In this document: positions 1 through 64,000 of the stretch, piece by piece
Layout: every line of letters starts with the position of its first letter
How positions within the stretch are numbered: position 1 is the stretch's first letter
NCBI RefSeq assembly: GCF_900476395.1
Contig: NZ_UIHB01000001.1
Coordinates: 773,385 to 837,384 of the forward strand
Length of the DNA stretch: 64,000 bases
Reading direction: 5' to 3'
From: Xanthomonas euroxanthea
GTDB lineage: Bacteria > Pseudomonadota > Gammaproteobacteria > Xanthomonadales > Xanthomonadaceae
Program-made: the position numbers and the translations under genes
The notes under the pieces: generated by a model
What the model saw: the letters and a program-made list of their open reading frames with translations, nothing else
Database searches by the model: none
What the model was told of the DNA's origin: nothing

Positions 1-119
1 AGTAGCAGCAACCAATCGAACACGCTGCTGCGCTATGCAATGGCGCAGCGATCAGGCGATGCCTGATGCAGCGATCCGCCAGCGTTGCCGACTGCCAGAA
101 CCGCAAGGCCTCCAGCGGA

Positions 120-138
120 TGCCGGGCAGTGCCCGGCA
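120..138. terminator. hairpin just downstream of treA
   Basis: Two perfectly complementary 9-base arms (TGCCGGGCA / TGCCCGGCA) separated by one base lie about 15 bases past the trehalase stop codon. There is no T-run, so this may be a weak or Rho-assisted terminator or only a stabilising hairpin. Bases 1-119 hold nothing else I can support. Confidence 0.35.
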
Positions 139-152
139 GCGCTGGTGCACCC

Positions 153-1826
153 TCAGCGCGTGGCCGCTTCGGGCTTGCGCACGCGTTTGACAGGCGCCGG
201 CTTGGTCGCCGTGTCCGGATACAGGTTCAACAGCATCAAGGTGACGCCGTTGGTCCAGCCGAAGCCGTCCTGCAGCGCGTATTCGCCACCGCCGCCGCCG
301 GCCGCATCGGCTTCCAGCCCGTATTTTTCGACCAGCTTGTGCTCGCGCGCGAACAGCGCCTGCACCTGGGTGAGGAAGCGCTCGCCGATGGTGCGCGCCA
401 GCGCGTCTTCGCCATAACGGCGCAGGCCATCCACCGCCACCCATTGCAGCGGCGCCCAGCCATTGGGCTCGTCCCATTGCTGGCCGGTCTTCACTGCGGT
501 GGTGGCCAGGCCACCGGGGCGCAGCAGGCGCGCACGCACGGTGCTGGCGGTGCGTTTGGCATGCGCGTCGGTCGCCAGGCCGGTGAATAGCGGATACAGC
601 GCCGCAGCGGTGACCTGGTCGCTGAGCTTGCGCGCCTGCCAGTCGTAGTCGGCGTAGTAGCCGGCCGCGTTCCACAGATGCGCATCGATGGCCTGCTTGC
701 GTTGCAGTGCCAGCGCCGCGTAGTCCTGCGTGCATTCGGCGCCGGGCTGCGCGCAGGCCTGGGCCAGCGTGCGCTCCAGGTGGTACAGCAGGCTGTTCAG
801 ATCGATCGGCACGATGGCGGTGGTGCGGATGGTGCGCAGGTTCTGCCCATCGGCCAGCCAGCGGCTGGTGTAGTCCCAGCCGCTCTCGGCACCGGCGCGC
901 AGGTCGCGGTAGACCTCGGCGGCCGGGCGGTCGCCGGCCTCGGCGGCGGTGCGGGTGTCGTGCAGCCAGGCTTCCGGGCGTGGGGTGTCGCGCTCGTCCC
1001 AGTAGCGGTTGAGCAGGCTGCCGTCGGCCAGGCGCACCACATGGCGCGCGGCCTGGCCGGGCTGCAGGCCGTCGCTGCCCTGCATCCAGTAGGCGTATTC
1101 CTTCTGCAGCTGCGGCAGGTAGCGCTGGTAGACCGCTTCGCCTTCCACGCCGGCCTGCAGTTCCACCATGTAGGAGAAAAACGGCGGCTGCGAACGGCTC
1201 AGGTAGTAGCTGCGGTTGCCGTTGGGGATATGCCCGTAGGTGTCGATCAGGTAGGCGAAGTTGTCCAGCATCTGGCGGCTGAGCGTGGTCTGCCCGCTCT
1301 TCACCAGGCCGAGCATGGTGAAGTAGGAATCCCAGTAGTACACCTCGCGGAAACGCCCGCCCGGCACCACGTACGGATATGGCAGCGCCAGCAGGCTGCT
1401 GTACGGCGGCACGTGGGTCTGGCTGCGCACCAGCTTGGGCCACAGTTCGTCGATGTGTTCGCGCAGCGCGGTGTCCTGGCGGATCGCGTCGGTCTGCACC
1501 GGCGGCGACTCTTCGAAATTGGCATCCACGAACTTGCGCAGGTCAAAGCCGGGGTGGTCGTGCTGCGCCAGATAGTCGGCGTTGATCAGCGCCGGGTCGC
1601 GCAGCGGCAGAAAGTCGACGAAGTGCTTCTGGTCGTCGAACAGCTCGCCGCGCTGCACCGCCTGGAACAGTTCCGGGTAGGCCAGGTCGGGCGTGGGCGG
1701 GGTGGCCGCCGGGGCGTTGACGACCGGAGTGTCCATCGGCGCGGCGGTCAGCGTGCAGGGCGCCACGAACATGCTCAGCGACAGGCCAAGCAGCGACGTG
1801 CAGCACGGGGGCGCGGCAGAACTCAT
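153..1826 (-). CDS. treA: periplasmic alpha,alpha-trehalase (GH37)
   Basis: Hydrolyses trehalose to two glucose molecules in the periplasm. The 557-residue product has both GH37 signatures: PGGRFREVYYWDSYF in the N-terminal half and QWDEPNGWAPLQ in the C-terminal third, plus a glycine-rich GGGGGEY stretch near the end as in TreA. I chose the ATG at 1826 because GGAG stands about 6 bases upstream and the protein then opens with a short polar stretch and a hydrophobic signal segment; an in-frame ATG 11 codons earlier lacks a ribosome site. The C-terminal tail is basic (VKRVRKPEAATR). The gene is monocistronic, with 469 bases separating it from the gene upstream. Family assignment is secure; the periplasmic location is inferred from the signal sequence. 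Confidence 0.93.
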   Translation of the reverse strand: MSSAAPPCCTSLLGLSLSMFVAPCTLTAAPMDTPVVNAPAATPPTPDLAYPELFQAVQRGELFDDQKHFVDFLPLRDPALINADYLAQHDHPGFDLRKFVDANFEESPPVQTDAIRQDTALREHIDELWPKLVRSQTHVPPYSSLLALPYPYVVPGGRFREVYYWDSYFTMLGLVKSGQTTLSRQMLDNFAYLIDTYGHIPNGNRSYYLSRSQPPFFSYMVELQAGVEGEAVYQRYLPQLQKEYAYWMQGSDGLQPGQAARHVVRLADGSLLNRYWDERDTPRPEAWLHDTRTAAEAGDRPAAEVYRDLRAGAESGWDYTSRWLADGQNLRTIRTTAIVPIDLNSLLYHLERTLAQACAQPGAECTQDYAALALQRKQAIDAHLWNAAGYYADYDWQARKLSDQVTAAALYPLFTGLATDAHAKRTASTVRARLLRPGGLATTAVKTGQQWDEPNGWAPLQWVAVDGLRRYGEDALARTIGERFLTQVQALFAREHKLVEKYGLEADAAGGGGGEYALQDGFGWTNGVTLMLLNLYPDTATKPAPVKRVRKPEAATR

Positions 1827-2295
1827 GGCATCTCCAGAACGGGCAGTGACGTGCGGCATGGTAAACGACCGAAGTGGCGGGCGGGGCCGGACGAGGGGGT
1901 CGGCAGGCCGACAGACTTCGCACGGAGACGACAGGATTCAGCAAGGCGATCGGGCGCGGGACTGCAGGTGGTTGCGCCGGTTGCCTTGCCGATTCAGGCC
2001 TATCGGCCCGGATCGAGGCAGCTTGAGCCGCATCCAGGCCGCGTCGGATTGCCGACATTGCTGCAAGATGCGCGCCACAGCGTGCGGCGGGTGCGCAGCG
2101 GAGTGAGCGACGGGCGGGACGGCGCTGCCCGTGCACGGCAGCCGGTGCACGTGGGCAATGGCGGGCGTCAGGCGGCCTGGCGCGCCCGGCGAATGGCGGC
2201 GGCGTGGACGCACCGGGCTGCACCTGCGGCAGGCCGGGTCACGCCAGGCGGCTTGCCGTCTTTGTGTAGTCCAGGCGCACCTGGGTGTCCCTGCG
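1827..2295. other. intergenic, no gene seen
   Basis: 469 bases between the treA start and the end of the DUF72 gene. It must hold the treA promoter. I see no convincing coding frame, repeat or operator. Confidence 0.5.
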
Positions 2296-3078
2296 TCAGC
2301 GTGGGCGCCGGCGACCGGTCTGCAGCAAACGTTGCAGGTGCAGCGCGTTGGGCACCGCCAGCCCGGCGGCGGTATTGTCGAAGATCACCCAGCGTTCTGC
2401 CTGAGGATGCGCCGCGTCGTGCGCCGGGTTGCGCACCGCGTCGGCCAACGCCTGCAGCGCACTGTCGTCGTAGCTGCTGTAGTAAATGCGCGGTGCGCCA
2501 TGCCAGCGCCAGTACTGCGGGTGGGCTGTCGTCCCCGGTGTGGCGGCGTCCGGCACCGGTGCCGGGTCGGCGGCGCAGCGTGCGATGCGGTGGCGCGCCA
2601 GCAGCGCCTGTGCCTGCGGCAGGAACCAGCTGGCATGGCGCGGTTCGCAGACCACGCCGCCGTCCCAGCGCCGCCGCAGCATTGCGAAAAACCTGGCCGC
2701 CACTGCCGCATCGAAGACGGCGCTGGGCGGCAGTTGCAGCAGCAGGCAGCCCAGTCGCGTGCCCAGCGCGCCGGCCTGGGCGAGGAATGTATCCAGCAAT
2801 GGGCCGGTGCCCTGCAGGCGTGCATCGTGGCTGATGCTGCGCGGCAGCTTGACTGAAAAGCGGAAATCCTCCGGCACGCTGTCGGCCCAGCGTGCATAGG
2901 TCCCGGCACGGTGCGGGCGATGGAACGAGGAGTTGATTTCCACCGCATCAAAACGTGTGGCATAGCGCTGCAAGACGCTGGTGCCATCGCCGAATGCGGC
3001 GCGGTCGGCGGCCGGGATCGACCAGCCCGCGCAGCCACAGCGCACGCGCGGCAGGGCGACGGATGAACGAGCTTGCAT
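2296..3078 (-). CDS. DUF72 domain protein (YecE-like)
   Basis: A 260-residue protein that matches the DUF72/YecE family along its length. Near the N terminus it has the GCAGWSIP segment (family G-x-x-G-W-x-Y/I-P), then the run around FDAVEINSSFHRPH and, in the middle, FRFSVKLPRSISHD, where the family has FxFxxKxPxxITH. Near the C terminus is the pattern YYSSYDDSALQALADAV followed by WVIFDNTAAGLAVPNAL, the usual end of the family (Y-F-N-N ... A-x-x-N-A). The fold is a TIM-barrel-like structure of unknown biochemical function. It is divergent from the glycosylase gene, with 107 bases between the two starts. Confidence 0.85.
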   Translation of the reverse strand: MQARSSVALPRVRCGCAGWSIPAADRAAFGDGTSVLQRYATRFDAVEINSSFHRPHRAGTYARWADSVPEDFRFSVKLPRSISHDARLQGTGPLLDTFLAQAGALGTRLGCLLLQLPPSAVFDAAVAARFFAMLRRRWDGGVVCEPRHASWFLPQAQALLARHRIARCAADPAPVPDAATPGTTAHPQYWRWHGAPRIYYSSYDDSALQALADAVRNPAHDAAHPQAERWVIFDNTAAGLAVPNALHLQRLLQTGRRRPR

Positions 3079-3185
3079 AGGGTGTGCGCAAGGCCAGTGG
3101 GCAGCACTCTATGCATGCGCGCGCGTCAGCGCCGCGTGTGCACCGCGCTCACGGGCGACTCACCGACGACTTCGATACTGGGCAC

Positions 3186-3938
3186 ATGCCAGAAGGCCCC
3201 TCCCTTGTCATCCTGCGCGAACAGACCGAGGCGTTTGTCGGTCGCAAGATCCTGCGCGTGTCCGGCAACAGCAAGCAGGACATCGCGCGGCTGGGGCAGC
3301 AGAAGGTGCTGGCGTTACGCAGCTGGGGCAAGCACTTCCTGATCGAGTGCGCGCAGTTCAGCGTGCGGATCCACTTCCTGTTGTTCGGCAGTTATCGCAT
3401 CGACGAAGACAAGCCGAATGCGGTGCCGCGCCTGTGTCTGGAATTTTCCAAGGGCCAGCGCCTGAATTTCTACGCCTGCTCGGTGCAGTTCATCGAGCGC
3501 CCGCTGGATGAGGTCTACGACTGGACGGCCGATGTCATGAACCCGCACTGGGATGGCGCGCAGGCACGGCGCAAGTTGCGCGCCGCGCCCGGCATGCTCG
3601 CCGCCGATGCATTGCTGGACCAGGACATCTTTGCCGGCGTCGGCAACATCATCAAGAACGAAGTGCTGCATCGCATCCGTGTGCACCCGGAAAGCCCGGT
3701 GGGCGCGTTGCCGGCGCGCAAGCTTGGCGAGCTGGTCACCCAGGCGCGCGCGTACAGTTTCGATTTCTACACCTGGAAAAAAGCCTTCGTTTTGAAGAAG
3801 CATTACCAGGTGCATACCAAAACCAGCTGCCCGCGCGATGGCGCGCCGTTGCAGTATCGCAAGCACCTGGGCAAGGCCGGGCGGCGGGCATTCTTCTGCG
3901 AGGTCTGCCAACGACTCTACCGCTCGGAGGACGGCTGA
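3186..3938 (+). CDS. Fpg/Nei-family DNA glycosylase/AP lyase
   Basis: Base-excision repair enzyme of the Fpg/Nei superfamily, 250 residues. The protein starts MPEGPS, supplying the catalytic Pro and Glu at positions 2-3 after Met removal; the conserved beta-hairpin Lys is probably K49 (SWGKHF). The helix-two-turn-helix core is clear around LDQDIFAGVGNIIKNEVL. The C terminus has the zinc-finger frame but is unusual: the first half reads C215-P-R-D218 where C-x-x-C is expected, while the second pair, C238-E-V-C241, is intact. I used the ATG at 3186 because it creates the essential N-terminal proline; the longer frame has no support. It is more Nei-like than MutM-like (no MPELPE start), but substrate choice cannot be read from sequence. 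Confidence 0.88.
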   Translation: MPEGPSLVILREQTEAFVGRKILRVSGNSKQDIARLGQQKVLALRSWGKHFLIECAQFSVRIHFLLFGSYRIDEDKPNAVPRLCLEFSKGQRLNFYACSVQFIERPLDEVYDWTADVMNPHWDGAQARRKLRAAPGMLAADALLDQDIFAGVGNIIKNEVLHRIRVHPESPVGALPARKLGELVTQARAYSFDFYTWKKAFVLKKHYQVHTKTSCPRDGAPLQYRKHLGKAGRRAFFCEVCQRLYRSEDG

Positions 3939-4207
3939 GGCGGGTACGTCCTGCGCCCGGCGTGCGTGGTCGGTCGCGATGGGCGTGCGCCCGGTGCAGG
4001 CGGATGCGTGCCGTTGGGGCAGTGGCTGAGGCCGTTGGCAGGCGCCGTAACGACCCGTCGTGCTTGCCAATGTGAATGGCGGCTGGCGTTTGCCGCCCAA
4101 ACAACGAATTTCAAACGCGCGCTGGCGCCGCGCCCGCTAGATTTGCGCATCCTGCACCGGGTTCACGGTGCGCGCACGCATCTCCCATCTCATCGGTCTC
4201 CCGCATT

Positions 4208-5221
4208 GTGATTACCCGCAGGAAGGAAACGCTTGTCCCGCATGTCGCTGCTGTCGCATGCACGGGCGCCATCCTGTTCTTTCTTGCCTGTCTGTTGCTC
4301 TACATGCCGCCGCCGCGCGACCCGGTGCGACGCGACGACAGTTTGCAGGTGTATTTCGTGCCGCGTCCGCAATTGACGCTGCCGGCGCCGGTGACGCCGC
4401 CGCCGCCGCAACGCGACCCCACACCGCGCGTTGCGCCGGCTGCGGCCTCATCCGCCCGCACTGCGCCACCACCGACACGCACCCCGCCGCCGCAGCGGCA
4501 GGTGGCGGCCGCCAATGCGCCGGCTGGCGAGTCGATGGCGGCCCAGCTCTACACCGGGCAAGGCCGCTTGCGCATGCCGCGTGACGCGCAGGTCGACCCG
4601 ATGGCGCAGCCCGGTGCAGCGCCGCCGGGCATGACCGACGAACGCGCGCAGGCCAAGGCGCGCAACGTGATGGAACGGGTCAATCCGGTGCAGTACCAGG
4701 ACACGCGCTTTGCCAAGGACTGGAAGAGCGACGGCACGCTGGGCGATGTGGCGATGCAGGAAATGAATCGCGGCATGAAGAAGTTCAACGACATGCTCAA
4801 CGGGCCGCAGACGCAGGTGGCCAAGGCGCGGCCACCGCCGGATGTGCGCTTCAACCCCGCGTTGGCCGGCAACCAGGCCGAGATGGGCAGCGAAGCGACC
4901 GGCGATGCCTACAAGGCCGCGCCGATCGCGCACGAGACGCCGCCCGACCTCAAGGGCGAAGCCAGCCGCCGTATCCGCCAGGCGCTGGCAGCGCTGGAAC
5001 AACGCAGCGCGCGTTGCGATGCGTCCAAACGCAAATCCCTGTTGTCGCCGGTGCGCGCGCATCTGGGCGACCTGGAACGCGCCGAGCATGCCTTGAACAA
5101 CGGCGCCGACCCGGTGATGGCCGCGCAGATGCTGCCGCGCCAGGCCGATAGCGCCTACGACCTGGCCCGCCGCGCGCTGTGGTATGCGGACCGCCAGTTG
5201 AAGCAGTGCGCGATCGGGTGA
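4208..5221 (+). CDS. proline-rich, membrane-anchored protein, unknown function
   Basis: I do not recognise this gene. The likely start is the GTG at 4208, since no ATG in this frame fits between the upstream non-coding sequence and the hydrophobic segment; the start is uncertain. From there the 337-residue product has a basic N terminus (TRRKE), one transmembrane helix at about residues 12-30, then a very proline-rich stretch to about residue 100, like the periplasmic spacer of TonB-type proteins. The C-terminal half is charged and mostly helical, with two late cysteines (ARCDAS and LKQCAIG). There is no TonB C-terminal domain I can name. It could be a TonB-like or envelope-spanning structural protein, which is inference only. 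Confidence 0.7.
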   Translation: MITRRKETLVPHVAAVACTGAILFFLACLLLYMPPPRDPVRRDDSLQVYFVPRPQLTLPAPVTPPPPQRDPTPRVAPAAASSARTAPPPTRTPPPQRQVAAANAPAGESMAAQLYTGQGRLRMPRDAQVDPMAQPGAAPPGMTDERAQAKARNVMERVNPVQYQDTRFAKDWKSDGTLGDVAMQEMNRGMKKFNDMLNGPQTQVAKARPPPDVRFNPALAGNQAEMGSEATGDAYKAAPIAHETPPDLKGEASRRIRQALAALEQRSARCDASKRKSLLSPVRAHLGDLERAEHALNNGADPVMAAQMLPRQADSAYDLARRALWYADRQLKQCAIG

Positions 5222-5349
5222 GTGGTTCGGGGAGCGCGTTTGCCTGCGCTGCGCTTGTAGGTGGCTGACAGCACCTTTAGAACGCTGCTGACAAGACGGC
5301 TGAATGTCAGGGCGTCGCGGTATCTGGGTGTAGTCAACAGCTCGGTGAG

Positions 5350-5712
5350 TCGAGCGCGCGGTGCCCTCACCGCTTGCGGGACACGCCGTGACCCCGTCCC
5401 TGGGGGCTCGGTGGCGTCATCCATGCCGCCACACGGTCCCGCAACCGGCGAGGGCACCGCACCAGACAGTTGGTCGGCGCTCGTTCGAAAAGCTGTCTGT
5501 CGTGCGGTGTGCATCAGACCTGGAGCCGATGCTTCGATGATCGAACAAGACGCATCCGGCACCGCTCTTACCATGCACACCGACCATCCCGACTGGTCCT
5601 TGCCCGCCTACCGTCGCGGGACCTTACGCGGCATGGATGCCGCGTAAAAGCCTACAAGGATGTACTTGCGGCGTGTCCTGCGATGGTGGGCGGGCAAGGA
5701 CCCTGCAGCCAA
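5350..5712 (+). repeat. composite palindromic repeat, copy A
   Basis: About 360 bases, closely matching 45915-46282 in the same orientation and parts of 23073-23510 and 13763-13900 in the opposite one. It has two nested-palindrome modules. Module 1 (about 5364-5456) has outer arms CCTCACCGCTTGCGGGAC and GTCCCGCAACCGGCGAGG around an inner GGCGTCATCCATGCCGCC. Module 2 (about 5600-5700) has outer arms CCTTGCCCGCCTACCGTCG and its near complement around GGCATGGATGCC. The copy lies between two convergent genes. Confidence 0.8.
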
Positions 5713-5875
5713 ACCGCAGCTCCGCGGCTCTGCAACCGACTCACCCACACCGCTCAATCACCTGGTCGCCGCGCGAAGTGGAAGTGGACGAGTGAGGAAG
5801 GGGGTGTGGTCGGAGACAGCCAGGAGCTATGAAAGCTTGCACGCCAAGCGCGCCGCACCAGCGCGTAGCAACCGC

Positions 5876-5926
5876 ATCCTCATCCGGCGCTGCGCGCCAC
5901 CTTTTCCCGGTGGAAGAAGGGAAGTG
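5876..5926. repeat. REP-like hairpin repeat
   Basis: A diverged copy, on the opposite strand, of the hairpin repeat at 13381-13590 and 35767-35806: CCTCATCCGGCGCTGCGCGCC then CACCTTTTCCCGGTGGAAG. The remaining gap from 5713 to 6158 holds nothing else recognisable. Confidence 0.5.
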
Positions 5927-6158
5927 TCCCGACAGGAATTGAAGCAGTAAGGCAGTAATTGAAGAAGTAGGCAGTCTTCGTCAGATATCGCAACTAGACC
6001 CCCCCGCCGGGGCGAGAAGGCATGGCTTTCGCGGCGAGGGCGCGTGTGCCTTGGAGCGCCAGCGCCGCAAGCGCGGTTGGAGGCGCGCAGCGGAAGGTGT
6101 GAGGGCACGTCTATGAAACGGCGGATCAGCCGGCAGCCGGGCTGTCGCCCGCGCTACA

Positions 6159-7106
6159 TCAGGCGCTGAGTCCGTCCTGCGCCAGACTCTGGCGGTAACG
6201 GTCCTTCTCCGCGCTCAGCGCGACTTCCGCACGCAAGAACACCTGGCCGATCGGCTCGTCGCCGCGGGTTGCCTGCGCCTGGCCGATCAGCACCGTCAGG
6301 CCGTGGGCATGCTGTTGGTGGGCGATATCGCGCAGGCGCTGCAGCTTTTGTTCGGCATCTGCGCCGCGCAGCACGGCGATGAATTCTGCACTGTCGGTCA
6401 CCCGGTCCACGCTGTCGCCGTCGGCTTGTGCCTGCGCTGCCAAGGCCTGGTCGAGCTGTTGCAAGGCGCGACCCAGCAGCCGCTCGCTTTGTTTTTCGGC
6501 CAGCGCGGCCAGTTCCTGCACTTCCAGGATCACCAGGTAATAGCCGGTGTCGGCGGCCGCCGCGATGGCAACCGGTGCCACCGGCTGCAGGATCGCTTCG
6601 CGCTCGAGCTGCAACTCGCGCTTGCGCTCGTCCAACAGGCGCATGGTGACGCGTGCCAATGCCTGCAGCCCGGTGCGTTGCATGTCAGTGAGCGTGCGCG
6701 GCTCGGTGTCGAGCACGCAGACCGTGCCCAGGGCCACGCCGTCGGAGGTGACCAGCGGCATGCCGGCATAGAAGCGCGCACCGGTCTCGCCGGTGACGAC
6801 CGAGACGTCCGCAAAGCGGCTGTCCTGGGTGAGGTCGGGCACTTCCATCAGTTGCTCTGGGCTGCGGATGGCGTGATCGCACACCGCCTGGCTGCGGTCG
6901 GTCTGCTGCATGCCCAGGCCGAGCTGGGCCTTGAACCATTGGCGGTCGCGGTCGACCAGCGACATCAGGGCGATCGGTGTGTCGCATAGCGAGGCCGCCA
7001 CCTGCACGATGTCTTGGTAGGTGTCCTCGGGCAGGCTGTCGACGATGCGATAGCCGTCCAGGACCTGTTGGCGAGAGGCTTCGTCAGCCGGGGGCATGTG
7101 CTTCAT
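6159..7106 (-). CDS. GAF domain protein with degenerate GGDEF-like domain
   Basis: A 315-residue soluble protein. Residues about 20-165 form a GAF domain of the type containing LVDRDRQWFKAQLG, VCDHAI and YAGMPLVTSDGVALGTVCVLD, closely resembling the GAF domain of the cyclase at 10762-13359. The rest has the length and rhythm of a GGDEF domain, but the signature is gone: where RxGGDEF should stand it reads DRVTDSAEFIAVL, and the substrate-binding LDxDxFK strand reads LVILEVQEL. It is therefore predicted not to make cyclic di-GMP and could be a sensor or binding partner. The ATG at 7106 is used; another lies at 7097. The longer upstream frame is composition noise. Confidence 0.78.
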   Translation of the reverse strand: MKHMPPADEASRQQVLDGYRIVDSLPEDTYQDIVQVAASLCDTPIALMSLVDRDRQWFKAQLGLGMQQTDRSQAVCDHAIRSPEQLMEVPDLTQDSRFADVSVVTGETGARFYAGMPLVTSDGVALGTVCVLDTEPRTLTDMQRTGLQALARVTMRLLDERKRELQLEREAILQPVAPVAIAAAADTGYYLVILEVQELAALAEKQSERLLGRALQQLDQALAAQAQADGDSVDRVTDSAEFIAVLRGADAEQKLQRLRDIAHQQHAHGLTVLIGQAQATRGDEPIGQVFLRAEVALSAEKDRYRQSLAQDGLSA

Positions 7107-7373
7107 CGAATAAGCCGGGCAAGCGCGAACGAGAAAGATGCCACGATACCGGCGCTGCCGATAACGCGGCGTGGATATCGGCCACGCGCCCTGGCGTGAC
7201 CTCACGGGCGGATCCGGATCCGCATCCATGTCGCACTGCGCAGGCGAGGAAGCACGGGACCGGCGGGCTGAAGCGCCGGAGGCCAGCTTGCCAGCCCGCG
7301 CGGGCCGCCTGCGTCTTGCGCGCAGGAGCCGGGTACTGAGACGCACACACGCCATTGCGTACCGCGCACCTGG

Positions 7374-7403
7374 CGACGGCGCGGCTCGCAGGCCGCGCCG
7401 TCG
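7374..7403. terminator. strong hairpin downstream of the M16 peptidase gene
   Basis: A perfect 12-base stem (CGACGGCGCGGC and its complement) with a 6-base loop, 18 bases after the peptidase stop codon. There is no T-run on the minus-strand side. It is likely a transcript-end structure. The rest of 7107-7421 shows nothing recognisable. Confidence 0.5.
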
Positions 7404-7421
7404 GTGTGCGACTGATCAGCC

Positions 7422-10301
7422 TCAGCGCTTGACCGGCTTGCCGTCCACGTCCAGCACCTGCACCTCACCGAGCTTGAGCGCCCGCACCGGGGCCTCGATC
7501 TTCTTCAGGTCGCCCACGATCACCCAGGTCATCGCATTGGGGGCGATGATTTCCTTGATGGCGGCCTGCGCGGCCGGCTGGTCGATCGCTTCCAGGCGCG
7601 GCTTGAGCGTCTGCACGTAATCGTCGGGGCGGTCGAACTGCACGATGCCCTCGATCGCACCCAGCACCGCGCCGGTGGTTTCGAAGCTGCCGGGCAGGGC
7701 GCGGATGCGCTGGTTCTTGATCTTCTCGATCTCGTCGGAGGTCAGCGGCTTGTCGCCGATGACCGCGCTGGCTTCCTTGAGGATCTCGTTGGCCGACTCG
7801 GCGGTCTTGTCGGTCTGCACCGGCGCGGAGAACATGTACGGCCGCTGGCCTTGCGCATCCAGCATGCGGGTACCGGCGCCGTAGGCCCAGCGCTTGTTCT
7901 CGCGCAGGTTCATGTTCAGGCGCGAGGTGAAGGTGCCGCCGAAGGCACCGTTGGCCACGCCGATCGCCAGGTTGTCCGGCGCCTTGGTGGACGGTGCGAG
8001 CAGGCCGGCCAGGATCACCGACTGCGGCGCATCCGGCCGGTTGATCAGGTACACGCGCGGCTTGGGCTGCGCGGCGACGTTGACCAGGTTCTTCTTCGGC
8101 AAGGGCGTGGCCGGCGCCTTCCAGTCGCCGAAGGCGGCATCGAGCTGCGGGATGATCTGCGCCAGCGTGGTGTCGCCGGCCACCAGGATGCGCAGGTTGT
8201 CCGGACGCAGCCACTGGCGGTGGAAGGCCTGCAGGTCCTGGGCGTTGAGGCTCTTGATCGCCGCCTCGGTGCCGCTGCCGGTGAGCGGGATGCCGTAGGG
8301 GTGGTTCTGGCCGAACAGCAACGGCGGCAGCGCACGCAGCGCCAGGCTGTTGGGCTGGGTCTTTTCCTGCGCAATGCCGGCCAGCCACTGGCCGCGGATG
8401 CGCTCGATGTCGGCGGCCTTGAAGGCCGGGTTGCGCACGATGTCGGAGAACAATTGCAGCGACGGCTGCAGCTGGTCGTTGAGCGCATCCAGCGAGGCGC
8501 TGCAGCTGTCCAGATCGCAGCCGACCGCGGTGATCGCGCCCAGGCGCTGGCGACGCTGCGCCACTTCCACCGAATCCAGCGCGGCGGTGCTCTCGTTCAT
8601 CAGCGCGGCGCTGAAGCTGGCGGTACCGAGCTTGTTGCCCTGGTCGGCCGCATAACCGGCATCGAACAGCAGCTCCACCTGGGTGACCGGGATGGTGTGG
8701 CGCTCGGCCAGGATCACCTCGATGCCGTTCTTCAACTTGCCGCGCTGCAATTGCGGGAAGCTCAGCTCGGGGAACTGGCTGGTCTGCGGCACGCCCTTGC
8801 CGCGGTCCAGCGTGGAGGCGGTGACGTTGTACTTGCCGGCGGCCGGCAGCTTGGGCGCCGGCTTGCCGGGTTCGGCACCACGGGCGACCACCGCCTTGTC
8901 TTCGGCGGCGGGGTCGAAGCCCTTGCCGGCCGGCAGCACGGTGAGCAGGTAGTCGCCCTTGCCGAACCAGGTGGCGGCGGTCTGCTTGACGCTGTCCACG
9001 GTGGCGGCCTGGCCGCGCTGCAGATCCTGCTTGTAGGCGCCCGGGTCGCCGCGATAGACCTGGCCCTCGGCCAGGATCACCGCCTTGCCACCGAAGCCGC
9101 CGACCTTTTCCAGCCCGCGCACGAAGCCGGCGCGGTAGGCCACCTGCGCGCGCTGCAGTTCGTCGGCGGTCGGGCCCTGGGCGATGAACTTCCTGAGTTC
9201 CTCGTCGATGATCGCCTCCACCTTGGCCGGGTCCACGCCGTCCTTCACGTCGGCCTGGATCTGCACCTGGCTGGACAGCGCGAACGGCTGGATCGCCGCC
9301 GACACGTCATCGACCAGATTGTCCTGATAGACCAGGCGCTGATACAGCCGCGAGGTCTTGCCGCCGCCGAGCACGGTGGTGGCCAGATCCAGCTGGATCG
9401 CCGCATCGCTGCCCAGTTGCGGCGCCACCCAGGTGCGATAGATGCGCGGCTGCGAGACGTGGTCGTGCTGCACGCCACGCTTCTGTGCGGCCAGCGGGGT
9501 CACCCACGGCTGCTGGCGTGCCACCGGCTTGCCGGACGGAATGTCGCCGAAGTACTGCAGCGCCTTGGCGCGCGCCTGCGCCACGGTGATGTCGCCGGCC
9601 AGCACCAGGGTGGTGTTGGCGGCGCCGTAGTTGTCGTTGAACCACTGTTTGACGTCGGCCAGCGAGGCCGCGTCCAGGTCTTCCATCGAGCCGATGGTGT
9701 CGTGCTGGTACGGATGGTTGGCCGGGAACAGGTTGGACAGGATGTTCTGGTCCACGCGGCCGTAGGGGCGGTTCTCGCCCTGGCGCTTCTCGTTCTGCAC
9801 CACGCCGCGCTGGGTGTCGAGTTCTTCCTGGCCGATCGCGCCAAGCAGGTGGCCCATGCGGTCTGATTCCAGCCACAGCGCGGTGTCCAGCGCAGTGGTC
9901 GGCACGGTCTCGAAGTAGTTGGTGCGGTCGAACCAGGTGGTGCCGTTCATGTCGGTGGTGCCGACCTTTTCCAGCGGCGCAAAGAAGCTGCCCTTGTTGT
10001 TTTCCGAGCCGGAGAACATCAGGTGCTCGAACAGGTGCGCAAAGCCGGTCTTGCCGGCCGGCTCGTCACCGGAACCGATGTGGTACCAGATGCTCACCGC
10101 CACCACCGGCGCCTTGTGGTCTTCGTGCACCACCACGGTCAGGCCGTTGGGCAGGGTGAAGCGGGTGTAGCCGATCTCGGGGATGGCACTGCTGGCCGCA
10201 GGCTTGGACAGGCTGGCCGGGGCGGCCGCGATGGCGGGAGCAACGGGACCGGCAGCGGCGCCGAGCACACCGGCGATCAACAGGGACAGCGGACGCAGCA
10301 T
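7422..10301 (-). CDS. M16 family zinc metallopeptidase, secreted, two-unit
   Basis: A 959-residue pitrilysin/insulinase-type peptidase. A signal peptide (MLRPLSLLIAGVLGAAAG) is followed by an M16 unit with the inverted zinc motif HLFEHLMFSG (H-x-x-E-H) and a distal glutamate in the region after RTNYFETVP. A second, catalytically inactive M16 unit (from about residue 500) begins with the NGIEVILAERHTIPV strand and lacks HxxEH, as in the two-unit members of the family. The start at 10301 has TGGAG upstream and sets the signal peptide; the longer frame runs back into the intergenic region. It is probably a periplasmic peptidase that degrades peptides of moderate size. It is divergent from the cyclase gene at 10762. 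Confidence 0.92.
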   Translation of the reverse strand: MLRPLSLLIAGVLGAAAGPVAPAIAAAPASLSKPAASSAIPEIGYTRFTLPNGLTVVVHEDHKAPVVAVSIWYHIGSGDEPAGKTGFAHLFEHLMFSGSENNKGSFFAPLEKVGTTDMNGTTWFDRTNYFETVPTTALDTALWLESDRMGHLLGAIGQEELDTQRGVVQNEKRQGENRPYGRVDQNILSNLFPANHPYQHDTIGSMEDLDAASLADVKQWFNDNYGAANTTLVLAGDITVAQARAKALQYFGDIPSGKPVARQQPWVTPLAAQKRGVQHDHVSQPRIYRTWVAPQLGSDAAIQLDLATTVLGGGKTSRLYQRLVYQDNLVDDVSAAIQPFALSSQVQIQADVKDGVDPAKVEAIIDEELRKFIAQGPTADELQRAQVAYRAGFVRGLEKVGGFGGKAVILAEGQVYRGDPGAYKQDLQRGQAATVDSVKQTAATWFGKGDYLLTVLPAGKGFDPAAEDKAVVARGAEPGKPAPKLPAAGKYNVTASTLDRGKGVPQTSQFPELSFPQLQRGKLKNGIEVILAERHTIPVTQVELLFDAGYAADQGNKLGTASFSAALMNESTAALDSVEVAQRRQRLGAITAVGCDLDSCSASLDALNDQLQPSLQLFSDIVRNPAFKAADIERIRGQWLAGIAQEKTQPNSLALRALPPLLFGQNHPYGIPLTGSGTEAAIKSLNAQDLQAFHRQWLRPDNLRILVAGDTTLAQIIPQLDAAFGDWKAPATPLPKKNLVNVAAQPKPRVYLINRPDAPQSVILAGLLAPSTKAPDNLAIGVANGAFGGTFTSRLNMNLRENKRWAYGAGTRMLDAQGQRPYMFSAPVQTDKTAESANEILKEASAVIGDKPLTSDEIEKIKNQRIRALPGSFETTGAVLGAIEGIVQFDRPDDYVQTLKPRLEAIDQPAAQAAIKEIIAPNAMTWVIVGDLKKIEAPVRALKLGEVQVLDVDGKPVKR

Positions 10302-10761
10302 GTGACACTCCAGGGGCAAGACAATCGGCCGAGGGTAGTGGCTGGCTGGCGGCGTCGCAAATGCTGTCCGGCAGGGGGGGGCATGTGCGGGTGCCGGCAG
10401 GGCGGCAGGTGAACGAGGCCGGCTTGGGCGTCGGCCAGGGCGCGGCGGTCGGACCGGGCACCTTCGGGGGTGCCGGAGCGGCCCCCCGATCCCACACCGG
10501 GCCTGACGGCAAGGCGGGTGCAGGTGGCCTGGGTCATTCGCTCCCCCGCCGGGCGCGGTCGATTGCGCAGGCACGGCAAGTGCACCGGGCCGAGCAGCGA
10601 AGCCTTGCGACATTCAGATGCCAGCGGATCGGCCGGCGGGCACGGCGACCGCGCGCTGACCAGCCATCAAGCAGGCCCGGCCGCACATGCTCAAGTTGCC
10701 CGTCGCTTCGCCGTTACCTGGGGCGACCTACCTTGCCCAGACCTGACCTGCCGACCACGCC
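10302..10761. other. divergent promoter region
   Basis: 460 bases between two divergent starts. It must hold promoters for both genes. It contains a G-run near 10375 but no repeat or operator I can name, and no supported gene. Confidence 0.45.
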
Positions 10762-13359
10762 ATGACCGTCCTGTTGCCGCCCGTGCCCGTTCCCGCCGAC
10801 GACGCCTTGCGCGTGGAGGCGGTACGTCGGTTGGGGGTGCTGGACACCGAGCCGGAGGCCGAGTTCGACGATATCGCCTGGCTGGCTGCACACATCACCG
10901 GCGCCCCGATGGCGCTGGTGTCGCTGCTGGACGCCGACCGCCAGTGGTTCAAGGCACGTTGCGGCACCGATCTGGAAGGCACCCCGCGCGCCATGTCGTT
11001 CTGTTCCTATACGGTGATGGGGACCGAGCTGCTGGAAGTGCCCGATGCCGTGGCCGATGCGCGTTTTGCGCGCAACCCGCTGGTCACCGCCGCGCCAGGG
11101 GTACGCTCGTATGTGGGCGTTCCGCTGATCGGCCGCGAGGGCTATGCCTACGGCACCCTGTGTACGCTCAGCACCCAGTCGCGCCTGCTCGACGAGAGCC
11201 AGAAGCAAGGCCTGATCCGTCTGGCGCGCCAGGCGGTCAGCCAACTGGAGGCGCGCCGCGACCGGCTGGCCGCGCAAGCGCAGCGGCAGACCCTGAGCCG
11301 CCTGCTGGAAGCCATGCCCGATGGCGTGGTGTCCTGCGACAGCGACGGGCTGCTGCATGAGTTCAACCACGCCGCGCGGCAATGGCACGGCACCGATCCG
11401 CGCCTGTTGCCGCCATCGCAATGGGCGCAGCACTTCGACCTCTACACTGCCGACGGCAGTGCGCTGCTGCCCACCGAGGCCATTCCGCTGGTGCGCGCCT
11501 GGGCCGGCGAGCACGTGCGCAACGCCGAGATGGTGATCCGCTCCACCGGCCAGCCGGCACGCAGCGTGCTGTGCAATGCCGATCCGGTGGTCAGCGACCA
11601 GGGCGTCGCCCTGGGGGCGGTGTGCGTGATGCATGACATCACCCAACTGCGCGATGCCTCGGCTGCGTTGGCGGGCGAGCGCGCACGCCTGCAGTCGCTG
11701 GTGGACGCTTCGCAGGATGTGGCGATCATCGCGTTCGATCCGAACGGGCGCATCGAATTGTTCAATCCCGGTGCCGAACGCCTGCTGGGCTACGCGGCGG
11801 ACGAGGTGGTGGGCAGCTGCCCGGCGCAGTTCCATCTGCCGGCCGAGCTGGAGCGGCACATGGCCACGCTGGCGTTGTCGCCGCCGTCCTACCTCAAGCT
11901 GGCCGCCGCCGCCGCGGGCGATCAGCTGGAAGAAGAAATCTGGACCCTGGTGCGAAAAGACGGCGGACTGCGGCGCGTACGGCTGTGCTTCAACATCATC
12001 CACGACGCGCAGCAGGGGGTGTCCGGCTACCTGGCCATGGCCATCGACGTCACCGCCGAGCTGCAGGCGCAGGCCGCCGCGCAGCTGGCGGCGGAACACT
12101 TCAGGGGGGCGTTCGAAACCGCCCCGCAGGGCATGGCGATCGTCTCGCTGGACGGCGCCTGGCGCGACGTCAACCCGTCGCTGTGCAGCATCCTGGGATA
12201 TCCGCGCGAGCAGTTGTTGCGCACCACCTTCCAGACCATCACGCATCCGGACGACCTGGATGTGGACCTGCGCCTGGTGGAAGAGCTGATCGACGGCAAA
12301 CGCGACAACTACAGCCTGGCCAAGCGCTACATCAGCCAGCAGGGCGCGCTGATCTGGGCGCAACTGTCGGTGTCGCTGGTGCGCGACAGCAGCGGCGCGC
12401 CGGTGCATTTCGTCTCGCAGATCCAGGACGTCACCGAACGCCATGTCGCCGCCGAACGCCTGGCCGAAAGCGAAGCGCGGCTGCGTGCGATCAGCGATGC
12501 CACGCCCACCCTGGTGGGGCACTACGATGCCGCCCAGCGCTGCCTGTTCGCCAACCAGGCGCATCGCGACTGGCTCGGCGTGGAGCCGGCCAGCCTGGTC
12601 GGCTCCACGATCACCCAGGTGCTGGGCGAGGACCTCGGTGCGGACGCGCGCGCTGCGCTGGCGCAGGTGAGCACCGGGCAACGGGCCAGCTTCGAACACG
12701 TCCTGCGTGGCGGTGCGACACCGCGCGATGTGGAAATCACCCTGGTGCCGGAAGTGCAGGGCACGGCGACGCAGGCGCAGGGATTCTTCCTGATGGCGCA
12801 CGATGTCACTGCGCACAAGTCCCTGCACCGGCTGATGCACGAACGCGCCACCCGCGATGCCCTGACCGGCCTGCCGAATCGCCACGCCTGGTCCGAGGCG
12901 CTGCAGGTCGCGGTGACCCAGGCGCAACAGCAGCAGTGCGCGGTCGCGGTGATGTTCCTGGACCTGGACGGCTTCAAACGCATCAACGATGTCCATGGCC
13001 ACCGTGCCGGCGACGCGGTGCTGGTCGCCTTCGGCCGCTGCCTGCAGCAGGCCGCAGGCAGCCGCTATCTGGTGGCACGCCTGGCCGGCGACGAGTTCGT
13101 GGTGTTGCTGGACGACCTGCAGGATCCGCAGACCGAATGCGCCGCAATGGCAGAACGGATTCGCACCGCGGCCGCAGCGGGCGCCGTGTTCGGGGAGCAG
13201 CATCTGCCGATCCACCCAAGCATCGGCGTCGCCTGGCAACACGGCCAGCACGCCGACGCTGCCAGCCTGATGCATGCGGCAGACGAAGCGATGTACGCCG
13301 CCAAACGCGCCCGCTGCGGCAACGCCGCCGCCCCCACCGGACGCGACGCCTCGCGCTGA
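10762..13359 (+). CDS. GAF-PAS-GGDEF diguanylate cyclase
   Basis: An 865-residue soluble sensor-cyclase without membrane segments. Order: GAF domain (about 15-165, with LLDADRQWFKARCG), then four PAS-like units (about 175-290, 300-430, 440-560 and 570-690; the third has the typical ITHPDDLD and PAC end QIQDVTER), then a GGDEF domain (about 695-850). The active-site loop reads LAGDEFVVLL: A replaces the first G, a common variant among active cyclases, and the nucleotide and metal residues in FLDLDGFKRIND are intact. No EAL domain follows. It should synthesise cyclic di-GMP in response to signals bound by GAF/PAS. Its GAF domain resembles that of the degenerate protein at 6159-7106. Confidence 0.92.
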   Translation: MTVLLPPVPVPADDALRVEAVRRLGVLDTEPEAEFDDIAWLAAHITGAPMALVSLLDADRQWFKARCGTDLEGTPRAMSFCSYTVMGTELLEVPDAVADARFARNPLVTAAPGVRSYVGVPLIGREGYAYGTLCTLSTQSRLLDESQKQGLIRLARQAVSQLEARRDRLAAQAQRQTLSRLLEAMPDGVVSCDSDGLLHEFNHAARQWHGTDPRLLPPSQWAQHFDLYTADGSALLPTEAIPLVRAWAGEHVRNAEMVIRSTGQPARSVLCNADPVVSDQGVALGAVCVMHDITQLRDASAALAGERARLQSLVDASQDVAIIAFDPNGRIELFNPGAERLLGYAADEVVGSCPAQFHLPAELERHMATLALSPPSYLKLAAAAAGDQLEEEIWTLVRKDGGLRRVRLCFNIIHDAQQGVSGYLAMAIDVTAELQAQAAAQLAAEHFRGAFETAPQGMAIVSLDGAWRDVNPSLCSILGYPREQLLRTTFQTITHPDDLDVDLRLVEELIDGKRDNYSLAKRYISQQGALIWAQLSVSLVRDSSGAPVHFVSQIQDVTERHVAAERLAESEARLRAISDATPTLVGHYDAAQRCLFANQAHRDWLGVEPASLVGSTITQVLGEDLGADARAALAQVSTGQRASFEHVLRGGATPRDVEITLVPEVQGTATQAQGFFLMAHDVTAHKSLHRLMHERATRDALTGLPNRHAWSEALQVAVTQAQQQQCAVAVMFLDLDGFKRINDVHGHRAGDAVLVAFGRCLQQAAGSRYLVARLAGDEFVVLLDDLQDPQTECAAMAERIRTAAAAGAVFGEQHLPIHPSIGVAWQHGQHADAASLMHAADEAMYAAKRARCGNAAAPTGRDASR

Positions 13360-13380
13360 CGCAACGCATCCAGCACCACT

Positions 13381-13590
13381 CCCTTCTCCCTCCGGGAGAA
13401 GGTGCCCGAAGGGCGGATGAGGGCACGGCCGACCCGCAAAGCTGCATCAACCACGAACACTCCCTTCTCCCTCCGGGAGACAGTGCCCGCAGGGCGGATG
13501 AGGGCACGGCCGACTCGCAAAGCTGCATCAACCACGAACACTCCCTTCTCCCTCTGGGAGAAGGTGCCCGCAGGGCGGATGAGGGCATGC
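13381..13590. repeat. tandem 81-bp repeat, three copies
   Basis: Copies begin at 13381, 13462 and 13543, exactly 81 bases apart. Each starts with a hairpin (CCCTTCTCCCTCCGGGAGAAGG), continues GTGCCCGAAGGGCGGATGAGGGCA, and the first two end with a spacer CTGCATCAACCACGAACA. They differ by only a few bases. The unit sits 20 bases after the cyclase stop, between convergent genes. Confidence 0.85.
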
Positions 13591-13762
13591 CCGGTCCATA
13601 AAGTCGCGTCAGTCAGAAGTGCGCGTTGCACGGATCGATGTGGCGCTGGCAATGCAATCGCATCGATCGATGGTCACTGTCCGCGGCGTTGGAGCTCTAG
13701 ATCCCTGTCGTGTTTAGAGGCGATAACCGTGTGGATGCGTCGAGTGCAGAGCGGCTGATCTG

Positions 13763-13900
13763 CGGCTTGGCTACACGGCCCTTGCCCGCCCACCCTCGCG
13801 GGACACGCTGCAAGTACGTCCCTGTCAGCTCCTAGGCGGCACCCACGCCGCGTAAGGTCCCGCGACGGCGGGCAGACAAGGACCGGTCAAGAGGGTCGGT
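13763..13900 (-). repeat. composite palindromic repeat, partial copy D
   Basis: Only module 2 of the composite repeat, in inverse orientation relative to copies at 5350 and 45915: CCCTTGCCCGCCCACC ... GCGGGACACGCTGCAAGTACGTCC ... GGTCCCGCGACGGCGGGCAGACAAGG. Here GGCATGGATGCC is changed to GGCACCCACGCC, weakening the inner palindrome. Confidence 0.65.
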
Positions 13901-13946
13901 GCGCATGGTTACGAGCAGGACAAGGCACGCGTTGTCCGGATCACTG

Positions 13947-13988
13947 CGCCCCCGATCCGCCGCCCCCGATCCGCCGCCCCCGATCCGC
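13947..13988. repeat. 14-bp tandem repeat, three copies
   Basis: CGCCCCCGATCCGC occurs three times in direct succession. It lies between the partial palindromic repeat and the end of the chemoreceptor gene. No function is evident. Confidence 0.7.
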
Positions 13989-14066
13989 TGTTCCCAGGCA
14001 GGCGCACCAGTGGCGTGCCTGCCGTCTCTTCCCGCCGCGCAAAAACGCGGGCGATCACCCCATCGA

Positions 14067-16217
14067 TCAAGCCGCCTGCACGACCGAGCGCCGTTGCGGC
14101 AGCGCAGCCTGCTGCGGCACCAGGCGGAACACTGCCACGGCGCGCGTCAGATCCGCCGCCTGATCTTCCATGCTGCGTGCCGCGGCGGTGGCTTCTTCCA
14201 CCAGTGCCGCGTTCTGCTGGGTCATTTCATCCAGCTGCATCACCGTGGTGCTGACCTGCTCGATGCCGGCGCTTTGCTCGGTGCTGGCGGCGGTGATCTC
14301 GGCCATGATGTCGGTCACTCGCTTCACCGAGCTGACCACCTCGGTCATCGTGCTGCCGGCCTGCTGCACCAGGTCCGAGCCCTGCGCCACTTTTTCCACC
14401 GAATCGGAGATCAACTGCTTGATCTCCTTGGCGGCGCCGGCCGAACGCTGCGCCAGTGCGCGCACTTCGGTGGCCACCACCGCAAATCCGCGGCCCTGCT
14501 CACCAGCGCGTGCCGCTTCCACCGCCGCATTCAGGGCCAGGATATTGGTCTGGAACGCGATGCCGTCGATCACCCCGATGATGTCGGAGATGCGCGCCGA
14601 CGATTGCGTGATCGCCTGCATGGTGGTGACCACTTCCTGCACCACGCGCCCACCGCTCTCGGCCACCTCGCCGGTGCCCTTGACCAGCTGATTGGCCTGG
14701 CGCGCGTTGTCGGCGTTCTGGCGCACGGTGGAGGTGAGTTCTTCCATCGACGCGGCGGTTTCTTCCAGGTTCGCGGCCTGATGCTCGGTACGCGTGGACA
14801 GGTCGGCATTGCCGCTGGCGATCTCGCCGGCGGCGGTGTTGATCATCTCGGCCGAGTGCTGGATGCCCTGCACGATGGTGGTCAGCTGGATCGCGGTGCG
14901 GTTGGCCGCATTGGCCAGGCGGCCGAATGCGCCCTCGTAATGCGATTCCACCCGCTGCGACAGGTCGCCATCGGCAATTGCGGCCATGATGCGGCCGACA
15001 TCGTCCAGGCCTGCATCGGCCTGCTGCATCAGCCGGTTCAATGCCTGCACCATCTCGGCGAACGCGAACTGGTAGCGCGCCTGCTCGCCGCGTGCGGAGA
15101 AGTCGCCGCGCGCGGCCGCATCGGCCAGGCGTGCGATGTCGCTGTTGATCGCCGACAGATTGCCCTTCACCGTATCCAGCGCCTCATGCAGCGCCGCGCG
15201 CTGGCCGGGCAGGCGGCGCATGTCGCGGCGCAGATCGCCACGGCCATACTCGCCCATCAGGTCCATCGCCTCGTTGATGGCATCCAGATGCTCGAATACC
15301 ACCGTGTTCACGCCGTGCGCCAGGGTGCCGTAATCACCGGGGAAATCCTCCGGAATGCGGTGCGCGATGTTCTCGCCCTGCTGCAGCCGGATCATGGTCT
15401 GCATCTCGCCGTTGAAGCGCTGCAACTGGGTCTGCATCTGCTGCATGCTGTGCATCAGCTGGCCGGTTTCGTCGCGCGACTCGACCCGGATATCGTTATC
15501 GAAGCGGCCCGAGGCAATCGCCTCTGCAGTGCGCGATGCTGCGCGCAGCGGTGCGGCCATCGCCGAGGCGATCAACCAGCACAGGCCGATCACCATGGCC
15601 ACCAGGGCGCCGCCGATCAAGGTCAGGGTGCGGGTGAAGCCCCAGGCCTGCACCTGGATGTCCTCGGCGTACACGCCCATCACCAACACCCAGTTCCAGG
15701 CCGGAAAGGTCTTGGCATAGCTGATCTTGGGCAGCTGTTCCTGCTTGCCGGGCTTGGGCGCATCGTAGTAGCTGAAGCCGTCGCCGCGCTCGATCGCGGT
15801 CTTGATGTCACGATAGACGTACTGCCCGGCATCGCTCTTGTAGTCGCTCATGTCGGTGCCGACGGCGCGCTTGGGATGCATCAGGATGCGCATCTGCGGG
15901 TCGACGATGAAGAAGTAGTCCACGCCGTCGTTGGTACGCATGTCCGCCAGCGTGGTGCGCGCAGCTTCCTTGGCCTGTTCGACCGTCAGTTCGCCGGCCT
16001 TGGCCTTGTCGGCATAGTGCTGCATCACGGTCAGGCCCATCTCCACCTCGGTCTTGACGCTGAGCTTGCGCGCCTCGATCAGGTCCAGATACTGCAGGCG
16101 TGCCGCGGCCACTGCCAGCAGGATCACGCCCACCGTCAACAAGCTGCACAGCAGGACGAACTTGCGGGTGAGCGGGAGATTGGCAACGTGACGACGCAGC
16201 AGGGACACGACAGGCAT
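14067..16217 (-). CDS. methyl-accepting chemotaxis protein with cache sensor
   Basis: A 716-residue chemoreceptor. TM1 (about 20-40) is followed by a periplasmic single-cache domain (about 45-190, with [16 protein letters not shown]) and TM2 (about 195-218). Next come a HAMP domain ([20 protein letters not shown]), a long helical stretch holding at least one more HAMP-like unit, and the signalling domain (about 480-690) with the invariant tip around [27 protein letters not shown] (read across two motifs). There is no NWETF-type CheR pentapeptide at the C terminus. The ligand cannot be read from sequence; cache domains of this class bind small metabolites. The gene stands alone, away from other chemotaxis genes. 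Confidence 0.95.
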
Positions 16218-16323
16218 GGCAACGAGATCCAGAACGCGCGCAAGGCGCTATGTCATGGATAGCGGCTGATTCACATGCGGGTTGAATGCTAATTGCGGCA
16301 GCGTTCGCTTGGGACAGCTGCAA

Positions 16324-16393
16324 TGTAGGAGCGCCCCCGGGCGCGATGGGGCGTTATCGATAACGCCCCATCGCGCCCGGGGGCGCTCCTACA
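16324..16393. repeat. perfect 70-bp palindrome (GTAGGAGCG family)
   Basis: Two 35-base arms match with no mismatch and no loop, centred on ATCGAT at 16356-16361. The ends are the TGTAGGAGCG / CGCTCCTACA boundary also seen in the hairpins at 29858-30240 and 54350-54843. It lies between the chemoreceptor start and the cellulase stop, both on the minus strand, so it could end or protect the chemoreceptor-side or cellulase transcript. Confidence 0.9.
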
Positions 16394-16505
16394 AGGTCAT
16401 GGGCATCGATCCAGCGATCGATGGGTGACGCGACATTGGTGACTTGCAGACTGTCGGCAGCGTGCAAGCAGCGGCGGACACGCACTGCGTGCCCGCCTTA
16501 TTGCA

Positions 16506-17960
16506 TCAGCCTGCCGCGCAGAAGCCGAACTCGGCCGTCGCACCGGCCGCCAGGGTGCGGTTGAAGTCCACGCCGCTGGCCTTGAGCGTGCTGCCGCTCT
16601 GCGACCAGGTGACGTTCCAGGCATTGTTAACGGTGCCGGTGACCGGCAGCGAGATCGCCCAGGTGCCGCTGGCGGTGCCGGTATTGGTGACCTGCACGCG
16701 ATTGCAGTAGCCGCCGTTCCACTGGCTGTCCACGCTCACCTTGGTGCTGAAGCTGCCGCTGGGTGTCGGCGTCGGTGTCGGTGTCGGTGTTGGCGTGGGG
16801 GTCGGAGTCGGAGTGGGAGTAGGTGCGGGCGTCGGCGTGGTGCTGCTCAGCGTGCCCCACAGCGTCCGCAGCAGCGCCATCTTGTCTTCGCGCACGCTGG
16901 TCCAGTCGTCGCGCAGGATGCCGCCGGTGTCGCCGCTGTTGGGATTCCACGACCAGTAGAAGCCTTCGTTGATGCCCTTGCTGCGCAGGTACTGCACCAG
17001 CGCGTCCTGCCAGACCTTGTCGCGTGCATCGCCTTCGCCGTACTTGCCGCCGAATTCGCCCAGCAGCAGCGCATACGTGCCGGCGAACTGGCCGAAGTGA
17101 CGGTCCCAGATCGCAGGCATGTTGTTGGGGAACGTGCTGTCGTTGAAGTACGCCTGCGCGTACACGTCCGGCCCGTACACATGCGGTGCCAGCAGCAGCC
17201 GGTTGGCCGGAATGTTCAACGGGGTGCAGGCCAGCGGCTGCAGATTGCCGCCCCAGAAGATGCCGCCATTGGTCGAGCAGACCGGATTGTCGGTGATGCC
17301 TTCCACCGCGATGATCCATTTGGGCGCCACCGCCAGTACCGCGGCCGAACCGCGCTCGGCGGCCTTGTTCCAGTCGGTGGCCGCGTTGCCGGTGCCCCAG
17401 GTCGCGGCACCGTGCGGTTCGTTCTTCAGGTCCAGGCCGATCACGCTGGGCACGTTCTTGTAGCGGTTGGCGACAAAGCGCAGATCGTCCAGCCACTGCG
17501 CTTCGGAATACGAGCCGGTGTACCAGAGCTCGGAGATGGCAGCGCAGTCGGGGGTGTGGTGATCCAGCAGCACGTACATGCCGCGTGCGTTGAATTCGTT
17601 GATCACCTTGTCCAGGATCTGCAGCGAGCTCAGGCCCTGCAGATCGGCATTGAGGCTGTAGTCGATGCTGGTCGGCATCGTGCTGCTGCGCAGGGTGGCC
17701 GGGCAGAACGGCAGACGCACGGCGTTGAAGCCCAGGCCCTGCATCTGGTTGATCATGTCCTTCCAGTTGCGTGCCCACAGGCCATGCATGACATGGTTGC
17801 CGGTCTCGAAACCGAACACGTTGACGCCCTTGAGCTGGACCACCTTGCCGCTGTCGTCGACGATCTTGTTGTTGCTGATGGAGTAGCTGAAGGCCGGTGC
17901 GGCGGCGAGCGCCAGCGCCGTGGCCAGTGCGAGCGTACGTGCAGTCCTGAAGATGGACAT
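16506..17960 (-). CDS. engXCA: secreted endo-1,4-beta-glucanase (GH5-CBM2)
   Basis: The major extracellular cellulase of xanthomonads, cutting internal beta-1,4 bonds in plant cell-wall cellulose; 484 residues. Order: signal peptide (1 to about 25), GH5 domain (to about 365) with general acid E181 in LKNEPHG and nucleophile E302 in LLGEFGGKYG, a Pro-Thr linker (about 372-402, nearly pure PT repeats), and a C-terminal family 2 cellulose-binding module whose flanking cysteines (GGYCNRVQV and FGFCAAG) fit its usual disulfide. GGAG precedes the ATG at 17960. Length and architecture match EngXCA, a type II secretion substrate. A candidate Clp site lies 79 bases upstream. Confidence 0.95.
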   Translation of the reverse strand: MSIFRTARTLALATALALAAAPAFSYSISNNKIVDDSGKVVQLKGVNVFGFETGNHVMHGLWARNWKDMINQMQGLGFNAVRLPFCPATLRSSTMPTSIDYSLNADLQGLSSLQILDKVINEFNARGMYVLLDHHTPDCAAISELWYTGSYSEAQWLDDLRFVANRYKNVPSVIGLDLKNEPHGAATWGTGNAATDWNKAAERGSAAVLAVAPKWIIAVEGITDNPVCSTNGGIFWGGNLQPLACTPLNIPANRLLLAPHVYGPDVYAQAYFNDSTFPNNMPAIWDRHFGQFAGTYALLLGEFGGKYGEGDARDKVWQDALVQYLRSKGINEGFYWSWNPNSGDTGGILRDDWTSVREDKMALLRTLWGTLSSTTPTPAPTPTPTPTPTPTPTPTPTPTPSGSFSTKVSVDSQWNGGYCNRVQVTNTGTASGTWAISLPVTGTVNNAWNVTWSQSGSTLKASGVDFNRTLAAGATAEFGFCAAG

Positions 17961-18038
17961 GGTGGTCTCCCTAGCGAACCCGGCTCGACACCCGAACCCG
18001 GTGAGGGGGGCATCTTGGTCCGCGGCTGCGCCGTTTGG

Positions 18039-18054
18039 CGTGATCCGGCCCACA
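18039..18054. promoter_or_regulatory. candidate Clp (CRP-like) binding site
   Basis: CGTGATCCGGCCCACA matches the CRP-type consensus TGTGA-N6-TCACA at 8 of 10 positions. It sits 79 bases upstream of the engXCA start, in the gap shared with the divergent SulP gene. Clp is known to activate engXCA in Xanthomonas campestris; that this is the site is inference from sequence and position. Confidence 0.4.
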
Positions 18055-18171
18055 GAAAGGCGCATTGCCGCACCGATCACACGCCGGCTGCGGGCCGGTT
18101 CGCTTTCGCGCACACTATCGCCGTTGTGGCCTGTCCGCAGGCTGTCCTTTCTGTCCCCGGAGTGTCTTCCA

Positions 18172-19659
18172 ATGTCTTTCTTGCGTGCCGAACTGGCGCA
18201 ATGGCGCGCCTCGCCTGCGCGCGAACTGATGGCCGGTGCGGTCGCCACCTTTGCGCTGATTCCCGAAGTGATCGCCTTTGCGTTCGTTGCCGGTGTCGAC
18301 CCGCAGGTGGGGCTGTTCGCGTCGTTCGTGATCGGGATCGTCATCGCGTTCTTCGGCGGGCGCCCGGCGATGATTTCCGCCGCGGCCGGGTCGGTGGCCC
18401 TGGTGGCCGCACCGCTGGTGGCCGCACACGGCTTGCCCTATCTGCTGGCGGCCGGGCTGCTGGCCGGTGCGGTGCAGATCCTGTTCGGCCTGTTGCGGCT
18501 GGGCGTGCTGATGCGCTTTGTCAGCAGCTCGGTGCGCACCGGCTTCGTCAATGCGTTGGCGGTGCTGATCTTTGCCGCGCAGCTGCCACATCTGCAGCAC
18601 GCCAACCTGGCCACCTGGGGCATGTTGGCGTTGGGCCTGCTCATCATCTACGGCCTGCCACGGCTGCCGCTGCCGGGCGTGTCGGCGATTCCGTCGCCGT
18701 TGCTGTGCATCCTGGTGCTGACGCTGCTGGGCTCGGCCCTGCATCTGCCGCTGGAGACGGTGGCCGACCTGGGCAAGCTGCCCGACGCGCTGCCATTCCT
18801 GCAATGGCCGGCGGTGCCGCTGACGCTGGAGACCTTGCGCATCATCGCCTTGCCGGCGCTGGCCATCGCGATGGTGGGGCTGCTCGAATCGCTGATGACC
18901 GCACGCGTGGTGGACGAACTCACCGACACTCCGAGCAACAAGAACCGCGAGTGCACCGGGCTGGGCCTGGCCAACACCGCTGCCAGTCTGTTCGGCGGCA
19001 TCGCCGGCTGCGGCATGATCGGGCAGACCGTGGGCAACGTGAAGTACGGCGGGCGCGGCCGTCTCTCGACCCTGTTCGCCGGCGTGTTCCTGCTGATCCT
19101 GATGGTGCTGCTCAAGCCGTGGGTCTCGCAGGTACCGGTGATCGCCTTGGTGGCGATCATGGTGATGGTCTCGGCCGAGACCTTCGACTGGCGTTCGCTG
19201 CGCACCGTGGTCACCCATCCGCGTACCTCCAGCGTGGTGATGCTGGCCACCGTGGCGGTGACCCTGCTCACCCGCAACCTGGCCGCCGGCGTGGCGGTGG
19301 GCGTGGTGCTGAGCGGTGTGTTCTTCACCTTCAAGGTGGCCGGGCTGCTGCAGATCACGCACAGCGACGGCGACGATGGCGTGCGCACCTACCACGTGCG
19401 CGGGCAGGTGTTCTTCGCCTCGGCCGACGTGTTCATCGACGCCTTCGACGCGCGCCAGGTGCCCGGTCGCGCGGTGGTGATCGATGTCAGCCGCGCGCAT
19501 TTCTGGGACATCACCGCGGTGGCGGCGCTGGACAAGGTGGTACAGCGGCTGCGCCACCATGGGCTGGAGGTCCAGGTCAAAGGCCTGAATGCCGGCAGCC
19601 GGCGGCTGATGCAGGCGCACGCGCTGGGCGACGATGCGCTGGAGTCCGCATTGCCCTGA
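18172..19659 (+). CDS. SulP/SLC26-family anion transporter
   Basis: A 495-residue inner-membrane transporter, probably for sulfate, bicarbonate or an organic anion. About 11-14 hydrophobic segments cover residues 20-385, opening with LMAGAVATFALIPEVIAFAFVAG, where SulP proteins have the conserved first-helix motif; the segment ESLMTARVVDELTDTPSNKNRE followed by GLANTAASLFGGIAGCGMIGQT is the family hallmark in the middle. A STAS domain fills the C-terminal 105 residues (VVIDVSRAHFWDITAVAALD). CGGAG precedes the ATG at 18172. It is divergent from engXCA and shares its upstream region. Substrate is not resolvable from sequence. Confidence 0.9.
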   Translation: MSFLRAELAQWRASPARELMAGAVATFALIPEVIAFAFVAGVDPQVGLFASFVIGIVIAFFGGRPAMISAAAGSVALVAAPLVAAHGLPYLLAAGLLAGAVQILFGLLRLGVLMRFVSSSVRTGFVNALAVLIFAAQLPHLQHANLATWGMLALGLLIIYGLPRLPLPGVSAIPSPLLCILVLTLLGSALHLPLETVADLGKLPDALPFLQWPAVPLTLETLRIIALPALAIAMVGLLESLMTARVVDELTDTPSNKNRECTGLGLANTAASLFGGIAGCGMIGQTVGNVKYGGRGRLSTLFAGVFLLILMVLLKPWVSQVPVIALVAIMVMVSAETFDWRSLRTVVTHPRTSSVVMLATVAVTLLTRNLAAGVAVGVVLSGVFFTFKVAGLLQITHSDGDDGVRTYHVRGQVFFASADVFIDAFDARQVPGRAVVIDVSRAHFWDITAVAALDKVVQRLRHHGLEVQVKGLNAGSRRLMQAHALGDDALESALP

Positions 19660-19888
19660 GCGGCGCAGGGATGCAGGCCTGTCGCGCGCCTGCACATCCG
19701 TGTACGCCGGCTGGCCGTGCGCGGCGGCGGCCGGCGGGCAGACTCAAGTTCGCGCGCGCAGCGCCGATGAACCGGCATCGAGATTGCCGGTAACCCGCCG
19801 TGATGCCAGTGCGTTCCAGTCCGAGAGGTGTGCCCGCGTGCCGTGACCGGCGCTGCGGGCCTGCGTCCGCCCGCGGGATGGTGCGGCA

Positions 19889-20869
19889 ATGACCACGGCA
19901 CCGTTGCTGGAACGCATGGTGGACCTGACCGCCATCCGCGACGCCGATCTGCTCGATCTGAGCCTGTTGCGCACCATGCGCGAGGTCTGCGCGTCCGAGG
20001 AGCTGTCGTTGCTGCGCATCGCCCCGGATGGCCGCACCATGGCCGAGACGCGGCTGCGCGAGGATGGCCGGCTGTCGCTGACGGTGGCCGACATCCACGA
20101 CGCGCACCTGCGCACGCAGTTGGCCGACCTGCACGGGCCGGGCGATGTGGTGCAGTTGCAGCAGGACGGCCGCGCGTTGCTGGTGTATCCGATGATGGAA
20201 GCACGCGGGATCCGCACCTGCCTGCGCGTGGGCGGCACGCGCGCACCCGGCGCCGCCGAGCAGGTGATGCTGCAGGGCTTCGCACGTTTCTTCCAGAATT
20301 ACCGCAGCCTGCTCGACGATGCCCAGCGCGATGCGTTGACCGGCCTGCGCAATCGCAAGACCTTCGACGATGTGATCCTGCGCCTGTTCTCCGGTGGCGC
20401 GGATGCAGCGGCCAGCGAAGGCGTGTGGCTGGGGATCGTGGACATCGACCACTTCAAGCGCGTCAACGACGGCTTCGGCCATCTGTATGGCGACGAGGTG
20501 CTGCTGCTGGTGGCCCAGTTGATGCAGCGCTGCTTCCGTCAGGACGACCTGCTGTTCCGCTTCGGTGGCGAAGAGTTTGTGATCGTGTTGCGCGGAGTGG
20601 ATCGCGACACGGCGGTGGCGTTGTTCGAGCGCTTCCGTGTGGCGGTGGCCGAGCATGTATTTCCGCAGGTCGGCAAGGTCACGCTCAGCGCCGGCATCGT
20701 CGAGCTGACCGACGGCCGGCTGATCAGCCAGTTGCTCGACGAGGCCGACAAGGCGCTGTACTGGGCAAAGCAGCATGGCCGCAACCGCGCCGAGGTCTAC
20801 GCCGAACTGGTGGCCAGCGGGCAGATGCGCCAGGTTGCCCAGCAGGTCGGCAGCGTCGACCTGTTCTGA
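19889..20869 (+). CDS. diguanylate cyclase (GGDEF)
   Basis: A 326-residue soluble cyclase. The N-terminal half (about 1-140) has no clear named domain but resembles a small ligand-binding GAF-like fold. A short linker leads to the GGDEF domain (about 148-310). The catalytic loop is FGGEEFVIVL, the metal-binding strand is VDIDHFKRVNDGFGH, and the DALTGLRNRKTF entry motif is present, so it should be active. No RxxD inhibitory site is evident directly before the GGEEF loop (the sequence there is RQDDLLFRFGGEEF). It lies downstream of the SulP gene and upstream of the M28 peptidase, on the same strand but with gaps of more than 200 bases. Confidence 0.93.
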   Translation: MTTAPLLERMVDLTAIRDADLLDLSLLRTMREVCASEELSLLRIAPDGRTMAETRLREDGRLSLTVADIHDAHLRTQLADLHGPGDVVQLQQDGRALLVYPMMEARGIRTCLRVGGTRAPGAAEQVMLQGFARFFQNYRSLLDDAQRDALTGLRNRKTFDDVILRLFSGGADAAASEGVWLGIVDIDHFKRVNDGFGHLYGDEVLLLVAQLMQRCFRQDDLLFRFGGEEFVIVLRGVDRDTAVALFERFRVAVAEHVFPQVGKVTLSAGIVELTDGRLISQLLDEADKALYWAKQHGRNRAEVYAELVASGQMRQVAQQVGSVDLF

Positions 20870-21141
20870 GACGCATCGGCGTTCGCCGGCGGCAGCGCTG
20901 CAGTGTCGGCCGCCGCGGCATGCGGCGGCTGGACGCCACCCGGCGCCATGACACGCCCGCACAGCGCAGGCCGCGCGTCGGTGGCAGCATCGTCGCATGG
21001 CATCGCCACCTGGCCATGTCGATCAGTGCTGCGTCGCTGCCACTGCACGTCGCCGCGCGCATCGGTTGCCGCCGTGCACACCCGATCGAACGCCGCAGTG
21101 GCTACACTCCAGGGCTGTTCGGACACTACCTGGGTGCTGCA

Positions 21142-22806
21142 GTGAAGCGAGTTGTTACCAAACGCGTTGCAATGGGAATGTTGGCGATGGCGGTCTCGAC
21201 CGCACTGATGGCGGCCACGCCGACCTTCGATGGCGCGCGCATCTCGCGCGACGTCAAGGAGCTGGCCTCCGATGCCTACGAAGGCCGCGGCCCGGCCACT
21301 GCCGGCGAAGAAAAGACCATCGCCTACCTGAGCAAGCAGTTCGCCGCTGCCGGCCTGCAGCCGGGCGGCGATCTGCGCGACGGCAAGCGCGCCTGGACCC
21401 AGGCGGTGCCGCTGCGCCGCGCCGATATCGTCGGCACCCCAACCATCGCCCTGCAGCATGCCGGCAAGCCGCAGGCGCTGACCCAGGGCAAGCAGATCGC
21501 CATCCGCGCCGCGCTGGACGGCTCGTCCAAGGTCGACATCGCCAACGCACCGCTGGTGTTCGTCGGCTACGGCGTCAAGGCGCCGGAGCGCGACTGGGAC
21601 GACTTCAAGGGTGTGGACCTGAAAGGCAAGATCGCGGTGGTGCTGATCAACGACCCGGACTTCGAAACCGGCAAGGGCGCCTTCGACGGCGCCGGCATGA
21701 CCTACTACGGCCGCTGGACCTACAAGTACGAAGAAGGCGCACGCCAGGGCGCGCTCGGCGTGCTGGTGGTGCACGAAACCGCGCCCGCCTCCTACGGCTG
21801 GGACACGGTGGCCAGCTCCAACACCAACACCATGTTCGATGTGGTGCGCGACAACCCGCGCGCCGCGCATCCCACCCTGGAAGGCTGGATCCAGCGCGAC
21901 CTGGCCGCCGACCTGTTCAAGCAGGCCGGGCTGGATTTTGACGCCTTGAAGAAGCAGGCGCAGACGCGCGGCTTCAAGCCGGTCGAACTCAAGGGCCAGG
22001 GGTTGAGCGCCAGCTACCAGGTCAAATCCGATGTGATCACCTCGCACAACGTGGTGGCGCGGCTGGATGGCAGCACGCATCCGGATGAAACGCTGATCTA
22101 CAGCGCGCATTGGGACCACATCGGCGTGGGCAAGCCGGACGCACGTGGCGACACCATCTTCAACGGCGCGCTGGACAACGCCAGCGGCACGGCCGCACTG
22201 CTGGAACTGGCGCGCGGCTTTGCCGCCGGCCCCAAGCCGCAGCGCTCGGTGGTGTTCCTGGCCGTCACCGCCGAAGAAAAGGGCCTGCTGGGCTCGGAGT
22301 TCTACGCCTCCAAGCCGCTGTACCCGCTGGACACCACGGTGGCGGTGATCAACATGGACGGTATGAGCCCGTTCGTGCCGTCGCGCGATTTCGGCATCTA
22401 CGGCACCGCGAAACTCCAGTTGCTCGATCAGCTCAAGACCGTCGCCGGCCAGTGGAAGCTGCGCTACACGCCCGATCCCAAGCCGCAGGCAGGGTACTTC
22501 TTCCGCTCGGATCATTTCTCCTTCGCCAAGCGCGGCGTGCCGGCGCTGTCGTATGCGGCCGGGCAGGATTGGGAAGTGGGCGGCGTGGCCGCTGGCAAGG
22601 CCGCCTCCGACGACTACACCGCCAAGCGCTATCACCAGCAGGGCGATGAGTGGAAGCCGGACTGGACCTTCGCCGGTGCGGCGCGTGACCTGGGCGTGCT
22701 GTACGCGCTGGGCCAGCAGCTGGCCGATTCGCGCCAGTGGCCGAACTGGAGCAACGATTCGGAGTTCCGCGCCACCCGCGATGCCAGCGAGGCGGCGCGC
22801 AAGTAG
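21142..22806 (+). CDS. M28 family zinc aminopeptidase, exported
   Basis: A 554-residue peptidase with a signal peptide at its N terminus and a protease-associated (PA) domain inserted at about residues 120-270, as in M28 enzymes of the Xanthomonas/Caulobacter type. All zinc ligands can be placed: H in SAHWDHIG, bridging D in GALDNASGTAALLELAR, catalytic E and ligand E in TAEEKGLLGSEF, D in INMDGM, and H in RSDHFSFAKRG. The GTG at 21142 is chosen because it gives a basic n-region (KRVVTKR) before the hydrophobic core; an ATG at 21172 is possible. It should remove N-terminal residues from peptides in the periplasm or outside the cell. Confidence 0.9.
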   Translation: MKRVVTKRVAMGMLAMAVSTALMAATPTFDGARISRDVKELASDAYEGRGPATAGEEKTIAYLSKQFAAAGLQPGGDLRDGKRAWTQAVPLRRADIVGTPTIALQHAGKPQALTQGKQIAIRAALDGSSKVDIANAPLVFVGYGVKAPERDWDDFKGVDLKGKIAVVLINDPDFETGKGAFDGAGMTYYGRWTYKYEEGARQGALGVLVVHETAPASYGWDTVASSNTNTMFDVVRDNPRAAHPTLEGWIQRDLAADLFKQAGLDFDALKKQAQTRGFKPVELKGQGLSASYQVKSDVITSHNVVARLDGSTHPDETLIYSAHWDHIGVGKPDARGDTIFNGALDNASGTAALLELARGFAAGPKPQRSVVFLAVTAEEKGLLGSEFYASKPLYPLDTTVAVINMDGMSPFVPSRDFGIYGTAKLQLLDQLKTVAGQWKLRYTPDPKPQAGYFFRSDHFSFAKRGVPALSYAAGQDWEVGGVAAGKAASDDYTAKRYHQQGDEWKPDWTFAGAARDLGVLYALGQQLADSRQWPNWSNDSEFRATRDASEAARK

Positions 22807-23072
22807 GACGACTGATGCGGCGACGGCGCTTCCATCAGCGGCGTCGCTGTTGCCCGATGCGGCATGTGCCCCGTGTGCATGCCGCCATCCGGCTCAAGCC
22901 ACGTGCCCGGTGCTCGGGGGTCTTGTCAGTTGCTTCAAGGCGGTGAGCCTGCGGTTGTCCAGGCAGCCCTGGGTGCCATGCATGCGTCGTTTTGCAAAGC
23001 GGCTGACAAGTGGCCTGGTTCTCAGGCCAATGCCAGCGCACCGGCGTGCTGCGAGGGTGCCAGATCGGCGGT

Positions 23073-23510
23073 TCGCGGGTTGGCTGCAGGGCCCTTGCCC
23101 GCCCACCATCGCAGGACACGCCGCAAGTACGTCCTTGTAGGCTCTGGCGCGGCATCCATGCCACTCAAGGTCCCGCGACGGTGGGCGGGCAAGGACCAGT
23201 CGAGATGGCGGTGTGTGTGGTGCAAGCAGGGCATGGCGTGCGTTGTTCGAATCACGTTGCGTCCGATCAGTGCCCCGTGCAAGCCGAGCGGCAGACAGGC
23301 CTCCAACACGCAACCTGCAAATGTCTCGTCTGCTCACCGCATGTCGAGCAACACGTTTTCAAGAAAACAGCCGACCAACTGCCTGGTGCGGTGTCCTCGC
23401 CGTTCGCGGGACCGTGTGGCGGCATGGAGGCCGCCACCGAGCCCCCAGGGAGGGGTTCACGGCGTGTCCCGCGAGCGGTGAGGGCGCCGCGCCCTCGACT
23501 CGCCAGGCGT
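23073..23510 (-). repeat. composite palindromic repeat, copy C (inverted)
   Basis: Inverse-orientation copy of the element at 5350-5712 and 45915-46282. Module 2 is at about 23090-23196 (GCCCTTGCCCGCCCACCATC ... GGTGGGCGGGCAAGG) and module 1 at about 23393-23490 (TCCTCGCCGTTCGCGGGACC ... GTCCCGCGAGCGGTGAGG). The segment between the modules (23200-23360) is diverged, unlike the two direct copies. Confidence 0.7.
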
Positions 23511-24122
23511 TTGACCTGAGCTTCTGACTGCCTCAAAGCGCGGCACCGACTCGAAAAGCCCGGTCATCGTGAAGCGATCAGTGAGTGCGGAACGCACCGT
23601 CGGTGGCTAGAACCAAGGTCGGCGCGGGCCTACAGCGCTGATTTCGAGATCCCCTGACGCGCGCCTGCCGTCGCAATCCGGTCAGCGTCATCGCCGCGAG
23701 CGCCAGCGCCGGCAGGCTGTCGCTACAACCGATTGCGCCTCCTGGCACATCTATTGCATTTGTCTGACACGACAGCGTGGTTTGACGCCCGTGACGGCAC
23801 GCGTGCCAGACTGCAATCTGTTGGGGTAGCGTTCGGTCGCTGCGGCGTAGTCTGCCGCGCGGTCCTCGTCAGGTGGGGCGAAGACTGCAGCGCGGCCTTC
23901 GTTTCCTTTAACGGTCGATTCTTTAAGATGAGCCGCGGCGTCATCGTCGCAGCCAGGAGAGCTTGTGCATCGGAGTGGTCTTAGAGCTGCTAATTCTGCG
24001 ACGTGGTCGCGCACCGCCGGGCCTGCCCGGACCAGGGTGCATGCGACGGCGGCGCCACGCGTAGCGGGTAGGGATCTTCCGCTTCAGCCCACACTGCCGC
24101 GATCGTGCGGCGGGCAGCCTTG
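23511..24122. other. opgH upstream region, no gene seen
   Basis: 612 bases without a supported gene, directly upstream of opgH. It is less GC-rich than its surroundings around 23740-23940, in keeping with a promoter. No operator can be named. The bases 22807-23072 before the repeat are also empty. Confidence 0.45.
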
Positions 24123-26060
24123 ATGGACGGCACAGTGACTCTTTCCCCCGCACCAACCGATCTTCCCCCCGTTTCCGCCCTCGACGCCGGTCAGCCCACG
24201 CTGCCACCGGAAGCGCCGCTGGCCATGCCCGAGCAATCCCTGCGCGAAGGCCGCCTGCAGGTGCCGCATCAGCGCACCGCGCCAGTCGGCATCGGCTTGC
24301 GGCGTTTCTATCTGATTGGCGGCACCGTCGCCACCACTGCGGTGGCGGTCTGGGTGATGCTGAGCGTGCTGTGGCCCGATGGCCTGAGCGTGCTGGAAGG
24401 CTGCCTGCTCGGCCTGTTCGTGCTGCTGTTTGCCTGGATCGCGATGTCCTTCGCCAGCGCGGTGGCCGGCTTCGTCACCGTGGTGGCGCGCGCCGGACGC
24501 AAGCTCGGCATCGACCCGGACGCTCCGCTGCCGACCCTGCACACGCGCACCGCGTTGCTGATGCCGACCTATAACGAGGACCCGCGCCGGCTGCTCGCCG
24601 GCCTGCAGGCGATCTACGAATCGGTGGCCGAGACCGGCCAGCTGGAGCATTTCGACTTCTTCGTGCTCAGCGACACCACCCGCGAACACATCGGCGCTGC
24701 CGAGGAACTGGTCTACAACGAGCTGTGCGATCGCGTCGGCGGACACGGGCGCATCTTCTACCGCCGCCGCGCCGACAATGCCGCGCGCAAGGCCGGCAAT
24801 GTCGCCGACTGGGTGCGCCGTTTCGGCGGCAACTATCCGCAGATGCTGATCCTGGACGCCGACAGCGTGATGACCGGCGACACCATCGTGCGGCTGGTCG
24901 CCGGCATGGAAAACAATCCGGACGTGGGCCTGATCCAGACCCTGCCGGCGGTGGTCAACGGGCAGACCCTGTTCGCCCGCATGCAGCAGTTCGGCGGGCG
25001 TGTGTACGGGCCGATCATCGCCTTCGGCGTGGCCTGGTGGCATGGCGCCGAGAGCAATTACTGGGGCCACAACGCCATCATCCGCACCCAGGCCTTTGCC
25101 GACCACGCCGGGCTGCCGTCGCTGCGCGGGCGCAAGCCGTTCGGCGGCCATGTGCTCAGCCACGATTTCGTCGAAGCGGCGCTGATGCGGCGCGGCGGCT
25201 GGGCCATGCACATGGTGCCCTACCTGCAGGGCAGCTACGAAGAAGGCCCGCCCACGCTGACCGACCTGTTGATCCGCGACCGCCGCTGGTGCCAGGGCAA
25301 CCTGCAGCATGCCAAGGTGGTCGGCGCCAAGGGCCTGCACTGGGTCAGCCGCATGCACATGCTGATCGGCATCGGGCATTACTTCACCGCGCCGATGTGG
25401 GGCCTGCTGATGCTGATCGGCATCGGCATTCCGCTGGCCGGTGGCGGCATCGACCTGGCCGGCGACCTGCCGTTCTCGCCTGCCCGCTACTGGCATGGCA
25501 GCAGCCAGGGCAATGCGATCTGGATCTTTGTCTGCACCATGTTCGTGCTGCTGGCGCCCAAGTTGCTCGGCTACATCGCGTTGCTGCTCAACCCGCGCGA
25601 ACTGCGTGCCTGCGGCGGCGCGATCCGCGCGCTGCTGAGCATCCTGCTGGAAACCGTGCTGGCGGCCCTGATGGCGCCGGTGGTGATGTACCTGCAGTCG
25701 CGCGGGGTGTTCGAAGTGCTGGCCGGCAAGGATTCGGGGTGGGACGCGCAGGTGCGCGACGACGGCAAGCTGTCGTGGCCGGCGCTGTTGCGCAGCTACG
25801 GCGGGCTGACCGTGTTCGGCCTGTTCATGGGGGCGGTGGCCTATACGGTGTCGCCGTCGCTGGCGGCCTGGATGGCGCCGGTGATCGTGGGCATGGCGGT
25901 ATCGATCCCGGTGGTGGCGTTGACCTCGCTGCGTCGCACCGGCCTGGGCCTGCGCCGCGCCGGCATCTTCTGCATTCCCGAAGAGCTCGATCCGCCCAAG
26001 GTGCTGGTGCGAGCGGCCGAGCTGCGCCGCGCCGCCGCGCTGGAGCCGTCGCTGATCTGA
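24123..26060 (+). CDS. opgH: glucans biosynthesis glucosyltransferase H (HrpM)
   Basis: Inner-membrane glycosyltransferase that builds the beta-glucan backbone of osmoregulated periplasmic glucans; in Xanthomonas the gene is also known as hrpM because mutants lose virulence. 645 residues. Two N-terminal membrane helices (about 60-130) flank the start of a family 2 glycosyltransferase domain with [20 protein letters not shown] (DxD), and the R/QxxRW-type motif [10 protein letters not shown] block of C-terminal membrane helices follows (about 420-610). The ATG at 24123 is used; an upstream start 6 codons earlier is possible. OpgG is not adjacent, unlike enterobacterial opgGH. Confidence 0.94.
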
Positions 26061-26231
26061 GCGCCTGCCGGGCGCATGGCGGTATGGCAATGCGCAGCGT
26101 GAGCTACCCGCCTGTCCTGCCAGGCAGGCCGCGACAGTGGCGACCCAGGCCACGCGCATGTCGCTTGGCCGCTCCGTGAGCGGCCCGGCCGATGGCGCAA
26201 GGCATAATGCCCAGCCCGCAAGCGGAGCTGG

Positions 26232-26900
26232 ATGATGCTGGAAGTGATCGAACGCGAGACCGGACCGAACCCGCAATGGACCGTGCTGTGGCTGCACGGC
26301 CTGGGCGCCGATGGCAGCGACTTCGCCCCGATGGTCCCGGAGCTGGTGCGCCCGCAGTGGCCGGCGCTGCGCTTCGTGTTTCCGCATGCGCCGGTCCGCC
26401 CGATCACCATCAACAATGGCGTGCGCATGCGCGGCTGGTACGACATCGTCGGCATGGATTTCGCCACGCGTGCCGACAAGGCCGGCATCGCCGAATCGGT
26501 GGCCCAGGTCGAGGCGTTGATCGCCCATGAGCAATCCCGCGGCATCGCCCCCGAGCGCATGCTGCTGGCCGGGTTCTCGCAAGGCGGCGCGGTGACCCTG
26601 GCGGTCGGGCTGCAGCGCCGCGTGCCGCTGGCCGGGTTGATCGCCCTGTCCACCTACCTGCCGGACCCGGCGGCGGCCGCCAGCCAGCTGCAGCCGGCCG
26701 CCGCCCGCCAACCGGTGTTCATGGCCCACGGCACGGCCGATCCGGTGGTGCCGTTCGGCGCCGGGCAGGCCAGCATGCAGACCCTGCGCACGCTCGGGTT
26801 CGAACTGGACTGGCACACCTACCCGATGGGCCACCAGGTCTGCCTGGAAGAGATCGAGGCCTTGCGCAACTGGATGCAGGCGCGCTTCACCGCCGTCTGA
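26232..26900 (+). CDS. carboxylesterase, alpha/beta hydrolase
   Basis: A 222-residue cytoplasmic esterase of the phospholipase/carboxylesterase family (acyl-protein thioesterase-like). The catalytic triad is visible: Ser in GFSQGG, Asp in HGTADPVVP, His in YPMGHQVC. The N-terminal LWLHGLGADGSDF supplies the oxyanion hole. Preceded by GGAG at 26224; two adjacent ATGs (26232, 26235) can serve as start. It is followed after 4 bases by algZ, so the two are probably cotranscribed, but nothing links it functionally to the two-component pair. Confidence 0.93.
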   Translation: MMLEVIERETGPNPQWTVLWLHGLGADGSDFAPMVPELVRPQWPALRFVFPHAPVRPITINNGVRMRGWYDIVGMDFATRADKAGIAESVAQVEALIAHEQSRGIAPERMLLAGFSQGGAVTLAVGLQRRVPLAGLIALSTYLPDPAAAASQLQPAAARQPVFMAHGTADPVVPFGAGQASMQTLRTLGFELDWHTYPMGHQVCLEEIEALRNWMQARFTAV

Positions 26901-26904
26901 GGTC

Positions 26905-27957
26905 ATGGCCCAGCACGCGCCCCAGATCGCCTGGATGCCGGACCTGTGCCGGCTGCCACGGTTGGGCGCCATGCTGGGCCTGGCCGAACTGGTGGTGCTG
27001 GTGGTGACCCTGGTGCCCGACGCCGGTGCGGCGCGCACTATCACCGTGTCGCGCTTTGTCTCGGCCAGCGGCCTGGCGCTGTGGCTGGCGCTGGCGGTCA
27101 GCGTGCTGCTGTGCGTGCTGCGGCCGTCGTTGTCGCGGCTGCCGCCACGCGTGGGCGCGCTGGCCGCGCTGTCGATCGCCGCGGTGGTGGCCATGCTCGG
27201 TGCCGGCATCGTGCATGCCCTGTATGCGGCGCTCGACCAGGCCCCGCTTGGTCCCCTGGTCGGCTTCTGGCGTTTCACCCTGGGCAGCGCGGCGACCGTG
27301 GTGCTGATCACCGCGCTGGCGCTGCGCTACTTCTACGTCAGCGACCGTTGGGAAGCACAGGTGCAGGCCAATGCGCGTGCCCAGGCCGATGCCTTGCAGG
27401 CGCGCATCCGCCCGCATTTCCTGTTCAACAGCATGAATCTCATCGCCAGCCTGTTGCGCCGCGACCCGGTGGTGGCCGAGCAGGCGGTGCTGGATCTGTC
27501 GGACCTGTTCCGTGCCGCGCTCGGTGCCGGCGAAGGCGTGTCCAGCTTGCGCGCCGAATGCGAGCTGGCCGAGCGCTATCTGGCGATCGAATCACTGCGC
27601 CTGGGCGAGCGCCTGCAGGTGCGCTGGCACCGGCAGGAGCCGTTGCCATGGGAGCTGCCGATGCCGCGCCTGGTGCTGCAGCCGCTGGTGGAAAACGCCG
27701 TGCTGCATGGCGTTTCGCGCATGCCCGAGGGCGGCACGCTGTACCTGTCGCTGCGCCAGCGCGACAACCAGTTGCAGATCCGTATCGTCAATCCCGCCCC
27801 GCAGCCGGGCACCCAGTTGCCGCTGGTGGCCGGTGCCGGCCACGCCCAGGCCAGCATCTCGCACCGGCTGGCATTCCAGTTCGGTGCCGGGGCACGGATG
27901 GCGGCCAGCTGGGCCGAGGGCTACTATGCGTGTGAGATCACATTGCCGCTGACGTGA
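26905..27957 (+). CDS. algZ: LytS/AlgZ-type membrane sensor histidine kinase
   Basis: A 350-residue sensor kinase. Four predicted membrane helices (about 25-42, 55-72, 82-110, 125-142) form the sensor without a large periplasmic domain. The His_kinase domain begins ARIRPHFLFNSMN, with H171 as the likely phosphorylated histidine, and the ATP-binding part has the N-box LVLQPLVENAVLHG. The later G-box is weak, as is common in this subfamily. The gene is directly before algR, and the GTGA at 27954 would overlap the two genes. By family and by the neighbouring hemC, this matches the AlgZ-AlgR-hemC arrangement of pseudomonads. Confidence 0.9.
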   Translation: MAQHAPQIAWMPDLCRLPRLGAMLGLAELVVLVVTLVPDAGAARTITVSRFVSASGLALWLALAVSVLLCVLRPSLSRLPPRVGALAALSIAAVVAMLGAGIVHALYAALDQAPLGPLVGFWRFTLGSAATVVLITALALRYFYVSDRWEAQVQANARAQADALQARIRPHFLFNSMNLIASLLRRDPVVAEQAVLDLSDLFRAALGAGEGVSSLRAECELAERYLAIESLRLGERLQVRWHRQEPLPWELPMPRLVLQPLVENAVLHGVSRMPEGGTLYLSLRQRDNQLQIRIVNPAPQPGTQLPLVAGAGHAQASISHRLAFQFGAGARMAASWAEGYYACEITLPLT

Positions 27958-27989
27958 CGGGGGAGTCGCTGCAGCGAAGGGGGATGTCC

Positions 27990-28715
27990 ATGACGGCCAC
28001 GCAAGTGCGGGTGCTGATCGCCGATGACGAGCCGCTGGCGCGCGAGCGCCTGCGCATGCTGCTGGGTGAACATCCGCACGTCGAGGTGATCGGCGAGGCC
28101 GAAAACGGCCAGCAGGTGCTGCAGCAGTGCCACCACCTGCATCCGGATCTGGTGCTGCTGGACATCGCCATGCCCGGCGTCGACGGCCTGGAAACCGCGC
28201 GTCTGCTGCGCCAGAACCAGCCGCAGCCGGCGGTGGTGTTCTGCACCGCCTACGACCAGCATGCGCTGTCGGCCTTCGATGCCGCCGCGCTGGATTACCT
28301 GATGAAACCGGTGCGCCCCGAACGCCTGGCCGCCGCGCTGGAAAAGGTGGCCACCTTTCTGGCCGGGCGTGCGCCCAGCGCCGCGCCGCCGCGCACGCAC
28401 CTGTGCGCACGCCTGCGCGGCAGCCTGCGGCTGATCGCCATCGGCGATATCCGCTACCTGCAGGCCGAGGAAAAATACGTCATCGTCCACCACAGCCGTG
28501 GCGAGGACCTGATCGAAGAGTCGCTCAAATCGCTGGAAGACGAGTTTGCCGATCGCCTGGTACGCATCCACCGCAACTGCCTGGTCGCGCGCGCCGAACT
28601 GATGGAGCTGCGCCGCAGCGGCGATGGCCAGGTGCATGCGGTGCTGCGCAACGTGCCGCACCCCCTGGAAGTGAGCCGCCGCTGCGTGGCCAGCCTGCGC
28701 GAGCAGTTGCGCTAG
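27990..28715 (+). CDS. algR: LytTR response regulator
   Basis: A 241-residue response regulator: receiver domain (about 6-120) with acidic pair in IADDEPLARERL, phosphoacceptor D58 in LVLLDIAMPG, and conserved T and K in FCTAYD and MKPVRP, then a C-terminal LytTR DNA-binding domain (about 140-240; RYLQAEEKYVIVHH, RIHRNCLV). The start is ambiguous: ATG at 27990 has AAGGGGG at good spacing; ATG 27984 is too close to it; GTG 27954 overlaps the kinase stop. It is a transcription regulator paired with AlgZ. Confidence 0.92.
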   Translation: MTATQVRVLIADDEPLARERLRMLLGEHPHVEVIGEAENGQQVLQQCHHLHPDLVLLDIAMPGVDGLETARLLRQNQPQPAVVFCTAYDQHALSAFDAAALDYLMKPVRPERLAAALEKVATFLAGRAPSAAPPRTHLCARLRGSLRLIAIGDIRYLQAEEKYVIVHHSRGEDLIEESLKSLEDEFADRLVRIHRNCLVARAELMELRRSGDGQVHAVLRNVPHPLEVSRRCVASLREQLR

Positions 28716-28826
28716 CGCGCGGCATGCCGGGTGTGGCCGGGTCATTGGCCGTGGGCGGCACGGTGCTGCGGGCGCCGGCGTGCGGCCCAGGTAGGAGTTC
28801 CGCGCCCGGTCCGTGATAATGGCCCG

Positions 28827-29741
28827 ATGACCACGCTCCGCATCGCTACCCGTAAGAGCCCGCTCGCCCTTTGGCAGAGCGAACACGTCGCCACTGCGCT
28901 GCGCCAGCACCACCCGGGGCTGGAGGTCGCGCTGGTGCCGATGAGCACCCGTGGCGATGAAGTGCTGGACCGCTCGCTGGCCGCGATCGGCGGCAAGGGC
29001 CTGTTCCTGAAGGAGCTGGAGCTGGCGATGTTGCGCGGCGAGGCCGATTGCGCGGTGCATTCGCTCAAGGACGTGCCGATGGAGCTGGACCCGCCCTTCG
29101 TGCTGCCGGCGATCATGGAGCGCGGCGATGCGGCCGATGCGCTGGTGTCCAACCTCTACGCCAGCTTGCAGGCGCTGCCGCTGGGCGCGCGCGTGGGTAC
29201 GTCCTCCCTGCGGCGTCAGGCGCAGCTGCGCGCCGCGCGCCCGGATCTGGAATTGATCGACCTGCGTGGCAACGTCAACACCCGCCTGGCCAAGCTCGAC
29301 AACGGCGGTTACGACGCCATCGTGCTGGCCTGCGCCGGCCTGCAGCGGCTGGGCCTGGATGCACGCATCACCGCGCGCCTGGACGTCCCCGACTGGTTGC
29401 CGGCGCCGGCCCAGGGTGCGGTGGCGGTGGAATGCCGTGGTGACGATGCGCGCATCCACGGGCTGCTGGCGGTGCTGGATGCCGGCCGCACGCGCGCCTG
29501 CGTGGAAGCGGAGCGGGCAATGAATCGCGCGCTGCACGGCAGCTGCCACGTACCGGTGGCGGCGTTCGCGCGTTGGGAGGGGCAGGGCCTGTTCCTGCAG
29601 GGCATGGTCGGCAGCGCCAGCGACGGACGCCTGATCCACGCCGAGGCGCACGGCAGCGCCGACGACACCGAGGCACTGGGCCGCCTGGTCGCACAAGGCC
29701 TGTTCGACAAGGGCGCCGCGCAGCTGCTGGCCGAGCTGTAA
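28827..29741 (+). CDS. hemC: porphobilinogen deaminase (hydroxymethylbilane synthase)
   Basis: Joins four porphobilinogens into hydroxymethylbilane in heme synthesis, in the cytoplasm. 304 residues, the usual size. The N terminus has the family start [28 protein letters not shown] and [10 protein letters not shown] (with the catalytic Asp region) follow; the middle reads [20 protein letters not shown]240 in [11 protein letters not shown] is the attachment point for the dipyrromethane cofactor. Follows algR after 111 bases, the order seen in pseudomonads. Confidence 0.96.
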
Positions 29742-29857
29742 ACACGCCGCCGCGTCACCTGTACCTGTAACGCAGTCGGCATCGAGATGGCGGCAGGTGC
29801 AAGTCCAGCCCTCGCCGCCAAGCAGGCAATACCCGCCCTCATGCGACGCCCGCTCTC

Positions 29858-30240
29858 GTAGGAGCGGCCCCGGCCGCGAGAGGCTTTACCGGTGAAGCCC
29901 CTCGCGGCCAGGTCCGCTCCTACAGGGCGCGGTTGCGGATTCGCACGTGGGACCGATCGACCGCCGCGTCGCGGCCTGTCCGCCAAAGCCGCCGCTCTTC
30001 GTAGGAGCAGCTCTTCGTAGGAGCGGCCCCGGCCGCGAGAGGCTTTACCGGGAAAGCCCTTCGCGGCCAGGTCCGCTCCTACAGGGCGCGGCTGCGTATT
30101 CGAACGTGGGGCGATCGACCGCCGCGTCGCGGCCTGTCCGCCAAAGGCACCGCTCCTCGTAGGAGCGGCTCTTCGTAGGAGCGGCCCCGGCCGCGAGGGG
30201 CTTTACCGGTGAAGCCCTTCGCGGCCAGGTCCGCTCCTAC
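29858..30240. repeat. three GTAGGAGCGG hairpins in a 158-bp tandem array
   Basis: Hairpins of 66 bases at 29858-29923, 30017-30082 and 30175-30240, each GTAGGAGCGGCCCCGGCCGCG ... CGCGGCCAGGTCCGCTCCTAC. The intervening sequences also match, so the array is a tandem duplication with a period of 158-159 bases. It fills the convergent gap between hemC and the DUF481 gene; the last hairpin ends 14 bases from that gene's stop. The bases 29742-29857 show nothing else. Confidence 0.9.
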
Positions 30241-30253
30241 GGGGCGCGGTTGC

Positions 30254-31054
30254 TTATTTGAACGTGTAGACCAGGTTCACCGTGGTCAGCGTGTCGGTCT
30301 TCTTGTCGCCGTCGCTGACCTCGCTGTTGTGGCGCATCTGCCAGGCGGCCTTGAGCGCGAAGTGCGAGTTCATGCTGACCTGCACGCCGAAATCGTTCTG
30401 CGCGTAGGTGTTGTATTCGCCCGATTCCACCAGCAGCGTGTTGATCAGGTCGGTGTTGTCGGTGACGGTGTACTTGAGGTCGAACAGCCCGCGCCCGATC
30501 AGGCCGGTCTCGTTGCGGTCTTCGTCGCTGTTGTGTGCACGCCGGATACCCGGGCCGATCTGTGCATCCAGATAGAAGCGCTCGGCATCGATCAGGCGCG
30601 TGCCGTAACCGATACCGAAGGTGGCCAGGCGGTCGTAGGTGGCGAAGTCGTCGTGTTCGTAACGGCCGGTGGCGGTGAGCTGGCGGTGTTCGCCCAGCTG
30701 CAGCGCGCTGCCGGCGCTGCCGGTGTAACGCTCGGCCGTGGTCTGGCGTTCGCGCGAGGTGCTGCCGTCGTCGTTGGTATTGGTGTACTCGGAGCTGGAG
30801 CGCAGTGCGGTGGCATCCAGGCTGTGGATCCAGTCGCCGTCGGTGTAGCGCAAGCGGACCCGGCCGTTGAGGCTGTCGGTGGTGCTGTTGCCATGGGCGG
30901 CGGCGTAGCCGAGCTCGCCACTGCTCCCGCTCCACGGCGACGGCATCACGGCGGCAGCGGGGTCCGCCGGTGCCGGTGCAACTGCCTGGGCCCAGACGGT
31001 GGGCGTGATCAACAACAGTGGCAGCAGGGCAGACAACGGGGCACGGCGGGACAT
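30254..31054 (-). CDS. DUF481 outer-membrane protein (YdiY-like)
   Basis: A 266-residue exported protein. The signal peptide (MSRRAPLSALLPLLLITPTVWAQA) is followed by a short Ala/Pro linker and a domain of alternating aromatic beta-strands typical of DUF481 proteins: GELGYAAAHGNSTTDSLNGR, then repeated Y/F-ending strands and a final VNLVYTFK, an outer-membrane C-terminal pattern (terminal K rather than F). It is probably a small beta-barrel of unknown role. The start at 31054 was chosen for the signal peptide; an ATG at 31105 would put 17 odd residues ahead of it. Confidence 0.85.
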   Translation of the reverse strand: MSRRAPLSALLPLLLITPTVWAQAVAPAPADPAAAVMPSPWSGSSGELGYAAAHGNSTTDSLNGRVRLRYTDGDWIHSLDATALRSSSEYTNTNDDGSTSRERQTTAERYTGSAGSALQLGEHRQLTATGRYEHDDFATYDRLATFGIGYGTRLIDAERFYLDAQIGPGIRRAHNSDEDRNETGLIGRGLFDLKYTVTDNTDLINTLLVESGEYNTYAQNDFGVQVSMNSHFALKAAWQMRHNSEVSDGDKKTDTLTTVNLVYTFK

Positions 31055-31349
31055 GGGCGGCTCGCTTTGGAGGTCAGGGGCGAAGAAGGGTGGAAGCGAT
31101 TTCATGATAACGGACTGAGCGGCTGCGTCATGAGCGAGTGAACGCTACGCTTCAGAAGAGGTTGGGGCGCCGGCTCCGGAACGGCAGCGCTGGCCCGGTT
31201 GCGCACCTCGCAGGCAGATCCGGCCCGCGCGCAGCACAGGCGAACGCGCCGGCCACGGGGGCACCGCCGCGGCGGCGTCGATGCGGGCATGATTGCCGGT
31301 AGACAGCGACGCTCACCCCGCCACGCAAAGACTCGGACATAATCGACGC

Positions 31350-32315
31350 ATGGACCGCTACGAACGCATCAATTCCCTGCATCGCTTGCTCAAGTCGGCA
31401 CGCTACCCGGTCACGGTGGCGCGGCTGCAGGATGAGCTGAGCTGTTCCCGCGCAACCGTGTACCGCGATCTGGCGTTCCTGCGCGATGCGCTGATGGCGC
31501 CGGTGGAAGGCGACGGCGAATCGGGGTTCCGCTATCTCTCCGGCGAAAGCGATCGCTTCGAGCTGCCTGGCCTGTGGCTGAGTTCGGAGGAGCTGCACGC
31601 GCTGCTGGCGTCCCAGCAATTGCTGGCGCGCACCGGCGGCGGGGTGTTGTCCTCGATGCTGGCGCCGCTGCAGCAACGCATCGAAGGGTTGCTGGCCGCC
31701 CAGGCCGGTGTGTCGCAATGGCCGGTGGACCGGGTGCGGGTGATTCCGCACCGCGGCCGCAAGCTGGACGAGGCCAGCTTCCGCACCGTCGCCTCGGGTG
31801 TGCTGGAGCGCAAGCAGCTGAGCTTCGACTATCGCGCCCGTTCCACCGACGAATCGACCAAGCGCACCGTGTCTCCGCAGCGCATCACCCACTACCGCGA
31901 CAACTGGTACCTGGACGCCTGGGACCACGGCCGCGATGGCGTGCGAAGCTTTGCGGTGGACCGCATCAATCACGCGCGGCTGCTCGAGAGCGTGCCGCGC
32001 GATGTGCCCGACAGCGAGCTGGACGAGCAGCTGGCGGCCAGCTACGGCATCTTTTCCGGCGCGCCCAAGGGCTGGGCCACCATCGTGTTCAGTGCCAAGG
32101 CCGCGCGCTGGGTTGCCGACGAGCATTGGCACTCGAAGCAGCAGGGCCGCTTTCTGGCCGATGGCCGTTATGAGCTCAAGGTGCCCTACAGCAACTCGCG
32201 CGAGCTGCTGATGGACGTGCTGCATTACGGCTCGGATGCGGAGATCGTCGAGCCGGTCTCGCTGCGCGAGCAGGCCAAGGCGCTGCTGTCGCTGGCATTG
32301 AGCAACTACGACTGA
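31350..32315 (+). CDS. HTH-WYL transcriptional regulator (YafY-like)
   Basis: A 321-residue DNA-binding regulator. An N-terminal helix-turn-helix of the HTH_11/DeoR type (about 1-60; YPVTVARLQDELSCSRATVYRDL) is followed by a WYL domain (about 145-225). In WYL the family tryptophan-tyrosine-leucine strand reads NWYLDAWDHGRDGVRSFAVDRI (read in two parts). A C-terminal WCX-like extension ends the protein. WYL domains often sense nucleic acid or nucleotide ligands. No target operon is adjacent that would reveal the role. Confidence 0.9.
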   Translation: MDRYERINSLHRLLKSARYPVTVARLQDELSCSRATVYRDLAFLRDALMAPVEGDGESGFRYLSGESDRFELPGLWLSSEELHALLASQQLLARTGGGVLSSMLAPLQQRIEGLLAAQAGVSQWPVDRVRVIPHRGRKLDEASFRTVASGVLERKQLSFDYRARSTDESTKRTVSPQRITHYRDNWYLDAWDHGRDGVRSFAVDRINHARLLESVPRDVPDSELDEQLAASYGIFSGAPKGWATIVFSAKAARWVADEHWHSKQQGRFLADGRYELKVPYSNSRELLMDVLHYGSDAEIVEPVSLREQAKALLSLALSNYD

Positions 32316-32322
32316 GCGTGCG

Positions 32323-32892
32323 TCAGCGCTTGCTTGGCACTTCAAAACCCAGGCGGTCCACCTGCTCGCGCAACTGCGGCACGCGCTTGAGCTTGTCGGT
32401 GTAGATGGAATAGTCGTCGCGCATCTTGTCGACCAGCTTGCGGTACTGGTCGCGGCTCATGTCCGGCTTGCGCGCGAAGATCCAGGCCAGGTCGCGGCCG
32501 GGATAGGAAATCAGCATCCATGAGCCGTCCGGCGCGATTTCCAGGATGCGCTGCTTGGCCGGAATGACCTTGTAGAACCACACCCGCCAATCGCGGTTGC
32601 CGCTCTCGGCGTCCACCGAGGCGCGCGCGTTGACCTCTTTTTCCGGCTCGCCGAAGCCCTCGCGGTACAGATAGCGCACCGCCACCTTGCCGTCTTCGAC
32701 CAGGGTGTACTCGTCGCGGCTGGTGACGTGGCCACGCTCCACCGGGTTGGGCATACGCGCAATCACGTACCAGGTGCCCATGATCTTGGACAGATCGACT
32801 GCCGGCTCGCTGGCAGGCGTGTCCTTGGCGGATGCCACGGGCAGGCCGAGGACGAACAGAAAAGCGAGGGCGATCGTAACGGTCAGGCGCAT
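32323..32892 (-). CDS. lipocalin family protein (Blc-like)
   Basis: A 189-residue exported lipocalin. After a signal peptide (MRLTVTIALAFLFVLGLPVASA) without a lipobox cysteine, the lipocalin fingerprint follows: GTWYVIARMPNPVERG (the G-x-W motif). The later strand ISYPGRDLAWIFARKPDMS matches bacterial Blc (Y-x-x-A-x-V/I-x-G/A-x-D). It should bind a small hydrophobic molecule in the periplasm. Unlike E. coli Blc it is not a lipoprotein. It converges with the WYL regulator gene, the two stops only 7 bases apart. Confidence 0.92.
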   Translation of the reverse strand: MRLTVTIALAFLFVLGLPVASAKDTPASEPAVDLSKIMGTWYVIARMPNPVERGHVTSRDEYTLVEDGKVAVRYLYREGFGEPEKEVNARASVDAESGNRDWRVWFYKVIPAKQRILEIAPDGSWMLISYPGRDLAWIFARKPDMSRDQYRKLVDKMRDDYSIYTDKLKRVPQLREQVDRLGFEVPSKR

Positions 32893-33200
32893 CGCAACAT
32901 CACAAAGGGGCAGTTGGAGCAGCACACTACCGCATGCAGGGGGCAAGTTCGCGTCAACGGTCGGGTCTGGCGCACGCGGCTGTCTCAGACGCGGCATCCG
33001 GGGACTGGGTCTGGGTGCGAAAGAGGGTGCCGTTGGCGGCCTGGCGGTGCTAGTCGCGTTGCCGGGAGCGCTGCCGCTGCCGTGCCGGAGCGCCTTGGTG
33101 CCGGAGCTTTTGCTGGTTTCGCGGCCAGGTCGCAGCCGGTGAGATGGGCGCAGGCAATCCTGCCGGCCTGTTCCGATCCTTCCTGCCACGGAGTGCCGCC
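32893..33200. other. divergent promoter region
   Basis: 308 bases between the lipocalin start and the start of a small membrane protein on the other strand. No repeat, operator or gene was recognised. Confidence 0.45.
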
Positions 33201-33512
33201 ATGTCGATTCGTCCTTCCCGTCGTTCCGAACGTCCCGACCCGCGCGTGCTGCGCCCGGTCCGGCAGATCGCCCTGGCCGGCCTGGCCCTGGTGCTGGTAT
33301 GGCCGGCCGCGCGCGGCCACAGCGAATGGATCGGCTGGCTGCCGCTGTGGCTGGTCGGCATGCCGATGCTGGCCTGGTGGAGCCTGCACCGGTTCGCGCT
33401 GCCGACCCTGGCGCGGCCCGGTGCGCGACGCGGCGCGCCACGTCGCCGCGGGCCGCAGGCGCAACGCCGACGCAGCACGTCGCGTGCGGCGACACAGGTG
33501 CGCGCGGCCTGA
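33201..33512 (+). CDS. small membrane protein, unknown function
   Basis: A 103-residue protein I do not recognise. A basic N terminus (SIRPSRRSERPDPRVLRPVRQ) precedes two hydrophobic segments (about 22-36 and 45-60, with WIGWLPLWLVGMPMLAWWSL), then a strongly basic Arg-rich tail. The ATG at 33201 has GGAG 8 bases upstream. It ends 68 bases before the prolyl oligopeptidase gene on the same strand. The product fits a two-helix inner-membrane protein with both ends in the cytoplasm (positive-inside rule). No function is suggested. Confidence 0.65.
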   Translation: MSIRPSRRSERPDPRVLRPVRQIALAGLALVLVWPAARGHSEWIGWLPLWLVGMPMLAWWSLHRFALPTLARPGARRGAPRRRGPQAQRRRSTSRAATQVRAA

Positions 33513-33580
33513 CCTTCGGCAGGGTCGGGCGGGCGGAGGGCTATGCTACGTTCCCGGCGTTCGTTCTCCCGGAAACATTC

Positions 33581-35674
33581 ATGTCCAAACTCGCCTCGAT
33601 CTGCCTGGTTGCCGGTCTGATCACCGCTGGCGCCGTCTCTGCAGAGGAAACCGCCGTGTCCAACGATCCCTACGCCTGGCTGGAAGATGTCTCCGGTGCC
33701 AAGTCGCTGGACTGGGTCAAGGCCCAGAACGCCAAGACCGAGGCACGCCTGGCCGCCACGCCGGCCTTCAAGCAGATGGAAACCAGCATCCGCGAGGTGC
33801 TGGATTCGGATGCCAAGATCCCGGGCGTGCAGAAGATCGGCGAGTACTACTACAACTTCTGGAAGGACAAGCAGCACGAGCGCGGCCTGTGGCGGCGCAC
33901 CACGCTGGACGAATACCGCAAGCCGGCGCCCAAGTGGGAAACGGTGCTGGACCTGGATGCGCTCAACAAGGCCGAAGGCGAGAACTGGGTCTGGCACGGC
34001 GCCGACTGCCTGCGCCCGGATTACCAGCGCTGCCTGATCGCGCTGTCGCGCGGCGGCGCCGATGCCGATGTCACCCGCGAGTTCGACCTGGCCGGCAAGC
34101 AGTGGGTCAAGGACGGCTTCTTCCGTCCCGAATCCAAGGGCGGGCTGGGCTGGATCGACCAGGACACCGTCTACGTGTTCACCGATTTCGGTGCCGGCAC
34201 GATGACCAGCTCCGGCTATCCGCGCATCGCCAAGCAATGGAAGCGCGGCACCCCGCTCAGCGCCGCCACGGTGGTGTACGAGGGCAAGCCCACCGACATG
34301 TACATCGCCGCGATGCATGACGACACGCCCGGCTTCGAGCGCGATTTCGTCAGCCGCACGCTGGCCTTCTACAACGAGGAGCTGTACCTCAAGGGTGCCG
34401 ACGGCAAGCTGGTCAAGGTGGACGCCCCCAACTCGGCCAGCAAGTCGGTCAAGCGGCAATGGCTGACCCTGGAGCTGCGCGACCCGTGGACCGTGGGCGG
34501 CAAGACCTACAAGGCCGGCTCGTTGCTGGCGACGCGGTTTGACGACTTCATGGCCGGCAAGCGCAGCTTCGATGTGCTGTTCGAGCCCACCGACAGCACG
34601 TCGCTGGCTGGCACGGCGTGGACGAAGTCGCACCTGGTATTGAACGTGCTGGAAGACGTCAAGAACCGCCTGAGCGTGATCACGCCCACGCAGGATGGCT
34701 GGAAGAAGAGCGCCTTCGTCGGTGCACCGGCATTCGGTACCGTCGATGTCGGCGCGGTGGACAGCGACGACAGCGACGCGCTGTGGTTGACCGTCACCGA
34801 CTACCTGACCCCGACCACCTTGTCGTGGGTGGAGGTGGGCAGCGCGCCGCAGCCGCTCAAGTCCATGCCGGCGTTCTTCGATGCCGGCAAGGACAGCATC
34901 GAGCAGCACTTCGCCACCAGCAAGGACGGCACCCGCGTGCCGTATTTCCTGGTGCGGCCCAAGGCGTTGACGCTCGATGGCAGCGCGCCGACCCTGCTGT
35001 ACGGCTACGGCGGTTTCGAGATTTCGATGACGCCGAATTATTCCGGCGGACTGGGCCGCGCCTGGCTGGAAAAGGGCGGCGTCTACGTGGTGGCCAACAT
35101 CCGCGGCGGTGGCGAATACGGTCCGCGCTGGCACCAGGCCGCGCTCAAGCAGAACCGCCACAAGGCCTATGAAGACATGGCCGCGGTGGCCAGGGACCTG
35201 GTCGCGCGCAAGATCACCTCGACCAGGCACCTGGGCGTGCAGGGCGGCAGCAATGGCGGCCTGATGACCGGCAACATGCTGACCCAGTATCCGGAGCTGT
35301 TCGGCGCGGTGGTGGTGCAGGTGCCGCTGCTGGACATGAAGCGCTACAGCCATCTGCTGGCCGGTGCCTCGTGGATGGCCGAATACGGCAACCCGGACAC
35401 CGACGACTGGAAATTCATCCAGACCTTCTCGCCGTATCACCTGTTCGATCCGAAGAAGACCTATCCGCCGGTGATCTTCCTCACCTCCACGCGCGACGAC
35501 CGCGTGCATCCGGGCCACGCGCGCAAGATGGCCGCCAAGATGATCGAGGCCGGCAAGGACGTGACCTACTACGAAAACATCGAAGGCGGCCACGGCGGCG
35601 CGGCCAACAACGCGCAGGCAGCGCACATGGCGGCGCTGGCCTACAGCTTCCTGTGGGAGCGACTGGCGGATTGA
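33581..35674 (+). CDS. prolyl oligopeptidase, S9A, exported
   Basis: Cleaves short peptides after proline. 697 residues: signal peptide (1 to about 21), a short helical entry segment (DPYAWLEDVSGAKSLDWV), a seven-bladed propeller (about 80-430) and a C-terminal alpha/beta-hydrolase domain. The triad is clear: Ser in QGGSNGGLMTG, Asp in TSTRDDRVHPGHA, His in EGGHGGAANN. The oxyanion and GG motif IRGGGEYGPRWHQ is also present. The ATG at 33581 fits the signal sequence. It should act in the periplasm. A clear terminator follows. Confidence 0.95.
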   Translation: MSKLASICLVAGLITAGAVSAEETAVSNDPYAWLEDVSGAKSLDWVKAQNAKTEARLAATPAFKQMETSIREVLDSDAKIPGVQKIGEYYYNFWKDKQHERGLWRRTTLDEYRKPAPKWETVLDLDALNKAEGENWVWHGADCLRPDYQRCLIALSRGGADADVTREFDLAGKQWVKDGFFRPESKGGLGWIDQDTVYVFTDFGAGTMTSSGYPRIAKQWKRGTPLSAATVVYEGKPTDMYIAAMHDDTPGFERDFVSRTLAFYNEELYLKGADGKLVKVDAPNSASKSVKRQWLTLELRDPWTVGGKTYKAGSLLATRFDDFMAGKRSFDVLFEPTDSTSLAGTAWTKSHLVLNVLEDVKNRLSVITPTQDGWKKSAFVGAPAFGTVDVGAVDSDDSDALWLTVTDYLTPTTLSWVEVGSAPQPLKSMPAFFDAGKDSIEQHFATSKDGTRVPYFLVRPKALTLDGSAPTLLYGYGGFEISMTPNYSGGLGRAWLEKGGVYVVANIRGGGEYGPRWHQAALKQNRHKAYEDMAAVARDLVARKITSTRHLGVQGGSNGGLMTGNMLTQYPELFGAVVVQVPLLDMKRYSHLLAGASWMAEYGNPDTDDWKFIQTFSPYHLFDPKKTYPPVIFLTSTRDDRVHPGHARKMAAKMIEAGKDVTYYENIEGGHGGAANNAQAAHMAALAYSFLWERLAD

Positions 35675-35735
35675 TCAGGCGTTGATCGAACGCAGTCGGT
35701 AACGCGATCGCGTTGCTCATGCGGTGCCTTGAAGA

Positions 35736-35766
35736 AGCCCTGGGCCAAGTGGCCAGGGCTTTTTTT
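35736..35766 (+). terminator. intrinsic terminator of the prolyl oligopeptidase gene
   Basis: AGCCCTGGGCC and GGCCAGGGCT pair as a stem with one bulged G and an AAGT loop, followed directly by seven T. It lies 62 bases past the stop codon and is the best canonical terminator in the window. Confidence 0.88.
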
Positions 35767-35806
35767 CCTTCTCCCGCCGGGAGGTGCCCGAAGGGCGGAT
35801 GAGGGT
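35767..35806. repeat. REP-like repeat (CCCTTCTCCC family)
   Basis: CCTTCTCCCGCCGGGAGGTGCCCGAAGGGCGGATGAGGGTA (shown as the family unit) is a single copy of the repeat found as a triplet at 13381-13590. It starts directly after the terminator T-run. The rest of 35675-36010 is empty. Confidence 0.75.
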
Positions 35807-36010
35807 ACGTGCGCACGCAACCGGCGACGCCGGGTACTGCTAAGCGCGGCTGCGGTGCTGGCCTCGCTTCGGCGCGAGGCCTGCCCGCAAACAGCAGCGC
35901 AAAAACAGCGGCCAGCAGCAGTCATGGCTGTTTCCATCGGCGCAGTGAACCTGCGGCTAGGGCCAGGCGCTACCCGGAGAGAGGAGCCGTGCGCACTGCC
36001 GGCCGTCTGA

Positions 36011-37201
36011 TCAAAGGCCTTGTAACCCACGCGCGATGCGCGCCACCGCCTGTTCCAGGCGCGGCAGGCTTTGCGTGTAGGCGATGCGCACGTGCTGGTT
36101 GGCGCGGTGGACGCCGAAGTCGATGCCGGGGGTGAAGGCGACATGCTCGGTTTCCAGGAAATGCGCGCAGAAGGCCTGGGCATCGTCCGAGAATGCGCTG
36201 ATGTCGGCGTAGAGGTAGAACGCGCCCTGCGGTTCGACGGCGATGTCGAAGCCGAGCTGGCGTAGCGCTGGCAGCAGATAGTCGCGGCGTTGCCGGAACT
36301 CGGCGCGGCGGGCTTCGAAGATGGCGATGCTCTCGGGAGTGAAGCAGGCAAGCGCGGCGTGCTGGGCGATGGTGGAGGCGCTGATGTAGAGGTTCTGCGC
36401 GAGTTTTTCCAGCTCGGGCACCGCCGCCGGAGGGGCGATCAACCAGCCCAGGCGCCAGCCGGTCATGCCGAAGTACTTGGAGAAACTGTTCAGCACGAAG
36501 GCGCTGTCGTCCACTTCCAGCACGCTGTGCGCGTCCATGCCATAGGTCAGGCCGTGGTAGATCTCGTCCACCACCAGATGCCCGCCACGTGCATGCAGCG
36601 CCTGCGACAGGCCGGCCAGTTGCGCGCGCGACAGCACGCTGCCGGTGGGGTTTGCGGGCGAGGCGACCAGTGCGCCGACGCTGCCGGCGTTCCAGCAGGC
36701 CTCGACCAGGCCAGGCGTCAGTTGGTAATCGGTGTCTGCGCCGACCGGCACCAGTTGCGCGGCGCCTTCGACCAGGCGCAGGAAGTGGCGGTTGCACGGA
36801 TAGCCGGGGTCGGCGAGCAGCCAGTGTTTGTCCGGGTCGACCAGCAGGCTGCTGGCCAGCAGCAATGCACCGGAGCCGCCCGGCGTGACCAGGATCCGTT
36901 CCGGGTCGACATCACAGCCATAACGCTGCGCATAGAAGCCGGCGATGGCAGCACGCAGCGCGGGCAGGCCACGTGCTGCGGTGTAGCGGGTGTGTCCCGC
37001 CGCCAGTGCGGCCTGTCCGGCCGCGACGATCGGTGCGGCGGTGGTGAAGTCCGGCTCGCCGATTTCCAAGTGGATCACATCGTGGCCGGCCTGTTCCAGC
37101 GCATTGGCGCGCGCCAGCAGCGCCATCACATGAAACGGGGCGATGTCCTGGCTGCGGCGGCTGTAACCGGAGAAGTGCGGAGGCGTGGTATCCATCGCCA
37201 T
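36011..37201 (-). CDS. class I/II aminotransferase (PLP-dependent)
   Basis: A 396-residue fold-type I aminotransferase. The PLP lysine lies in NSFSKYFGMTGWRLGWL; the cofactor-binding segments ILVTPGGSGALLL, ASPANPTGSVL (Asn) and VVDEIYHGLTYG (Asp, Tyr) are in order. The N-terminal HLEIGEPDFTT and C-terminal HVRIAYTQSLPRLEQA (carboxylate-binding Arg) complete the family pattern. It is nearest to the aspartate/alanine-type aminotransferases; exact substrate is not readable. Two ATGs (37201, 37195) are possible starts. It is divergent from the oligopeptidase B gene, 144 bases apart. Confidence 0.92.
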   Translation of the reverse strand: MAMDTTPPHFSGYSRRSQDIAPFHVMALLARANALEQAGHDVIHLEIGEPDFTTAAPIVAAGQAALAAGHTRYTAARGLPALRAAIAGFYAQRYGCDVDPERILVTPGGSGALLLASSLLVDPDKHWLLADPGYPCNRHFLRLVEGAAQLVPVGADTDYQLTPGLVEACWNAGSVGALVASPANPTGSVLSRAQLAGLSQALHARGGHLVVDEIYHGLTYGMDAHSVLEVDDSAFVLNSFSKYFGMTGWRLGWLIAPPAAVPELEKLAQNLYISASTIAQHAALACFTPESIAIFEARRAEFRQRRDYLLPALRQLGFDIAVEPQGAFYLYADISAFSDDAQAFCAHFLETEHVAFTPGIDFGVHRANQHVRIAYTQSLPRLEQAVARIARGLQGL

Positions 37202-37345
37202 GATGGTAGACCAGCGGCGGCACGGGATTTGTTACTGCGCGGCAAAGCGCACTACCAGCCCCCCTGGCACATGACGCTGCGCGCCGGTCTCTTCTACACT
37301 CGGGCGCTGGGATGGCATTGCGTTCATCCAACGGACCCCAATCTG

Positions 37346-39460
37346 ATGAAGCCTGTCCTCTCTTTTCTGATCGCCAGCCTGATGACCACATCTGTTCCTT
37401 CCGCCCTCGCAGCTCTGCCATCGCCGCCGGACGTGGCCAAGCGTCCGCATGTGGTCAAGGCCCCGTTCGGTGCCACCCGTGATGACGACTATTACTGGTT
37501 GCGCGACGACAAGCGTGAGGACAAGGCGATGCTGGCCTATCTCAATGCCGAGAACGCCTACACCGACACGGTGATGGCGCCGCTCAAGCCGCTGGAAGAC
37601 ACGCTGTACACCGAGATCGTCGGGCGCATCAAGCAGGACGACGCCAGCGTGCCGTATCGCGAGCGTGGCTACTGGTATTACACGCGCTTCGAAGCCGGCA
37701 AGGACTACCCGATCCAGGCGCGTCGCAAGGGCAGCATGGAGGCGCCGGAACAGATCCTGCTCGACGTCAACCAGATGGCGCAGGGCAAGGGGTACTTCAG
37801 CGTCGGCGATGCGGAAGTCAGCCAGGACAATCGCATCCTGGCCTGGGCCGACGATGCGGTGGGCCGCCGCCAGTACACGATCCGCTTCAAGAACCTGGAC
37901 ACCGGCGAGATCTACCCGGACACGGTGGAAGGCGTCTCGCCCAACGTGGTCTGGGCCGACGACAACAAGACCCTGTTCTATGTCGAAAACGATCCGGAAA
38001 CGCTGCTCACAGTGCGCGTGAAGAAACACGTGCTGGGCACGCCGGCCAAGGACGACGTGCTGGTCTACGAGGAGAAGGACGACAGCTTCTACATGGGCAT
38101 CGGCCGTACCCGCGACGACAAGTACATCACCATCGGCGTGGAAAGCACGGTGTCGTCGGAGACGCGTTACGCGCCGGCCGACAATCCGGAGCGGTTCACG
38201 CTGCTGGCCAAGCGCCAGCGCGATGTCGAATATCACCCCGAGCATTTCGACGGCCGCTGGGTGATCCGCACCAATGCCGATGGTGCCAAGAATTTCAAGC
38301 TGGTGACCGCACCTACCGACGCGACCACGCGCAAGCAGTGGACCGACTGGGTGGCGCACGATGACAAGGTCTATATCGAGAATTTCGAGCTGTTCGATGG
38401 CTTCACCGCGGTCGAGGAGCGCTCCGGCGGCCTGGAACGCGTGCGCCTGCTCAAGCGCGACGGCAGCCAGGAGTACGTCAAGGCCGATGAGCCTGCATAT
38501 TCGATGGGCCTGGCGATCAATTCCGAGCCGGACACCGCATGGTTGCGTTACAGCTACACCTCACTGACCACGCCGGCCACGACGTACGAACTCAATACGC
38601 AGACCGGCGAGCGCAAGTTGCTCAAGCAGCAGCCAGTGATCGGTTACGACGCCGGCAAGTACGTCACCGAGCGCGTCTGGGTGACCGCGCGCGACGGCGT
38701 CAAGGTGCCGGTGTCGCTGGTGTACAAGCAGGGCTTCAAGAAGGACGGCAGTGCCGCGTTGTTCCAGTACGCCTACGGCAGCTACGGCATGTCGATGGAC
38801 CCGGCATTCAACCTGCCGGCGATCAGCCTGCTGGACCGTGGCGTGGTGTATGCCATCGCGCACATCCGCGGCGGCCAGGAAATGGGCCGCCAGTGGTACG
38901 ACGACGGCAAGCTGCTGCACAAGAAGAACACCTTCACCGACTTCATCGACGTCACCCGTGGCCTGGTGGCACAGGGCTACGCCGCCAAGGATCGCGTCGC
39001 CGCCTCCGGTGGCAGTGCCGGTGGATTGCTGATGGGTGCGGTGGCCAACATGGCCCCGCAGGACTACCGCGTGATGGTTGCGCAGGTACCGTTCGTCGAC
39101 GTGGTCACCACCATGCTCGATGCCAGCATCCCGCTGACCACCAACGAATACGACGAGTGGGGCAACCCGGAAAAGAAGGCCTATTACGACTACATGCTGT
39201 CCTACTCCCCGTACGACAACGTGACCAGGCAGGCCTATCCGGCCCTGTTTGTCGGCACCGGCCTGTGGGATTCGCAGGTGCAGTACTGGGAACCCGCCAA
39301 GTGGGTGGCCAAGCTGCGCGACGACAACACCGGCACCCAGCCGATCGTCTTCCGCACCAACATGGAAGCCGGCCATGGCGGCAAGTCCGGCCGTTTCCGC
39401 CGCTACCGCGAGCTCGCCGAGTCGTATGCGTTTGTGCTGGAGCAGCTTGGGGTCAGGTAG
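37346..39460 (+). CDS. ptrB: oligopeptidase B-type S9A peptidase, exported
   Basis: Cleaves short peptides after basic residues in the family norm. 704 residues: signal peptide (1 to about 22), entry motif HGATRDDDYYWLRDD-type segment (here APFGATRDDDYYWLRDD), propeller (about 85-420), hydrolase domain. Triad: Ser in ASGGSAGGLLMGA, Asp in TGLWDSQVQYWEPAKW, His in EAGHGGKSGR. The GGSAGGLL and WDxQVxYWEPAKW motifs mark oligopeptidase B rather than prolyl oligopeptidase. E. coli PtrB is cytoplasmic; this one has a signal peptide and is expected in the periplasm. Confidence 0.93.
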   Translation: MKPVLSFLIASLMTTSVPSALAALPSPPDVAKRPHVVKAPFGATRDDDYYWLRDDKREDKAMLAYLNAENAYTDTVMAPLKPLEDTLYTEIVGRIKQDDASVPYRERGYWYYTRFEAGKDYPIQARRKGSMEAPEQILLDVNQMAQGKGYFSVGDAEVSQDNRILAWADDAVGRRQYTIRFKNLDTGEIYPDTVEGVSPNVVWADDNKTLFYVENDPETLLTVRVKKHVLGTPAKDDVLVYEEKDDSFYMGIGRTRDDKYITIGVESTVSSETRYAPADNPERFTLLAKRQRDVEYHPEHFDGRWVIRTNADGAKNFKLVTAPTDATTRKQWTDWVAHDDKVYIENFELFDGFTAVEERSGGLERVRLLKRDGSQEYVKADEPAYSMGLAINSEPDTAWLRYSYTSLTTPATTYELNTQTGERKLLKQQPVIGYDAGKYVTERVWVTARDGVKVPVSLVYKQGFKKDGSAALFQYAYGSYGMSMDPAFNLPAISLLDRGVVYAIAHIRGGQEMGRQWYDDGKLLHKKNTFTDFIDVTRGLVAQGYAAKDRVAASGGSAGGLLMGAVANMAPQDYRVMVAQVPFVDVVTTMLDASIPLTTNEYDEWGNPEKKAYYDYMLSYSPYDNVTRQAYPALFVGTGLWDSQVQYWEPAKWVAKLRDDNTGTQPIVFRTNMEAGHGGKSGRFRRYRELAESYAFVLEQLGVR

Positions 39461-39569
39461 CTGAGGGGCGGGGATCGGGGAGTCGGGATTGGGGATTGGT
39501 AAGAGCAGGTGGCTGGGTCCAATGCCGACGCCAGGCCACCTCAACGCCGGCTGGCCGTATCATTTACCC

Positions 39570-39968
39570 ATGACGCGACCGACTCGATTCCGCTGGGCCT
39601 GGTGGTTGCTGGCCTACGCCAGCCTGGCGACCGGCATCGTCGGTATCTTCGTGCCCGGCCTGCCGACGACCGTGTTCATCCTGATTTCCGCCTGGGCCGC
39701 CTCGCACGGCTCCGAGCGCCTGCACGCCTGGCTGCTCTCGCACCCGCGCTTCGGCCCGGCGATCGTCGAGTGGCAGAGCTATCGGGCGGTCAGTCGCAAG
39801 GCCAAGTGGCTGGCCACGCTCACCATGAGCGTGTGCGCCGCCATCATGCTGTGGTGCGTGCCGGTGTTCTGGGTCAAGTGCGTGTCGATCGGCAGCATGG
39901 CGGTGGTGGCGATCTGGTTGTGGCTGCGCCCCGAGCCGCCACCGCGCGCGATCTCGGCGCCGCGCTGA
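39570..39968 (+). CDS. DUF454 inner-membrane protein (YbaN-like)
   Basis: A 132-residue membrane protein with the DUF454 hallmark near the N terminus, GIVGIFVPGLPTTVFILISAW, then WLLSHPRFGPAIVEW and a second hydrophobic pair at about 85-118. Three to four membrane helices are expected. The family has no established function. The ATG at 39570 follows the usual size. The bases 39465-39515 upstream contain a GGGATCGGGGAGTCGGGATTGGGGATTGG-type repeat also found between hslV and hslU. Confidence 0.9.
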   Translation: MTRPTRFRWAWWLLAYASLATGIVGIFVPGLPTTVFILISAWAASHGSERLHAWLLSHPRFGPAIVEWQSYRAVSRKAKWLATLTMSVCAAIMLWCVPVFWVKCVSIGSMAVVAIWLWLRPEPPPRAISAPR

Positions 39969-40007
39969 GCACACGTCAGTCAGGGTGTTCTGGCTATACT
40001 TCGACGC

Positions 40008-40262
40008 ATGAGCCTTCTGTCCCGACCATCCGTTCGCCTCGCACTGGTTGGTGCGACCTTTGTCCTGCTTGCCGCCTGCGGCAACAAGGGCCCGCTGGTG
40101 ATGCCGCAGAAGCCGGTGCCGGTGGAAGCCCAGCCCGTGCCGCAGCCGCCGGACGCGCCGCAACCACTGGACGAGTCGAACCCGGCACCTGCGCCGGTGA
40201 ACACCGATCCGCAGCCCGCGCCCACTACCGACCAGCCCGCTAGCAGCGGCAATGAGCGCTGA
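40008..40262 (+). CDS. lptM: small lipoprotein LptM (YifL)
   Basis: An 84-residue lipoprotein with signal peptide and lipobox LLAAC (C24) followed by the conserved GNKGPLVMP segment of the YifL/LptM family, then a Pro/Ala-rich tail. LptM in E. coli helps the LptDE lipopolysaccharide translocon form its correct disulfides at the outer membrane. The 3' end overlaps dapF by 11 bases, the same gene order as in E. coli (yifL-dapF-yigA-xerC), which supports the call. Confidence 0.9.
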
Positions 40263-41103
40263 CGGTCGCAGCGGGCGCCTGCGTTTCACCAAGATGCATG
40301 GCGCCGGCAACGATTTCGTGGTGCTGGACCTGCGCGACGGCACGCCGCCGCCGGATGCCGCGCTGGCTGCACATCTGGCCGACCGCCATTTCGGCGTGGG
40401 CTGCGACCAGATCCTGACCATCGAGCCTCCGCGCAGCAGCGAGGCGGTGGCCGCTTACGGCATCTGGAATTCCGACGGCACGGCCGCGCGCCAATGCGGC
40501 AACGGCGCGCGCTGTGTGGCGGCCTGGCTGGTGCGCGACGGCACTGCGCAAGGCGATGATTTCGTCATCGATAGCCCGTTCACCTCCCACCGCGTGCAAC
40601 GCCTGGACACCGGCACCTACGCGGTGGCGATGGGCGTGCCGCAATTCGAGCCCACACAGATCCCGCTGGCCGGCTTTGCGCGCGCGCGCGAGGAATACGC
40701 GCTGCCGGTGCATGGCGAAACCGTGCGCTTTGGCGCGGTGTCGATGGGCAACCCGCATGCGGTATTGGAAGTGGGGCGGGTGGATGCGGCGCCAGTGGAG
40801 CGCGTCGGCGCCTCGCTGCAGCAGAACGCCGCGTTCCCCGATTCGGTCAATGTCGGCTTCGTGCAGGTTGTCGACCCCACGCACGTGCGCCTGCGCGTGT
40901 TCGAGCGCGGTGTCGGCGAAACCCTGGCCTGCGGCAGCGGCGCGTGCGCGGCGGCGGTGGTGCTGATGCAGCGCGGCCGTGTCGAGCGCGACGTGCAGGT
41001 GTCCTTGCCCGGTGGCGAACTGCGCATTCGCTGGGATGGCGATCAGCAGCAGGTGGTGATGTCCGGTCCGGCCGTGTTCGTCTTCGATGGAGAGTGGAAC
41101 TGA
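40252..41103 (+). CDS. dapF: diaminopimelate epimerase
   Basis: Converts LL- to meso-diaminopimelate for lysine and peptidoglycan. 283 residues. The two catalytic cysteines are in RQCGNGARC (first) and ACGSGACA (second), and the N terminus has the family [23 protein letters not shown] and the late GVGETLACG region are as expected. The start codon lies inside the end of lptM, and its stop overlaps the DUF484 start in TGATG, so the genes are translationally coupled. Confidence 0.97.
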
Positions 41104-41774
41104 TGAGCGAGAACACGGACAAATTCGGCGCGCACGACGTGGCAACCTGGTTGCGGCGCCATCCGACCTTCCTCAAGCAGTTCCCGGACCTGGCGGTGAG
41201 CCTGCTGGTGCCGCGCGACGACGGCCCGACCGCGTCGCTGGCCACCTACCAGCTGGAAGTGCTGCGCGACAAGAATCGCGAGCTGTCGCGGCGCCTGCAC
41301 GAGCTTGGCCACAATGCGCAGGACAACGAGCGCCTGGCCGTGCGCACGCATCAACTGACCCTGGCACTGATGCGCCAGACCAGCGCGGCCGACACGCTCA
41401 AGGCGATGGCCGCCTCGCTGGCGGAGGATTTCAACGGCGAACTGGTACGGCTGGTGTTGCTCAAGCCGGTTGCCGGCCTGGAGGCCGACTGGCTGCAGGT
41501 CATTGCCGCCGATGATGCGCGGCTTGCCCCGTTCCGCGATTGCCTGGGCGACGGCGAGCCCATCTGCGGCCGCCTGCAGACGGAAAAACATGCGCTGCTG
41601 TATGCCGGCCAGGCCACCGACGTGCAATCCACCGCGCTGCTGCCGTTGCCCGGCATCGGCTTGATTGCGGTCGGTAGCAGCGACGCCAACCGCTTCTATC
41701 CCGGCATGGGCACCTTGTTCCTGCGCATGATGGGCGAGTCCTTGAGCGTGGCCTTGCAGCGCTTCGATACGTGA
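41103..41774 (+). CDS. DUF484 family protein (YigA-like)
   Basis: A 223-residue cytoplasmic protein. The N terminus has the DUF484 hallmark VATWLRRHPTFLKQFPDL, then a helical region (about 45-90, likely coiled coil, LEVLRDKNRELSRRLHEL) and a GAF-like second half. Its function is unknown, but it is kept between dapF and xerC across gammaproteobacteria. It shares one base with the dapF stop. Confidence 0.93.
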   Translation: MSENTDKFGAHDVATWLRRHPTFLKQFPDLAVSLLVPRDDGPTASLATYQLEVLRDKNRELSRRLHELGHNAQDNERLAVRTHQLTLALMRQTSAADTLKAMAASLAEDFNGELVRLVLLKPVAGLEADWLQVIAADDARLAPFRDCLGDGEPICGRLQTEKHALLYAGQATDVQSTALLPLPGIGLIAVGSSDANRFYPGMGTLFLRMMGESLSVALQRFDT

Positions 41775-41852
41775 TGCGTGGCGTGGGCTGCGCCGATGCA
41801 TGCCGCCTGCGCTGGATGGCCGCGCCGATGACGTGGCAACGAGGAGTCTGAG

Positions 41853-42740
41853 GTGGCGTCGGTCGACGATTTCCTGGCGTATCTGCAGGTCGAGCGGCAG
41901 GTGTCTGCGCATACGCTGGATGCCTACCGGCGCGATCTCGCCGCGTTGGTGGGGTGGGCCGGCGAACAGGCCATCGACGATGTTGCGCAGCTGGAGAGCG
42001 CGCAGTTGCGGCAATTCGTCGCGGCCGAGCACCGGCGCGGGTTGTCGCCCAAGAGCCTGCAGCGCCGCCTGTCGGCATGCCGCAGTTACTACGCCTGGTT
42101 GCTCAGGCATGGCCGCATTGCCGCCAGTCCTGCCGCGGCGCTGCGTGCGCCCAAGGCGCCACGCAAGTTGCCGCAGGTGCTGGATGCCGACGAGGCGGTG
42201 CGTCTGGTCGAGGTGCCGACCGATGCGCCGCTGGGCCTGCGCGATCGCGCCTTGCTGGAGCTGTTCTATTCGTCCGGGCTGCGCCTGAGCGAGCTTTGCG
42301 CGCTGCGCTGGCGTGATCTGGATCTGGACAGCGGGTTGGTGATGGTGCTCGGCAAGGGCGGCAAGCAGCGCCTGGTGCCGGTAGGCTCGCATGCGATCGG
42401 CGCCTTGCGCCAATGGCTGCGCGACAGCGGCGGGCGTGCCGACACGCATGTATTCCCCGGCCGCGCCGGCGGAGCCATTTCGCAACGCGCAGTGCAGATC
42501 CGCATCAAGCAACTGGCGGTACGCCAGGGCATGTTCAAGGACGTGCATCCGCATATGCTGCGGCACAGTTTTGCCAGCCACATCCTCGAATCCTCCGGCG
42601 ACCTGCGTGGCGTGCAGGAGTTGCTTGGGCATTCGGATATCGCCACCACCCAGATCTACACGCATCTGGATTTCCAGCATCTGGCCAAGGTCTACGACGC
42701 CGCGCATCCGCGTGCAAAGCGCAAGAAAGCCGCCGAGTAA
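41853..42740 (+). CDS. xerC: tyrosine recombinase XerC
   Basis: Acts with XerD at the dif site to resolve chromosome dimers. 295 residues: N-terminal SAM-like core-binding domain (about 1-85; FLAYLQVERQVSAHTLDAYRRDL) and catalytic domain with R in SSGLRLSELCALRW, K in GKGGKQR, H and R in HMLRHSFASH, H in LLGHSDIATTQ and nucleophile Y in IYTHLDF. The GTG start at 41853 is set by GAGGAG 7 bases upstream and fits the usual length. Fourth gene of the lptM-dapF-DUF484-xerC group. Confidence 0.96.
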   Translation: MASVDDFLAYLQVERQVSAHTLDAYRRDLAALVGWAGEQAIDDVAQLESAQLRQFVAAEHRRGLSPKSLQRRLSACRSYYAWLLRHGRIAASPAAALRAPKAPRKLPQVLDADEAVRLVEVPTDAPLGLRDRALLELFYSSGLRLSELCALRWRDLDLDSGLVMVLGKGGKQRLVPVGSHAIGALRQWLRDSGGRADTHVFPGRAGGAISQRAVQIRIKQLAVRQGMFKDVHPHMLRHSFASHILESSGDLRGVQELLGHSDIATTQIYTHLDFQHLAKVYDAAHPRAKRKKAAE

Positions 42741-42971
42741 GCGGGACGCAGCGCCTGACGTTGCGATGCCTGGTGCGCAGCGCAAGGATCTGCCAATTGC
42801 GTGATGGACAGCCACAGGCAGTTGATGCACGTCCCCGACCGGCACCGCAGCTATCGCCTCTCCGCCGGTGCGAGAGGGGCTTGACCGCACTCAGGTGCTG
42901 CCATGTCCGAAGGCGGCGAGCAGGGCCGGCACGCGTGCGTCACGCTGCGCTTCCGCCTCTGGAAGATCGTC

Positions 42972-43460
42972 ATGACCTCGTTTCGTTTGACCGGGCTCGA
43001 TCCGGCCCTGTTCGCCCATCTGCACGGACTCGATGACGTTGCGTTGACCACCCACCACGCAATACGTGTGATCGCCGATGCCGATCACGGATTTCCGTGT
43101 CGTGTCAGCCTGCAGGATGCGCGCGCAGGTGAGCAGTTGCTGCTGCTGCCATATCTGCATCAGGCTGCCGACTCGCCCTACCGCGCGAGCGGGCCGATCT
43201 TTGTGCGTGCCGCAGCGGTGCCCGCACGGCTGGAGCCCGACGCGGTGCCGGCTGCGATCCAATCGCGGCTGATCTCACTGCGGGCCTACGATCATCGCCA
43301 TCATCTGGTGAACGCCGAGGTGTGTGCAGGCGACCACGTCGCAGCGTGGTTGCACGCGTGCCTGGACGATACGCAGATCGCCTACGTGCACCTGCATCAC
43401 GCCCGTCAGGGCTGTTACGCGTGCCGCGCCGATCGCGTTGCGGGGACTGAGCGAGACTGA
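42972..43460 (+). CDS. DUF1203 family protein
   Basis: A 162-residue cytoplasmic protein resembling the DUF1203 family: [26 protein letters not shown], then [12 protein letters not shown] and, near the end, [19 protein letters not shown]. The family has no known function. The ATG at 42972 has GGAAG 7 bases upstream; the longer frame is not supported. It sits alone between xerC and hslV. The gap that follows, 43461-43747, contains ACCCAGCACCCAGCACCCA-type 8-base tandem repeats at about 43472-43501. Confidence 0.88.
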
Positions 43461-43747
43461 AATCCTCGCCCAGCACCCAACACCCAGCACCCAGCACCCA
43501 GGAGTGTGGCGAGGGTAGGCACGGGCGATGGATCGGCCGATGGCAGGCCGGATGTCGTGTAGACCGCGGCCCATCTGCCCGAAGCAGGCCTGCGGGCGTT
43601 GAGGCGCCGAAGGTGCCGGGAGCAGTCCAAGGCGGACGCTGTCGCGCGCTTAGGCGCACTCACCCCCGCCTCGATGCGGCGCTTGGTCGCAGCGCGCTTG
43701 AACCCGGCAGGGGCGTCCCCACCTCATGGGAAACCCCCGGAGGACCC

Positions 43748-44299
43748 ATGGATCCCAGCCAGAATCCCAACATCGTTCACGCCACCACCATCATCTCGGT
43801 TCGGCGTGGCGGGCATGTCGCCGTCGCCGGCGATGGCCAGGTCACCCTCGGCCACACGGTCATGAAGGGCAATGCGCGCAAGGTGCGCCGGCTCGGCCGC
43901 GAAGGGCAGGTGCTGGCCGGTTTTGCCGGTGCCGCCGCCGATGCATTCACCCTGTTCGAGCTGTTCGAAGCCAAGCTCGACAAGCATGGGCAACTGACCC
44001 GTGCCGCTGTGGAGCTGGCCAAGGACTGGCGCACCGAGCGCCGCCTGGGCAAGCTCGAGGCGCTGCTTGCGGTCGCCGATAAAGAAACCTCGTTGATCAT
44101 CAGCGGTACCGGCGATGTGATCGAACCGGAAGACGGCATCATCGCCATCGGTTCGGGTGGCTCGTACGCCTTGTCGGCCGCTCGCGCGCTGCTGGCGCAC
44201 ACCGAGCTCGATGCCAAGACCATCGCCACCGAAGCGATCAATATCGCCGGCGATATCTGTATCTATACCAATCGCAATGTGGTGGTCGAGGAGCTGTGA
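43748..44299 (+). CDS. hslV: ATP-dependent protease subunit HslV
   Basis: Proteolytic core of the HslUV (ClpQY) complex, which degrades misfolded and regulatory proteins with HslU. 183 residues. The catalytic Thr is T13 in [10 protein letters not shown]; in E. coli the same Thr follows directly after Met, so here a 12-residue N-terminal propeptide must be removed. The conserved [21 protein letters not shown] and sodium-binding region follow. The start has an excellent GGAGG upstream at about 43738, and no ATG exists directly before TTI, so the propeptide is real at sequence level. A short gap with an inverted repeat leads to hslU. Confidence 0.96.
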
Positions 44300-44405
44300 A
44301 TCGGGAGTGGGGAATCGGGAATCGCAACAGCGGTTTCGGTTCCACCCCGACGACAGAGGCTCTTGATTTCGCGCTTGCGATTCCCCTTTCCCCATTCTCG
44401 ATTCC
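44299..44405. repeat. GGGAATCGGGAATCG inverted repeat between hslV and hslU
   Basis: GGGGAATCGGGAATCGCAA just after the hslV stop is mirrored by TTGCGATTCCCCTTTCCCC and GATTCCCC just before hslU. They can pair as an imperfect long stem with a loop of about 45 bases. The same motif is present near 39465-39515. It may be a mobile repeat or act on the relative expression of the two subunits. Confidence 0.6.
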
Positions 44406-44408
44406 CCA

Positions 44409-45776
44409 ATGCCAAATCCCGATAGCTCAACCATGACTCCGCGCGAAATCGTGCAGGAGCTCGACCGTCATATCGTCGGCCAGCACGATGCCAAGCGTGC
44501 GGTTGCCATCGCGCTGCGTAATCGCTGGCGCCGCATGCAGCTGCCCGAAGAGCTGCGCAACGAGGTGATGCCCAAGAACATCCTGATGATTGGTCCGACC
44601 GGCGTCGGCAAGACCGAGATCGCACGCCGCCTGGCCACGTTGGCCAATGCACCGTTCGTCAAGGTCGAAGCCACGCGCTTTACCGAGGTCGGCTATGTCG
44701 GCAAGGATGTGGAGCAGATCATCCGCGATCTGGCCGATACCTCGGTCAAGCTGTATCGCGAACAGGCCAAGGTGCGCGTGCGCAACCAGGCCGAAGAGCG
44801 CGCCGAAGATCGCATCCTGGACGCGCTGCTGCCGCGCCGTGCGGCCGGGATCGGCTTCGATCCGGAAGCGGCACGCAACGAGCCCTCCTCGCAGGACAAC
44901 GACACCCGCATCAAGTTCCGACGCATGCTGCGCAGTGGCGAACTGGACGAGCGCGAGATCGAGCTGGAAGTGACGGTCAATGCCAGCATGGACATCATGA
45001 CCCCGCCGGGCATGGAGGAAATGGGCCAGCAGTTGCGGCAGATGTTTTCCAACCTGGGCAGCGGCAAGTCGCAAAAGCGCAAGCTCACCATCAAGGCCGC
45101 GCGCCCACTGCTGATCGAAGAAGAAGCCGGCAAGCTGGTCAACGAGGACGATGTGCGCACGGCGGCGATCGAGGCCTGCGAGCAGCACGGCATCGTGTTC
45201 ATCGACGAGATCGACAAGGTGGCCAAGCGCGGCGAAGCCGGCTCCAATGGCGGCGATGTCAGCCGCGAGGGCGTGCAGCGGGATCTGCTGCCGCTGGTGG
45301 AAGGCTCCAACGTGTCGACCAAGTACGGCACGGTCAAGACCGACCATATCCTGTTCATCGCCTCCGGTGCATTCCACCTGGCCAAGCCCAGCGATCTGAT
45401 TCCCGAATTGCAGGGCCGTTTTCCGATCCGCGTGGAATTGACCGCGCTGACCAAGGCCGATTTCGTGCGCATCCTCACCGAGCCCAAGGCGGCGTTGATC
45501 AAGCAGTACGAGGCCCTGCTGCAGACCGAGGGCGTGCGCCTGACCTTCGGCGCCGATGCGGTGGAGCGCCTGGCCGAGATTGCCGCACAGGTCAACGAGC
45601 GGCAGGAAAACATCGGCGCGCGCCGCCTGCACACGGTGCTGGAGCGTCTGCTCGATGTGCTGAGCTACGAGGCACCGGACCGTGACGGGCAAAGCGTCAC
45701 TGTCGATGCGGCCTATGTCGATGCGCAGCTCGGCGAGCTGGTGCAGGATCCGGACCTGAGCCGCTACATCCTCTGA
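44409..45776 (+). CDS. hslU: ATP-dependent protease ATPase subunit HslU
   Basis: AAA+ unfoldase that feeds HslV. 455 residues, slightly longer than E. coli HslU. Walker A GPTGVGKT at about 62-69, pore motif in [15 protein letters not shown] (GYVG), an intermediate domain (about 110-230), Walker B IVFIDEID, and the C-terminal DLSRYIL tail that docks into HslV. An alternative ATG at 44433 would remove 8 residues; the first ATG at 44409 gives the usual length for the genus. It is downstream of hslV, the standard order. Confidence 0.97.
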
Positions 45777-45914
45777 TCGCAGCGCACCTGCGCGCAGATG
45801 CGCAATGCAATGCGCGTATGGCGTCTGCCGTGAAATGCAGTGCAAGCGCGGCAGGAACGCATCGCAGGACGATGCAAGCCGGCCGCATGCTGGGCAGATG
45901 CAGTCAAAAGCCGA

Positions 45915-46282
45915 GTCGGTCGAGGGCGCGATGCCCTCACCGCTTGCGGGACACGCCGTGAATCCATCCGTGGAGGCTCGGTGGCGGCATCCATGCCGCC
46001 ACACGGTCCCGCAACCGGCGAGGGCACCGCACCAGACAATTGGTCGGCGCTTAGTTGAAAAGCTGTCTGCATTGTGGCGTGCATCAGACATGGAGCCGAT
46101 GCTTCATGATCGAACGAGGCGCATCCAGCACTGCTCTGCCATGCACACCGACCATCTCGACTGGCCCTTGCCCGCTCACCGTCGCGGGACCCTGAGCGGC
46201 ATGGATGCCGCGCCGGAGCCTACAAGGACGTACTTGCGGCGTGTCCTGCGATGGTGGGCGGGCAAGGGCCCTGCAGCCAGGT
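45915..46282 (+). repeat. composite palindromic repeat, copy B
   Basis: About 370 bases matching copy A at 5350-5712 over the full length in the same orientation, including both palindromic modules (inner GGCGGCATCCATGCCGCC is a perfect palindrome here) and the spacer. It lies in the convergent gap between hslU and the cytosine deaminase gene. Confidence 0.8.
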
Positions 46283-46343
46283 TGCAGATCACTCCCTGCA
46301 GCCAGGTTGCAGATCACACCCTGCAACGAAGGCGCAGATCATC
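46269..46343. repeat. 25-bp tandem repeat, three copies
   Basis: CCCTGCAGCCAGGTTGCAGATCAC plus one base starts at 46269 and 46294 with near identity, and a diverged third copy starts at 46319. It begins at the end of the composite repeat, so it may be a local slippage product. The rest of the gap to 46415 is empty. Confidence 0.7.
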
Positions 46344-46415
46344 GGCTCTGCAACTGGCCCTCACCTTGGCAGTCGCCTGCACTGCACAGCCAACCTGCTA
46401 AATCCGGCAAACCGC

Positions 46416-46871
46416 TCAGTCCTCGCCGATATCCTCGTTCCATACGTCGGGGTTGGCGGCGATATAGCCGCCCAGCAGGTCGATGCATTCCTGGCTCTGC
46501 AGGTCGATGACATTGACGCCATGCTCGCGCAGCCAGGACACCCCGCCCTGGAAGGTGACCGACTCGCCGACCACCACGGTGCCGATATTGAACTGGCGCA
46601 CCAGTCCGCTGCAGTACCAGCAGGGCGCCAGCGTGGTGACCATGATGGTGTCCTTGTAGCGGCGCTGACGGCCGGCCTTGCGGAAGGCATCGGTTTCGCC
46701 ATGCACGGAAGGATCGTTTTCCTGCACGCGGCGGTTGTGACCACAGCCGAGCAAGCGCCCGTCGTTGTGATACAGCGCCGCGCCGATCGGGATGCCGCCT
46801 TCGGCCAGGCCCTGGCGGGCTTCGGCAATGGCGGTGTCGAGCAGGGCGCGGTAGTCGGGGGTGGTGATCAT
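46416..46871 (-). CDS. nucleobase deaminase, yeast cytosine deaminase-like
   Basis: A 151-residue zinc deaminase of the CMP/dCMP-deaminase superfamily. Zinc ligands: H and catalytic E in SVHGETDAF, and two Cys in APCWYCSGL. Along its length it resembles fungal cytosine deaminase (Fcy1): EGGIPIGAALYHNDG, GHNRR, VVVGESVTFQGG, and a closing NPDVWNEDIGED that matches the fungal C-terminal W-x-E-D-I-G-E. It should convert cytosine to uracil, although guanine or other bases cannot be ruled out. AGGAG precedes the ATG, and that start overlaps the upstream GNAT stop in ATGA, so the two genes are coupled. Confidence 0.88.
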   Translation of the reverse strand: MITTPDYRALLDTAIAEARQGLAEGGIPIGAALYHNDGRLLGCGHNRRVQENDPSVHGETDAFRKAGRQRRYKDTIMVTTLAPCWYCSGLVRQFNIGTVVVGESVTFQGGVSWLREHGVNVIDLQSQECIDLLGGYIAANPDVWNEDIGED

Positions 46872-47368
46872 GCAGGCTCCTGGGTGGCAGCGTCGGCGAG
46901 ACGCAGCATGTCGATGTGGGGAATGCCGTCTTCCAGATAGGGGGCGGACGAGGGCGTGAAACCATGTGCGGCGTAGAACGCCTGCAGGTGCGCTTGCGCG
47001 CCGAGTTGCACGGCGCTGGCGGGCCACTGCCGGTGCACCAGCCGCAAGCCTTCCCGCAGTAATGCGTGTGCGAAGCCGTGGCCGCGCTGCGTGGCGGCAA
47101 TCACTACCCGGCCGATGCTCGGCTCGGGGTAACTCACACCGGGCGGTAGCACGCGCAGATAGGCGGCCAATGCACCGTCGTCGGTGCTACCGAGCAGATG
47201 CAGCACACCCGGCAGGCTGTCCTTGCCATCCAGCTCCGGATACGCGCACTGCTGCTCCACCACGAACACGTCCGAGCGCAGCCGCAGCAGCGCGTACAAC
47301 TGCGTGGTGCTCAGTTGGTCGAAGCGCAGGCACTGCCAGTGCAGCGAGGGTGGGGACAGGGACGACAT
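46868..47368 (-). CDS. GNAT family N-acetyltransferase (ElaA-like)
   Basis: A 166-residue acetyltransferase close to the ElaA family: LHWQCLRFDQLSTTQLYALLRLRSDVFVVEQQCAYPELDGKD in the first third (read as motif blocks LRSDVFVVEQ and YPELDG), acetyl-CoA loop VVIAATQRGHGFAHALL in motif A (Q-R-G-x-G), and FYAAHGF near the end. Substrate unknown. It is coupled to the deaminase gene, which follows on the same strand. The upstream EmrAB-like pair is also on this strand, with emrA ending only 26 bases before this start. Confidence 0.9.
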   Translation of the reverse strand: MSSLSPPSLHWQCLRFDQLSTTQLYALLRLRSDVFVVEQQCAYPELDGKDSLPGVLHLLGSTDDGALAAYLRVLPPGVSYPEPSIGRVVIAATQRGHGFAHALLREGLRLVHRQWPASAVQLGAQAHLQAFYAAHGFTPSSAPYLEDGIPHIDMLRLADAATQEPA

Positions 47369-47394
47369 CAGCGCATGATAGCGGCTGTGTCGCC

Positions 47395-48483
47395 TCAGTC
47401 GACCGCGCTGCCGGTATCGATCGCCACCACCACCGACATGCCCGGGCGCAGCCGCAGTGCCAGCGGCTGGTCGGGATCGACGCTGATGCGCAGCGGAATG
47501 CGCTGGGCGATCTTGACGAAGTTGCCGGTGGCATTGTCGGCCGGCAGTACGCTGAATTCCGAGCCGGCGGCCGGGGAGATGTCCTGCACGCGCCCGTGCA
47601 GGCGCGCATTGTCCAGCGCATCCACGGTGAAGCTGGCGCGCTGCCCGATGCGGATCTTCGCCATCTGGGTTTCCTTGAAATTGGCCACGATCCACAGCGT
47701 GTCCGGCACCAGCGCCATCAGCTGCGTGCCATTGGTGACGTAGGCGCCCTGGCGTACGCCGAGCTGGCCGAGCTGGCCATCGCGCGGGGCGAGGATGCGG
47801 GTGTTGTCCAGGTTGATCTGCGCCAGTTGCACCGCCGCCTGCGCGTTGGCCACTGCCGCTTCCAGCGCGGCGCGATTGACGGTGACGCTGCGTGCGTTTT
47901 CTTCGGCGGCCTGCACCGCGGCACGCGCCTGTGCCACGCCGGCATCGGCCTGCGCCCGTGCGGCGAAGGCGGTGTCGCGGTCCTGTTCGGACACCAGTTT
48001 CCGGTCGGCCAGCTGCTGCGCCCGCGCATAGGCCGAGCGGGTGCGGTCGCGCTGGGCCTGGTTGCTGCTCAGTGCGGCACGTTGTTCGGCGATGGTGGCA
48101 GCGGCGCTATGCCGCTGCTGGTCCCAGTTGGACAGGTTGGCCTGCGCGGTCTGCAGTTGCGCCCTGGCCTGCTCGAGCTGCTGGGCGTAGATGCGGTCGT
48201 CGATTCTGGCCAGCAACTGGCCGTGTTTGACGTGCGCGAAGTCCTGCACCGGCACCTCGGTGACGTAGCCGCTGACCTGCGGCGCGATCACCGTGATCTG
48301 GCCATGCACCATCGCGTTCTCGGTGCGCTCGACGGCGCTGACGAAGGGCGGCAAGCGCCATGCATACAGCACCAGTGCGACGCCGAGCAGGGCCAGCCCG
48401 CCAAAGCCGATCACGCCACCGATGCGACGACGTCTGCGACGTTGCCGATCGGCAGCAGAGGTTGAATCTGCAGGTGTATTCAT
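47395..48483 (-). CDS. emrA: HlyD/EmrA-type membrane fusion protein
   Basis: Periplasmic adaptor linking an inner-membrane exporter to an outer-membrane channel. 362 residues: basic cytoplasmic tail (RQRRRRRR), one membrane helix (about 22-42), a biotinyl-lipoyl half-motif ([29 protein letters not shown], in two blocks), a long coiled-coil hairpin (about 100-220, rich in Ala/Gln) and a C-terminal barrel with [17 protein letters not shown]. The start overlaps the stop of the MFS gene in ATGA, so the pair is coupled. Substrate class (drugs, fatty acids, phenolics) is inferred only from the family. Confidence 0.93.
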
Positions 48484-50129
48484 GGGCGTGGACTGGAAGC
48501 AGGAGAAGGGGGCGAAGCGGGTGGGCGCAGATAACGCCGCCACACCAGCACGGACAGGATCCACAGCCCGGTGGCGATGGCGATGCAGCCGATCAACAGG
48601 AACACGTCGTTATAGGCGAGCACGTTGGCCTCGCGCGTGGCCACGCTGCCCAGGGCGCGGACACCCTGGGCCTGGCGCAGGGCCGGGTCGCCGATGCTGC
48701 GGCCGTACAGGGTGGCATAGGCCTGCACGCGTGCGGCCACTTGCGGGTCGGTCAAGGTCAGATGCTCGACCAGCTGGCTGGAATGGTATTTCTCGCGTAC
48801 GACCTGCACGGTGCCGAGCAGCGCGCTGCCGAGCAGGCCGCCCATGTTCTGCGCCATGCCGAACAGCACGATGAAGCTGATCAGGTTGGCCGGCTGCGCA
48901 ATGACCCGGCCCAGCCCGGCCACCATCGCCGGGCCGATGAAGAAGGTGCTGCCAAAGGCGAGCAGGAACTGGCTGAGGTACATCTGCTCCGGGCGGGTGA
49001 GGCTGGTGGCATGGGCATCCATGAAGCAGCCGATGCAGATCGCCGCCACCGCGATGATCAGGTGCTCGGCCACGCGCGCCGGGTTGATCAGCCACGCGCT
49101 GGCGGCCACGCCAACCACCGCGCCCAGCAGCATCAGCACGAACAGGGTCTGCAACTGCGTGTTGGCCAGCCCCAGGGTCTGGAAGAAGCCGATCGCGCCG
49201 GTGCTCTGCTCGGACAGCACCAGCCGGATCAGCAGGATCGCCAGGCCCAGCCGCAACATGTCGCCGCTGGCCAGCCAGCGCGTGTTGATCATCGGGTTGC
49301 GGCGGTTGTGCTCGATCCACGCCGCCGTGCACAGCAGCACGATGGAGGCCGCCAGCACCACGCCCAGCCAGGGCGTGCTGGTCCACCACAGCAGCCGCCC
49401 CAGCGACAGCACCGCCGCCAGGCCGGCCGCACCGGCCGCGAACAGGCTGAAGGTGAGGAAATCCAGCGGCTCGAACACGCGATAGCGATCGCTCGGCGGC
49501 AGCTTGAGCGCCAGCACGCAGGCCAGCGCAAACACCGCCAGGCCCAGTTCGAACAGGTACAGGCCCTGCCACTGCGCAAATTCCAGCAGATCGGTGGAGA
49601 ACACCCGCGCCAATGGCAGCGCCAGCTGGGTCACCCCCAGCCCGGTCACCACGGCCTTGAGCCGGTACCGGGCCGGAAACGCCTGGATCACGTAATACAG
49701 CCCCAGCGAACTGAGCGCCGCGCCCACCAGTCCATGCGCGGCACGCACGGTGATCGCCGAGCTCAGGCTGTGCACGAACAGGTGCGCGAAGGCGATGACC
49801 GCATACAGCGCCAGGAAGATCTCGGTGAAGCGCCGCAGCCCGAACTGCTGGCGGAACTTCACCAGCAGCAGGTTGGCCGACATGTTGGTCATCACGTAGG
49901 CGGCCGGCAGCCAGGCCATTTCGGTGGCGTAGGCGCCCAGCGTGCCCTGCAGATAGGTCAGGTTGGCGGTGACCAGCGCATTGCTCAGCCCGCCGGTCAG
50001 CGCCACCACCACGCCCACCAGCCCGTACTGGATGCGGCGCCGGGTGGAATGCAGGGGCGTGGAGGCCGACCCGGGCAGGGTGGGCTTCTCGTGGGGCTGC
50101 CAGTCGCGCTGGACGTACTTGTCGTGCAC
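48480..50129 (-). CDS. emrB: DHA2-family MFS exporter (EmrB-like)
   Basis: A 549-residue proton-driven exporter with about 14 predicted helices. Early segments include [27 protein letters not shown], the position of the EmrB helix 1-2 region, but the usual D residue pattern of helix 1 is poor ([14 protein letters not shown]). Helix-linker motif A is replaced by a RQQFGLRRF loop. It pairs with the coupled EmrA-like adaptor; no TolC-like gene is present here, so an outer-membrane channel must come from elsewhere. It is divergent from ubiE, 87 bases apart. Confidence 0.9.
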
Positions 50130-50216
50130 GCAGGGCTCGCAGGGCCGGTCGCAGGGGAGACGGCGATTGTGGTCCGGTTGCGGTCATGGCGGCGTCAGCA
50201 GTGCGATAATCCGCCC

Positions 50217-50978
50217 ATGAGCGAATCCCCCTATACCTCCGGTACCACCCATTTCGGCTTCCGCGACGTCGCTGCCAAGGACAAGCAGAAGCTGGTCGGC
50301 GAAGTGTTCACCTCGGTCGCGCGCAATTACGACCTGATGAACGATCTGATGAGTCTGGGCGTGCACCGCGCATGGAAACGCTACTTCGTGGCGACCGCGC
50401 AGGTGAAGCCGGGCGACCGTGTGCTGGATCTGGCCGGCGGCACCGGTGACATCGCCGTGCTGCTCAAGGAGCGCGTCGGCAACGAGGGCGCGGTGGTGCT
50501 GGGCGACATCAACGCCGGCATGCTGTCGGTGGGCCGCGACCGGCTGACCAACCGCGGCCTGGTGGCCGGCTTCGATTACGTGCAATGCAATGCCGAGGCG
50601 CTGCCGTTCCCGGATCAGAGCTTCGATCTGGTGACCATCTCCTTCGGCCTGCGCAACGTCACCGACAAGGACGCCGCGCTGCGCGAGATGTACCGCGTGT
50701 TGAAGGTGGGCGGGCAGGCGCGCGTGCTGGAATTTTCCGAAGTCACCGCCGACTGGTTCAAGCCGATCTACGACTTCCACTCGTTCAAGATCCTGCCCAG
50801 GCTGGGCCAGTTGTTCGCACGCGATGCCGACAGCTACCAGTACCTGGCCGAGAGCATCCGCAAGCACCCGCCGCAGGAATCGCTCAAGGGCATGATGGGC
50901 GAGGCCGGGTTCGCGCGTTGCCACTACAAGAATCTGACCGGCGGCATCGTGGCGATCCATTCCGGCTACAAGATCTGA
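50217..50978 (+). CDS. ubiE: ubiquinone/menaquinone C-methyltransferase UbiE
   Basis: SAM-dependent C-methylation step of ubiquinone (and, where present, menaquinone) synthesis. 253 residues. Family motifs: [25 protein letters not shown] at the N terminus, SAM loop [12 protein letters not shown], the acidic GDINAGML, and [27 protein letters not shown] (in two blocks), closing with [12 protein letters not shown]. The start is the first ATG in the conserved frame. Confidence 0.96.
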
Positions 50979-50986
50979 ACCGGATC

Positions 50987-51015
50987 GGGCGGGTGCGTGT
51001 CTGAGCATCCCGCCC
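50987..51015. terminator. hairpin downstream of ubiE
   Basis: GGGCGGGTGC pairs with GCATCCCGCCC (one bulge), 8 bases past the ubiE stop codon. There is no T-run, so it is a candidate terminator or transcript-end hairpin. Confidence 0.45.
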
Positions 51016-51195
51016 GGCGCACATCCCGCGCCGGGTATCGCGCGCCGGACATCGCACGAGCACGCCATGCTCGTGTTCGCTTGCCGCACGATTGCAGTCT
51101 GCGTGTGTGCGTTTGCCGACAAACTTTTGAGACTCCCGTCGCGTCGGCTCCACCAACGGTCGGCGACACTAGGCGCTCTTTTGTCGGAGACGTGG

Positions 51196-52086
51196 ATGCG
51201 CTTGTACGCAGGGTTGTCGCGCGTGTTTCCCCGCTCCTTCAGTGCCAAGCTGCTGGCGGTGACCTTTGTCGGCATCCACCTGCCGCTGCTGTTGTTGATC
51301 GCCTGGCTGGCCGCGCAGAGCGAGTTGAGCGGGCGCCCGCTGTGGTCGGTGGTGATTGTGGCGCTGCTGGCCACGCTGGCAGGCACCGCGGCCACCTTGT
51401 CGGCGCTGTATCGCCTGCTCGCACCGCTGCGCATCGCCGCCGACGCCCTGGATGCGTATTACGCCGACCAACGCCTGCCCAGCCTGCCCGAACATGGCGA
51501 CGACGAGCTGGGGCGGTTGCTGCGCGGAATCAATCGCAGCCTGCGCGGCATCGACGCCGGCATGCGCGATCTCAAGAAGCATGCCCTGTTCGACCCGCTG
51601 ACCGAGGCCTTGAACCGGCGCGGCTGCGAACAGGCGATGCGCGATTCGGTCACCGCCGCACAACGCGAAGGCTGGCCGTTCGTGCTGTTCGTGCTGGACA
51701 TGGACAACCTCAAGCCGATCAACGACCGCTTCGGCCACCTGGCCGGCGATCGCGTGCTGGTGCGGCTGGTGGAATCGGCCTACGGCTGGCTGGGCGCGCA
51801 GGACTGGATCGGGCGCTGGGGCGGCGACGAATTCCTGATCGGCGTGCATGCCAGCGAAGACGACGCCACGCTCAAGCTCAATCAATGGCTGTCGATGCTC
51901 GAACGCGAGGATGCCGACGAGGCGCCGCTGCATGTGAGTGCCGGCAGCGCGGTGTGCGAGCGTGGGCTGGACGCCACCGAGCTGTATCGCCGCGCCGATG
52001 CGGCGATGTACCGCGCCAAGTTCTCCGGCGGCCGGCGCCTGGTGCGCGACGGGCATGACAGCCCGCGCAGCCATCCGGTGGTCTAG
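51196..52086 (+). CDS. membrane-bound HAMP-GGDEF diguanylate cyclase
   Basis: A 296-residue membrane cyclase. Two membrane helices (about 15-35 and 45-68) with almost no periplasmic loop, then a HAMP-like linker (LYRLLAPLRIAADAL, followed by LPEHGDDELGRLLRGIN) and a GGDEF domain (about 128-285). Active loop RWGGDEFLIGV; metal strand LDMDNLKPINDRFGH. The lack of a sensor domain suggests it responds to membrane state or to a partner. The ATG at 51196 has GGAG upstream; a longer frame from 51067 has no ribosome site. Confidence 0.92.
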   Translation: MRLYAGLSRVFPRSFSAKLLAVTFVGIHLPLLLLIAWLAAQSELSGRPLWSVVIVALLATLAGTAATLSALYRLLAPLRIAADALDAYYADQRLPSLPEHGDDELGRLLRGINRSLRGIDAGMRDLKKHALFDPLTEALNRRGCEQAMRDSVTAAQREGWPFVLFVLDMDNLKPINDRFGHLAGDRVLVRLVESAYGWLGAQDWIGRWGGDEFLIGVHASEDDATLKLNQWLSMLEREDADEAPLHVSAGSAVCERGLDATELYRRADAAMYRAKFSGGRRLVRDGHDSPRSHPVV

Positions 52087-52294
52087 GCGCGATCCGGAGA
52101 TCACCTGGCGGCCGGGCCGCAGGCTGCCGCGCGGCTGCGCACCGGCGGCATGCATCACGCTACCGCTGCGGCGGCCGCAGACGGTTCGCGCCGTTCCAGG
52201 CAGCGACATGGGCGTGGTCCTTTGCCGCCGCAGCTTGACCGGCCGCCAGGCTCGCCTGGCGCCGCACAGGCAGGCGACGGTGCGGAGCGTTAAA

Positions 52295-54280
52295 ATGCCC
52301 AATTCCCTCGTTGCGGTGCCGTCGATGCGCTTCCCGTTCCTGTCGCTGTCCCTGGCCGTGTCCATCGCGCTGGCCGGCTGTTCCAATGAGTCCACGCCGC
52401 CGGCCGCCAGCACCGCCGCGCCGGCCACCACTGCCAAGGCCCCCGTGAAAGCAGACGCCCGCAACCACGACGAAAGCTCCTACGCCCAGCCGCAGCTGGT
52501 GGTCATCAAGGATCTGGCGCTGGACCTGAAGCTGGACTTCGACAGCAAGCAGATCGGCGGCACGGCCACCTATACGCTGCAGTGGAAGGACAAGGCCGCC
52601 AAGCAACTGGTGCTGGACACGCGCGAGCTGAGCATCGCGCAGGTGCAGGCCGACGACGGCAAGGGCGGCCTGGCACCGCTGCAGTTCGCGCTGGCGCCGG
52701 CCGACAAGACCTTCGGCAGCAAGCTCACCATCGAAGCGCCGACTCAGCCGGCCAAGGTCGTGATCACCTATCACACCGCACCGACCGCCTCCGGCCTGCA
52801 GTGGCTGGAGCCGTCGATGACCGAAGGCAAGCAGCTGCCCTTCATGTTCAGCCAATCGCAGGCGATCCACGCACGCAGCTGGGTGCCGTTGCAGGACACC
52901 CCGAGCGTGCGCTTCACCTACAGCGCGCATGTGACCTCGCGCCCGGACGTGATGGTGCTGATGAGCGCCGACAACGACCCCAAGGCCGCGCGCGACGGCG
53001 ACTACAGCTTCAAGATGCCCGAGCCGATTCCGTCCTATCTGCTGGCGATCGCCGCCGGCGATGTGGTGTTCAAGCCGATTTCCGCACGCTCGGGCGTGTG
53101 GGCCGAGCCGGCCATGGCCGACAAGGCCGCCAAGGAATTCGAAGACACCGAAAAGATGATCGGCGCCGCCGAAAAACTCTATGGCCCGTATCGCTGGGGC
53201 CGTTACGACATGCTGGTGCTGCCGCCGTCGTTCCCGTTCGGCGGCATGGAGAATCCGCGCCTGACCTTCGCCACGCCCACGGTGATCGTCGGCGACAAGT
53301 CGCTGGTCTCGCTGGTGGCCCACGAACTGGCGCATAGCTGGTCGGGCAACCTGGTGACCAATGCCAGCTGGAAGGACATCTGGCTCAACGAAGGCTTCAC
53401 CACCTACGTGCAGGCGCGCATCACCGAGGCGCTGTATGGCGCCGAGATGGCCGAGATGGAGCGCGAGATCGACCAGGGCGATCTGCTGGCCGAAGTGAAG
53501 GACATGGCGCCGGCCGACCAGGCGCTGGCATTGCCGCCGCTTGCCGAGCGCGACCCCGACGAGGCCCTGAGCCAGGTGGCCTACGTCAAGGGTGCGTGGT
53601 TCCTGCAGTTCCTGGAGCAGCGCTTCGGGCGCGCGGTGTTCGACCCGTTCCTGCGCGGCTGGTTCGACGATCATGCGTTCCAGAGCGCCACCACCGACCA
53701 GTTCGTCGACTACCTCAACAAGAACCTGCTGGACAAGCATCCCAACACGGTCAGCGCGGCCGAGGTGGATGCGTGGCTGAAGCAGCCGGGCATCCCGGCC
53801 TTCGCCGCCAAGGCACGCTCGCGCAGCTTCTCGATCGTGGACACCGCGCGCATTGCCTGGAGTGGCAGCGGCACGCTGCCGAGCAAGCAGGTCACCGGCG
53901 AATGGGGCACGCAGGAGTGGGTGCACTTCCTCAGCGGCATGGGCGCCACGCTCAAGCCCGAGCAGCTCAAGCAGCTGGATGATGCCTACCACTTCACCGG
54001 CACCCCGAACGGCGAGATTGCCATGCGCTGGTACCCGCTGGCGATCCGCAGCGGCTACACCGATGCGCGCGCCGCCGCCGGTGAGTTCATCGAACGCGTC
54101 GGCCGCCGCAAGCTGGTGCTGCCGATCTACACAGAACTGCTGAAGACCCCGGACGGCATCGCCTTTGCCGAACAGGCCTTCGAAAAGGCCAAGCCCGGCT
54201 ACCACCCGATCACCACCGCGTCGGTGGCCGAGATGATCGCCAAGGCCAAGGCGGCACCGCCGGCGCAGCCGCAGCCGTAA
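52295..54280 (+). CDS. M1 family aminopeptidase lipoprotein (LTA4 hydrolase-like)
   Basis: A 661-residue lipoprotein: lipobox ALAGC (C29) and an Ala/Pro/Thr linker, then the M1 N-terminal saddle domain, and the catalytic domain with exopeptidase motif FPFGGMENPRL and zinc motif HELAHSWSGNLV ... NEGFTTY (H-E-x-x-H-x18-E). A C-terminal helical domain of leukotriene A4 hydrolase type follows (VDAWLKQPGIPAF to end). It should trim peptides in the envelope. The ATG at 52295 has GGAG 7 bases upstream; the ATG at 52325 would give a shorter signal peptide (C19) and is possible. Confidence 0.92.
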   Translation: MPNSLVAVPSMRFPFLSLSLAVSIALAGCSNESTPPAASTAAPATTAKAPVKADARNHDESSYAQPQLVVIKDLALDLKLDFDSKQIGGTATYTLQWKDKAAKQLVLDTRELSIAQVQADDGKGGLAPLQFALAPADKTFGSKLTIEAPTQPAKVVITYHTAPTASGLQWLEPSMTEGKQLPFMFSQSQAIHARSWVPLQDTPSVRFTYSAHVTSRPDVMVLMSADNDPKAARDGDYSFKMPEPIPSYLLAIAAGDVVFKPISARSGVWAEPAMADKAAKEFEDTEKMIGAAEKLYGPYRWGRYDMLVLPPSFPFGGMENPRLTFATPTVIVGDKSLVSLVAHELAHSWSGNLVTNASWKDIWLNEGFTTYVQARITEALYGAEMAEMEREIDQGDLLAEVKDMAPADQALALPPLAERDPDEALSQVAYVKGAWFLQFLEQRFGRAVFDPFLRGWFDDHAFQSATTDQFVDYLNKNLLDKHPNTVSAAEVDAWLKQPGIPAFAAKARSRSFSIVDTARIAWSGSGTLPSKQVTGEWGTQEWVHFLSGMGATLKPEQLKQLDDAYHFTGTPNGEIAMRWYPLAIRSGYTDARAAAGEFIERVGRRKLVLPIYTELLKTPDGIAFAEQAFEKAKPGYHPITTASVAEMIAKAKAAPPAQPQP

Positions 54281-54287
54281 TGGCAGA

Positions 54288-54310
54288 GGAGGGCGTTGCA
54301 GACGCCCTCC
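54288..54310. terminator. hairpin downstream of the M1 peptidase gene
   Basis: A perfect 9-base stem (GGAGGGCGT / ACGCCCTCC) with a 5-base loop, 8 bases past the stop codon. No T-run follows. Confidence 0.5.
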
Positions 54311-54313
54311 GTC

Positions 54314-54922
54314 GCTTCCATCGCCGCATCGTGCCTGCAACCACCGCAGTAGGAGCGCACCCGGGCGCGACAGGGCTTTCCCGGTGAAACCCGATCGCGC
54401 CCAGGTGCGCTCCTACGATGCGGGGTGGCTGATCGCGGGTGGTGCGGCAGGCCGGTATCGTTGCCGCTGCCGTCCATGCCTTCCGGAACCGACGATGCAG
54501 TCGCGCCGTGGTGCATGCCCGCCCGCCGCTTCCATCGCCGCATCGTGCCTGCAACCACCGCCGTAGGAGCGCACCCGGGCGCGACCGGGCTTTCCCGGTG
54601 AAACCCGATCGCGCCCAGGTGCGCTCCTACGATGCGGGTGGCTGATCGCGGGTGGTGCGGCAGGCCGGTATCGTTGCCGCTGCCGTCCATGCCTTCCGGA
54701 ACCGACGATGCAGTCGCGCCGTGGTGCATGCCCGCCCGCCGCTTCCATCGCCGCATCGTGCCTGCAACCACCGCCGTAGGAGCGCACCCGGGCGCGACGG
54801 TGCTCCACCGGGAAAGTCCCGTCGCGCCCGGGTGCGCTCCTACGCTTTGCGGCGGTTGATCGCGGGGCATGCGGGCAGGCTGGTATCGTTGCCGCTGCTT
54901 TTCATGCATTCCGGAGTCGACG
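54314..54922. repeat. tandem 213-bp repeat with GTAGGAGCG hairpins and copied gene leader
   Basis: Units begin at 54314, 54528 and 54741 (GCTTCCATCGCCGCATCGTG). Each unit holds a GTAGGAGCGCACCCGGGCG ... GGTGCGCTCCTAC hairpin (about 54350-54415, 54563-54631, 54777-54842). Each also has a leader, GGTATCGTTGCCGCTGC then TTCCGG(A/G) and CGACGATG. The same leader directly precedes the real start codon at 54923 of the downstream lipoprotein gene. In the first two units the copied ATG (54495 and 54708) opens an identical 23-codon frame ending at the TAG of the next hairpin (54566 and 54779). No evidence of translation is visible beyond this. Confidence 0.85.
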
Positions 54923-55642
54923 ATGAAGTATCTGCTGAGCGCGGCCTTGTGCGTCGCTGCAGTGAGTGGCTGTACTGATCGCGAGGCGCAACGCCAGGCG
55001 CAGGAAACCGCGCAGGCGCAAGCCAAGGAACACGATGCCGACGCACTCGCCAAGCAATACGACGAGGCAGTGAAGGCCGAAAACTGGGACATGGCGCGTG
55101 CGCATGGCGCCGCAGTGCTGGAAGGGTTTCCGGGCACCGCGGCGGCCACACGCATCGAGCCCGGTTATGCCGACATCAAGGCCAAGGGCGAACAGGCGCG
55201 CGAACTGCGCCGCATGCAGGCGTTGTGGCAGTACTCGCAAGTGCCGGCCAAGGGCGGCACGCAGCGCTCGGCGATGATCGATGCCAAGAGCCGCGTGGAT
55301 GTCGACGGCAGCGGCCCCAAGCCGGTGAGCCTGGTATTCCGCGATCACCCGCAGTGGAAGCGCCACAGCTATCTCGTGCTCAAGGCCGGCGACTTCAACT
55401 GCTATCGCGGCTGCAAGGTGCAGGTCTCGGTCGATGGTGGCGCACCACGCGCGATGGCCGCGCACCGCCCCGATACCGACGAAGCGATCGCGATGTTCAT
55501 CGACGACGACAAGGCGCTGTGGACGCTGGTGCGCAACGCCAAGCGCATCAGCATCGCGTTCCCGGTGAAGGCCGGCGGCACGCGCACGGCAGAGTTCGAC
55601 GTGGGCGGCCTGGAGACCACCCAGATGCCGGGCTGGAAGTAG
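54923..55642 (+). CDS. lipoprotein, unknown function
   Basis: A 239-residue lipoprotein I do not recognise. Signal peptide with lipobox AVSGC (C17), followed by a charged helical, possibly coiled-coil region (about 20-100, rich in Ala, Gln, Glu, Lys) and a C-terminal domain of beta character (from about 120) with two close cysteines in DFNCYRGCKVQVSVDGG, which could form a disulfide. CGGAG precedes the ATG. The gene is directly downstream of the 213-bp tandem repeat that carries copies of its leader, which may affect its expression. Confidence 0.75.
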   Translation: MKYLLSAALCVAAVSGCTDREAQRQAQETAQAQAKEHDADALAKQYDEAVKAENWDMARAHGAAVLEGFPGTAAATRIEPGYADIKAKGEQARELRRMQALWQYSQVPAKGGTQRSAMIDAKSRVDVDGSGPKPVSLVFRDHPQWKRHSYLVLKAGDFNCYRGCKVQVSVDGGAPRAMAAHRPDTDEAIAMFIDDDKALWTLVRNAKRISIAFPVKAGGTRTAEFDVGGLETTQMPGWK

Positions 55643-55792
55643 GCACGACCGCCGGCTGCCTGGCACCAGGCGCGCGCTCGGTGTACGGCATCGGCATGCA
55701 CTGCTGGTCCATTGGGGTGAATGCGCCAGGTGTGCATTCACCTGGCGACGGCTTGCGGTATCGCGTCAACCATCTCTCGAGTGTTTGCACGT

Positions 55793-56416
55793 ATGGACGG
55801 TAGGACCATCCCACAAATAACTCCCGCACTCTCCACCTACCGCCACTGGGTGTTCGACATGGACGGCACGCTGACCGAAGCCGTGCATGATTTCGCGTTG
55901 ATCCGGCGCACGTTGGAGATCCCGCCCGAGGCGGACATCCTGCATCACCTGGCAGCGCTGCCGGCCGAGCAGGCCGCAGCCAAGCATGCCTGGTTGCTCG
56001 CGCACGAGCGCGAACTCGCGCAGGCCGCACAGCCGGCACCCGGTGCAGTGGCATTGGTGCGCGCGTTGCAGGCCGCCGGCTGCCGGCTGGGCATGCTGAC
56101 CCGCAACGCGCGCGCGTTGGCGCAGGTGACGTTGCAGGCGATCGGCCTGCACGATGCGTTCGCCTGGGACGACATCGTCGGCCGCGATGAAGCCGCTCCC
56201 AAACCCGCGCCCGACGGCCTGCAGTACTTTGCACGACGCTGGTCGGTGGAAGGTGCGGCCCTGGTCATGGTCGGCGACCACCACAACGACCTGGCCTGCG
56301 GTCGGGCCGCCGGTGCCCGCACCGTGCTGGTCAACACGCCCGGCGATCCGTGGCCCGGCCTTGCCGACTGGCGATTGCAGGATTGCACGCAGTTGCTGGC
56401 GCAGTGGAACCGCTAG
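55793..56416 (+). CDS. HAD-superfamily phosphatase (phosphoglycolate phosphatase-like)
   Basis: A 207-residue HAD hydrolase of subfamily IA. Motif I is FDMDGTLTEAVHDF (nucleophile and acid Asp), motif II is GMLTRNARA (Thr), motif III is the K in APKPAPDGLQYF, and motif IV is MVGDHHNDLACGRAAG. The small helical cap lies between motifs I and II. It is close to phosphoglycolate/beta-phosphoglucomutase-type enzymes; substrate is not readable. The ATG at 55793 lacks a strong ribosome site. Confidence 0.9.
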   Translation: MDGRTIPQITPALSTYRHWVFDMDGTLTEAVHDFALIRRTLEIPPEADILHHLAALPAEQAAAKHAWLLAHERELAQAAQPAPGAVALVRALQAAGCRLGMLTRNARALAQVTLQAIGLHDAFAWDDIVGRDEAAPKPAPDGLQYFARRWSVEGAALVMVGDHHNDLACGRAAGARTVLVNTPGDPWPGLADWRLQDCTQLLAQWNR

Positions 56417-57066
56417 CGTGAGGGTTGGCGAGTAGGCCAGGCGCGCGGAAGGATGGATCGCGACGTGTGACTGGCCGCGTGTCGCTGGAGGTTGCTTGCG
56501 ATCAGGACATCGTCATCGCATTGGACCCCGTCATCGCATTGGAAGAGTGGCATGCGCCCGAGAGGCGTGGACGCTGCTGAATCCTGCAACGCGTCATCGG
56601 CAAGCCGGACACCACACGGGCTGTCTGCGCCGTCAACGCATCCAACCGTCTGGCAGCGTCTCCCGATGGCAGAAAGAAATGCGGCGGCACCTTGGTCAAC
56701 CCTGTCGTACGGTCTGTGGATGATCTGCGGCATCGAGTTGCACGAACCAGAGACAACCATGTCGCCTCGCGCAAGCTGAGTTCATGGCACCGGCTGACAG
56801 GCCGTTCCACATCCGCTGCGCCACCAATGTCACAGCACGCCCGGCGCAAACTGTGCCAGAACCGTGACAGTGCGCCTGACGCAAGCCACTGCCATCACTG
56901 CAGATGCCTGCTGCTACGACATGGTGCGTCGCACCAGTACGCTGGCATGGCGTTTGCTCTTTCCCTCTCGACGTTTCCGACGTCCGCGACGCAACTGGCG
57001 GGTGCAACGCCGGCGCCGCGGGATGTTTCAACCGACTGGTTGTTCAATCGAGAGGGGTAGACGCAC
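56417..57066. promoter_or_regulatory. upstream region of the quinoprotein operon
   Basis: 650 bases without a supported gene, ahead of the XoxF-like gene; it must contain the operon promoter. A 15-base direct repeat, CGTCATCGCATTGGA, occurs at 56511-56525 and 56529-56543 (18-base spacing), which could be a pair of regulator half-sites. That is inference. Confidence 0.35.
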
Positions 57067-59085
57067 ATGCACCAATCTTCCTGCCGCAGCCTGCGCAGCA
57101 ATGTGCTGCTCATGCTTGCGCTGAGCGCCGCGCTGGCCGGCTGTAAAAAAGAGGCCGCCACCGAGACCGCTGCGCCGGCACCGGCCGCTGCACCCGCCGC
57201 TGCGCCGCCGGCCGCCGCCGTGGTCGATACCGATGGCGAGTTCACCACCAATGCCAGCAATCCGGACAACTGGGGCGGCATCGGGCGCGACTTCGCGCTC
57301 ACCCGGCACAGCCCGCTGGCTGAGATCAATCGCGACAACGTCAAGAACCTGAAGATGTCGTGGGAAATGAAGACCGATGCCACGCGCGGCCGCGAAGGCC
57401 AGCCGCTGGTGATCGGCAGCATCATGTACATGGTCAGCGCGTACCCGAACAACGTGTTCGCCATCGACCTGGCGGCGCAGGACGACGGCGGCAAGGTGCT
57501 GTGGAAATACACCCCGCAGCAGGACGAGCGCTCGGTGGCGGTGGCGTGCTGCGATACGGTCAACCGTGGCGCCTCGTATGCCGATGGCAAGCTGGTGTTC
57601 GGCAGCCTGAGCGGCGATGTGATCGCGCTCGATGCCAAGACCGGCAAGGAAGTGTGGAAGCAGAAACTCGCGCACCCGGACAAGGGCGAGACCATCACCA
57701 TGGCGCCGATCATCGCCGACGGCAAGGTGGTGGCCGGCATCAGCGGCAACGAGTTCGGCGTGCTCGGGCGCGTGGCCGCCTACAACCTGGCCGATGGCAA
57801 GCAGTCCTGGTCCTGCGATGCGGCCGGCACCGACAAGGCGATCTGCCTGGGTGCGGATTTCAACAAGGCCAATCCGCAGCACGGGCAGCTCGGCGATCTG
57901 GGCGTCAAGACCTTTCCCAACGACGAATGGAAGCGTGGTGGCGGTGCGGCCTGGGGCTGGTACAGCTACGACCCGAAATTGAAGCTACTGTATTACGGCA
58001 CCGGCAATCCCGGCCTGTGGAGCCCGTCGTATCGCTGCGGCAAGACCTCGCAGGAGGAATGCAACAACGGCGAGCATGACAACAAGTGGTCGATGACGCT
58101 GTTCGCGCGCAAGATCGATACCGGCGAAGCGGTGTGGGGTTATCAAAAGACCCCGTTCGACCAGTGGGATTACGACGGCATCAACGAGCCGATCCTGGTG
58201 GATCTGAGCATCGACGGCAAGCAGGTGCCCTCGGTGGTGCAGTTCGATCGCAACGGCTTTGCCTACGTGCTCGATCGTCGCGACGGCACCTTGCTGCGCG
58301 CGCACAAGTTCGTGCCGGCCAACTGGGCCGAGCGCATCGACATGAAGACCGGCCGCCCGGTCAAGGTGGCCGCGCATTCGCCGCTGGAACGCGGCAGGAA
58401 AGTGCAGGCCTTTCCCTCGGCCATGGGCGGCAAGGACCAGCAGCCGTGCTCGGTGGATCCGGCCAACTCCGCAGTGTTCTTCTGCGGCACCAACAACTGG
58501 CACATGGAGCTGGAACCGCAGGAGCGTGGCAACACCATGATGGGCCTGCCCTACGTGTTCGCCAACGTGATGATGAAGCCCAACGAGCCCGGTGCGCTGG
58601 GCATCGTCAAGGCCTTCGATGTGGTGGAAGGCAAATCCAAGTGGGAGATCAAGGAGAAGTTCCCGGTGTGGAGCGGCACCCTGGTCACCGACGGCGGACT
58701 GGTGTTCTACGGCACGCTGGACGGCTGGTTCCGTGCGGTGGACAAGGACACCGGCAAGAAGCTGTGGGAGATGAAGCTGCCCTCCGGCATCATCGGCAAC
58801 CCGATCGCCTACAAGGCCAACGGGCACCAGTACGTGGCGGTGTTCTCCGGCATCGGCGGCTGGATCGGTCTGCCGGTGGCGGCAGGTCTGGATCCGTCCG
58901 ATCCGTATGGCGCGCTGGGGGCTGCGGGGCTGGCGTTCGGCGCCGGCTTCGACAAGATCCCGCTCGGCGGCATGGTGCACAGCTTCCGTATCGATGGTGC
59001 GGGCAAGACCGTGACCGCCGGTACCACCGCCACCGCAGCGGCAGGCGGCGGCGCGGCCAACGCCGTCGCGAAGACCGCACGATGA
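57067..59085 (+). CDS. XoxF-like PQQ-dependent alcohol dehydrogenase, lipoprotein
   Basis: A 672-residue quinoprotein of the methanol/ethanol dehydrogenase family; it oxidises alcohols in the periplasm and passes electrons to cytochrome c. The vicinal cysteine pair of the family is C161-C162 (VACCDTVNRG). Metal ligands can be placed at E229 (SGNEFGVLG), N314 (GTGNPGLWSP) and catalytic D368 in QWDYDGINEP. D370, two residues after the catalytic Asp, is the extra acid that marks lanthanide-dependent (XoxF-type) enzymes; calcium enzymes have Ala or Ser there. Repeated W-docking propeller motifs are present. Unusually, the N terminus has a lipobox ALAGC (C26) and an Ala/Pro linker, so it should be lipid-anchored. 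A 20-residue loop with two Cys (RCGKTSQEEC) follows N314. First gene of the operon; its stop overlaps the next start. Confidence 0.92.
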   Translation: MHQSSCRSLRSNVLLMLALSAALAGCKKEAATETAAPAPAAAPAAAPPAAAVVDTDGEFTTNASNPDNWGGIGRDFALTRHSPLAEINRDNVKNLKMSWEMKTDATRGREGQPLVIGSIMYMVSAYPNNVFAIDLAAQDDGGKVLWKYTPQQDERSVAVACCDTVNRGASYADGKLVFGSLSGDVIALDAKTGKEVWKQKLAHPDKGETITMAPIIADGKVVAGISGNEFGVLGRVAAYNLADGKQSWSCDAAGTDKAICLGADFNKANPQHGQLGDLGVKTFPNDEWKRGGGAAWGWYSYDPKLKLLYYGTGNPGLWSPSYRCGKTSQEECNNGEHDNKWSMTLFARKIDTGEAVWGYQKTPFDQWDYDGINEPILVDLSIDGKQVPSVVQFDRNGFAYVLDRRDGTLLRAHKFVPANWAERIDMKTGRPVKVAAHSPLERGRKVQAFPSAMGGKDQQPCSVDPANSAVFFCGTNNWHMELEPQERGNTMMGLPYVFANVMMKPNEPGALGIVKAFDVVEGKSKWEIKEKFPVWSGTLVTDGGLVFYGTLDGWFRAVDKDTGKKLWEMKLPSGIIGNPIAYKANGHQYVAVFSGIGGWIGLPVAAGLDPSDPYGALGAAGLAFGAGFDKIPLGGMVHSFRIDGAGKTVTAGTTATAAAGGGAANAVAKTAR

Positions 59086-60857
59086 GATCCACGCAAGGCG
59101 TTGCAGGCGCGCACCGGCAGTTCGCTGCCGGTGCGCGTGGTATGCCCCTGCATCTACGCAAGATGCTGGTGGTTTGCAGCCTCGGACTCGTCGCCGCAGG
59201 CTGCACACGCGAGCCGTCCTCACCGACGGCTCGCGCTTCTGATTCCGCAGCGGCGCCCACGGCGGCGACTGCCTCCAGTGCACTGCCGGCTTCGGCGCAA
59301 TCGACGGCAAGCACGCCACCGCCTGCGCCCGATCCCGCGGTGCTGCGCGTGTGTGCCGACCCGGGCAACATGCCGTTGTCCAACAAGGCTGGCGAAGGCT
59401 TTCAAAACAAGATTGCGCAGGTGGTGGCCGAGGCCATGGGCCGTCGCCTGGAATACGAGTGGCGCACCTACTACCAGCGCGGGCTGGCGCGCAGCACCAT
59501 CACTGCCGGCCGCTGCGACGTGCTGATGGACCTCAACAGCGACTTCGAGCAGGGCCTGACCACGCGCCCGCTGTATCGCTCGGCCTATGTGCTGGTGACG
59601 CGCAAGGGCCTGGATCTGGTGCCGACCTCGCTGGACGAGCCGGCGCTGAAGAAGCTGCGGCTGGGCGTGTTCCAGAGTTCGCCCGCACGCCAGGCCCTGT
59701 ACGAGCATGGCATCAGCGGCGAGGTGCAGTACCTGTTCTACGACTCGGCCACCGCGCCGGAAGAACATCCCGGCAAGCTGGTCGAACGCGTCGCCGCCAA
59801 TGAACTGGATGCGGCCGAATCCTGGGGCCCGGTGGCCGGCTATTACGCCCGGCGCAACGGCCTGGGCGTGGTGCCGCTCAATACCATCGACGATGCAGTG
59901 CTGGAGTATTCGATGGCGTGGGCGGTGTCACGCAAGAATGCGCAGCTGCGCGATGCCCTGAACACGGCGATGCAGCAGAGCGCGGCAAACATCGCGCAGA
60001 TCCTGCGCAGCTATCACGTGCCGCTGGTGCGCTGCAGCGAGTGCGTGGTGAGCGGCGATCTGGCCGCGCATGGGCCGTATGCGACGCCGACGCCAGTGTC
60101 CAAGGCGCCAAGCCCGGCCGCATCCTCGCAGCAACTGGCGCAGCTGCAACTGCGCATCGCCGACGGTGCCGACCCGAACCAGGAGCTGGCGCATGCGCTG
60201 GATGCCGGCGATGGCGTGCGTGCGGCGTGGTTGTTGCGGCATGGCGCCGATGTCAATCGGCCCAACCTGCTTGGCGAGCCGCCGTTGCATCAGGCCATCC
60301 GCAATCAGGAACCGGAGCTGGTCGGTCTGTTGCTCGATGCCGGTGGAGCCCTGGATGCACGCGATGCCAGTGGCTGGACCGCGTTGATGAAAGCCGCATG
60401 GGCCAACGATGCCGACAGTGTGGCCAGGTTGCTCGGCAAGCGTGCGTCGGTGGACACCGTCTCCGGCGACGGCTGGAGCGCGCTGGAGCTGGCGGTGGCC
60501 TACGCCGATGTCGGCGTGGTGCAGGCATTGCTGAAGGCGGGGGCGGACGTGCGGCGTTCCAATCCCGCCGGCTTCACCCCGGTGATGTTTGCGGTGGCGC
60601 GCGAGGACCCGGCGATTCTCGATGCGGTGCTGGCCGGCGGCGCCGAGGTCGGCCACGCGAATCAGGCTGGTGTCACTGCATTGATGCTGGCCGCTGCGGC
60701 CGGGCGCGAGGCGGTGGCCAGGCGCTTGCTGGCGGCCGGCGCAGACCCGTCCGCACGCAATCGCGACGGCAAGACCGCCGCCGCATTGGCGCAGGCACGC
60801 GGCGATGGCGCGCTGGCCGCGCTGCTCACCCAGGCCAGGCACCCGTCCCGGCAATGA
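59082..60857 (+). CDS. XoxJ-like periplasmic binding protein fused to ankyrin repeats, lipoprotein
   Basis: A 591-residue three-part protein. Residues 1 to about 85: signal peptide, lipobox VAAGC (C41) and a long Ser/Ala/Pro linker. About 88-325: a solute-binding fold of the quinoprotein-dehydrogenase-associated (XoxJ) type, opening with LRVCADPGNMPLSNKAGEGF, then RCDVLMDL, LRLGVFQSSPARQAL and LDAAESWGPVAGYYA. About 360-585: about seven ankyrin repeats, several with near-consensus blocks (GWTALMKAAW, VVQALLKAGADV, ARRLLAAGADPSARNRDG). The ATG at 59082 overlaps the xoxF stop in ATGA; an ATG at 59142 would give a more typical short lipoprotein signal. XoxJ is thought to help load or activate XoxF; the ankyrin part is likely a protein-binding platform (inference). 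Confidence 0.88.
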   Translation: MRSTQGVAGAHRQFAAGARGMPLHLRKMLVVCSLGLVAAGCTREPSSPTARASDSAAAPTAATASSALPASAQSTASTPPPAPDPAVLRVCADPGNMPLSNKAGEGFQNKIAQVVAEAMGRRLEYEWRTYYQRGLARSTITAGRCDVLMDLNSDFEQGLTTRPLYRSAYVLVTRKGLDLVPTSLDEPALKKLRLGVFQSSPARQALYEHGISGEVQYLFYDSATAPEEHPGKLVERVAANELDAAESWGPVAGYYARRNGLGVVPLNTIDDAVLEYSMAWAVSRKNAQLRDALNTAMQQSAANIAQILRSYHVPLVRCSECVVSGDLAAHGPYATPTPVSKAPSPAASSQQLAQLQLRIADGADPNQELAHALDAGDGVRAAWLLRHGADVNRPNLLGEPPLHQAIRNQEPELVGLLLDAGGALDARDASGWTALMKAAWANDADSVARLLGKRASVDTVSGDGWSALELAVAYADVGVVQALLKAGADVRRSNPAGFTPVMFAVAREDPAILDAVLAGGAEVGHANQAGVTALMLAAAAGREAVARRLLAAGADPSARNRDGKTAAALAQARGDGALAALLTQARHPSRQ

Positions 60858-60918
60858 CTGTGTCACCCGCCGCGCGCACGGGGTGCGCGGTGTTCCCTCC
60901 GACCAGAAAGGTTCGTTC

Positions 60919-61527
60919 ATGCGCAAGTCCACCGTGGGTTGTTCCGATCGTTCCATGCGCGCACCGCTGTGCGCGGTGATGCTCAGCGTCGTGCTGGCCG
61001 CCTGCGGCAAGCCGGCACCACCGCCCGCGCCCGAGGCGGCCGCTGCCAGTCCACCTGCGCCGGCCACCACCGGCGCCGCCGCGCCGGCGCCCGCAGCGGC
61101 GCCCGCCGGGATGCCCAACCCGGCCGCCGGGCCTGCACCGGATCCGGCCACCCCGCCCGCAGCGCCGGCCACCGTCGTGGCGATCCCGAAGGGGCCGGAG
61201 GTCAAGGTCACTCCCGAACTGATCGCCGAAGGCAAGAAGATCTATTTCTCGGCCGGCTGCAATGCCTGCCATGGCGGCACCGGTGGCGGCGGCATGTGCC
61301 CGCCGTTGACCAACGACATCTGGGTGTATGGCAGCGACGACGACACCTTGCGTACGCTGATCAGCGAGGGCACCGCCGCGATGATCACCCACGGCAAGAC
61401 CCGCATCGGGCATGAGAAGGTGGTCGGGCAGATGCCGCCGTTCGCGCCGGTGCTCAAGCCGGGCGACACCGAGAAACTGCTCGCCTTCATCCATTCGATC
61501 AACAAGACCGCGGGCAAGGCGCAATGA
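60919..61527 (+). CDS. c-type cytochrome, lipoprotein (probable electron acceptor)
   Basis: A 202-residue monoheme cytochrome. Lipobox VLAAC (C29) is followed by a linker of some 55 residues made almost only of Ala and Pro, then a small cytochrome domain (about 95-200) with the heme site C114-N-A-C117-H118 and probable axial Met M172 in GQMPPF. The LTNDIWVYGSDDDTLRTLISEG segment is typical of cytochromes that serve quinoprotein dehydrogenases (XoxG/PedF type). It is in the XoxF operon and overlaps the next gene by ATGA. It should accept electrons from the XoxF-like enzyme. Confidence 0.92.
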   Translation: MRKSTVGCSDRSMRAPLCAVMLSVVLAACGKPAPPPAPEAAAASPPAPATTGAAAPAPAAAPAGMPNPAAGPAPDPATPPAAPATVVAIPKGPEVKVTPELIAEGKKIYFSAGCNACHGGTGGGGMCPPLTNDIWVYGSDDDTLRTLISEGTAAMITHGKTRIGHEKVVGQMPPFAPVLKPGDTEKLLAFIHSINKTAGKAQ

Positions 61528-62585
61528 GGCCAGCGCCCATCGGGTGGCAGCGCGTCCTGGCGACCACCGCGCTGGGCGTGCTGCTGGGCCTGGCCGGTTG
61601 CCGGCGCGATGCGCAGCCGCCCGCGGCAAACGCTGCGCCGGCGACAACGACGACTGCGGCTCCTGCAGCAACACCGGCGCCATCGACACCGCCGGTGTTT
61701 GCGTATGTGCCCAATCAACGCAGCGGTACGGTATCGGTGATCGATACGCACAGCGATACGGTGGTGCGCACGCTCAGCGCGCAGGGGCAACTGGGCAAGC
61801 GCTTGCAGCAGGTGTTGCCGGGCCCGCACGGGCATCTGTACCTGATCGATGCCGAGCATCACCGCCTGATCGAACTGGATACCGAAAAGGACGCGGTGCT
61901 GCGCAGCGTGCAGATCGGCGAGAACGCCGAGGGCATCGCGCTGTCGCCGGACGGCAGGCAGTTCGCGGTGTGCGTGGAAGGGCAGAACCAGGTGATGCTG
62001 ATCGATGCGGCGCAGTTCCGCGTGCAACAGGTGATCGCCACGCGCGGGCAGGCGCCGGAGCATTGCGCCTACACGCCGGACGGGCGGTGGTTGCTCACCA
62101 GCAACGAAGGTTCCAACGACATGGACATGATCGAGCTGGCCACCCATCGATCGCGCGGTGTGGTCGCCACCAGCGGCCATCCGCGCGGCATGGCATTCGC
62201 CCCGGACGGGCACAGCGTCTACATCGCGCAGGAGACCGCCAACGTGGTGGACGTGATCGACCTGCAGGCGCGCCGACGCCGCGCCAGCCTGCCGGCCGGC
62301 GTACGCACGGCGGGCGTGGCGTTGTCGGCCGATGGCACGCGGCTGTATGCGTCCAACGGCGGTGCCGGCACGGTCAGCGTGATCGATACCCAAAACGCGC
62401 GCAGGCTTGCCGAGATCGCGGTGGGGCTGCGGCCGTGGAATCCGGCGCTGACCCCGGCCGGCGACAAGCTGTATGTCGCCAACGGGCGCTCGAACACCGT
62501 GAGCGTGATCGACACCGTCGCGTTGCGCGAGATCAAACAGATCCCCGTCGGCGACCTGCCGTGGGGCGTGGTCATCGCGCGCTGA
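61524..62585 (+). CDS. YVTN beta-propeller lipoprotein linked to PQQ catabolism
   Basis: A 353-residue protein with signal peptide, lipobox GLAGC (C26), an Ala/Pro/Thr linker (about 28-58) and a seven-bladed propeller built of YVTN-type repeats: VFAYVPNQRSGTVSVIDT, GIALSPDGRQF, GMAFAPDGHSVYIAQE, GVALSADGTRLYASNGG and KLYVANGRSNTVSVIDT. It fits the 'PQQ-dependent catabolism-associated beta-propeller' group found beside quinoprotein dehydrogenases. Its role is unknown; binding or scaffolding is likely. The start overlaps the cytochrome stop. Confidence 0.9.
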   Translation: MRPAPIGWQRVLATTALGVLLGLAGCRRDAQPPAANAAPATTTTAAPAATPAPSTPPVFAYVPNQRSGTVSVIDTHSDTVVRTLSAQGQLGKRLQQVLPGPHGHLYLIDAEHHRLIELDTEKDAVLRSVQIGENAEGIALSPDGRQFAVCVEGQNQVMLIDAAQFRVQQVIATRGQAPEHCAYTPDGRWLLTSNEGSNDMDMIELATHRSRGVVATSGHPRGMAFAPDGHSVYIAQETANVVDVIDLQARRRRASLPAGVRTAGVALSADGTRLYASNGGAGTVSVIDTQNARRLAEIAVGLRPWNPALTPAGDKLYVANGRSNTVSVIDTVALREIKQIPVGDLPWGVVIAR

Positions 62586-62620
62586 GCGGCGGACATGCCG
62601 ACGCGCGCCAGGGGGGCCGG

Positions 62621-63727
62621 ATGAAGACACGCGCTGCGGTGGCATGGGGTCCGCACCAGCCGCTGACCATCGAAGAGGTGGACCTGCAGCCGCCGCGGCC
62701 CGGCGAGGTGCTGGTGCGCCTGGTCGCCACCGGTATCTGCCACGGCGATGCGCATGCGTTGGCGCACGGGCAGGCGAGCAGCTTTCCGGCGATCCTGGGG
62801 CAGGAGGGCGCGGGCATCGTCGAGGCAATCGGCATCGGCGTCACCAGCGTGCAGCCCGGCGATCACGTCATCCCGCTGTACATGCCCGAGTGCGGCGTGT
62901 GCAAGTTCTGCCGCTCCGGTCGCACCAACCTGTGCCAGGCGATCCGCAGCAGCCAGGAGCGCGGCCTGATGCCCGACGGCAGCAGCCGGTTCTCGTTGCA
63001 CGGCCGGCCGATCCTGCACCACATGGGCACCAGCACGTTTTCCGAATACACCGTGGTGCCGGAGATCGCGGTCGCGCGGATCCCGCCGGATGCACCGCTG
63101 GATCAGGTCTGCCTGCTTGGCTGCACGGTCACCACCGGCGTCGGTGCGGTGCTCAACAGCACGCATGTGCGGCCCGGCGACTGCGTGGCAGTGTTCGGCC
63201 TGGGCGGCATCGGCCTGTCGGTGGTGCAGGGCGCGGTGCTGGCGCAGGCCGGGCGCATCATCGCGGTGGATATCGACCCGGCCAAGTTCGCGCTGGCGCG
63301 TGCCCTGGGCGCCACCGATTGCCTGGACCCGCGCGACTACGGCGCGCCGATCCAGCAGGTGATCGTGGACCTCACCGATGGCGGCGCCGACCACAGCTTC
63401 GAATGCGTGGGCGATGTCGGCGCGATGCGCGCGGCGCTGGAGTGCTGCCACAAGGGCTGGGGCGAGAGCGTCATCCTCGGCGTGGCCGACGACGCGCAGG
63501 AAATAAGCACGCGCCCGTTTCAGCTGGTGACCGGGCGGGTGTGGCGCGGCAGCGCGTTCGGCGGGGTGAAAGGGCGCAGCGAGCTGCCCGGCTATGTCGC
63601 GCGCTATCTGCATGGCGATCTGCAGCTGGCACCGTTGATCACCCGCATCCTGGCGCTGGACGACATCAATCAGGCGCTGGCGGATCTACGCGCGGCGCGT
63701 GGCATCAAATCGATCGTGCTTTATTGA
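62621..63727 (+). CDS. class III-like zinc alcohol dehydrogenase with altered active site
   Basis: A 368-residue medium-chain dehydrogenase that follows the S-(hydroxymethyl)glutathione dehydrogenase family along its whole length: GDHVIPLYMPECGVCKFC with the four structural-zinc cysteines, RTNLCQAIR, GLMPDGSSRFS, MGTSTFSEYTVV, VAVFGLGGIGLSVVQGA (NAD loop), SFECVG and TRPFQLVTGRVWRG. The active site differs: the zinc ligand His of GHEGAG is Gln61 here (GQEGAG), and the proton-relay Thr of CHTDA is Gly (C40-H-G-D-A). Cys40 and Cys168 are kept. It may still handle formaldehyde or aldehyde from the upstream oxidase, but with changed chemistry. GGGGGG precedes the ATG; 35 bases after the propeller gene. 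Confidence 0.9.
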   Translation: MKTRAAVAWGPHQPLTIEEVDLQPPRPGEVLVRLVATGICHGDAHALAHGQASSFPAILGQEGAGIVEAIGIGVTSVQPGDHVIPLYMPECGVCKFCRSGRTNLCQAIRSSQERGLMPDGSSRFSLHGRPILHHMGTSTFSEYTVVPEIAVARIPPDAPLDQVCLLGCTVTTGVGAVLNSTHVRPGDCVAVFGLGGIGLSVVQGAVLAQAGRIIAVDIDPAKFALARALGATDCLDPRDYGAPIQQVIVDLTDGGADHSFECVGDVGAMRAALECCHKGWGESVILGVADDAQEISTRPFQLVTGRVWRGSAFGGVKGRSELPGYVARYLHGDLQLAPLITRILALDDINQALADLRAARGIKSIVLY

Positions 63728-63737
63728 GGGAGACGAC

Positions 63738-64000
63738 ATGAGGTCGACGCATCACTTACCGTGGGATCGCAGCACACCGCCGCTTCGCGTCGCACACCAT
63801 GGCCGCGATGCATTGCAACGACATCGGCTTGCCTGCGCCTGCGCAGCGCTGCTGTGCGCTGGTACGGTCGGCACTGCGATGGCCGAAGACGCGCCGCAGG
63901 TGACCTGGCTGGACCGCATCGAGGTCACCGCCACGCCGATTCCCGGCACCACCATCGATGCGGCGCAACTGCCGTACATGGTGCAGTCGGCCACCGGCAG
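63738..64000 (+). CDS. TonB-dependent outer-membrane receptor, N-terminal part
   Basis: Partial gene, cut by the window end; 87 codons are visible. A long signal peptide ends near TVGTAMAEDAP, followed by a TonB box-like RIEVTATPIPG and the start of the plug domain (AAQLPYMVQSATG). GGGAG precedes the ATG, which is only 10 bases after the dehydrogenase stop, so it belongs to the same operon. By context it could import a substrate, metal chelate or cofactor used by the quinoprotein system, which is inference. Confidence 0.85.
   Translation, partial: MRSTHHLPWDRSTPPLRVAHHGRDALQRHRLACACAALLCAGTVGTAMAEDAPQVTWLDRIEVTATPIPGTTIDAAQLPYMVQSATG

Follow-up and report, generated by a model that had tools for sequence, protein, structure and literature searches.

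The window, the whole stretch of 64,000 nucleotides from Xanthomonas euroxanthea that was analysed, ends in a run of six genes on the forward strand. The first, xoxF1 (57067–59085), encodes a PQQ- and lanthanide-type alcohol dehydrogenase of 672 residues, and the second, xoxJ-ank (59082–60857), joins a XoxJ periplasmic-binding domain to ankyrin repeats. They are followed by genes for a single-haem cytochrome c with the motif CNACH (60919–61527; Pfam cytochrome c), a YVTN beta-propeller with TIGR02276 repeats (61524–62585), a class III alcohol dehydrogenase (ADH) family protein (62621–63727) and the first part of a TonB-dependent receptor (63738–64000), which is complete in the genome at L012:8123-10555 (810 residues). 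As the initial annotation claimed, the genes are closely packed from 57067 to the window end, with ATGA overlaps at the xoxF/xoxJ junction (59082–59085) and the cytochrome/propeller junction (61524–61527). Of 25 tabulated Xanthomonas loci (some strains counted twice), 24 have the six genes in identical order, with 68–100% identity in the aligned pieces. This constancy indicates that the arrangement is more than chance. At the remaining locus, L038, the contig ends inside the cytochrome gene; L043, L138, L139 and L140 are outside the 25-locus counts. Meanwhile, 3 of the 13 same-genus genomes listed have no match at E ≤ 1e-150, which we count against the best explanation.

The xoxF1 product passes the family model TIGR03075 (593 bits, cut-off 480). 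Its best solved relative is 7o6z, the XoxF1 methanol dehydrogenase of Methylacidimicrobium thermophilum AP8 (877 bits, 64% identity); 4mae (XoxF2) scores 625 bits, 4tqo (MxaF) 516 bits and 6zcv, a quinoprotein ethanol dehydrogenase, 322 bits. In our alignment the lanthanide ligand set is complete (E229, N314, D368, D370). The D368-Y-D370 motif noted earlier is exact; at position 370 all XoxF rows have Asp, and the two MxaF references have Ala. The accessible part of PMC11845868 gives E/N/D/D ligands for 7O6Z, 6FKW and 6OC6. In a quick tree, midpoint-rooted, without bootstrap and with references that lack XoxF3, XoxF4, PedE and PedH, 42 loci and 7o6z (43 rows) share one side of a branch with an SH-aLRT of 100, and the MxaF, XoxF2 and XoxF5 references fall on the opposite side. 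The tree and the residue counts omit L056, L076 and L080, whose XoxF frames are broken or cut. The genome holds no second match above 53 bits to the XoxF enzyme. Structure scores, genome search and tree together rule out an MxaF, ethanol dehydrogenase or glucose dehydrogenase identity. The pqqABCDE genes are present in the genome, pqqB, pqqC and pqqE by family match and the pqqA peptide and pqqD as read by eye from open reading frames. Clade placement and PQQ biosynthesis, two points on which the proposal of a lanthanide-type enzyme could have failed, left it standing; with the full ligand set they bear it out at the level of sequence, and lanthanide-dependent alcohol oxidation is well supported on this basis.

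We notice a departure beside the metal. The residue before the ligand Glu is Asn (N228), unlike every reference in the alignment, at a position where other XoxF1 enzymes have Asp. All 9 Xanthomonadaceae in the alignment have Asn there, as do all 22 rows of another set; other XoxF1 loci have Asp in 32 of 33 cases and Ala in L073. The available text of PMC8546591 calls this Asp XoxF1-diagnostic, but the alignment shows that the Xanthomonas enzyme lacks it. Because the tree places Asn228 as a change within the XoxF1 clade, the diagnostic claim is narrowed. With Asn instead of Asp next to the metal, kinetics and metal preference may differ from those of the relatives. The enzyme shares clade and four lanthanide ligands with 7o6z, yet it also has Ala294 for the Cys described as compensating in the accessible literature, carries a lipobox, and is encoded in an operon with a sigma-54 promoter, an altered ADH and a receptor. 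The occurrence of XoxF1 in Xanthomonadaceae is already published; in the accessible part of PMC5606694, Xanthomonas appears solely in the reference list.

The XoxJ-ank protein scores 260 bits against the XoxJ profile TIGR03871 (cut-off 212), and residues 57–317 are homologous to the periplasmic-binding domain of XoxJ in PDB 6onp (142 bits). The ankyrin part has a Pfam ankyrin match, and the AlphaFold model (mean pLDDT 83.3) shows seven ankyrin helix pairs. In contrast to 6onp, the Xanthomonas protein is fused to ankyrin repeats via a CxxC...H linker and has a lipobox. The earlier label 'XoxJ-like' thus holds for the domain, but the fusion rules out an ordinary XoxJ. The linker lies between the two parts at 60033–60071 on the forward strand (C318, 60033–60035; C321, 60042–60044; H330, 60069–60071). 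It is invariant in 38 of 38 XoxJ-ankyrin proteins of alignment A2, which combines the window protein with 37 frames from a list of 43; the six excluded are L070, which is very long, the cut frame L072, and L077, L083, L090 and L096, which are not XoxF1. A motif search by regular expression gave no match in 32 XoxJ proteins of other XoxF clades. The fusion is found at 40 of 42 judged XoxF1-clade loci, against 0 of 32 others. The first count comes from 45 loci less L056, L076 and L080, where no XoxJ could be assessed, and the second from 35 less L086, L105 and L106, where none turned up downstream. The two loci without the fusion are L047, where the XoxJ frame ends early and ankyrin lies nearby, and L073, at a contig end. 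Verrucomicrobial relatives of 7o6z (L044, L045, L064) have a XoxJ-ankyrin neighbour, as in Xanthomonas. We found no description of this clade-wide fusion in the literature searched.

Four products are predicted lipoproteins: XoxF1 (LAGC/KKEA), XoxJ-ank (AAGC/TREP), the cytochrome and the propeller. By regular expression only, a lipobox near the N-terminus occurs at the Xanthomonas loci in XoxF (24/25), the cytochrome (25/25), the propeller (23/24) and XoxJ (21/25). Among the other XoxF1 proteins one of 34 carries a lipobox, and among the remaining XoxF proteins none of 35 does. The cytochrome is the probable electron acceptor, in the role of XoxG. The propeller reaches 163.5 bits against TIGR03866, below the cut-off of 287. 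The receptor has one PDB match, at 29 bits, and no near solved relative, so that a lanthanide cargo is a guess.

The fifth product had been described as class III-like. The family match stands, at 595 bits against the equivalog TIGR02818 (cut-off 544) and with full-length homology (470 bits) to human 1m6h, a class III ADH or glutathione-dependent formaldehyde dehydrogenase. The likeness fails at the catalytic zinc. Compared with 1m6h, Gln61 replaces the zinc-ligand His and Gly42 the Thr of CHTD, a motif that reads CHGD or CHSD in the operon copies and CQSD in L129. We take the catalytic zinc ligands of class III ADH to be Cys, His and Cys; alignment to 1m6h shows that the operon enzyme lacks the His of this FrmA set. 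We rejected a plain FrmA on these altered residues, and from its sequence the operon enzyme looks catalytically altered. A class III paralogue with standard residues lies elsewhere in the genome (L116).

A sigma-54 type −24/−12 promoter, TGGCATGGCGTTTGCT, is located at 56943–56958 on the forward strand, 124 bp before the xoxF start. It has GG and GC cores at fixed spacing, kept across species: TGGCA[CT]G-N4-[TG]TGCT precedes xoxF at 26 of 26 Xanthomonas loci (some strains twice) and, apart from these, in L032 of a near genus (g30). In one scan all 8 Xanthomonas loci have a site with one mismatch or none, compared with 38 of 6324 control segments; outside the genus only 2 of 72 loci do (L085, L110). 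The best site before xoxF has two mismatches in L050, L071, L075 and L107, three in L044, L064 and L138, and four to six in L043, L045, L054, L096 and L139. The switch is therefore a trait of Xanthomonas, and a trait of XoxF1 as a whole is ruled out. Further upstream, a candidate activator site spans 56828–56869 on the forward strand, with TGTCAC (56828–56833), the near-palindrome GGCGCAAACTGTGCC (56843–56857) and GTGACA (56864–56869). Among 22 distinct Xanthomonas promoters that we aligned, leaving out L038, L043, L138, L139 and L140, this block is kept about 100 bp upstream of −24/−12. A count over the whole genome (4.9 Mb) gives one occurrence of the pattern GGCRCAAANTGTGCC and none of its backwards control.

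Past the end of the window, and convergent with the operon, is the gene of an AcoR-like sigma-54 activator (L012:10653-12626, reverse strand). Such a gene is present at 21 of 25 Xanthomonas loci, and the genome has two rpoN genes. The protein shares sigma-54 AAA+ and Fis-type DNA-binding domains, and a place near an alcohol operon, with alcohol-responsive activators of the AcoR/BmoR kind, to which its N-terminal part is presumably related; it would differ from them in its target, a lanthanide enzyme. The family is broad: within this genome a paralogue shares 39% identity with the activator, and the L085 protein 43%. L085 and L110, two clusters on the XoxF5 side, encode an AcoR-like activator whose helix core, ALGISRNTLYRKLR, is identical to that of the Xanthomonas protein. 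They also have TGTCAC half-sites, and zero-mismatch −24/−12 sites lie ahead of xoxF as well as between the activator and ADH genes; this is an independent recurrence of the combination of activator and site. The NtrC-type matches beside L044 and L064 extend no further than the AAA+ and DNA-binding regions. A 'GAF-modulated sigma 54-specific' regulator is already named among xox and mxa cluster genes in a figure legend of PMC11845868.

From the sequence, we read the locus as a module for XoxF1-type, PQQ- and lanthanide-dependent oxidation of methanol or a short-chain alcohol, tethered to a membrane at its periplasmic face and under sigma-54 control, with a probability of roughly 0.7. The initial annotation had proposed a lanthanide pathway. 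Its enzyme stands, but a complete pathway is not supported: the ADH is without the zinc-ligand His, fae has no match in the genome search, and the match to the RuMP synthase HxlA is far below cut-off. No RuMP enzyme over threshold was found, and an Fdh-alpha match is below cut-off. With neither fae nor an over-threshold RuMP enzyme found, alcohol use is probably dissimilatory, for energy or detoxification, and methanol would not serve as the only carbon source for growth. Plant cell walls as the methanol source are a conjecture.

Under our reading, the AcoR-like activator, probably a sensor of alcohol or aldehyde, would bind about 100 bp upstream and open the −24/−12 promoter. XoxF1 with PQQ and a light lanthanide would convert alcohol into aldehyde, and, judging from the family, electrons would pass through the lipidated cytochrome c to the respiratory chain. 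By analogy with XoxJ, the XoxJ-ankyrin protein may act as a maturation or docking factor for XoxF1, its ankyrin part probably holding partners together. The TonB receptor may take up chelated lanthanide, or possibly PQQ. Formaldehyde would be handled by the paralogue L116 and not by the altered operon copy.

The last step could be otherwise if the operon ADH were a normal glutathione-dependent formaldehyde dehydrogenase and finished the pathway itself. The TIGR02818 score would fit this, as would the retained Cys40, Cys168 and Arg109, purifying selection (omega about 0.1) and the class III ADHs with standard residues near xoxF in L054, L071, L085, L110 and L139. We nevertheless consider it unlikely, as all 24 Xanthomonas operon copies have Gln for the zinc-ligand His, the Thr of CHTD is Gly or Ser, and a standard paralogue exists. 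A different doubt concerns the control region: the upstream blocks might have nothing to do with sigma-54, and the AcoR-like gene might serve other targets. AcoR-like genes are common, and this genome has one paralogue. Some Xanthomonas −24/−12 sites have GTGCT in place of TTGCT, the exact TGTCAC/GTGACA half-site is found in only 14 of 25 Xanthomonas promoters, and a second strict −24/−12 match lies at 23743 in the window. The excess of sites over control segments, the footprint in the promoter alignment, the single genomic occurrence of the upstream pattern and the independent recurrence of activator and site in L085 and L110 make this account improbable. The upstream block remains a candidate activator site.

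The substrate leaves more room for disagreement. A lanthanide-dependent enzyme acting on another short alcohol or an aldehyde, such as ethanol, formaldehyde or a plant volatile, is a possibility we hold only tentatively. Neither of the two C1 assimilation genes sought (fae, HxlA) was found, the operon ADH is altered, and BmoR, a sigma-54 activator, is highly sensitive to C4–C6 alcohols according to the accessible text of PMC6366067. On the other hand, the enzyme is 64% identical to 7o6z, for which the accessible part of PMC8546591 gives a methanol Km of 1.4 µM, with formaldehyde oxidised too, and the top two solved relatives, 7o6z and 4mae, are both methanol dehydrogenases. That the enzyme is calcium-dependent or metal-promiscuous despite its second Asp seems very improbable: the unusual Asn228 beside the metal ligand would suit such behaviour, whereas Asp370, in place of the Ala of MxaF, and the XoxF1 clade placement oppose it.

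Beyond the lanthanide-dependent module itself, we speculate, with considerable doubt, that all XoxF1 enzymes need a dedicated XoxJ-ankyrin scaffold whose CxxC...H would act in maturation (metal, thiol or PQQ handling). In Xanthomonas this would then have become a 'lanthanosome', an assembly of several lipoproteins anchored by lipid and controlled through sigma-54 in response to alcohol. Its class III ADH would have given up zinc-based hydride transfer for a new role, for example as an aldehyde/NADH sensor, or would work with another metal. To our knowledge, Xanthomonas are not regarded as methylotrophs. Our findings would extend lanthanide chemistry over much of this plant-associated genus. 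They also give XoxF1 a range that exceeds the acidic or hot habitats to which a methane-oxidiser survey, in its accessible part, suggested a link (PMC12482762). The promoter with its single-copy upstream site offers a handle for testing the switch of a lanthanide enzyme, and others are the clade-wide XoxJ-ankyrin fusion and the catalytic metal sites at which Asn and Gln occur naturally.

The lanthanide-type operon is real. Its six genes lie where the initial annotation had placed them, beginning with xoxF (57067–59085), and the D368-Y-D370 motif ascribed to XoxF and both ATGA overlaps (59082–59085 and 61524–61527) are confirmed exactly. The cytochrome c gene starts 61 bp past the stop of the XoxJ-ankyrin gene, the class III alcohol dehydrogenase (ADH) gene 35 bp past the stop of the YVTN propeller gene, and the TonB-dependent receptor gene 10 bp past the ADH stop. 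The window covers bases 773385–837384 of a contig 1.6 Mb long; the genome totals 4.9 Mb and has a completeness rating of 100%. Upstream of the operon region, we notice a tandem array (54309–54929; 213-bp unit, 2.9 copies, 92% matches).

Searching XoxF against the PDB with phmmer gave the highest score for 7o6z, the XoxF1 of Methylacidimicrobium thermophilum AP8 (877 bits), followed by 4mae (XoxF2, 625), 4tqo (MxaF, 516), 6oc5 (511) and 6zcv (quinoprotein ethanol dehydrogenase, 322). In a midpoint-rooted tree of 83 rows, built by a quick method without XoxF3, XoxF4 and PedE/PedH rows, the window XoxF, 7o6z and 41 other loci share one side of a branch with an SH-aLRT of 100, and the MxaF, XoxF2 and XoxF5 references occupy the opposite side. 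This placement agrees with the lanthanide-type enzyme proposed at the outset. PMC11845868 gives the lanthanide ligands of 7O6Z, 6FKW and 6OC6, and their counterparts in the alignment are E229, N314, D368 and D370; the ligand Glu is replaced by Asp in a single row (L058). From these features we infer lanthanide use. The remaining matches of XoxF in its own genome are short stretches that score no higher than 53 bits and fall in open frames 535–881 aa long, so XoxF is apparently the sole dehydrogenase of its family there. All of pqqA, pqqB, pqqC, pqqD and pqqE were located in the genome: pqqC at C7:3762-4475, pqqB and pqqE assigned by family model, and pqqA and pqqD by eye from the ORF list.

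At the residue preceding the ligand Glu, the Xanthomonadaceae depart from a published rule. According to PMC8546591, an Asp at this position is diagnostic for XoxF1. We found Asp in 32/33 non-xanthomonad XoxF1 loci (Ala in L073), Gly in 35/35 loci of other clades and Asn in 9/9 Xanthomonadaceae. Asn also occupies the position in 22/22 family-search rows, whose strains partly overlap with the nine. In 7o6z a Cys makes room, whereas the window XoxF has Ala at that position.

XoxF is 94–96% identical in Xanthomonas floridensis, dyei, cissicola, prunicola, phaseoli and euvesicatoria, which bears out the assignment to this genus. At E<=1e-150, xoxF1 matches occur in 23 of 247 sampled family genomes and 6 of 54 genera, one of the 23 (G074) being merely 47% identical. 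Among the same-genus genomes listed, 10/13 match at this threshold and three (G092, G175 and G192) do not, which suggests that xoxF1 was lost in some Xanthomonas lineages. PMC9258066 reports xoxF1 in Xanthomonadaceae; the main text of the paper it cites contains neither 'methanol' nor 'xoxF'.

The second operon gene scores over the cut-off of the XoxJ-type model TIGR03871 and continues into ankyrin repeats, with PDB matches to 6onp (XoxJ) at residues 57–317 and to ankyrins at about 362–586. This in-frame fusion is present in 40 of 42 judged XoxF1-clade loci (45 in the scan) and in 0 of 32 judged loci of other clades (35 in the scan). Between the two parts runs a CxxC...HGxY linker in which 38/38 aligned proteins keep the Cys, Cys, Gly, His, Gly and Tyr unchanged; the linker regex, a strict pattern that misses some true cases, finds it in 30/42 XoxF1 frames versus 0/32 others. 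In the AlphaFold model (mean pLDDT 83.3, pTM 0.50), the XoxJ domain is confident, residues 286–298 are loose, and seven helix pairs may be read as the ankyrin repeats. No published description of the fusion was found in a literature search that covered few subscription journals; PMC7589939 concerns an unrelated subject. Two XoxJ frames, in an Acidobacteria MAG (L077, ORF from 5338) and a Binatia MAG (L083, from 11917), carry a CxxCH haem motif and are perhaps XoxJ-cytochrome fusions.

By pattern matching, several operon proteins are predicted to be lipidated. Across Xanthomonas loci, with some strains entered twice, a lipobox occurs in XoxF (24/25), the cytochrome (25/25), the propeller (23/24) and XoxJ (21/25). 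Elsewhere it occurs in XoxF of 1/34 other XoxF1 and 0/35 other XoxF loci, and in XoxJ of 0/33 and 0/32, respectively. Among other Xanthomonadaceae, L043 and L138 have it in XoxJ and the cytochrome and not in XoxF, L140 in a cytochrome-like match, and L139 in none.

The operon ADH scores over the cut-off of the class III equivalog model TIGR02818 and aligns along its full length with human class III ADH, from which it differs in having CHGDA and GQEGAG instead of CHTDA and GHEGAG. Gln replaces His, a catalytic zinc ligand of class III ADHs, in 24/24 Xanthomonas operon copies; His is kept in the genome's own paralogue, 7/7 compared ADHs of other loci, and L139. In the ADH tree, the 14 operon copies included cluster together at the end of a long branch (support 100/100). 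Its dN/dS of 0.09–0.10 in three comparisons indicates that the operon ADH is kept by selection.

In the genome, fae has no match, and the best scores for RuMP_HxlA (27.5 bits, cut-off 200) and Fdh-alpha (516.5 bits, cut-off 666) fall below cut-off. The operon is therefore fairly read as serving oxidation, no assimilation route having come to light in the search for fae and HxlA. The substrate and the cargo of the receptor we likewise infer.

A -24/-12 site, TGGCATGGCGTTTGCT, precedes xoxF at 56943–56958. Its pattern TGGCA[CT]G-N4-[TG]TGCT is found before xoxF in 26/26 Xanthomonas loci read (some strains twice) and in one locus, L032, from a neighbouring genus. When up to one mismatch is allowed, sites within 420 bp occur in 8/8 Xanthomonas loci, 2/72 others (L085 and L110) and 38/6324 control segments, a set that includes them; strict matches number 11 genome-wide and 2 in the backwards control. 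The genome has two rpoN genes. When 22 distinct promoters are aligned, three blocks stand out as conserved against a diverged background. One is the ribosome-binding site and another the -24/-12 region; the third, centred on GGCRCAAASTGTGCC, lies about 100 bp upstream of the latter, and its pattern has a single occurrence in the genome.

A convergent gene for an AcoR-like sigma-54 activator follows the receptor gene in 21/25 Xanthomonas loci and would be the regulator of this promoter; among loci without it, L038 reaches a contig end and L130 has room but no activator. L085 and L110, on the XoxF5 side, encode a related activator with the identical core ALGISRNTLYRKLR. Both carry strict -24/-12 sites ahead of xoxF and between activator and ADH, with a TGTCAC half-site 91–94 bp ahead of each of the four. 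Exact half-sites occur in only 14/25 Xanthomonas promoters and the ADH promoter of L139 (control, 83/3855 segments), and the Xanthomonas near-palindrome is absent from L085 and L110; this frequency and this absence count against specificity.

The L085 cluster (9664–19909) contains the AcoR-like activator and a class III ADH; read by eye, it also has a short ORF resembling a glutathione-dependent formaldehyde-activating enzyme and, adjoining it, pqqE- and pqqC-like ORFs. In L139, from a different Xanthomonadaceae genus, a -24/-12-like site (TGGCACGTCCTGTGCT, 290–305) precedes a class III ADH that keeps the standard residues (GHE) and lies upstream of xoxF1. The window's own genome encodes a second AcoR-like activator, 39% identical (L149, C10:127264-129048), near an ADH-family gene at C10:131058.

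A figure legend in the review PMC11845868 already names a GAF-modulated sigma-54 regulator as one of the genes of xox and mxa clusters, so the association of such a regulator with xox is not wholly new. No description of a sigma-54/RpoN promoter for xoxF or lanthanide genes was found in the literature searched. What is new here is the mapped promoter together with its upstream site.
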